The notes under the pieces were generated by a model. That model made no database searches. It worked only from the letters and a program-made list of their open reading frames with translations, and was not told the origin of the DNA. From positions 1 to 25,320 of IMG/VR virus record IMGVR_UViG_3300044703_000040: a DNA stretch of 25,320 nt; one strand, given 5' to 3'. Below are positions 1 to 25,320 of this stretch, piece by piece. Numbering within the stretch: the stretch's first letter is position 1; each line of letters opens with the position of its first letter. The position numbers and the translations under genes were made by a program. The DNA is from a virus.

Positions 1-36
1 GGCCTGCTGGCGAGCTACCGCGTTGGTGACGCTCAT
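1..36 (-). CDS. N-terminus of a probable RecT-family annealing protein (partial)
   Basis: An ATG at 36 overlaps the TGA of the upstream exonuclease gene (plus-strand TCAT at 33-36, read ATGA). It opens a frame that runs off the window, giving MSVTNAVARQQA. Only 12 residues are visible, so there is no domain evidence. The RecT suggestion rests on context: YqaJ-type exonucleases are commonly followed by RecT single-strand annealing proteins in phage recombination operons, and many actinophage RecT proteins start with a similar TNAVARRE-like stretch. This is inference; another early gene is possible. Confidence 0.5.
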   Translation of the reverse strand, partial: MSVTNAVARQQA

Positions 37-971
37 GACTGGTGCTCCTGCTCGGTGAAGGTGGGCAGGCCGCGCCCGGCCACGAGGTACGGAGTGCGGT
101 CGCCGCGGGCTTGCCGGGTGGCGATGGTCTGGTCGAGGAACCGGGCCCGCCGGCCGGTGCCGAGGGCGTCGGCGACGAGGGATGTCTGCTGCTGCGCGGC
201 GGCTTCGGCGGCCTTGAGCGCGTGCCTGGCGCGGCAGAAGTCGCGGGCCAAGTCGGCAGGCAGGTCGACGTCGACTGGGTCGATGAGCGGGTGGAGCTCG
301 CAGATCGCCTGGTAGGTGGCGCCGTGCTCGTCGATGTCGGGTCGCTGGCCGGTGCGCAGGGAGGCGATGAACTCGGTGGCGGCGGCGAGCATGGTCGCGG
401 TGTCGTCCGAATCGGGGTGCACGACGTACTCGCGGTAATCGTGGCCGCCGATCAGGACGGCGACGTGGCAGGTGTCCAGTCCGAGGACGTCGAGGTACCA
501 GCGGCACTGCGCGAGGTAGTAGGGCGGGATCTCGTCGGTGCCGGGCTCGCCCCACTCATCGTCGTAGAGCGCGAACTTGGCCTCGAGCAGCGCGTCGGGC
601 TGGTCGGCGATGAGGCCACGGTCGTCCCGCGCGTGCAGCAGCGCGTCGGGGTTCGCGACCTGCCACGGTCGCTCGGCGTGCCGCCACGTGCCGGTCGGGA
701 AAACGACAAGCCCGGGGTGCTCGTCGGCGAACTTGGCGATGATCGCGGGCTCGAGGCGCTTGCCCCACTCCATCTCCGGGGACTCGGCCTGGGGCCCGAT
801 GCGCGCGGCCTTGCGGTGCCACAGCGAGAAGCGGGACTCCCACTTGGACAGGCCCAGCACAGCGGCGATCTCCGAGCCGCCGAGCCCGTCTGCGCGGGCG
901 GCGTGCCACTCGGGGGACAGCGGCCTCCAGGTGCCGAGCAGGACGGGCCGGCGGGCCGTGGTGGTCGTCAC
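33..971 (-). CDS. YqaJ-family viral recombinase / exonuclease
   Basis: A 312-aa protein starting at GTG 971, which overlaps the preceding stop (GTGA). It matches the YqaJ/lambda-exonuclease fold of the PD-(D/E)XK nucleases. Visible motifs are GGSEIAAVLGLSKW (about residues 31-44), the acidic pair in EMEWG (about 67-70), NPD (D109), and the catalytic E-x-K in LLEAKFA (E130, K132), followed by the family's conserved Gln in YYLAQCRWYL (Q155). Such enzymes resect linear dsDNA 5' to 3' to give 3' tails for a RecT/Bet-type annealing partner. The gene whose first codons lie at the window edge is the likely partner. All motif residues are present, so the enzyme should be active. It lies distally in the leftward early operon and should be expressed on lytic entry. 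Confidence 0.93.
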   Translation of the reverse strand: MTTTTARRPVLLGTWRPLSPEWHAARADGLGGSEIAAVLGLSKWESRFSLWHRKAARIGPQAESPEMEWGKRLEPAIIAKFADEHPGLVVFPTGTWRHAERPWQVANPDALLHARDDRGLIADQPDALLEAKFALYDDEWGEPGTDEIPPYYLAQCRWYLDVLGLDTCHVAVLIGGHDYREYVVHPDSDDTATMLAAATEFIASLRTGQRPDIDEHGATYQAICELHPLIDPVDVDLPADLARDFCRARHALKAAEAAAQQQTSLVADALGTGRRARFLDQTIATRQARGDRTPYLVAGRGLPTFTEQEHQS

Positions 972-1183
972 GACGCCACCGCCTGGGCCCAGTCGTAATC
1001 CTGGTTCGAGCCGACTCCTGCTTCGGATGCGGTAATGGCCGGCCGGGCAGTGGCCGCGGCAAGCGCGAGGGTGGCGTGTACCTGCGCGCAGCCCAGCAAC
1101 GCGTCGCGCTCGTCCTTGCCCGCGGTCCCACGTGCCAGGCTCAGGAGGTTCTCGGCCTCCGCGTAGTGTTCCGGGCCGGTCAC
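968..1183 (-). CDS. small early protein, unknown function (71 aa)
   Basis: Starts at GTG 1183 overlapping the upstream TGA (GTGA) and ends in another GTGA overlap with the exonuclease, so translational coupling supports this reading. The protein is about 71 residues, alanine-rich and predicted mainly helical (TGPEHYAEAENLLSLARG...DALLGCAQVHATLALAAATA). It resembles in composition the small helical proteins that often precede phage recombination genes, but I recognise no family. A single internal Cys and no metal-binding pattern argue against a zinc protein. Its place just before YqaJ/RecT suggests an accessory role in early DNA metabolism, which is inference from position only. Confidence 0.75.
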   Translation of the reverse strand: MTGPEHYAEAENLLSLARGTAGKDERDALLGCAQVHATLALAAATARPAITASEAGVGSNQDYDWAQAVAS

Positions 1184-1500
1184 GCCACCACCCCTGCCTG
1201 GGCGGGGCGCTTGGCGAGCTGCCCGAGTGCGAACGCCAGCTCGGTCTCGACCTTGTTGATGGCGTGCTGCAGCCAGTCGACGCCGATGGTGGGCTCCGCC
1301 TCGAGGTAGTCGAGGGGGTCGATGAGTCCGCCGGCGAGCCCGTCGCGGTCGCTGAACGACTGCACGGCGTCGGCGAGGTGCATCGCGTCGGCGTTGAGGC
1401 CGCGGGCACGCAGTTGGGCGAGGGCCTGCCCGGTGGTGATGGTGCCTTCGGCGAGGGTGGCGACGATGCCCTCGACCGCGGCCAGCGCCGGCGTGATCAC
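1180..1500 (-). CDS. early protein, unknown function (106 aa)
   Basis: GTG start at 1500 within a GTGA overlap with the gene before it; the stop at 1180 overlaps the next GTG. The 106-aa product is acidic and mostly helical, with an N-terminal stretch ITPALAAVEGIVATLAEG and a central DPLDYLEAEPTIGVDWLQHAINK. No signal peptide, membrane segment or Cys cluster is visible. I do not recognise a family. Overlap on both sides ties it to the leftward early operon, where DNA-metabolism or host-takeover genes are usual. Confidence 0.78.
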   Translation of the reverse strand: MITPALAAVEGIVATLAEGTITTGQALAQLRARGLNADAMHLADAVQSFSDRDGLAGGLIDPLDYLEAEPTIGVDWLQHAINKVETELAFALGQLAKRPAQAGVVA

Positions 1501-1847
1501 GCCGGCACCGCCTTGCCGTCACGGACCAGCAAGGTCAGGGGGCGGGGGAGGTCCCTGTGGCCGGCCCAGGTGTGGGCGAGGTGAATCTCGTCGATCCCGA
1601 CCCACGGCAGACGGTCCTTGCCGCCCGCGCGAGTGAGCATCCAGATTCGACCGTCCGCCGCGCGCACCACGTCGCCGCGCTGCCACTCCGGCTCGGGGGC
1701 GGGCTCGATGGACTGGACCATGCCGCGAGGGATCGCGTACTCCGACCATCCATGCCCGAGGTAGGCGTAATCGTGGGATGGCGTGCCCCAGTCGGCCGCC
1801 ACTGTCACCAGCACCCGGTCGCCGGGCTTCGGCTTGTAGTCGCTCAC
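1497..1847 (-). CDS. early protein, unknown function (116 aa, beta-rich)
   Basis: GTG start at 1847 in a GTGA overlap. An open frame continues far upstream of this codon, but that extension overlaps other coupled genes and reads as low-complexity Arg/Pro, so the overlap start is preferred. The 116-aa product begins VSDYKPKPGDRVLVTVAADW and has two KPGDRV/QRGDVV-type turns (about residues 8-13 and 63-67), each followed by a hydrophobic strand. This suggests a small beta-barrel resembling KOW/SH3-like folds. Ten aromatic residues sit in WS-Y and W-G contexts. The function is unknown; a nucleic-acid-binding barrel is only a structural guess. Confidence 0.78.
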   Translation of the reverse strand: MSDYKPKPGDRVLVTVAADWGTPSHDYAYLGHGWSEYAIPRGMVQSIEPAPEPEWQRGDVVRAADGRIWMLTRAGGKDRLPWVGIDEIHLAHTWAGHRDLPRPLTLLVRDGKAVPA

Positions 1848-2164
1848 GCCGCCACCGCCGGGACCTTGGTCAGCACGGTGCGCACGTCGAACGAGACTCC
1901 GGCGGACGTGCCCTCCGTGCCGTACTGCGGCGAGTCGTCGCAGTGGTCCTTGATCTTCGCGGGGGGCAGGCCGAGGTAGGCCGCGATGCGGTCCACGTCG
2001 GCGACGTCGGCTTCGTCCCGGTGGTTGACCGGCTGGAGGGTGACCCCGCCGCTGGGCTGCACCATGACGGCGGTCGGGCCGAGGCCCGGCAAGGCGTCGA
2101 TCACGTTGGCCGCGAGCCGCAGCAGCAACGCCGGGCGGGTGATGGTGGGAGTGCTGGTGGCCAT
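1844..2164 (-). CDS. early protein, unknown function (106 aa)
   Basis: ATG at 2164 with a good ribosome-binding site (GAAGGAAG, about 6 nt upstream on the minus strand). This is the only early gene in the window whose start is not a 4-bp overlap. It follows a 69-bp spacer with a 9-bp perfect hairpin. The product has an N-terminal helical part (PALLLRLAANVIDALPGLGP), a short beta-like section, and the segment VDRIAAYLGLPPAKIKDH, which looks like a small helix-turn-helix or helical hairpin. No family is recognised. It may be separately controlled from the regulators upstream because of its own ribosome site and the hairpin. Confidence 0.78.
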   Translation of the reverse strand: MATSTPTITRPALLLRLAANVIDALPGLGPTAVMVQPSGGVTLQPVNHRDEADVADVDRIAAYLGLPPAKIKDHCDDSPQYGTEGTSAGVSFDVRTVLTKVPAVAA

Positions 2165-2187
2165 GGGATACTTCCTTCGTTGTCGGT

Positions 2188-2223
2188 GGCCCCGCGTCTG
2201 CCTTCGAGGGAGGGCGCGGGGCC
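2188..2223. other. 9-bp perfect inverted repeat between early genes
   Basis: The arms are GGCCCCGCG at 2188-2196 and CGCGGGGCC at 2215-2223, with an 18-nt loop. It lies in the only intergenic spacer of the early operon, between the 53-aa gene and the 106-aa gene. No T-tract follows on the minus strand, so it is not a canonical terminator. It may be a processing or partial-attenuation hairpin separating the regulators from the recombination genes. The pairing is seen; the role is inferred. Confidence 0.6.
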
Positions 2224-2233
2224 GCTGGCGTGT

Positions 2234-2395
2234 TTAGGCCCAGAGCCGGGACGTCAGCCGCCCCAGCAGTCGGCCGATGACTCGGTTCGCGATCCGCTGA
2301 CCCACGCGGCCGGTCTGCACCGCCCGCACGTCCCCCAGCAGCCGCTCCACGGCCCTGGCGGTACGGCGAGCCCGCACGACACGAGAGCGCGTCAT
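2234..2395 (-). CDS. very small basic protein (53 aa)
   Basis: ATG at 2395 overlaps the excisionase stop (ATGA) and the frame ends at TAA 2234. The 53-aa product begins MTRSRVVRARRTARAVERL and ends in GRLLGRLTSRLWA. It has about 14 arginines, almost no acidic residues, and a regular pattern of Arg and Leu/Val consistent with an amphipathic basic helix. The stop-start overlap and high GC3 support real coding. Its charge and place next to an excisionase-like gene would suit a DNA- or RNA-binding accessory factor, but no family is recognised. It is short enough to be missed by gene callers. Confidence 0.65.
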   Translation of the reverse strand: MTRSRVVRARRTARAVERLLGDVRAVQTGRVGQRIANRVIGRLLGRLTSRLWA

Positions 2396-2604
2396 GCCGC
2401 ACCCGCCGGGTCGCTCGGGAGGCTCTCGGCGTAGGCGACGAGGGATGCGTAGACGAAGCGCCGCTTTGTCCCCAGGTAGCGGACCTCGATGCGGCCCGTT
2501 GCCGTGAGCTCCCGCAGCGTTGTCTCGCTGACGGCGAGCAGGTGGCAGGCGTCTGCCGGCTTCACCAGCAGGGGTGGGAGGGTGACGTCCTGGTCGGTGG
2601 TCAT
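2392..2604 (-). CDS. xis: excisionase-like winged HTH protein
   Basis: 70 aa, ATG 2604 in an ATGA overlap with the Cro-like gene. The core, about residues 14-65 (VKPADACHLLAVSETTLREL, then GRIEVRYLGTKRRFVYASLVAYAESL), has the MerR-like winged-helix layout of the HTH_17/excisionase group: a recognition helix, then a basic wing with G-T-K-R-R, then a strand and helix. Such proteins bend attachment-site DNA and steer the tyrosine integrase towards excision, and many also act as early transcription factors. This phage has an integrase and an attP with extra repeats between arm and core, so an Xis role is plausible. Its place directly behind the Cro-like gene fits expression on induction. A purely regulatory role cannot be excluded. 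Confidence 0.82.
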   Translation of the reverse strand: MTTDQDVTLPPLLVKPADACHLLAVSETTLRELTATGRIEVRYLGTKRRFVYASLVAYAESLPSDPAGAA

Positions 2605-2873
2605 GATGCGGTCCGCCGCGGGAACCGCTGGTCTTCGGCGGTGAGGTTGTACTCGGCGCTGATCAGCGCCGCGAGCGGCACCCCGAGCACCTCAGCCATG
2701 CGCCGGATCAGGGACGGTGGGGGCTGCTTGCGGCCGGCCTCGATGTTCGCGATGTGGCTGCGCGACTTGTCGCATGCGCTCGCGAACCGGTCGGGCTCCC
2801 AGCCCATCGACTCCCGCAGCGCCCGCAGCGTGGCACCGAACCGTTCCCGCTCCGCCGTGCTCATCTTCTGCAT
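2601..2873 (-). CDS. Cro-like / XRE-family HTH regulator
   Basis: 90 aa from ATG 2873 (an internal ATG at 2864 is possible). Residues about 13-72 form an XRE/lambda-repressor HTH domain: LRALRESMGWEPDRFASACD, then KSRSHIANIEAGRKQPPPSLIRRMAEVLGVPLAAL. The recognition helix is around SRSHIANIEAG. No peptidase or dimerisation tail is present. It is the first gene of the leftward early operon and sits divergently from the repressor candidate, the usual place of Cro. The ATG is 7 nt past a good -10 (TAGAGT), so the transcript should be leaderless. It probably binds the shared GTTTCC elements; which of the two HTH proteins is Cro and which is repressor is inferred from operon position. Confidence 0.9.
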   Translation of the reverse strand: MQKMSTAERERFGATLRALRESMGWEPDRFASACDKSRSHIANIEAGRKQPPPSLIRRMAEVLGVPLAALISAEYNLTAEDQRFPRRTAS

Positions 2874-2880
2874 GGCGGTA

Positions 2881-2909
2881 ACTCTAGGAAACATTCGGAA
2901 GTGCGTCAA
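2881..2909 (-). promoter_or_regulatory. leftward early promoter (sigma70-like, leaderless)
   Basis: On the minus strand a -35 TTGACG (2909-2904), a 17-bp spacer and a -10 TAGAGT (2886-2881) are followed 7 nt later by the ATG at 2873. The start of transcription would fall at or next to the A of ATG, giving a leaderless mRNA, which is common in actinobacteria. No Shine-Dalgarno is present. A GTTTCC element abuts the -10, so bound regulator should block RNA polymerase. Confidence 0.75.
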
Positions 2910-2924
2910 GTAGGAAACGGAAAC
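2887..2924. promoter_or_regulatory. operator elements, left cluster (GGAAAC x3)
   Basis: GGAAAC occurs on the plus strand at 2887-2892, 2913-2918 and 2919-2924. The first and second sit in an 8-bp direct repeat TAGGAAAC (2885-2892 and 2911-2918) spaced 26 bp. One lies in the spacer of the leftward promoter and two just upstream of its -35. They mirror GTTTCC elements on the other side of the divergent region. Likely binding half-sites for the HTH regulators; the factor is inferred. Confidence 0.65.
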
Positions 2925-3000
2925 GATCAGAAAGTATTTGCATCGCCACAGGTGAGGGCCCGGTCGGGGCTTAACTACACGGCCGTAACCCCTTCGCTGT

Positions 3001-3063
3001 GTTTCCGGGCAAAATGGACACGATGCGGCCAGGCCGGTACTTGGTGTTTCCGGAGGTTTCCGC
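3001..3063. promoter_or_regulatory. operator elements, right cluster (GTTTCC x3)
   Basis: GTTTCCGG at 3001-3008, GTTTCCGG at 3046-3053 and GTTTCCGC at 3056-3063. The last two are a 10-bp-phased direct repeat, one helical turn apart, that fills the spacer of the putative rightward promoter. Relative to the gene each set controls, they have the same orientation as the left cluster, so the region is mirror-symmetric. Confidence 0.65.
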
Positions 3064-3069
3064 AATCCT
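3041..3069 (+). promoter_or_regulatory. putative rightward repressor promoter (leaderless)
   Basis: A -35-like TTGGTG (3041-3046), a 17-bp spacer and a weak -10 AATCCT (3064-3069) stand 7 nt before the ATG at 3077, the same geometry as the leftward promoter. No ribosome-binding site is present. The -10 is poor, so a weak or regulator-assisted promoter is likely. The assignment relies largely on symmetry with the opposite side. Confidence 0.45.
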
Positions 3070-3076
3070 CTACGCC

Positions 3077-3478
3077 ATGACCGAGCAGCGCAGGAAGCAA
3101 GTCGGGGAGTGGATCGCCGCCCGACGCGAAGGACTGGGCATGGGCGTCAACGAGTTCGCCACCCTCGTTGGCGTCGAAACCAAGACCATCAACAACGCCG
3201 AGAGCGGGCGCTTCCAGGTCGCAACCCGCAACAGGAGCCGCTACGAGAGCGTGCTCGGATGGAAGACCGGCAGCCTGCGCGCCGCCTACAAGCGAGGAGT
3301 CCACCCCGAGCTCATCGACGAGACCGAAACCGAGAAGGCCCGCATGGAGCGGCAGATCCGGCAGTCGAGCCTCTCCGAGCGCACAAAGGATCTCCTGCTC
3401 GAGGTGCTCCACGGCATGGAGCCCCCGATGCCCCGTCCACGAGAGGTCGTCGATAACGATGGGGTCGAGAGCGGGTAA
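3077..3478 (+). CDS. HTH immunity repressor candidate
   Basis: 133 aa from ATG 3077. The frame is open further upstream, but that stretch covers the promoter and operator repeats, so the internal ATG is preferred. Residues about 10-60 hold an XRE-type HTH (EWIAARREGLGMGVNEFATL, then VGVETKTINNAESGR). A linker and a charged helical C-terminus (about 85-115, ETEKARMERQIRQ, LSERTKDLLLEVLHG) follow and may mediate dimerisation. No LexA/CI-type Ser-Lys peptidase domain is present, so induction would not use RecA-driven self-cleavage. It leads the only rightward block of the immunity region, which makes it the prime repressor candidate, controlling itself and the early promoter through the GTTTCC elements. 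A Cro role is the alternative. Confidence 0.85.
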   Translation: MTEQRRKQVGEWIAARREGLGMGVNEFATLVGVETKTINNAESGRFQVATRNRSRYESVLGWKTGSLRAAYKRGVHPELIDETETEKARMERQIRQSSLSERTKDLLLEVLHGMEPPMPRPREVVDNDGVESG

Positions 3479-3495
3479 AGGATGCCGCTCGGTCT

Positions 3496-3891
3496 ATGCA
3501 CTGTCTGATGTCAGACATAGCCTCCGAAGTCTTGCGCTGGGCCCGCCCCGGGCCGGGGCGGATTGGGGGACACGTGCACTGGATCACTCGCGGCATGGAG
3601 CTGCGCCGCACCTTGTGGCTCGTCTCGGCCATGGCTTGGGCCTGCGTCGCCGCAGCCCCGTTGCTCGAGGCGCACGGGGACCTGGGCGCCCAGGGCATGT
3701 TCGTGGTGTTGAGCATCGGGATCGGGGTGGGGGCCAGCAGCGGCGCCGTCGCCGCGTTGAGCACCGTGATCGCGCCGCTGCAGGAGGCGTTCCGGCTGGG
3801 CTACAACGCCGGCTGGCACGCGGGGCGGCGCGCGCACGTCCCGCGGGTGGTGCGGCTGCCTGTCGATCACCTGAGTACTCGCCAGAACTGA
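3496..3891 (+). CDS. small two-TM membrane protein of the lysogeny cassette
   Basis: 131 aa from ATG 3496, 17 bp after the repressor stop. ATG 3508, GTG 3574 and ATG 3595 are alternative starts; none has a strong ribosome site. Two hydrophobic segments are clear: about residues 38-58 (TLWLVSAMAWACVAAAPLL) and 66-95 (QGMFVVLSIGIGVGASSGAV, then AALSTVIAPL). A basic C-terminal tail (AGRRAHVPRVVRLPV) follows. No family is recognised. It lies between the repressor and a DUF4352 protein, so it should be made in the lysogen. Small membrane proteins in this position of temperate phages often act in superinfection exclusion. That role is inference. Confidence 0.72.
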   Translation: MHCLMSDIASEVLRWARPGPGRIGGHVHWITRGMELRRTLWLVSAMAWACVAAAPLLEAHGDLGAQGMFVVLSIGIGVGASSGAVAALSTVIAPLQEAFRLGYNAGWHAGRRAHVPRVVRLPVDHLSTRQN

Positions 3892-3909
3892 GGATCGGGG
3901 GAGCCACCC

Positions 3910-4599
3910 ATGACTAGGCACTACAACCCACCGCCCAACTGGCCGCCCCCGCCTCCTGGCTGGACCCCGCCCCAGGGCTGGAAGCCGGACCCGGCGTGGG
4001 GTCCTCCGCCGCCCGGCTGGCCGGTGTGGCAAGACCCCCCGAAGAAGGGCGGACCGCTCAAGGCGGCGGCGATCCTCATCGGCTGCATCTTCGTGGCAGG
4101 CACCGTCATCTCCGCACTCGCCGACCAGGGCGACTCCGGCGGCGTGGTGACCCGAGACACGACCGACGGCGGCGGAAGCCCCACGGCCCTGCCAGCGCCG
4201 ATGGGCACGGCGGTGCGCGACGGGAAGTTCGAGTTCACCGTGAAGTCCATGCGGTGCGGCGCGACCAGCGTCGGGACGGGTGGGGTCACCAAGAAGGCCC
4301 AGGGCAAGTACTGCCTGATCGACGTCGCCGTGGTCAACATTGGGGATCAGGCCCAGGCCATGTCGGCGAGCAACCAGTACCTGTACGACGCGGCCGAGCG
4401 TAGGTTCGACGCCGACTCCAGCGCCTCGTTCTACCTCGAGGAAGACGCGGGCCGGACGATCTATGAGGACATCAACCCCGGCAACTCGATCAACGGGACC
4501 CTGGTCTTCGATGTGCCGACGTCCGTCACCCCCGCGGTGATCGAGCTGCACGACTCCCTGTTCTCGGGGGGCACCAAGGTGGCGCTGCGCCCGTCCTAG
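3910..4599 (+). CDS. membrane-anchored DUF4352 protein with proline-rich N-terminus
   Basis: 229 aa, ATG 3910 with a GGGGGAG ribosome site 6 nt away. Residues 5-44 are a Pro/Trp-rich cytoplasmic stretch with PPGW repeats. Residues 52-70 (AAAILIGCIFVAGTVISALA) form one TM segment. A Gly/Thr linker leads to a DUF4352-like beta-sandwich from about 98 to 226: FEFTVKSMRCG (C116), YCLIDVAVVNIGDQAQ (C135), then SNQYLYDA, NPGNSINGTLVFDVP and IELHDSLFSGGTKVAL. The two Cys probably form a disulphide outside the cell. There is no lipobox Cys after the TM. DUF4352 proteins are frequent beside repressor genes in actinophage prophages, where a surface or exclusion function is suspected. It converges on the integrase gene with only 6 bp between the stops. 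Confidence 0.88.
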   Translation: MTRHYNPPPNWPPPPPGWTPPQGWKPDPAWGPPPPGWPVWQDPPKKGGPLKAAAILIGCIFVAGTVISALADQGDSGGVVTRDTTDGGGSPTALPAPMGTAVRDGKFEFTVKSMRCGATSVGTGGVTKKAQGKYCLIDVAVVNIGDQAQAMSASNQYLYDAAERRFDADSSASFYLEEDAGRTIYEDINPGNSINGTLVFDVPTSVTPAVIELHDSLFSGGTKVALRPS

Positions 4600-4605
4600 G
4601 CAGCG

Positions 4606-5760
4606 CTAGGCCTCGATCGCCCGGTGGTGGGCGTCGACCAGCGTCATCGCGGCCTGCATCGCGCTCAGGTCGGTGTGGGTGTAGCGCATGGTCATGCTGA
4701 TCTGGGAGTGCCCGAGGATCTGCATGGTCACCGGCAGCGGCACGCCCAGCGCGGACAGGGTGGAAGCGGCGCAGTGCCGGGCGTCGTGCAGGCGCACGTG
4801 CGCCACGCCGGCCCGGTCCAGGAGGTCCCGCCACGCCTGCCAGTCCACCCGCGGGTCGGTGGGACGGCCGTCGGGCCGGCCCCACACCAGTCGCAGGTCG
4901 GTGTAGCCCTCGGCCTGTGCCTCGGTCTGGTAGGCGTCCCAGCGGCGGCGCAGCGAGTCGGCAAGGATGCGAGGCAGGGGGACGGTCCTCGTGGACTTGC
5001 GCGACTTCGGGGGCACCATCACCAGGCCCCGCCCGGGGATGCGGGCCAACGCCCGAGAGACGGTGAGGGTGGCGTCGTCGAGGTTCACGTCGTCCCAGCC
5101 CAGCCCGAGGGTCTCGCCCTGGCGCATGCCGAGGGTGAGTGCGGCGAGCCACCGTGACTCCATCCGGTCCCCGGCCAGCGCCTCGAGCACGGCGGCGATC
5201 TCGGTGGGGTTCAGCGGCTCGGTCTCGGTGACGGTGGTCGGTGGCGCGTCGACCAGGGTGGCGGCGTTGCGGTTGGCCTTGCCTTCGCGGACGGCGACCT
5301 TCAGCGCGCGGGACAGGATGCGGTGGGTCTGCAACCGGGTGGCTTCGGACAGGCCGCGTTCGGCCATGCCGCGGTACATGCCGCGCAGGTGCTCGGGCGC
5401 CAGCTTGTCCAGGCGGTGCCGCCCGATCGCCGGGATGATGTGGCGCTCCACCTTGGACCGGTAGGACGGCAGCGTGGTGGGCCGGATGCGCTCGGGGGCG
5501 ATGTCGGTGAGCCAGGTCCGCAGCCACGCCTCGACGGTGAGGTTGGCGGTGGGCAGGTCGCCGTGGGCCTCGAGCTCGCGGCGGGCCTTGGCGAGGTCAC
5601 GCACGACGTCGCGCTGGGTGCGCCCGTAGATGGCCTTGCGCCGGCGCTTGCCGGTGGCGGGGTCGCGGCCGAGGTCGAGCATGCCGACCCACCGGCCGTC
5701 GCCGCGCCGGTAGACCGAGCCTTCGCCTCGCGGGCGACGCGCCACTGTCAGCAGGCTCAC
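4606..5760 (-). CDS. int: tyrosine-type site-specific integrase
   Basis: 384 aa. GTG 5760 is chosen because it overlaps the stop of the zinc-ribbon gene (GTGA) and has AGAAGGTG about 6 nt upstream; an in-frame ATG at 5814 would overlap the upstream gene by 58 bp. Domains in order: an AP2-like arm-binding region (about residues 10-55, GEGSVYRRGDGRWVGMLDL), a SAM-like core-binding domain (about 72-165), and the catalytic domain from about 180. The catalytic set is complete: R213 (GMRQGE), K255 (KSRKSTRTVPL), H325 and R328 (LHDARHCA), H351 (LGHS) and nucleophile Y360 (MRYTHTD). It should recombine the attP at 6151-6195 with a host CAU tRNA gene. The arm-type sites lie just upstream of its operon and may allow autoregulation. 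Confidence 0.97.
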   Translation of the reverse strand: MSLLTVARRPRGEGSVYRRGDGRWVGMLDLGRDPATGKRRRKAIYGRTQRDVVRDLAKARRELEAHGDLPTANLTVEAWLRTWLTDIAPERIRPTTLPSYRSKVERHIIPAIGRHRLDKLAPEHLRGMYRGMAERGLSEATRLQTHRILSRALKVAVREGKANRNAATLVDAPPTTVTETEPLNPTEIAAVLEALAGDRMESRWLAALTLGMRQGETLGLGWDDVNLDDATLTVSRALARIPGRGLVMVPPKSRKSTRTVPLPRILADSLRRRWDAYQTEAQAEGYTDLRLVWGRPDGRPTDPRVDWQAWRDLLDRAGVAHVRLHDARHCAASTLSALGVPLPVTMQILGHSQISMTMRYTHTDLSAMQAAMTLVDAHHRAIEA

Positions 5761-6020
5761 GGTCGCACCTTCTGGACGACGCCTCGCAGTATCCGTCGAT
5801 CTGGCGTTTGCCACACAAAGGGTTGACTATAGGTTGCGACCACAGGGCGCCCCATTGGAGCCCCTTCCAGGGTTCCTGTCATCTTGAAAACGCCACCCCT
5901 GACGCCGGTGGCACAATCTCCACACCAGACATCGCCCTGCCACGCATAGAGAACCACTGCGTCGGTGTTGCAGTATTCGCAGATATCCCATTCCCAGTCG
6001 TCGATCAACCGACGCGCCAT
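5757..6020 (-). CDS. zinc-ribbon protein coupled to integrase
   Basis: 87 aa from ATG 6020 with GGAG 5 nt upstream. A CxxC-x15-CxxC pattern (C14, C17, C33, C36; ICEYCNTDAVVLYAWQGDVW then CGDC) marks a small zinc ribbon, followed by a beta-like tail with several aromatic residues. Its TGA overlaps the integrase GTG by 4 bp, so the two are translationally coupled. It might modulate recombination at the neighbouring attP or simply be a DNA-binding cargo gene. The local base composition (5800-6060) is visibly less GC-rich than the flanks. I recognise no named family beyond the zinc-ribbon pattern. Confidence 0.78.
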   Translation of the reverse strand: MARRLIDDWEWDICEYCNTDAVVLYAWQGDVWCGDCATGVRGGVFKMTGTLEGAPMGRPVVATYSQPFVWQTPDRRILRGVVQKVRP

Positions 6021-6033
6021 GATCGCTCCAATT

Positions 6034-6053
6034 GTTGCCTAATGTGTTGCCTA
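6034..6053. repeat. attP left arm-type sites (GTTGCCTA x2)
   Basis: GTTGCCTA at 6034-6041 and again at 6046-6053, phased 12 bp. A matching pair with the same phasing and orientation lies on the other side of the tRNA-like core, as expected for the N-terminal-domain binding sites of a tyrosine integrase. The pair lies 14-33 bp upstream of the ATG of the zinc-ribbon/integrase operon. Confidence 0.68.
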
Positions 6054-6092
6054 GCCTACGCCGACGCACGTCGACGCGCGAGCCTTCAATAC

Positions 6093-6125
6093 GCCGCTGA
6101 CCTGGGACGATGTGCCGCTGACCTG
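6093..6125. repeat. direct repeat between left arm and core (GCCGCTGACCTG x2)
   Basis: GCCGCTGACCTG at 6093-6104 and 6114-6125, 21 bp apart (two helical turns). A partial copy, TGACCTGCA followed by GATACC, recurs right of the core at 6200-6216, matching TGACCTGCA...GATACC at 6119-6140 on the left. Spacing and place suit excisionase or accessory-factor binding sites in attP. The role is inferred. Confidence 0.6.
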
Positions 6126-6150
6126 CACCTTCATGATACCGCTCCCAGAA

Positions 6151-6195
6151 CTCATAATCCCTGGGTCGCGGGTTCGAGTCCCGCCCGCCTCACCA
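6151..6195 (+). other. attP: attP core: 3' half of a CAU-anticodon tRNA
   Basis: The 45-bp segment reads as the 3' part of a tRNA: anticodon loop CTCATAA (6151-6157, anticodon CAT), 3' anticodon stem TCCCT, 5-nt variable loop, T-arm GCGGG/TTCGAGT/CCCGC (6168-6184), 3' acceptor strand CCGCCTC, discriminator A, and encoded CCA (6193-6195). No D-arm or 5' acceptor strand precedes it, so it is not a gene. It is the identity segment by which integration restores the host tRNA (Met-type or Ile2). The exact crossover probably lies near the anticodon loop. Confidence 0.85.
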
Positions 6196-6245
6196 TCCGT
6201 GACCTGCAACGATACCACCTCCCGGGTCTCCTGACAGGACCGAGT

Positions 6246-6267
6246 GTTGCCAAAGGTGTAGCCAAAG
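6246..6267. repeat. attP right arm-type sites (GTTGCCAAAG / GTAGCCAAAG)
   Basis: GTTGCCAAAG at 6246-6255 and GTAGCCAAAG at 6258-6267, phased 12 bp, the same as the left pair and in the same orientation. The shared core is GTTGCC. Presence of both arms around one core shows that attP is not split into attL and attR. Confidence 0.66.
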
Positions 6268-6301
6268 TGCCCCAGAGGCGCCGCCGACGTACCCTGCGCG
6301 C

Positions 6302-6529
6302 ATGACCCTGACCTCCGCGGCAGCGAAGCGCGTGATGGCGGCCCTCGAGGTCTCGGACGAGGCCCACGGCTTCTACACCGTGCTTCACGACGCCGACTCC
6401 CGGCGGCCGGTGGGCTGGCGGTGCCGGTGCGGCGACGAGTACCTGAGCGATTCCGAGGAGGAGCGCACGCGGGAGCGCCGCCGGCACCGGGCGGCGATGG
6501 CCACGGTTGCCGTCGAGGGCTGCCTGTGA
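6302..6529 (+). CDS. small protein, unknown function (75 aa)
   Basis: ATG 6302, 35 bp right of the attP arm. No ribosome site is visible; TACCCT at 6290-6295 stands 6 nt before the ATG, so a leaderless transcript is possible, though no clear -35 is seen. The product has LTSAAAKRVMAALEVSDEAH, a strand-rich middle, RCRCGDEYL (two Cys only) and an Arg/Glu-rich helix SEEERTRERRRHRAAMATVA. No family is recognised. It is coupled by a GTGA overlap to the next gene, which supports both. Confidence 0.65.
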   Translation: MTLTSAAAKRVMAALEVSDEAHGFYTVLHDADSRRPVGWRCRCGDEYLSDSEEERTRERRRHRAAMATVAVEGCL

Positions 6530-6711
6530 CGCCCGCCAAGTACGTCCTGACCCGCCACGACGACGGCGCCTGGTACCGGGCCACCCTGCTCGACCAGTGG
6601 CGTACCGCGGAGGGGCGGTGGCGGTGCTCGATCATGTACTACGTCGGGGTGGGGGAGCAGTACAGCCGGGCAGTGTGGGCCGACGAGCTGCGACGGGCTA
6701 CGGACCCTTGA
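6526..6711 (+). CDS. small protein, unknown function (61 aa)
   Basis: GTG 6526 overlaps the preceding TGA (GTGA). The 61-aa product (TPAKYVLTRHDDGAWYRATL, then WRCSIMYYVGVGEQYSRAVW and ADELR) looks like one small beta-rich domain ending in a short helix. Its last 14 bp overlap tail-to-tail with the minus-strand 63-aa gene. Coupling to the 75-aa protein suggests a two-gene rightward unit expressed apart from the late operon, perhaps in the lysogen. Function unknown. Confidence 0.65.
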   Translation: MTPAKYVLTRHDDGAWYRATLLDQWRTAEGRWRCSIMYYVGVGEQYSRAVWADELRRATDP

Positions 6712-6889
6712 CGAGGACCCGCTGAAGGGCGGCTCGCTTCTCCTTTGCCTCCGTCCAGAGGCGGTCCCACTCTGCGAGGTTGCGTCCACTGAAGTTGGCA
6801 TGCGCCGCCTCGGCGGCGAAGCACTCGCGGCGCACCGTGAGGTACGCCTCTCGAAACCGGTCCAGTCGAGCTTGGCTGATGCGTGTCAT
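6698..6889 (-). CDS. small helical protein, unknown function (63 aa)
   Basis: ATG 6889, ending at 6698. The product is one long charged helical run (TRISQARLDRFREAYLTVRR, then ECFAAEAAHANFSGRNLAEW, DRLWTEAKEKRAALQRVL). No ribosome site stronger than AGAGAG touching the ATG is seen, so a leaderless start is possible. It lies beyond the late-operon terminator and so is probably separately transcribed, towards attP. It converges with the two rightward small genes. No family recognised. Confidence 0.58.
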   Translation of the reverse strand: MTRISQARLDRFREAYLTVRRECFAAEAAHANFSGRNLAEWDRLWTEAKEKRAALQRVLVKGP

Positions 6890-6938
6890 CTCTCTAGGGC
6901 AGTGTCTAGTGGAGCCAGAAGCAAGGACCGACACGCAC

Positions 6939-6984
6939 GAAACCGCCCCGCCCCCAGCCGTTAGGCCAGGAGCGGGGCGGTTTC
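6939..6984 (-). terminator. strong hairpin terminator at the end of the late operon
   Basis: Arms GAAACCGCCCCGC (6939-6951) and GCGGGGCGGTTTC (6972-6984) form a perfect 13-bp stem with a 20-nt loop; both strands end in GGTTTC. It lies 25 bp past the last late gene (stop at 7009). It would end leftward late transcription before the attP region and might also act on rightward transcripts. The T-tract is short (TTT). Confidence 0.82.
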
Positions 6985-7008
6985 GTCTGAGCCGCGGGGA
7001 AGGGCGGC

Positions 7009-7188
7009 TCAGGTGTCGCTGATGCGGGCGGGGACGGCGTAGCGCTTCACGGCGGCGATGCCTTGGCGGGCGGCGTCGCGGGTGCTGTAGGACTCGGAGG
7101 TGGCGACGATCTCCCCGTTGGGCGCGTGCAGGTTCCAGTGCCACCCGCCGGGTTTCTCGGCGAGGCTGAAACGCGGACGCTTGATCAC
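7009..7188 (-). CDS. DUF1508 (YegP/UPF0339-like) protein
   Basis: 59 aa from GTG 7188, which overlaps the holin stop (GTGA). A longer open frame from 7284 would lie inside the holin gene and is not used. The protein is a single DUF1508 unit: FSLAEKPGGWHWNLHAPNGE, IVATSESYSTRDAARQGIAA, VKRYAVPA. Family members fold as a small beta-alpha-beta unit, often duplicated; here there is only one copy. Their biochemical role is not settled. It is the last gene of the late operon, just before the terminator. Confidence 0.85.
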   Translation of the reverse strand: MIKRPRFSLAEKPGGWHWNLHAPNGEIVATSESYSTRDAARQGIAAVKRYAVPARISDT

Positions 7189-7478
7189 AGGTCGCCGCAG
7201 TCTGACCGGACCAGTGCCACGCCGTCGGCGTCGCGTGGTGCCGCCAGCGGTGTCACCTTGGCTCGCGCCTTGCGGGTCTGCCACAGGGGCACGAGGACGC
7301 CGACGACGGTGGAGACGGCGATCGCGAGGGCGCTGATCGCGTCGCCGGTGGAGGTGGCCTCCTCCTGGGTGAGGACGCCGGTGGCGACCAGGACGAGCAT
7401 GACGGCGCCGACGACGCCGACGATCTTCGCAGTGAGGCTGCCGGCGGCAAGGACCGGCTCGGGGCGGGGTTCGGGCAT
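7185..7478 (-). CDS. holin, two TM segments
   Basis: 97 aa from ATG 7478, preferred over ATG 7484 because AGGAG then has a 7-nt spacing. Two hydrophobic segments, about residues 18-36 (KIVGVVGAVMLVLVATGVLT) and 44-64 (GDAISALAIAVSTVVGVLVP), are joined by a short loop with acidic residues (QEEAT). A basic tail WQTRKARAKV follows. Size, topology and place beside an endolysin fit a class II-like holin, which forms lesions in the cytoplasmic membrane and sets lysis timing. The C-terminal 25 residues after the basic tail (LAAPRDADGVALVRSD) are less usual. Confidence 0.82.
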   Translation of the reverse strand: MPEPRPEPVLAAGSLTAKIVGVVGAVMLVLVATGVLTQEEATSTGDAISALAIAVSTVVGVLVPLWQTRKARAKVTPLAAPRDADGVALVRSDCGDL

Positions 7479-7480
7479 GG

Positions 7481-7837
7481 TCATGCTCCTGTCACTGAGA
7501 GACGTACTGTTGTCGCCGTCGTGGTGGAGTTGGAGAAGAGCGGCTGCATCTTGCAGCCGCAGATCCCGCTGAGCGACACCACTCCGGGGCCGAGGACCGT
7601 CATGTGCTTGCAGAAGCAACCGATCGGCCGCGGGGTGTTCACCTCGACCGGTTCGCCCTCCGCCAACAGGTCGCCGAGGTCGTCGGCAGTGAGGTCGAGG
7701 TCGTCCTCGTCCGTCCCCATGCCCTTCATGATCGACCTGTCGTGCGCCCGGCAGACGAACCGCCAGCGGCAGCGCGTGACGTACTGGTCGAGCAGGCAGA
7801 GGAACGCCGACCGCAGGCCGCAGACCATGGGGCTCAC
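7481..7837 (-). CDS. Cys-rich protein between endolysin and holin, unknown
   Basis: 118 aa from GTG 7837, overlapping the endolysin stop (GTGA); GC-rich third positions continue right up to this codon, supporting it over the internal ATGs at 7729 and 7720. Eight cysteines occur: C6, C14, C23, C29, then C74-x-C76 and C93-x-C95. The middle is acidic (GTDEDDLDLTADDLGDLLAE) and the end is Ser/Thr-rich. The CFC...CGC pair flanks a glycine/valine stretch (VLGPGVVSLSG). No family is recognised. It could be a metal-binding or disulphide-stabilised factor; its position suggests it is co-expressed for lysis. Confidence 0.78.
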   Translation of the reverse strand: MSPMVCGLRSAFLCLLDQYVTRCRWRFVCRAHDRSIMKGMGTDEDDLDLTADDLGDLLAEGEPVEVNTPRPIGCFCKHMTVLGPGVVSLSGICGCKMQPLFSNSTTTATTVRLSVTGA

Positions 7838-8556
7838 GACTTCTTCCCGAACGCGGCGACGTGGGCCCAGTCGTAGATGCGCCGCAGGGCGACCTCGACC
7901 GTGACCTGCTCGGGCTTCCCGGTCATGTTGGACTGGTAGTCCGCCGGGATGGTGATCTTGTCGGTGAGCTTCATCTCGAGCAGCTCCTTCAGGGGCGGCG
8001 CGGTGGGGACGGTGACGACGGCCGCCTTCTTGACGGCGGGCTTCTTCGCGGCGAGCTTCAGTGCTGGCTTGCTGGCCAGCGCGCGCATCGCGCGGGTGAC
8101 GTCGGCGGCGGTGACCCCGGAGGCGAGCTCCCAGTGCATCTGGTCCACCTTCGCGACCACGTAGTCCCCGCCCCAGTCGACGAGCCGTTTGCCGGCGGCG
8201 CGGTTGACCTCGTCGCGGATGCGCCGGCACTCGGCGACCTGGCGTGCGCTCATGCGCCGGACGCCGCGCGGCCACGAGGTGGCGTTGTAGTCCACGGCCG
8301 TGCCCGAGGCGTGGTTGGACCAGGTGTTCTGGCCGCGAGTGTTGCGGTAGGCGTAGCCCCAGTCGTCGGGTTCGCGGTGCCCGGCGGTGACGTCGACGTC
8401 GGCGACCCGCTTGTCGAGCTGCGTGCCGATCCACAGCAGGATCGGGGCGGCGAGAGGGCGTAGCGCGACCCGCACCCGCGTGCCGGGCACCGTGTACGTC
8501 TTGATCCCGAGCGCTGCTGCGCTGCCGACGAGCTGGCCGTTGTAGGACCGGGCCAT
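7834..8556 (-). CDS. endolysin, M15 (VanY-like) peptidase
   Basis: 240 aa from ATG 8556, overlapping the upstream TGA by one base (TGATG). The N-terminal catalytic domain (about residues 1-150) matches the peptidase M15 group: SNHASGTAVDYN carries H82 and D89, and DQMHWEL carries H141, the expected zinc ligands. Such enzymes cut peptide bonds in peptidoglycan stem or cross-bridges. A Lys/Ala-rich linker (about 160-185, KPALKLAAKKPAVKKAA) leads to a C-terminal region with LEMKLTDKITIPADYQ and EVALRRIYDWAHVAA. This might bind the wall, although I do not recognise a named binding module. No signal peptide, so export depends on the holin. Confidence 0.92.
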   Translation of the reverse strand: MARSYNGQLVGSAAALGIKTYTVPGTRVRVALRPLAAPILLWIGTQLDKRVADVDVTAGHREPDDWGYAYRNTRGQNTWSNHASGTAVDYNATSWPRGVRRMSARQVAECRRIRDEVNRAAGKRLVDWGGDYVVAKVDQMHWELASGVTAADVTRAMRALASKPALKLAAKKPAVKKAAVVTVPTAPPLKELLEMKLTDKITIPADYQSNMTGKPEQVTVEVALRRIYDWAHVAAFGKKS

Positions 8557-8825
8557 CAACGCGCTCCGTTCGTTAGTTCGCGCCGCACGCAGCGCTCCAC
8601 CTCGGTCAGCGTGTCGTTGGCGTGCAGGCGGGCGCAGTACGCCGCTAGCACCGCCACCTCGCGGGTGACCCGCCCACCGCGCCGGTTCTCCTCGGCGATG
8701 CCGTTGAGCCGCACCACCCCGTAGGTCATGACGACGAGCATCGCCAGGACCGCGGCGACCAGCATCAGGACGAACGCGACCCGCACGCGGCGGGTCCGCC
8801 GGGACAGCACCGGGGCCTCGTTCAC
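8556..8825 (-). CDS. single-TM membrane protein in lysis cassette
   Basis: 89 aa from GTG 8825 in a GTGA overlap. An N-terminal basic patch (LSRRTRRVRV) is followed by one TM segment at about residues 16-38 (AFVLMLVAAVLAMLVVMTYG), then a charged helix with two Cys (AAYCARL and VERCVRREL). The predicted topology is N-in with the C-terminus outside. Placed directly before the endolysin, it may be a second holin-like or lysis-accessory protein, as single-TM proteins often accompany holins in actinophages. The role is inferred. Confidence 0.78.
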   Translation of the reverse strand: MNEAPVLSRRTRRVRVAFVLMLVAAVLAMLVVMTYGVVRLNGIAEENRRGGRVTREVAVLAAYCARLHANDTLTEVERCVRRELTNGAR

Positions 8826-9265
8826 ACCGGCCCGTCCTTGTCGAGCACCCGGCGGGCCTCGAGCATCCCCTTCAGGTCGATCAGCATCGCTCGCACCGCC
8901 TTGAGCTCGGTGCACACGGCGTCGTGGCGGTCGTCCTGGCGGCGCACCATCTCCGCGTGGTGGGACTCCAGGTGGGTCTCCAGCGCAGAGAAGTCGATGC
9001 GCCCGGACACGATCTCCTCCAGGTGACCAGCGCGTTCTTCGACCAGCGCGAGCCGCCCCTCCAGCAGCTCCCGCTTGGACCGTTCCTCGGCGAGCTCCCG
9101 GTCCCGGTCCTGCAGAAACCCTTCGAGGTTCTCGATCCGGTGACGCTGGTCGGAGACCGTGCTGCGCAGGTCGCTGGCACGGAACGCGGCGTAGGCGGCG
9201 CCGAGCAGGATCGCCAGGGTGATGACGCCGCCGACGATGCCGAACGCTGTCTGGAGGGCGTTCAT
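8822..9265 (-). CDS. TM-anchored coiled-coil protein
   Basis: 147 aa from ATG 9265, overlapping the tail-fibre-like gene by ATGA. One TM at about residues 7-29 (AFGIVGGVITLAILLGAAYA), then a coiled coil from about 34 to 110 (DLRSTVSDQRHRIENLEGFL, QDRDRELAEERSKRELLEGR, LALVEERAGHLEEI) and a second helical part (AVCTELKAVRAMLIDLKGML). The architecture resembles spanin-like or holin-regulating membrane proteins. In a host without a classical outer membrane, a spanin role is uncertain. It is coupled to the single-TM protein that follows. Confidence 0.8.
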   Translation of the reverse strand: MNALQTAFGIVGGVITLAILLGAAYAAFRASDLRSTVSDQRHRIENLEGFLQDRDRELAEERSKRELLEGRLALVEERAGHLEEIVSGRIDFSALETHLESHHAEMVRRQDDRHDAVCTELKAVRAMLIDLKGMLEARRVLDKDGPV

Positions 9266-9747
9266 GCGGTCTGGAAGGTGCCGCTGACCGCAATGATCGT
9301 GCCGGCGGGCATTGCCGGGGTGCCGGACACCCACAGGGCGTCGTTGATGGAGAAGGCGCCAACGGAGGATGCGCCAGGGGCGATGCGACCAGTGCCGTTG
9401 AGCTCGACCGTGCTGGAGTACTGGACGGTGACGAGCTCCTGCATCCCGAGGCTTGCCGACGCCACCGGCAGGCTGAGGATGTACGTCCCCGTGCCGGCCG
9501 TGGTCGTGGAGCCGGTCGTAATGGTGGCCTTGAACCTGCACGTCTTGCCGATGATGTTGTAGTTCCCGGCGATCGACCCGTTGCCGATAGCTGGGTTGGT
9601 GCCTGCCGCCGATTGCCACGACGGCGTGTACGCGGTGTAGGTGATGGGGTCCCCGAAGGCGAGGAAGTTGTCTCGTATGTGAGTGTTGAGGGTTGCGGCC
9701 GTGATGATCTCCCCCGCCACGTACGTGCGGGGGGCGGTCCAGGCCAT
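9262..9747 (-). CDS. small tail-fibre-like minor tail protein
   Basis: 161 aa from ATG 9747. The N-terminus MAWTAPRTYVAGEIITAATL, then NTHIRDNFLAFGDP, is a signature seen at the start of many phage tail or head fibre proteins. The rest is strand-rich (AGNYNIIGKTCRFKATITTG, GTGTYILSLPVASASLGM, GTGRIAPGASSVGAFSI), fitting a trimeric beta-structured tip. It sits at the distal end of the tail module, just before the lysis cassette. It may contribute to receptor recognition. Confidence 0.85.
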   Translation of the reverse strand: MAWTAPRTYVAGEIITAATLNTHIRDNFLAFGDPITYTAYTPSWQSAAGTNPAIGNGSIAGNYNIIGKTCRFKATITTGSTTTAGTGTYILSLPVASASLGMQELVTVQYSSTVELNGTGRIAPGASSVGAFSINDALWVSGTPAMPAGTIIAVSGTFQTA

Positions 9748-9748
9748 G

Positions 9749-10228
9749 TCAGCGGCGCCTTGCTCGAGTCAACGCAACACCCAGCGCCTGCTCCAGCTTC
9801 GGCGGAGTCGCGACGTCGTTGGCGTCGTTCTCTATCACCAGGTCGACCACCGACTCGGTGGGATGCCAGCTCTGGTGACGCTCCGGTCGAGCCTGCACCG
9901 CCGACTCGATCTGGTCGCGACTGCTGGGCCACACGGTGCGCCGCCATGACCCGCCGACGGCGGCATTGCCGCAGTAGTTGCACAGGAACCGCAGGTCGGA
10001 CTCCGACGCGAGCTGCGCCCCGCTGCAATCTGGGCAGTCCACGATCCAGCGGCCGTGGTCCAGGCGCACCGGCAGCGGACTGCCGGCGTCGACGCCGCGG
10101 TCTTCCAGGTTGAGGGGTTGCGGTGCCTGCCACCACATGCGCGGGGCGAGCTCCGCCTGCCGCTCGACCGGCAAGGTGGGGGCCTGCCCGTAGTTCCTGT
10201 ACGACGCGGCGTCACGCAGCCGAGGCAT
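9749..10228 (-). CDS. zinc-ribbon protein in the tail module
   Basis: 159 aa from ATG 10228 with GGGGAGGG upstream. A CxxC-x14-CxxC zinc-ribbon pattern (C65, C68, C83, C86; VDCPDCSGAQLASESDLRFL then CNYCG) is surrounded by aromatic-rich segments (RMWWQAPQPLNLEDRG before, SWRRTVWPSS after). The C-terminal part is helical (VVDLVIENDANDV...KLEQALGVALTRARRR). No family name is certain. Its place between the tail-tip protein and the fibre-like protein suggests a structural or assembly role at the tail tip. Confidence 0.8.
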   Translation of the reverse strand: MPRLRDAASYRNYGQAPTLPVERQAELAPRMWWQAPQPLNLEDRGVDAGSPLPVRLDHGRWIVDCPDCSGAQLASESDLRFLCNYCGNAAVGGSWRRTVWPSSRDQIESAVQARPERHQSWHPTESVVDLVIENDANDVATPPKLEQALGVALTRARRR

Positions 10229-10242
10229 GAAAGGCCCTCCCC

Positions 10243-12600
10243 TCAGTAGGCAAGCCGGGTGGTGGAGTCGAGGACCGAGTAGGTGGCGGAGTCCAGCACC
10301 CACACGTCGGACTGGACTCCCGGCGAGGCGTTGAAGCTCATCGTCCACGTGGTGTCACCGAGGGTCTCGGTGTAGCCCTCAACGTTGAGGTCCACGCTCG
10401 GCGACGGTGCCTGGGACGGCAGCCCGGTGACGAGGAACCGTGCACCGAGGTCGGCTGCGATGACGGTGGTGATGAGCGCCGGCAGCTCGTGCAGCGCGAC
10501 CGAGACTCCGGGGCACCGGCGCGACGGGGTCCCGTACGTGTTGACCCGCCACGTCGCAGCGTCCAGCACCTCGTTGTCCGAGGTGGTCACCAGCTCCATC
10601 GTGTCGACGTAGGAGTCGAACTCGTCGATCGAGGACTGGTTGACCACCCGGACCGTCGCGCCGCCCTGCCGGGAGGCGGTGAGGTCGTTGACCAACCCGA
10701 AGTCGTCCTCGACGAATTGCAGGTCCCCGCCCACCTCGGCGTTGGCGGCGTTCAACGTGAAGGCGACGGCCTGGTTGTAGCGGTGGGACCGGGCATGGAA
10801 CACCAGTCGCCCGGTGGTGTCGAAGAACAACAGACCGTTCTCGGTGCGGGTGATGCGTTGCAGCACGTCCAACGGCGACTGACCGGTGGTGTCGATGTGG
10901 GCGATCGAGGTCGACAGACCGGTTTCGGCCGACACGCTCGCGGCGGGGATGCCGGCGTACCTTGCGTACCGGACGACCCGCCCGTTGGAGGACTCCCCGG
11001 CGAAGCCCGTCGTCTGCACGTCGTCGTGCTCACCGACGCGTGCCAGGGAGAGCTCCTTGGCGTAGACCGCCGCGTGGGAGATCGCTCCGTTGAACAGGAA
11101 GCCACCGGTCCAGCCGCCGACCTGCACTGTGGAATAGCTGCTGATCTTGCTGGAAACGCCGGTGGAGCCGACAAGAGACCCGTCGATGTACAGGCGGTTG
11201 TCGTTGCCTGCGGTGTTCTGCGTGAACGCCACCCGATGGGTGTGGCTGTCGGCGAGGTTGACCGCGCCGACCAGGTTGAAGGCGTTGACACCGGCGGAGT
11301 TGTACCGGCGGGCCTGGATGAACCCGGAGGCGTCCAGACCGATCTCGAGGCGGTCCGGGCTGGTGGCACCGAAGCTGACCCGAATGATGCCCTGCTCGGC
11401 GACCGTGTCAGCGTTGAACGAGGCGACCACGGACAGGCCTGCAGTGGTCACCACGCTGGCGTTTGTCGTGGCGGTCAAGTACTTGCCGTTGCTCGGGTCG
11501 ACGCGCGCGAAGATCGGTGCGGAAAGTCCGTCGGTGGGTGCGCCGACCGCCTGGCCGAACGTCAGGGTCCCTCCGGAGCCGAGCTGGGTGACCGTCAAGT
11601 TTGGGTAGCCACTGGTCGCAACCTGTCCGGCCTGCGTCGACCCCTCCGGGTCACCCATGGGCCAGTACATCTTCGGGACGTCGGAGAGCAGCTCCTGCTC
11701 CACCACGGAGCGGAACTTGGCCTTGCGACCGAGCCGGCTCAGTCGATCCAGGCAGGAGATCGACGCCTCCGCGTACGCGGCGCTGCCGCCGGGCCACGTC
11801 TGGGGCCACTCCTCCACGTACCCGTCGAAGCGCCAGTACAGGGAAGGTGGGTCTGTGGTGAAGGTGGTGTTCGCACCGGTCTCGTCGACCCTGACCTCAT
11901 CCACCCAGCACTGTTGTCCGGCGGTCGCCGCCCCGGCGAGCTGCACGTACAGCGTGGTCGACACCGTGAGGGCGGTCCAGGTCAAGCTGATCTGCGCGAA
12001 GGCACCCTTGACGCTGGTGGCGGTCCCCGATATCGGGCCTGCCACGATCAGCCGCACGTCCGGGTGGCCAGCGGGGACCCACACCCACGCGGTCGCCGTG
12101 TAGGACCGGCCGATCGTGAGACTCGACAGGGGCGTGGTCGCGTACTGCACGTTGGCTGCCGAGGCCACCCATGTGATCAGCAGCCCCTTGGTGCCATCGT
12201 GGGGGTGGGTGGTGGAGGAGGCCAGGGTGGGTGCCGTGCCGGCGGTGTTCAGCGGCACCCAGTCCGCGACGGAGGTTTCCATGCTGGCCTGGTTCGCTGT
12301 CAGGTAGTTCCCCGGCCAGTCCGCCGCGCTCGGGTACCGCACCCCGACCCGGATGCGGCGCCCCTTCTTCACATACGGGTAGTACGGCGAGGACGCGTTG
12401 CCGGCGGTGAAGCGCCCGTCGGCGTTGTCCAGCACCATCGAGCAGCGACCGGGGGAGACGTCAGAGAACTGGTCCTGCCGGCCCCTGGTGATCTGCAACG
12501 TCCCGTCCCGCACATAGGCGGTGATGTCACGCCACATGGGTGTCGTGGCTCCTGGGGTGGACGCGAACGCGCACTCCACCCGAGGGATCCACGCGCTCAC
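10243..12600 (-). CDS. 785-aa minor tail / tail-tip protein with LamG-like domain
   Basis: GTG 12600 overlaps the tape-measure stop (GTGA). The N-terminal segment (WRDITAYVRDGTLQITRGRQ, ...GRCSMVLDNADGRFT, ...YYPYVKKGRRIRVGVRY, about residues 20-90) is typical of siphophage minor tail proteins that follow the tape measure. A first lectin-like beta-sandwich covers about 95-245, and a LamG/concanavalin-like domain about 330-530 (GLSVVASFNADTVAEQGIIR ... DNRLYIDGSLVGSTG ... GAISHAAVYAKELSLARVGE). The C-terminal part (about 550-785) resembles a baseplate-hub fold. It is the only large protein between tape measure and lysis, so it probably combines the distal-tail, hub and receptor-binding roles. 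Confidence 0.87.
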   Translation of the reverse strand: MSAWIPRVECAFASTPGATTPMWRDITAYVRDGTLQITRGRQDQFSDVSPGRCSMVLDNADGRFTAGNASSPYYPYVKKGRRIRVGVRYPSAADWPGNYLTANQASMETSVADWVPLNTAGTAPTLASSTTHPHDGTKGLLITWVASAANVQYATTPLSSLTIGRSYTATAWVWVPAGHPDVRLIVAGPISGTATSVKGAFAQISLTWTALTVSTTLYVQLAGAATAGQQCWVDEVRVDETGANTTFTTDPPSLYWRFDGYVEEWPQTWPGGSAAYAEASISCLDRLSRLGRKAKFRSVVEQELLSDVPKMYWPMGDPEGSTQAGQVATSGYPNLTVTQLGSGGTLTFGQAVGAPTDGLSAPIFARVDPSNGKYLTATTNASVVTTAGLSVVASFNADTVAEQGIIRVSFGATSPDRLEIGLDASGFIQARRYNSAGVNAFNLVGAVNLADSHTHRVAFTQNTAGNDNRLYIDGSLVGSTGVSSKISSYSTVQVGGWTGGFLFNGAISHAAVYAKELSLARVGEHDDVQTTGFAGESSNGRVVRYARYAGIPAASVSAETGLSTSIAHIDTTGQSPLDVLQRITRTENGLLFFDTTGRLVFHARSHRYNQAVAFTLNAANAEVGGDLQFVEDDFGLVNDLTASRQGGATVRVVNQSSIDEFDSYVDTMELVTTSDNEVLDAATWRVNTYGTPSRRCPGVSVALHELPALITTVIAADLGARFLVTGLPSQAPSPSVDLNVEGYTETLGDTTWTMSFNASPGVQSDVWVLDSATYSVLDSTTRLAY

Positions 12601-15600
12601 GCCGTGCCCGTCAGCAGGTCCGGGATGCTACCGCCGTTGTCCCGTTGCGCCCGCAGAAGCCACTGGATCAGCACCTGCCCGTTCGGCGACATCAACTGGA
12701 TCGTCGTCGGCCCACCGGCGGCGCCGGCGCGAGCCTGGCCCGCGATCGTGCCGGGGTTGCCGGCCAGCGCTCCGGTCGCGGCCTGCGCCCGGCCCTGCAT
12801 CGACTCCACGCCGTTCACGAACCCCAGCGCGGTGTTGACCCCGATGCCCTCGAACACCGTCGACGGCGAACGGATGCCCAGCGCCCTCTTGATGGCCTTC
12901 TGCATGGCACGGGCGATCTTCAGCATCTCCACCTCGATCGCCTTGCGCTGACCCGCGAAGCCGGACGCGAAGCCCTTCGCTGATTGCAGCCCCGCCTCGT
13001 ACATGGCCAGCGAACCGACCTTGGCGGTGGTGGTCGCGGCGGTGGTCAACTGCGTCTGCAGCCCGTTCATCTGGGCGATGATCGGCGCGCCGCCCTCCAC
13101 GAGAGCCGCCGCGATCCCGCCCGCCTGGTCCGCGCCGGCCTGCGCGAGCTGCGCGAGGGCGTCCTTGTTCAGCTTCATGCCCTGGAGCTTGAGCAGGTTC
13201 GCCGCGAACGTTCCCGCCTCGGTGACCTTGGCCTGGAGGTTCGCGGTGAGGTCCGACGCGGTGAGAGTCTCGGTCGCCCTCGTAGCGGTAGCCAGCCGGG
13301 CCGTGATCTCGTCGACCATCTGGTCCGCCGCCGCCCGGCGCGCCACCGCGGCGTCGTACGCACGCTGCGCGCTGGCAAACTCCCCGAGATCCGCCTCGTA
13401 GGACTGCCTCTGCTCGGGCGTCACCTCGCCGGTGGGAGCCCGCGGCGCGGTCGGCGCAGACGGCACGTCTATCGCGCCCGCCGACGCCTGCGCGGCCTCG
13501 AGCTGCGCCTGGAGCACAGCGACGGCCTGACGCTCTGCGGCGGTGCTGGAGCCGAGACCGGAGAGCGCACCGCCACCCATGACTGTGCCGGCGACCTGCG
13601 AAAAGTTCGCGAACAGCGCGTCCCGCTTCTCCCCGAGGCGACCCAACTGCCGCTCCGCGGTCCGCACGATCCCGATCATGTGCGAGTCGACGTCGGTCTT
13701 CAGCTTCGCGAACTTCGACCGGATCAGTTCGACCATCTTGTCGGCAGCCGTCGCGATCCCCGACGTCTCGCCGGTCATGCCGTTGATGAAGCCCTGACCA
13801 ACGAACCGGCCGATCTCGGCAAACACCTTGGACGGTGAGGAGATGTGCAGTGCGCGCTTGGCGGCGTCGATGGCGGACTTGGCGAGCTGGGCAGCGGCAG
13901 ACGCGGCTGCGCCCACCATTCCCCTGATTCCGTTGACGAGCCCGCTCACGATCTGCTGTCCAGCGCCAAGCAGCCAGGACCCGGCGTTGGCGAACGGCTT
14001 AAGGATGCGCCCGGCGAGCTCGCCGGCGGCGGAGACAACCGAGCCGATGCCGTTGCGGATCGCCCCACCGAGTCGAGCCATCATGCGAGCTGCGGCAGCG
14101 ACCAGGTCCAGCGCGGCAACCCCTATGCGCAGAGGCAGCAGCGCAAGCCCGCGCGCCAGACTCTCTCCAGCCTGGGGAAAGATCCGCCGAAACCCATCCA
14201 GGAACGCACGGCCGACGAACCCGAGCGAGCGCTGAACGGCGCCCAACATGTCGTCAGCAAAGCCCTTGAGGGAGAGCAGCCCCCACTCCAGCAGCTTCCC
14301 CGCGAGCGGAATCCGCGCGAGCGACCTACCGACGGCCGCAACAAGCTTTGCGGGCGCAAGCGCAAGCCCAATCGCGCCAAGGAGGACGGCCTGCCAATGC
14401 TGCGCGACCCCCGCCATGAGCGGGCCGAGGTCCGTGATACCCGCAACCAGGCCCAGCAGGAACGGCAGCGCCTGCTTCCCGACCTCGATCCCGATTCCCA
14501 GCCAGTCAACCTTGGCGAACAGCCGCTTGAGGGACGAACCGATCCTGCCGGTCACCTCGGCCACACCCTCGATGGCCTTGGAGATCCCGGCCCCAATGGC
14601 CTCGCCTAGTGGCTTCCAGTTCCCGGTGTCCAACCCCGTCTTGAACTCGGTGATGATGCTGACGGCGACGTTTTTCACCCCTGAAGCGACCTGCCGAGCG
14701 ACCGGCTCCAGGTTTATCCGCACCGCATCGAACGCGGTCTCGAGGGCCACCTTCCACTCGGCGAGTCGCTGCTTGATCTCGGGCAGCGCCTCGCGGACCC
14801 GGTCCGCTACGCGACCAATGAACCCAGCGGCTTCCCGGGCACCCTTGCCCATGTCCGACATAAAGCCGAGGAACCCGGAGCCTTGCGACTTGCCGGACAT
14901 CACCGCGAGCGCGAACGCACTGATGCCCTTGGCCATCTTGTCGACGTACGGCAGGACCGAAGTGCCGATCGTCTCGCCGAGGTTCCCGAGGATCGTCCGC
15001 ATCTTGTCCGTGGCCGTGCCGGTCGCCGCCGCGGCCCCACCCACCTGCGACTGAACCTCGCCCAGGATGATCTTCTGTGCGCGCAGCACATCGCCGTGCT
15101 TGACGTACTGGGCGATCTGCTTCTTCTGCTCATCACTGAACGTCACGCCCGCGCGACCGAGGGCCGAGATGCCCTTGATGGGGTCGTTCAGCGCCTTCCC
15201 GAGCATCTTCGCGGCGGAGTCGACGGAACCGAACCCGGCGGCCGACAGGTCCACTGCGGCGGCAGTGGCGTCGGAGAACACCTTGTTGCCCTTGCCGACC
15301 TCGTCGCGAACGTTCTTGAACGTCAACAGCAGGTTTGCGCCGGTCTGGATGACCTCGTCGTCGACACCGGTCTTGTTGCTCAGCGTCGTGGACAGGTCAC
15401 CAACCTGCTTCGCGGTGAGCCGTGCCGCGCCGCCCGTGGACTTGATGATCGACTCGGTGAGGTTCCCGACCTTGATGGACTCCCGCGCCTCGTCGACGAA
15501 GCCCTTCATCGCGTACGCACCGGCCCCGATGCCGGCCACGAGCCCGACTCCGGCGATCTTGCCGACCTTGGCCAGGCCCGCGCCTACGCGGGAGAACCTC

Positions 15601-15695
15601 CGCTCGAGGTTGCCCGACGCCCTCCCGATGCCGTCGAAGACCTTCGATGCCCGGTCGCGGGCGAAGACGTCAAAACCCAGGGACTCGGTCGCCAC
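12597..15695 (-). CDS. tail tape measure protein
   Basis: 1,032 aa from GTG 15695 with a GGAAGGGG ribosome site. It is the longest gene in the window and follows the chaperones. Hallmarks: an N-terminal tape-measure region with ATGTATDKMRTILGNLGETI and a preceding Ala/Lys-rich helical part; hydrophobic stretches at about residues 45-62 and 405-450 (LPFLLGLVAGI, AVLLGAIGLALAPAKLVAAV); and two copies of a KRALxIxSPSxVFxxIG...GFxNG motif near residues 612-640 and 935-960. It sets tail length and helps DNA entry. At about 1.5 angstrom per residue, the tail would be roughly 150 nm. No peptidase motif is seen. Confidence 0.96.
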   Translation of the reverse strand: MATESLGFDVFARDRASKVFDGIGRASGNLERRFSRVGAGLAKVGKIAGVGLVAGIGAGAYAMKGFVDEARESIKVGNLTESIIKSTGGAARLTAKQVGDLSTTLSNKTGVDDEVIQTGANLLLTFKNVRDEVGKGNKVFSDATAAAVDLSAAGFGSVDSAAKMLGKALNDPIKGISALGRAGVTFSDEQKKQIAQYVKHGDVLRAQKIILGEVQSQVGGAAAATGTATDKMRTILGNLGETIGTSVLPYVDKMAKGISAFALAVMSGKSQGSGFLGFMSDMGKGAREAAGFIGRVADRVREALPEIKQRLAEWKVALETAFDAVRINLEPVARQVASGVKNVAVSIITEFKTGLDTGNWKPLGEAIGAGISKAIEGVAEVTGRIGSSLKRLFAKVDWLGIGIEVGKQALPFLLGLVAGITDLGPLMAGVAQHWQAVLLGAIGLALAPAKLVAAVGRSLARIPLAGKLLEWGLLSLKGFADDMLGAVQRSLGFVGRAFLDGFRRIFPQAGESLARGLALLPLRIGVAALDLVAAAARMMARLGGAIRNGIGSVVSAAGELAGRILKPFANAGSWLLGAGQQIVSGLVNGIRGMVGAAASAAAQLAKSAIDAAKRALHISSPSKVFAEIGRFVGQGFINGMTGETSGIATAADKMVELIRSKFAKLKTDVDSHMIGIVRTAERQLGRLGEKRDALFANFSQVAGTVMGGGALSGLGSSTAAERQAVAVLQAQLEAAQASAGAIDVPSAPTAPRAPTGEVTPEQRQSYEADLGEFASAQRAYDAAVARRAAADQMVDEITARLATATRATETLTASDLTANLQAKVTEAGTFAANLLKLQGMKLNKDALAQLAQAGADQAGGIAAALVEGGAPIIAQMNGLQTQLTTAATTTAKVGSLAMYEAGLQSAKGFASGFAGQRKAIEVEMLKIARAMQKAIKRALGIRSPSTVFEGIGVNTALGFVNGVESMQGRAQAATGALAGNPGTIAGQARAGAAGGPTTIQLMSPNGQVLIQWLLRAQRDNGGSIPDLLTGTA

Positions 15696-15699
15696 GACC

Positions 15700-16178
15700 T
15701 CACCCCTTCCGGGCAGCCATCCAGTCGTCGGCGAACTTCTTGTACGTCAGGTAGCCACGGTGGGTGAGCAGGTCCATCTCCCACTCGCGGATGCCGAACA
15801 GGTGGGCGAAGACCGAGACGTATGAGGCGACCTCGTGCTCTAGGAGGCGCTGACGAGCGCGACGGGTGGGTCGCCTACCGGAGGGTCCCCGGCATCGTCG
15901 CCGTCGCCCTCCTCTTCCTGCTGGTCCTCGTCGTCGCTGCGGACGCTGATCGAGTTCAGGTCGAACTCGACCTCGGAGAACTTCAGGTCGGCCTGCCCGT
16001 TGCGCCGGAGCACCAGCCACACCAGCGCAGTGACGGCTTCGACGTCGCCTGCACCCAGGGCCTTGCCCCACTCGGCGGCCGGCTTGCCGGTCACCTTCTG
16101 GATAGCGATCGCCTCGGTGTTCAACAGCTTGTCGTCGTCGTAGTCGTAGGTGGTGCCGTCCACCGTGATGTGAAGCAT
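15700..16178 (-). CDS. tail assembly chaperone, long form made by -1 frameshift
   Basis: The frame that ends at TGA 15700 lies -1 relative to the short chaperone (stop at 15840) and has no ATG or GTG between that stop and its conserved end, so it is best explained as a C-terminal extension. The extension reads LLEHEVASYVSVFAHLFGIR, EWEMDLLTHRGYLTYKKFAD, DWMAARKG, which looks like the usual C-terminal part of such chaperones. This matches the lambda G/GT arrangement used by most siphophages to make two products in a fixed ratio. The slip must be before 15842. No canonical X-XXY-YYZ heptamer is evident; the C-CCT-CCG and C-CCA-CCC proline steps near 15858-15885 are candidates. Confidence 0.75.
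15840..16178 (-). CDS. tail assembly chaperone, short form
   Basis: 112 aa from ATG 16178, just 2 nt after the gp10-like stop. The N-terminus MLHITVDGTTYDYDDDKLLN, then TEAIAIQKVTGKP, is typical of actinophage tail chaperones. A helical middle (EAVTALVWLVLRRNGQAD, LKFSEVEFDL) is followed by an acidic tail (SDDEDQQEEEGDGDDAGDPP). It lies between the major tail genes and the tape measure, where lambda gpG equivalents occur. It coats the tape measure during tail assembly and is absent from the mature virion. Confidence 0.9.
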   Translation of the reverse strand: MLHITVDGTTYDYDDDKLLNTEAIAIQKVTGKPAAEWGKALGAGDVEAVTALVWLVLRRNGQADLKFSEVEFDLNSISVRSDDEDQQEEEGDGDDAGDPPVGDPPVALVSAS

Positions 16179-16180
16179 GC

Positions 16181-16633
16181 TCAGCCTCTCGTGACCTGTC
16201 GGGCGACGATCGACATCGCCTGGAGAAGTTCCTTGCGCACGGCCGGCGCTCCGGCCCGCATCGTGTCTGTGAACCAGCCGGGGAGGACGACCTGCCTGAC
16301 CCACACCCCGCGGTTGCCGAACACCGGGTGCGCCACCACGCCGCGGTCGGTGGACCGTGCAGCGTCACCGTTGGCGACGATCCGCACGCCGACGTTGCGA
16401 CCACCGCCGCGGGTCCTCGTGGAGAGCTTCGACTTCGCCACCTGCGCCGCCAGCCCCCCGCGTGAGGGGAGCTGCTGGGTCGCAGCCTGGCGGGCATCTG
16501 CCTTGAGTGGCTTTGTGGTGCGTTGGATGCCGCGATACAGCTCCTTGCGCAAGCCTTTGCCGTCCTCGCCGGCTGCACGCAGCCGTTTCGAGAGATTCCC
16601 CAACTGGTCCGCGCCGGAGATGCGGAGTTCCAT
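16181..16633 (-). CDS. HK97 gp10-like head-tail / tail completion protein
   Basis: 150 aa from ATG 16633. The N-terminal MELRISGADQLGNLSKRLRA, then KGLRKELYRGIQRTTKPLKA, and the later HPVFGNRGVWVRQVVLPGWF, TDTMRAGAPAVRKELLQAMS match the HK97 gp10-like group of neck or tail-completion proteins. These usually form a ring at the head-tail interface. It is found here after the major tail protein rather than before it. The ribosome site is weak (AGGGG, 10 nt away). Confidence 0.8.
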   Translation of the reverse strand: MELRISGADQLGNLSKRLRAAGEDGKGLRKELYRGIQRTTKPLKADARQAATQQLPSRGGLAAQVAKSKLSTRTRGGGRNVGVRIVANGDAARSTDRGVVAHPVFGNRGVWVRQVVLPGWFTDTMRAGAPAVRKELLQAMSIVARQVTRG

Positions 16634-16646
16634 GGCAGGTCAACCC

Positions 16647-17678
16647 CTAGAGCGCCGTGGAGTCCGCGGAGATCAACTTGACCTGCACGACCGGGTCCGC
16701 CTCGTTCGAGTAGGCCTCGAAGTCGACGGTGGCCTGCACGATGTCCGGACCGTCCACGTTGGGGGCGACGGTCTTGAACTTCGCTGCCGGGATGATGAAG
16801 TGCAGCGTGTTCTTGTCGGTCCCGGAGATGACCGAGCCCTCCAGCTTGACCTCGATCGCGGTGGTGGTGTTGGCCTTGAACACGTCGTAGAAGGTGGCCC
16901 GGTCGAATTCCGCCTCGAGCGATCCGGTGATGGTGGGGATGTCGTTCTCCAGCGGCTCCGACTTCAGGCCGGCGTTGCCCAGCCCGTACCGTTCGGTCGC
17001 CAGCGGGGTTTCGCCGGACAGGCTGAAACCGGTCACCACCCCGGGGACGGTGACGCCGCCGGCGATGCTGGTCTCCCCGGCTGCGGTGGAGGGGGTGCCG
17101 CCGAGCTTGAAGACGCTGACCTGGTCGAAGGAAAACACCCCGGCCCCGGCCACGTAGGACGCGGTCGCCAACGCCGTGGCGGTGGCTTCCGAGCGACCCT
17201 CGATGTCCAGGTTCAGGGTGGCGTACTCCCCGTCGCTGACCGAGAACTCCCAGCCGGCGACCTTGCAGCCGGCGTAGGTGTGCGCTCGCACCGTGCCGCC
17301 GGGCTCGGGACGGCCCACCTGGACGGTGGCGGACTTCCCCACGAAGTCACCGGGGACGTGGACCTGCTTGTACGCCGACCCGAGGACCAGGGTGGGGGTG
17401 GTGACGGTGGACCCGAGGGCGAGCTTCCACCACATCCCCATGTTGCGGGTGGCGTGCTCCATCTCGATCGACCCGGACACGGTCTGTCGGGACTGCACCA
17501 GCCGGGAGGCACGCTTGTACTTGGTGCCGACCCGCAGTCCGCTCGGCTCCAGCCAGGTGGGTTCCCAAGAAAGGTCTTCGCTGGCGAACTCGAAGAACCG
17601 GTCGACTGTGACCGCAGTGCCGTAGGTGGTTTCCAGCTTCGCGCCGAGCTGGGCGTCGAGCCCGGTTCCCGTTGCCAT
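16647..17678 (-). CDS. major tail tube protein
   Basis: 343 aa from ATG 17678 with GGAG upstream. Sequence pattern: GLDAQLGAKLETTYGTAVTV near the N-terminus (about residues 6-25), many alternating beta segments (SGSIEMEHATRNMGMWWKLA, SGETPLATERYGLG, ITGSLEAEFDRATFYDVFKA) and a closing VDFEAYSNEADPVVQVKLIS. These are the features of the siphophage phage-tail-tube family. It polymerises into the tube around the tape measure. At 343 residues it is longer than a minimal tube protein, so an extra surface domain is likely. Confidence 0.9.
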   Translation of the reverse strand: MATGTGLDAQLGAKLETTYGTAVTVDRFFEFASEDLSWEPTWLEPSGLRVGTKYKRASRLVQSRQTVSGSIEMEHATRNMGMWWKLALGSTVTTPTLVLGSAYKQVHVPGDFVGKSATVQVGRPEPGGTVRAHTYAGCKVAGWEFSVSDGEYATLNLDIEGRSEATATALATASYVAGAGVFSFDQVSVFKLGGTPSTAAGETSIAGGVTVPGVVTGFSLSGETPLATERYGLGNAGLKSEPLENDIPTITGSLEAEFDRATFYDVFKANTTTAIEVKLEGSVISGTDKNTLHFIIPAAKFKTVAPNVDGPDIVQATVDFEAYSNEADPVVQVKLISADSTAL

Positions 17679-17680
17679 GG

Positions 17681-17938
17681 TTACTTCTCCTCAGCCGTGG
17701 GGGCAGGGACGTCAGGTTCGGCCTTGGGTGACCCGCCGGCGTTGGTCCACACCGACTTTGGCCACAGGCGGGCGTCGTCACCGCTGCCGATCAGGTAGGC
17801 GTCGTCGGGCTGCTGCTTGGCCGGCGCGAGGTCGCCTTCGACATGGATCACCTCGTCGACGTCGACGAGGCGGGAACCGAGGGCGGGATTGCCGAGATGC
17901 TGCGGCTCACCGCTCTTGTTGCGTAGAGACACGGTCAC
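17681..17938 (-). CDS. small head-tail region protein, unknown (85 aa)
   Basis: Starts at GTG 17938 with GAGGAG 8 nt upstream. The 85-aa product (TVSLRNKSGEPQHLGNPALG, SRLVDVDEVIHVEGDLAPAK, DDAYLIGSGDDARLWPKSVW) appears beta-rich, with a Pro/Ala/Glu-rich end (KAEPDVPAPTAEEK). No family is recognised. It sits between tail terminator and major tail protein, where small neck or tail assembly proteins occur. Confidence 0.75.
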   Translation of the reverse strand: MTVSLRNKSGEPQHLGNPALGSRLVDVDEVIHVEGDLAPAKQQPDDAYLIGSGDDARLWPKSVWTNAGGSPKAEPDVPAPTAEEK

Positions 17939-17949
17939 TGCTGCGCTCC

Positions 17950-18399
17950 TCAGATCCGGGCCGAATAGCTGACGGTGAAGACGATGCGCACGTAGGCGCC
18001 GTTGGCGTTGCGCCGCTGGGAGGCGCGACCGTTGGTGACGTGCAGCCACCCGGAGTTGATGGCGGCACCGAGGGTGGGGTCCGTGCGGGCGGCGGTCTCG
18101 AGCTGCCCGAGGATCTCAAAGGCGCGAGCCCTGGTGGTGGGGATGTCGTCGTCGCCGGTGGCCGCGAGGACCGCGCAAGTCACGGTGCCGGTCTCCTGCC
18201 GCGCCTTCGCCCCCAGCCCACGCCAGTCCTGGTCGAACTCCCCGGCGTCGTCGTCCGGGTCCTCGGTGCCGCCGACGACCACGTAGTCGGTGGCGACGTC
18301 CGCGGTGCCGTTGGGTCCGTCCAGGACCAGCGCGGCGTCGGTGGCAGCGAACGCGGCGAGGAGGGCGTCGACGATCGAGGGCCAGCGGGACGTCGTCAC
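17950..18399 (-). CDS. tail terminator protein
   Basis: 149 aa from GTG 18399, which directly follows the connector TAG. The N-terminal helix RWPSIVDALLAAFAATDA, the strand YVVVGGTEDPD, the central ARQETGTVTCAVLAATG, and the helix RARAFEILGQLETAARTDP with LGAAINSGWLHVT are the layout of siphophage tail terminators. These cap the tube and join it to the neck. Position between connector and major tail protein agrees. Confidence 0.85.
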   Translation of the reverse strand: MTTSRWPSIVDALLAAFAATDAALVLDGPNGTADVATDYVVVGGTEDPDDDAGEFDQDWRGLGAKARQETGTVTCAVLAATGDDDIPTTRARAFEILGQLETAARTDPTLGAAINSGWLHVTNGRASQRRNANGAYVRIVFTVSYSARI

Positions 18400-19197
18400 C
18401 TATGCCACCACAGGGGCGAGCAGGTACGGCTCCAGCATCTTCTCCGCCCGCCACACCGCCAGCCCCATCCCGGGCAGCTCCGCGAGCTCCTCGGAGCCGG
18501 GGACGGGCAGCGCCGTCGCACCGCGCTGGGTCTCCCACAGCGTCTTGACGATCATCAGCGTCGCGGCACGGATGGACGCCGGCACCACCTGCCGGCCGGC
18601 GACGTAAGTGACGGTCAGGGGATAGGTGCTCCACGCCTGCCGGGTGGGGAGCCGGATCATCCCCGCTTCGGCGTCCAGGTAGGTGGCGGCTACGTCGTAG
18701 GTGGCGGTGTACCCGTACGCGCCGGCGATCGAGGTCACCGACAGGACCGGGGCGTGGCGCAGCATCAACAGCTCACCGGTGGTGTTGACGACCTCGGTGA
18801 CGGTGCGGCGCACGACGGGCCCGACCCGGGACTCGACCCACTCCGAGGCGGCGTCGATGAACAGCCGCAGCTCTTCGTCGTTCGTGCTGCGAGTGATGTT
18901 CAGGTGCGTCTTGGCGTCGCTCAGGGACACGATGCCGGTGGGGCCCGGGTCGACGTCGAAGGTGCCGGTGTGCCGGGAGGTAGGGGTCGTGGTGACGACG
19001 GTGTACTCGTGCCGTCCGGGCTGTTCGGTGGGGTAGTCCAGACGCAGGACACCCGGCGCGGTCACCGTGAGCGCCACCACCTGTGGGGTGCCGTCGGGTC
19101 GAGTGATGGTGCATTCGTGGGTCGCCGGCGTGGTCAGCGTGTCGGTGTCGTCGCGAACCTCGAAGCCGATGGAGTAGACGTCGCCGAGGTCGATCAC
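18400..19197 (-). CDS. head-tail connector (gp6-like adaptor) with N-terminal Ig-like domain
   Basis: 265 aa from GTG 19197 in a GTGA overlap. The N-terminal ~90 residues look like an Ig/fibronectin-type beta-sandwich (YSIGFEVRDDTDTLTTPATH ... GRHEYTVVTTTPTSRHTGTF). From about residue 95, the gp6-like adaptor domain follows: IVSLSDAKTHLNITRSTNDE, ELRLFIDAASEWVESRVGPV, then strands (LMLRHAPVLSVTSIAG) and helices (VPASIRAATLMIVKTLWETQ). This protein docks below the portal. The extra N-terminal sandwich could decorate the neck. Confidence 0.85.
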   Translation of the reverse strand: MIDLGDVYSIGFEVRDDTDTLTTPATHECTITRPDGTPQVVALTVTAPGVLRLDYPTEQPGRHEYTVVTTTPTSRHTGTFDVDPGPTGIVSLSDAKTHLNITRSTNDEELRLFIDAASEWVESRVGPVVRRTVTEVVNTTGELLMLRHAPVLSVTSIAGAYGYTATYDVAATYLDAEAGMIRLPTRQAWSTYPLTVTYVAGRQVVPASIRAATLMIVKTLWETQRGATALPVPGSEELAELPGMGLAVWRAEKMLEPYLLAPVVA

Positions 19198-20291
19198 GCG
19201 GGCACCTCCCGGATGGTGGCGTGCGCGACGGAGACCTGACGGATGGACCCGCGGACCAATGCCCCACCGATGACGACGCTGCCTGCGGGGGAGGTCAGCG
19301 TGACCGTGCCGGGGGCGCCGGCGATGGTGACGTTGCGGGTCGTGGTGACGGCTCCGGCCAGCGCGGCCAGGGTCAACGCGGACACCGGTCCGGAGACGGT
19401 GACGTTCGTCACGGAGTCCGCGGTCACGGTTCCCGCGGGAGCGGCGACCGTCAGCGCCGCGGCGGGTCCGACGACGGTGGCGTTGCGGGTGGCCACCACC
19501 GTGCCGGCCGGTGCGGTGAGGATGAGCCCCGGCACGCCGCCGTAGTAGCCGGCGCCGTAGCCGCCCTCGCCGTAGTTGGGGTCGACCAGGACGACGGTGA
19601 CGTCGGGGGAGGTCGCCGCCACCGTGCCCGCTGGCGCGGTGAGGGTGAGGGCGGCGGCGGGACCAGCGACGGTGACGTTGCCCGCCGAGGTCGTCGCCAC
19701 CGAACCGGCCGGGGCCGTAAGTGTGAGGCTGGACAGAACCCCGACGATGGTCTTGTCGCCGGAGGCGGTGACGTCGCCGCCGGACCAGTCGTCGAAACGT
19801 ACGGCGGCGCTGCCGAAGGATCGGATGCCGACCTTGCGCTGCGTCGAACCGCCGGGCAGCGCCGTGTCGGTGGCGCTGCACACCTCGACGCCGTTGCGGT
19901 AGCCCTTGATCGCCGACCCTACGGCGGTGATCTTGATGACGTCACCGGCGACCAGCGTGACCGTGTGCGCCGCCCCCAGCGCCGTGATGGTGCCCGCGAC
20001 GCGCTTGGACAGCTGAAGGGTCGTCCCGTTGTACGTCAGCCGGTACCAGTTTGAATCGGTGCCGTCGCAGCGGGCGATGACAGCCATGTTTGTCCCACCG
20101 AATCCGGTGAGCGTGGCCTGAGAGAAGCAGTCCGCCGTGGCCGCCGAGGTGGCCCAGACGTTGACGTAGGTCACCGCGCCCGGAGCAGCCGCTTGGTTTG
20201 CCACGATCGTGTGCGTGGCGATGATCGTGGTCCAGTTCGGACCGAGGTCAGCGGCGTCCGCGCGGTTGAAGTCGTCGATGAACGTCGCCAC
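19194..20291 (-). CDS. lectin-like protein with six-fold LTLTAPAG repeats
   Basis: 365 aa from GTG 20291, immediately after the TAA of the beta-helix gene. Residues about 4-172 look like a concanavalin/LamG-type sandwich (FIDDFNRADAADLGPNW ... NMAVIARCDGTDSNWYRLTY ... GYRNGVEVCSATDTALPGG ... RFDDWSGGD). Residues about 187-342 hold six degenerate copies of a 20-26-aa unit, LTLTAPAGTV-x(5-9)-NVTVAGPAAA; one spacer carries a Gly/Tyr-rich loop (PNYGEGGYGAGYYGG). The N-domain suggests sugar binding. Lying in the head module, it may be a head fibre or surface decoration, though a tail function is possible. No signal peptide. Confidence 0.82.
   Translation of the reverse strand: MATFIDDFNRADAADLGPNWTTIIATHTIVANQAAAPGAVTYVNVWATSAATADCFSQATLTGFGGTNMAVIARCDGTDSNWYRLTYNGTTLQLSKRVAGTITALGAAHTVTLVAGDVIKITAVGSAIKGYRNGVEVCSATDTALPGGSTQRKVGIRSFGSAAVRFDDWSGGDVTASGDKTIVGVLSSLTLTAPAGSVATTSAGNVTVAGPAAALTLTAPAGTVAATSPDVTVVLVDPNYGEGGYGAGYYGGVPGLILTAPAGTVVATRNATVVGPAAALTVAAPAGTVTADSVTNVTVSGPVSALTLAALAGAVTTTRNVTIAGAPGTVTLTSPAGSVVIGGALVRGSIRQVSVAHATIREVPA
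19266..19727 (-). repeat. coding tandem repeat (six LTLTAPAG units)
   Basis: Encodes the six degenerate 20-26-aa units at residues about 189-342 of the lectin-like protein. The consensus is L-T-L-T-A-P-A-G-[ST]-V followed by N-V-T-V-x-G-P. The units match at protein level and are diverged in DNA, so the array is old or under selection for variation. Confidence 0.75.
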
Positions 20292-21728
20292 TTAGACCTC
20301 CGCGTCCCACTCCAGGGTGAGGACTGCCGCGGCGGCGGGAGCGACCGCGAAGACGACGGTGATGTTGGTGGCGTCCGCGGTCACATAGTGCTTCTCCGCT
20401 GCTGCGGCTGAGCCCGGTGTCACTCGCACCGACCGGGGCCTCTCCGACAGGCCGTGCGGCCAAGAGACCGTCTCCGCGACCCCATCGCCAGTGAAGGTCT
20501 GGCGTCCGGCGTCAGAGGTGGCGTAGTACACGCCGGCGTGGGTGATGAACCGGTTGTCCTTGACCGTGTAGATGTCGCCGGCCGAGCGGTCCAGGCCCAC
20601 GTGCAGCCGGTTCATGTTGCGGCCGACGTTGCCGGTCGCAACGAGGTTCTTCACGAACCCCGTGCCGCCGGCTCCCAACACCTTCTCGAAGAGGGCCCGG
20701 TACCCGGCTTGGGACGCGTAGTCGTAGACGTTGTTGCCGATGAAGTTGACGTTGCGCACCGTCGGGCCCGACGCCGGGTTGGGGTTGGCGACGTTGAACT
20801 TCAACACCGAGTGGGTGTCGTCGTCGAAGGCCAGGTTGTAGAAGGAGTTGCCGATGACCCCGACGTTCTCGATCATCGAGTTGCCTGCGTTGCAGTGCAA
20901 CTCGATGTGCGGTCCGCGCACTCCCTCGATGGTGTTCCCAACGATCAGGATGTTGTACATCGCTGACCCGGAGCCGGTTTGCTCGACGTAGATGTCACGA
21001 CCCGTGGTGGCCGGCAGCTGGCCGTTGGCCCCGGTCCACATGTGACAGCCCTCGATCTTGAACGGACCGGCCTTGACGTGCACCTGAGCCGTCAGGCCCT
21101 CGCGGATCTGTGAGCGAAACACCTTGTTGTCTGCGCCGCTGTTCAGCAGCACCACACCCTGGGTGTTCTGTCCGAGGATGCAGAGGTCCACGTGGCTGTT
21201 CTGACCGGCCAGCTCCACCGCCCGTGACGCGCCGCGCCACACCTGGCACCACTGGATGTAGTTGCGCCGGCCGAACGTCTTCACCGCCGCGGTCGCCAGG
21301 TTCGCGCCGTCCACGACCAGACCCCACATCGAGGCCCCGGTCTGCCCGGACACGCTGGAGGCGGAGTCCGACCCCAGCCGCACCACCGAGGCCATCGCCC
21401 CGGTCGCCCGGATGATCGACCCGCGGGCCGGCGGACCGGTCACCACCGAGTAGTCGATCCCGGTGCCCCGCAGCAGCACCCCACCGGGCACCACGATCTC
21501 CGAGGAGACCAGGTACGCCCCAGGCGGGAAGAACACCTCCCCACCAGTCCCCGCGACCGCCGCGATCGCGGCGTTCACCGCGGCCGTGTCGTCCGCTACA
21601 CCGTTGCCCAGGGCGCCGTGGGATCGGACGTTCACGCTTCCGGTCGTACGGACATCGAAGGCCGTCAGGGCAGCGTTGAGCGCGACGTCCCAGCCGGCCG
21701 ACCCCGTCACCGGCAGCTCGAGCGGCAC
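20292..21728 (-). CDS. right-handed beta-helix (pectate-lyase-like) surface protein
   Basis: 478 aa from GTG 21728, 4 nt after the previous stop. The motif SHGALGNGVADDTAAVNAAI, then GGEVFFPPGAYLVSSEIVVP and GVLLRGTG (about residues 35-90), is the signature of Pectate_lyase_3/tailspike helices. It is followed by coil repeats rich in Asn and aliphatics to about 415 (NYIQWCQVWRG, NSHVDLCILGQN, NILIVGNTIEG, NVGVIGNSFYN, NVNFIGNNVYD, NLVATGNVGRN). A C-terminal small sandwich (TFTGDGVAETVSWPHGLSER ... ITVVFAVAPAAAAVLTLEW) resembles fibre tips. It probably binds or cleaves host surface glycans. Catalytic residues cannot be assigned from sequence alone. The setting inside the head module is unusual. 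Confidence 0.88.
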   Translation of the reverse strand: MPLELPVTGSAGWDVALNAALTAFDVRTTGSVNVRSHGALGNGVADDTAAVNAAIAAVAGTGGEVFFPPGAYLVSSEIVVPGGVLLRGTGIDYSVVTGPPARGSIIRATGAMASVVRLGSDSASSVSGQTGASMWGLVVDGANLATAAVKTFGRRNYIQWCQVWRGASRAVELAGQNSHVDLCILGQNTQGVVLLNSGADNKVFRSQIREGLTAQVHVKAGPFKIEGCHMWTGANGQLPATTGRDIYVEQTGSGSAMYNILIVGNTIEGVRGPHIELHCNAGNSMIENVGVIGNSFYNLAFDDDTHSVLKFNVANPNPASGPTVRNVNFIGNNVYDYASQAGYRALFEKVLGAGGTGFVKNLVATGNVGRNMNRLHVGLDRSAGDIYTVKDNRFITHAGVYYATSDAGRQTFTGDGVAETVSWPHGLSERPRSVRVTPGSAAAAEKHYVTADATNITVVFAVAPAAAAVLTLEWDAEV

Positions 21729-21732
21729 CGGA

Positions 21733-22170
21733 CTACGCCGTCGAGACGGTCAGCAGACCCGAGGCATTCAGTTGCAGCGTGAACGTTCCGGCGGACGAGG
21801 ACTCGTCCACCCCGAAGTCCCACACGCACAGGATCGGCGACGTCGCCGCGGTGCCGGTGTCGATGTAGAACACCGCCTTGCGGGCAGTGATCGTCGACCC
21901 TGACCACGACGGGTCGACGGCGGCGTCGAGCGCCGTGGTGTTGGTGCCCGCGGTGTAGGTCACCGTCTTCGTCGCCAACGTCGCACCACCGGCCGTGTAG
22001 CCGGTGCCGGTCACCTCGTTCGTCACGTCGGACTTGTACTTGTGAGTGTCCTGGTCGTACGCGTAGGCGCTCGTGGTGAGCAGCACCTTCACTGTCGCCG
22101 TGTCGAAGTCGACCTCGGCGTTCGCCAGGGCCTCCCCGAGCTTTCCGGGGACGGAGGCGGTAACAGCCAT
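21733..22170 (-). CDS. 145-aa putative head decoration or fibre-base protein
   Basis: ATG 22170 with GGGAGGG upstream, 3 nt after the LuxR stop. It is strand-rich: VPGKLGEALANAEVDFDTAT, VKVLLTTSAYAYDQDTHKY, EVTGTGYTAGGATLATKTVT, SGSTITARKAVFYIDTGTAA, ILCVWDFGVDESSSAGTFTL. This resembles a family of about 130-150-aa phage proteins often found near head or fibre genes, whose role is not settled. Lying before the beta-helix and lectin genes, it may anchor them to the capsid. That is inference. Confidence 0.8.
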   Translation of the reverse strand: MAVTASVPGKLGEALANAEVDFDTATVKVLLTTSAYAYDQDTHKYKSDVTNEVTGTGYTAGGATLATKTVTYTAGTNTTALDAAVDPSWSGSTITARKAVFYIDTGTAATSPILCVWDFGVDESSSAGTFTLQLNASGLLTVSTA

Positions 22171-22173
22171 GTC

Positions 22174-22581
22174 TCAGCCCTCCCGGGCACTCAAAGGAAG
22201 ATCGACCCCGCGGCGGCGGGCCTCGGTCAGCACCACCGCCGCCGGTGAGCTCACCAGCCCCATCCGGCGGCCGACGTGGCGCAGCGTCAGGCGGACGTTC
22301 GAGACCGGCACGTCGAGGCGCTGCGCCACCTGCGCCTGCGAACTGCCCGCCGCCAATGCCCGCAGCACCGCCACCTCGTGACCGGTCAGGTCCAGGCGCT
22401 GCGCCGGCGTGCGGTCGAACGTCGGGGGGACGTCGAGCACCGCCGCCAGCTCCGCCAGCCACAGCGGCCAGTCCGCCGGTGCAGCCACCGCCGCACGGGA
22501 CACCATGCGCACCGCCTCGGCGTTGGCCTGGCGCAGCGCCGTTAACGTGGAGAGCAGCGACTCCGCCAGCTCACACACCAC
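22174..22581 (-). CDS. LuxR/GerE-type HTH protein in the head module
   Basis: 135 aa from GTG 22581 (GTG 22578 also possible), with a G-rich but weak ribosome site. Residues about 63-125 match the GerE HTH: DLTGHEVAVLRALAAGSSQA, then QVAQRLDVPVSNVRLTLRHV, then GRRMGLVSSPAAVVLTEARR. The SNVRLTLRHVGRRMG stretch is the recognition helix and what follows. The N-terminal half is a short helical part (LSTLTALRQANAEAVRMVSR) with no response-regulator receiver or autoinducer-binding domain. It lies just past a terminator hairpin, leading the decoration/beta-helix/lectin block, so it may control those genes or late transcription. Confidence 0.83.
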   Translation of the reverse strand: MVCELAESLLSTLTALRQANAEAVRMVSRAAVAAPADWPLWLAELAAVLDVPPTFDRTPAQRLDLTGHEVAVLRALAAGSSQAQVAQRLDVPVSNVRLTLRHVGRRMGLVSSPAAVVLTEARRRGVDLPLSAREG

Positions 22582-22603
22582 TGGCCCCCCGGGCTAGGTG
22601 AAA

Positions 22604-22643
22604 CCCCAGCCCCGCCAGAACGGGGGCTGCGACGGGGCTGGGG
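22604..22643 (-). terminator. hairpin terminator after the capsid genes
   Basis: Arms CCCCAGCCCCG (22604-22614) and CGGGGCTGGGG (22633-22643) give an 11-bp perfect stem with an 18-nt loop. On the minus strand it is followed by TTTCACC. It lies between the 114-aa gene (stop 22650) and the LuxR-type gene, so it should reduce transcription past the capsid. No promoter is visible in the 22 bp before the next gene. Confidence 0.75.
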
Positions 22644-22649
22644 GCCTGG

Positions 22650-22994
22650 TCAGTCCTTGTGCAGGGAATTGACGACGCTCTCGGCCTTCTTCTCCGCCGC
22701 CGCTGCGACCTTGTCGTGCTCGGCCTTGAGCTTGTCGATCGCGGCGTCAGAGGTGTCACCCTCATCCGTCGCGGCCAACCCGAGCTCCGCCCGCTTCTCC
22801 GCGTCCACGGCGGACACCGCCTGCTGGGCGAACTGCGTCTTGGCTGCTGCTACCGCAGCGTCCTTGTCGCCGATGATCTCCGGGTTGTGCTGGTCCGGGG
22901 AACCGTCGGGCTTGAGAGAGAGCATCGCCACGCGGTCGTGGTCACCCTCGTTCGCCACCGGGTTGACCGGCTTCTCTTCCTTCGTCGCTGCCAT
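22650..22994 (-). CDS. 114-aa protein downstream of capsid, unknown
   Basis: ATG 22994 with AAAGGGG upstream, 37 bp past the capsid stop. It is highly charged and helical (AAVAAAKTQFAQQAVSAVDA, EKRAELGLAATDEGDTSDAA, IDKLKAEHDKVAAAAEKKAE), with an N-terminal KPVNPVANEGDHDRVAMLSL. No family is recognised. Position and abundance (before the terminator) suggest a capsid-associated or scaffold-like role. Its transcript would be as abundant as the capsid's. Confidence 0.78.
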   Translation of the reverse strand: MAATKEEKPVNPVANEGDHDRVAMLSLKPDGSPDQHNPEIIGDKDAAVAAAKTQFAQQAVSAVDAEKRAELGLAATDEGDTSDAAIDKLKAEHDKVAAAAEKKAESVVNSLHKD

Positions 22995-23031
22995 GCGTAC
23001 TGCCCCTTTCAGGGTGTGGTGAGAGCCGGGC

Positions 23032-24294
23032 TTACAGCTGGGCGAGGGCCTTGTAGGCGTTCGCGTCCTGCACCAGGCCGTCGGCCCGGTCGAATGCGAT
23101 GAACCCGACCTGTCCAAATTCGGCGAACCGCTCGTCGAGTCGGATCAGCTCGAAGGCCTTGACCAGGCGGATGACGTACCCGGCTTCGAAGTCGCCGTAC
23201 AGCACCGACTTGACCCCGGTCGCGGGGACGGCCATGTCCTGGTTGACGACGTAGGGGGAACCGGCGAGCAGGTTCGGCATGTCGGCCGAGGTCGACACCT
23301 GGAACAGGTACTCGCCGGTGCCTGCGGCCTTCAGCTTCCGCACACCCTTCAGCGCGGTGTCGGAGAGCATGAACTTGGAGCGCTCGTTGCGGTAGGCCGG
23401 GTCGACCGAGTGCTGAAGGTCGATCAGCTCGTCCGCGGTGATCGCCGTGGCGCTGGCGGCAGTCACGCCGGTGGTCGCGCCGGTGACAATGCCCTGCGGC
23501 TGCGCCGTTCCGGTGCCGGTCGTGAAGTGCTGGTTGTGGATGCGCCCGAGCCGCTCGGCGAACTTGCGGCGCAGGAACCCCTCCGCGTCGAGCCAGTCCA
23601 CGTCCTGGAGGAACTCCAGCGAGACCCGGACGAGCTTGGAGGTGTACTTGTACGCCCCGAGCTGTGCCGTGCCCAGCGTGAGGTCCTGCTCCGTGGCGGC
23701 CGTGTTCTCCGCCAGCAGCGCACCCACGTTGCCGGTGTCGTCGTTGGTGGGCCACGGCAGCGGCGCCCCGGTGGAGGTGTTCAGCACCTGCGCGACCTGC
23801 TGCACGGCCCCGTAGGCCTTCATCCGCTCGACGATCTGCTGGCGGAAGCCCTCGGGCACGAGGTAACCACCGGCGGTGGTGGTGCCGATGCCCTGCGCGG
23901 CGCGGATCTCCTTGGGGTCGCTCTTGACGAACCCTGAGCGCAACGCGGCTCGCTGCTCGCGGTCCAGCTCGGTCATCCCGTTCTGGACGAAGATCTTGAA
24001 CGCCTCGGCGTATATCTCGGCCTCGGACCGGTTGTCCGGGTCGTCGCCGCCGCCGGGCGCGGGGCTGACGACACCGGTCCGGTCGACCCGATCGTTCTCC
24101 TCGCCCCGCTTGGCGTGCCGCTTGCGCAGCTCGATCTCCGCGTCGGTGTCGTCGAACGCCTTCTCCAGGCGCTCGTAGGTCTGCCGCTCCTCGGCGGAGA
24201 GGGGTCGGCCGGCGGCCTCGGCGGAGTCGATGAGCTCCGTCATCTGGCTCCAGGTGTTGTTCCGCTGCTCGACGAGCTGCGTGGTGGTGGGCAT
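23032..24294 (-). CDS. HK97-type major capsid protein with delta-domain
   Basis: 420 aa from ATG 24294 with AAAGGA at the right spacing; an in-frame ATG 24300 has no spacing and ATG 24324 lies before the ribosome site. Residues about 1-75 are a coiled-coil delta-domain scaffold (QLVEQRNNTWSQMTELIDSA ... YERLEKAFDDTDAEIELRKR). The coat begins near residue 130 (GTTTAGGYLVPEGFRQQIVE) and has the usual HK97 pattern: TSKLVRVSLEFLQDVDWLDA, FAERLGRIHNQHFTTGTGTA, QPQGIVTGATTG, and YGDFEAGYVIRLVKAFELIR. The upstream ClpP-like protease should cut off the delta-domain. High expression is supported by the terminator soon after. Confidence 0.97.
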   Translation of the reverse strand: MPTTTQLVEQRNNTWSQMTELIDSAEAAGRPLSAEERQTYERLEKAFDDTDAEIELRKRHAKRGEENDRVDRTGVVSPAPGGGDDPDNRSEAEIYAEAFKIFVQNGMTELDREQRAALRSGFVKSDPKEIRAAQGIGTTTAGGYLVPEGFRQQIVERMKAYGAVQQVAQVLNTSTGAPLPWPTNDDTGNVGALLAENTAATEQDLTLGTAQLGAYKYTSKLVRVSLEFLQDVDWLDAEGFLRRKFAERLGRIHNQHFTTGTGTAQPQGIVTGATTGVTAASATAITADELIDLQHSVDPAYRNERSKFMLSDTALKGVRKLKAAGTGEYLFQVSTSADMPNLLAGSPYVVNQDMAVPATGVKSVLYGDFEAGYVIRLVKAFELIRLDERFAEFGQVGFIAFDRADGLVQDANAYKALAQL

Positions 24295-24369
24295 GCGCAT
24301 TCCTTTCGTGAGCATGCGGATCACCCGCGCAGGACAGTCCCGGCGGGAGGTTTGGTGGGTGGATCTAAA

Positions 24370-25152
24370 TCAGGTGACGCGAGCGCGGCGCGCGCGCAGG
24401 CGGTGCCGGTAGGGCAGGGTGTCGCCCTCGAGGTCCTCGTCCGAGGCGGCGGGCAGCGGGACGGCGCTCGGCGCGGGCGCCTTCTCGCGGCCGGCGTAGG
24501 TGAACACCGACAGGTCGAACTTGTTCTCCGCCTTCGACTGGGCGTCCTCCACCCGGTCGGCCAGGCCGGCGGCTACCGCCTCGTCCGCGGAGTACCACGT
24601 CTCAGCGAGCATGTGCGCTCGCCAGTCAGCGGTGCTTCCGCCGGCCTTCTCGGCGTACACCGAAGCGATGTTGTCGCTGAGGTGATCCAGGCGCCCAGCC
24701 AGGTCGCGCATGTCCTCGGCGTTGCCGATGCAGATGCCCCACGCGTCGTGGATCATCATCTCCGAGTTGCGGCCCATGACCACCTCGTTCGCAGCCATCG
24801 CAATGAACGACGCCGCGGAGGCCGCCAGGCCGTCGACGATGGCAGTGACCTTGACGGGGTGGTTGCGCAGCGCGTTGAGGATCGCGATGCCCTCGAACAC
24901 CTCGCCGCCGGGGGAGTTGATGTGCAGGTGCAGGTCCGTCACGTCGTCGCCGAGACCGTCCAGCGCCTCCGCGAACTCCTTCGCCGACACGCCCCAGTCC
25001 CCGCCCCACGAGTCGATCGGATCGTACAGACGCATCGTCGCGACACCGTCGTCGACCCCGCTCGGCGCGATCGACGCCTTGATCGGCTCGCGGCCCGTCT
25101 CCGGCCGGATGCGGCCGTGGAACCGGTAGCGCAGGTCAGGTTGGCGCGTCAT
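24370..25152 (-). CDS. head maturation protease, ClpP-like
   Basis: 260 aa from ATG 25152, overlapping the portal stop (ATGA). The ClpP/S14-like core runs from about residue 38 to 200: LHLHINSPGGEVFEGIAILN, VDGLAASAASFIAMAANEVV and SEMMIHDAWGICIGNAEDM. The expected nucleophile is S112 (GLAAS) and the His is H135 (MMIHDA). The stretch AETWYSADEAVAAGLADRVE is a family signature. It processes the capsid delta-domain during prohead maturation. The C-terminal Ala/Pro-rich tail (about 210-260) may bind the prohead. Confidence 0.95.
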   Translation of the reverse strand: MTRQPDLRYRFHGRIRPETGREPIKASIAPSGVDDGVATMRLYDPIDSWGGDWGVSAKEFAEALDGLGDDVTDLHLHINSPGGEVFEGIAILNALRNHPVKVTAIVDGLAASAASFIAMAANEVVMGRNSEMMIHDAWGICIGNAEDMRDLAGRLDHLSDNIASVYAEKAGGSTADWRAHMLAETWYSADEAVAAGLADRVEDAQSKAENKFDLSVFTYAGREKAPAPSAVPLPAASDEDLEGDTLPYRHRLRARRARVT

Positions 25153-25320
25153 GCCGTCAGCTCCTCGAACTGGTCCTGCTCGTCGGTGGACCCCTCCTCG
25201 ACACTGCCCAGAGCGCCCATGTTCAGAGGCCGATACCGCTGGTTGCCGCCCTCGACCGGAGCCCGGTCCTCGAGCTCGCGAATGTCGTTGGTGGAGTACA
25301 CCCCGAGCTCCCACATCTGC
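25149..25320 (-). CDS. portal protein, C-terminal end (partial)
   Basis: The frame entering from the window edge ends at TGA 25149, overlapping the protease ATG. The visible end reads QMWELGVYSTNDIRELEDRA, PVEGGNQRYRPLNMGALGSV, EEGSTDEQDQFEELTA. The GVYSxNDIRxLEx(2)PVEGG...PLNM pattern is typical of HK97-type portal C-termini, and gene order (portal, protease, capsid) supports it. The portal ring is the DNA-packaging channel and connects to the connector protein. Confidence 0.87.
   Translation of the reverse strand, partial: QMWELGVYSTNDIRELEDRAPVEGGNQRYRPLNMGALGSVEEGSTDEQDQFEELTA

Follow-up and report, generated by a model that had tools for sequence, protein, structure and literature searches.

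The locus described here raises the question whether four genes located between the capsid and the connector gene of a phage encode appendages of the head, whether these are accessory to the virion, and whether they stand under a regulator of their own. The window, i.e. the whole stretch of DNA that was analyzed, comprises 25,320 bases of an IMG/VR-type virus record and derives from a temperate, long-tailed phage. It encodes a tyrosine integrase and a YqaJ/RecE-type exonuclease, and the genes of the HK97-type capsid, the ClpP-like protease, the tail tube and the tape measure are all located on the minus strand. Since the tail-tip protein matches Streptomyces phages and the GC content is high, the host probably belongs to the Actinomycetota; a GTDB scan with the capsid protein returned remote prophages only, with identities of 44% or less. 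Read 5' to 3', the order is protease, capsid, 114-aa protein, hairpin, HTH protein, 145-aa protein, beta-helix protein, phrog_2804/repeat protein and connector. A four-gene block between capsid and connector, inside the head module, had been reported in the initial annotation, and the four open reading frames are indeed found there on the minus strand, with the amendment that a gene for a 114-aa protein additionally separates the capsid gene from the hairpin. The features are the following:

23032-24324, minus strand: HK97-fold major capsid protein, given as context (PF05065, E 1.6e-59; phrog_10)
22650-22994, minus strand: acidic 114-aa protein of the capsid unit (75-100% identity in L009 and L011-L015)
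22604-22643, minus strand: GC-rich hairpin at the end of the capsid unit (fold of the region -43 kcal/mol, z -1.7)
22174-22581, minus strand: 135-aa protein with a C-terminal LuxR/GerE HTH (PF00196, E 2.6e-6)
21733-22170, minus strand: 145-aa phrog_644 protein, proposed appendage anchor or arm (phrog_644, E 4.8e-30)
20292-21728, minus strand: beta-helix (pectate-lyase-like) protein of 478 aa, candidate adhesin or depolymerase (PF12708, E 3.5e-14)
19194-20291, minus strand: 365-aa protein with a phrog_2804 N-terminal domain and six hydrophobic beta-repeats (phrog_2804, E 4e-14)
19800-21220, no strand: trough of divergence from L009, covering the beta-helix body and the N-terminal domain of the next gene (sliding identity)
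18400-19197, minus strand: head-tail connector, given as context (phrog_442, E 2.4e-24; PF05135)

Family matches and codon-position GC identify all four reading frames as real genes. The LuxR-type label of the first gene stands, with 27.4 bits for the GerE family against a Pfam cut-off of 23.5, and the NarL HTH is matched in the PDB (E 0.0017). The third-position GC of this gene is 0.90 and resembles that of its neighbours, which likewise argues for a real gene. Residues 1-64 of the protein gave no match in Pfam and PHROG searches, and a sensor, receiver or autoinducer domain is lacking. Chance reading frames or an assembly artefact, which a metagenomic fragment might bring with it, are refuted and carry next to no probability, as the independent contig L009 harbors all four genes in identical order, codon-position GC is that of genes, and phrog_644 is under purifying selection.

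L009 is the nearest viral contig, with identities of 99.5% for the capsid, 100% for the 114-aa protein and 99% for the connector, followed by relatives whose capsids are 67-78% identical. The block is absent from five near relatives whose junction can be read (L011, L012, L014, L015 and L016; L010 and L013 end too early); there the connector comes after the capsid-unit gene, with one small ORF between the two in L015. The 114-aa protein is kept in block-less relatives. Gene order thus shows a block that is present or absent as a unit. Within the head module, window and L009 share 97-99% DNA identity outside a single trough of about 1.4 kb (from about 21220 to 19800), in which identity is 60-75%. 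This trough spans residues 168-478 of the beta-helix protein and approximately residues 1-165 of the repeat protein, whereas residues 1-167 of the former and the C-terminal repeats of the latter are at least 97% identical. Between the same two genomes, dN/dS amounts to 0.01 for the capsid, 0.09 for the 145-aa protein, 0.56 for the repeat protein, 0.6 for the beta-helix protein and about 0.9 for the HTH gene, few changes underlying this last value. The tract, seen in this one genome pair, resembles the exchangeable parts of receptor-binding proteins, and the pattern is as expected if exchanged parts face the host and kept parts hold the virion. Gain and loss would affect the cassette as a whole, and recombination in the conserved N-terminus of the beta-helix protein and in the repeat tail would exchange the parts that face the receptor.

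Regulation is a separate matter. According to the initial annotation, a terminator precedes the block, which was held to be under its own regulator. The hairpin itself is strong, but it has no T run and belongs to the capsid unit. Since block-less L011, L012 and L015 possess equivalent hairpins, of the same design and different sequence, 3' of the 114-aa gene, the hairpin closes the capsid unit, and its interpretation as the mark of an independent unit was rejected. It may function as a terminator or attenuator and probably sets capsid dosage. The intergenic gaps measure 3 nt (HTH/145-aa), 4 nt (145-aa/beta-helix) and 0 nt (beta-helix/repeat protein), and the connector start overlaps the repeat-protein stop by 4 nt, which indicates that the HTH gene heads an operon continuing into the neck genes. 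With an operon that extends into the connector and equivalent hairpins in relatives devoid of the block, a regulator of the block's own is unsupported. The HTH protein, for which no private target is apparent, would at most regulate the late neck-tail operon, and would be no switch for the three proteins alone. A role of the LuxR gene as a general companion was likewise rejected: L009 is the sole other viral contig carrying it, and the arrangement of anchor and adhesin occurs without it. Neither the HTH nor the beta-helix protein revealed close phage relatives in the phage collection.

A block that is led by an HTH gene found with it alone, directly after a hairpin and in a phage equipped with a tyrosine integrase, might also be a LuxR-led moron that is expressed in the lysogen for lysogenic conversion and contributes nothing to the virion. 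This is very improbable, as the genes share the strand of the connector and tail genes and are translationally coupled to them, and as no sigma-70-like promoter site was found on this strand, to which actinobacterial promoters need not conform. Furthermore, phrog_644 relatives occur in structural modules, phrog_2804 is annotated as a virion structural protein, and no signal peptides were evident by eye in the block proteins. The block is a real, well-defined accessory adhesion cassette; the following paragraphs focus on where in the virion its products might reside.

The 145-aa protein is central to this question. Its match to phrog_644 covers residues 1-139, and members of the family occur in 81 phage records and in at least 555 stretches of viral contigs; 57 of them, when aligned, share 11 invariant columns. 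The structure model predicted with this alignment (pLDDT 94.8) agrees with the beta-rich character first ascribed to the protein. The protein has one convincing match only in the PDB, Bxb1 gp31, the "tail wing arm" (9d93_Ra; Foldseek probability 1.00, TM 0.70 for the target and 0.53 for the query, E 0.0098), which is also the top match of a profile search through the whole PDB (E 0.043) and reaches E 3e-6 in a small set. The match is modest and suggests a related fold, not the same protein. Matches in a library of viral models are to a protein of mycobacteriophage Onyinye, to a structural protein encoded by Agrobacterium phage 7-7-1 and to segments of "tail-collar fibre" proteins. The 7-7-1 protein (7-7-1_000107, L278:3287-4795) contains a phrog_644-like domain by fold, which a very weak profile match places at the C-terminus.

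The similarity to Bxb1 leads to the chief rival of a head location, namely that genes of the head module encode appendages of the tail, such as "tail wings" or side fibres. In Bxb1, not only the anchor fold but also the order of arm, small gene and distal protein (gp31-gp32-gp33) resembles the window, even though gp31 is located on the tail tip, is encoded after the tail genes and has 106 aa instead of 145. Members of the family are found among tail or lysis genes in Gordonia, Rhodococcus and other phages as well as in Bxb1, and away from the capsid in two MCP relatives (L017 and L040); P3-like and P0001-like pairs, P0001 being the repeat protein, occur in tail-type cassettes too (L270, L272). 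Given the Gordonia phages and Bxb1 with gp31 on its tail tip, gene position may mislead. Nevertheless, in 42 of 87 loci, many of which are near duplicates and not independent events, the phrog_644 gene follows the end of a capsid gene at a distance below 900 bp, in most cases below 20 bp. The capsid-adjacent loci include the podovirus-like MiniFlayer, which has no long tail, and at least three capsid families (phrog_10, phrog_267 and Phage_cap_E) are found upstream of phrog_644. In addition, the window already encodes, after the tape measure, the large tail-tip protein and the small fibre that had been assigned to it. Together with the phiCbK parallel described below, this renders a tail location somewhat unlikely, and the block proteins are likely to sit on the head or neck, as far as gene content and order can tell.

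The two larger proteins would form the distal part. For the beta-helix protein the earlier assignment holds: an N-terminal Pectate_lyase_3-like motif of PF12708 is present, and 2pyg and tailspike chains are matched in the PDB. From this family and from matches to epimerases, lyases and tailspikes, one might conclude that the protein is mainly an enzyme, a capsule depolymerase for which the rest of the block is merely the mount. We consider this unlikely, as the match is limited to the first 70-80 residues and no catalytic residues are assignable; moreover, the predicted model (pLDDT 53) is too poor for judging an active-site groove. A beta-helix as the usual partner of the anchor was tried and rejected: none of the 145 downstream proteins in 85 other phrog_644 loci is detectably related to this protein (P0002). 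The "lectin-like repeat protein" of the initial annotation retains its repeats, six similar units read by eye in the C-terminal part, whereas its lectin label is an inference: no lectin family passed the Pfam cut-off (DUF7257 stays below threshold), and a PDB profile search found no lectin fold. What the N-terminal domain matches is phrog_2804, "virion structural protein". Sugar binding by these two proteins is probable. Another contig, L271, presents the order protease, capsid, 121-aa protein, phrog_240 "head protein", a P0001-like protein (38% identity) and phrog_442 connector (41% identical to P0006), devoid of HTH and beta-helix genes, and represents a second, independent head-module case, with the block of phrog_240 and P0001-like protein at 4598-9874. 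In L273, a related domain is encoded between portal and capsid.

The initial annotation knew of no described system of this composition, a claim that does not hold, as the gp75-gp76 region of phage phiCbK and the adsorption module of MiniFlayer are comparable in make-up and place. The phiCbK genes run from scaffold, capsid and minor capsid protein through a terminator to gp70-74, followed by gp75, gp76 and, further on, the head-tail adaptor. The unannotated gp75 is a phrog_644 homologue (E 7e-57) directly before gp76, a Laminin_G_3 protein (gp75-gp76 at L279:9059-17949). As in the window, a phrog_644 gene thus directly precedes an adhesin between capsid, with terminator, and adaptor. According to the genome paper of 2012, the head-filament proteins of phiCbK lacked conclusive identification; gp76 was regarded as the best candidate and was undetected in the virion (PMC3556154), which refers to the open-access literature, so that later identifications are possible. 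The phiCbK locus differs from the window in its five genes between terminator and gp75 and in gp76 itself, a single Gly-rich lectin-domain protein of 2,799 aa, and it contains neither beta-helix nor LuxR gene; in place of a giant Gly-rich ConA-lectin filament protein, the window encodes the 478-aa beta-helix and the 365-aa repeat protein. Among the arguments for placing the products on head or neck, the analogy with phiCbK carries most weight. Conversely, the comparison makes gp75 a concrete candidate for the head-filament base of phiCbK.

In MiniFlayer (gp6-gp9), the phrog_644 homologue gp6 comes right after the capsid and is followed by a Laminin_G_3 protein and the head-to-tail adaptor (PMC10690885). 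A putative adsorption module was proposed by the authors, who observed short fibres gripping the neck of the helper (PMC10690885). MiniFlayer is, unlike the phage of the window, a podovirus-like satellite with an adhesin of 1,376 aa and without beta-helix or LuxR gene. A Laminin_G_3 protein is also found downstream of phrog_644 in L106 and L165. A large, similarly organized group of metagenomic phages (L101, L106, L112-L118, L120, L121, L123, L125-L138, L154, L165 and L167), some of which may be satellites, has the order scaffold, capsid, phrog_644, protein of about 70 aa, Laminin-G type protein of 1,100-2,100 aa, 111-aa protein and adaptor. By sequence comparison, the arrangement is recurrent and not unique. 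Unexpectedly, the block draws on the same anchor family as the Bxb1 tail wing, and so do the filament locus of phiCbK and the adsorption module of MiniFlayer.

Other appendages are alike in principle. The neck whiskers of lactococcal phages consist of a conserved base of approximately 180 residues and variable beta-helix or CBM ends, and the neck passage structure of 936 and P335 phages is, like the block, accessory, present or absent, with a conserved base and an exchangeable glycan-facing end; it is non-essential (PMC6669499, PMC4759559). Each whisker is, however, a single protein with a BppU-like base and a coiled coil, encoded upstream of mtp; general Pfam and PHROG searches of the block gave no match to such a base or to a trimeric coiled coil. 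The head spikes of the Rhodobacter GTA bind capsule polysaccharide (PMC7296036); here, the working principle of head fibres contacting the capsule first is alike, whereas folds and genes differ. Adhesion by head fibres is documented as well for 7-7-1, which carries capsid fibres.

The reading that we favor as somewhat probable is that of an accessory adhesion cassette whose products form head or head-neck fibres or whiskers for a reversible first grip on the host, as proposed for the phiCbK filament and observed with the neck whiskers of lactococcal phages. The phrog_644 protein would act as a small beta-rich anchor or arm docking on capsid or neck; the beta-helix and repeat proteins would be the distal, host-facing parts which reversibly bind surface or matrix polysaccharide, perhaps also cut by the beta-helix protein; and the tail tip would then make the committed contact. 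Virion location and the sequence of adsorption steps are what we infer. An accessory, probably glycan-directed surface block, as first suspected, is thus retained in view of its absence from five relatives, the swapped host-facing parts and the anchor relatives beside capsid genes, and loses its own regulator and its claim to be without a described counterpart. In a broader sense, and rather doubtfully, phrog_644 might be a general docking arm that mounts exchangeable adhesins on capsid, neck or tail, a device that MiniFlayer and the head filament of phiCbK would share with the window; on the head, the version found here would carry a depolymerase-like beta-helix, with a phage LuxR-type switch in the lead.

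A widespread, unnamed family is hereby linked to capsid-side adhesion modules in unrelated phages. If the proposed function is true, the small anchor gene would allow annotators to recognize head or neck adhesins, and host-range exchange would be worth seeking in the head module, besides the tail. Some further genes deserve mention. The tail-tip protein (window 10243-12600) belongs to phrog_5313, with relatives in Streptomyces phages, and its residues 108-215 show a sub-threshold match to CBM_4_9 (E 0.0011); the tail may thus also carry sugar binding. A Peptidase_M15 endolysin gene is located after the tail genes (window 7834-8559). Finally, in L010 an HNH-endonuclease-like ORF (10263-10748) lies between the capsid gene and the gene of the 114-aa capsid-unit protein.
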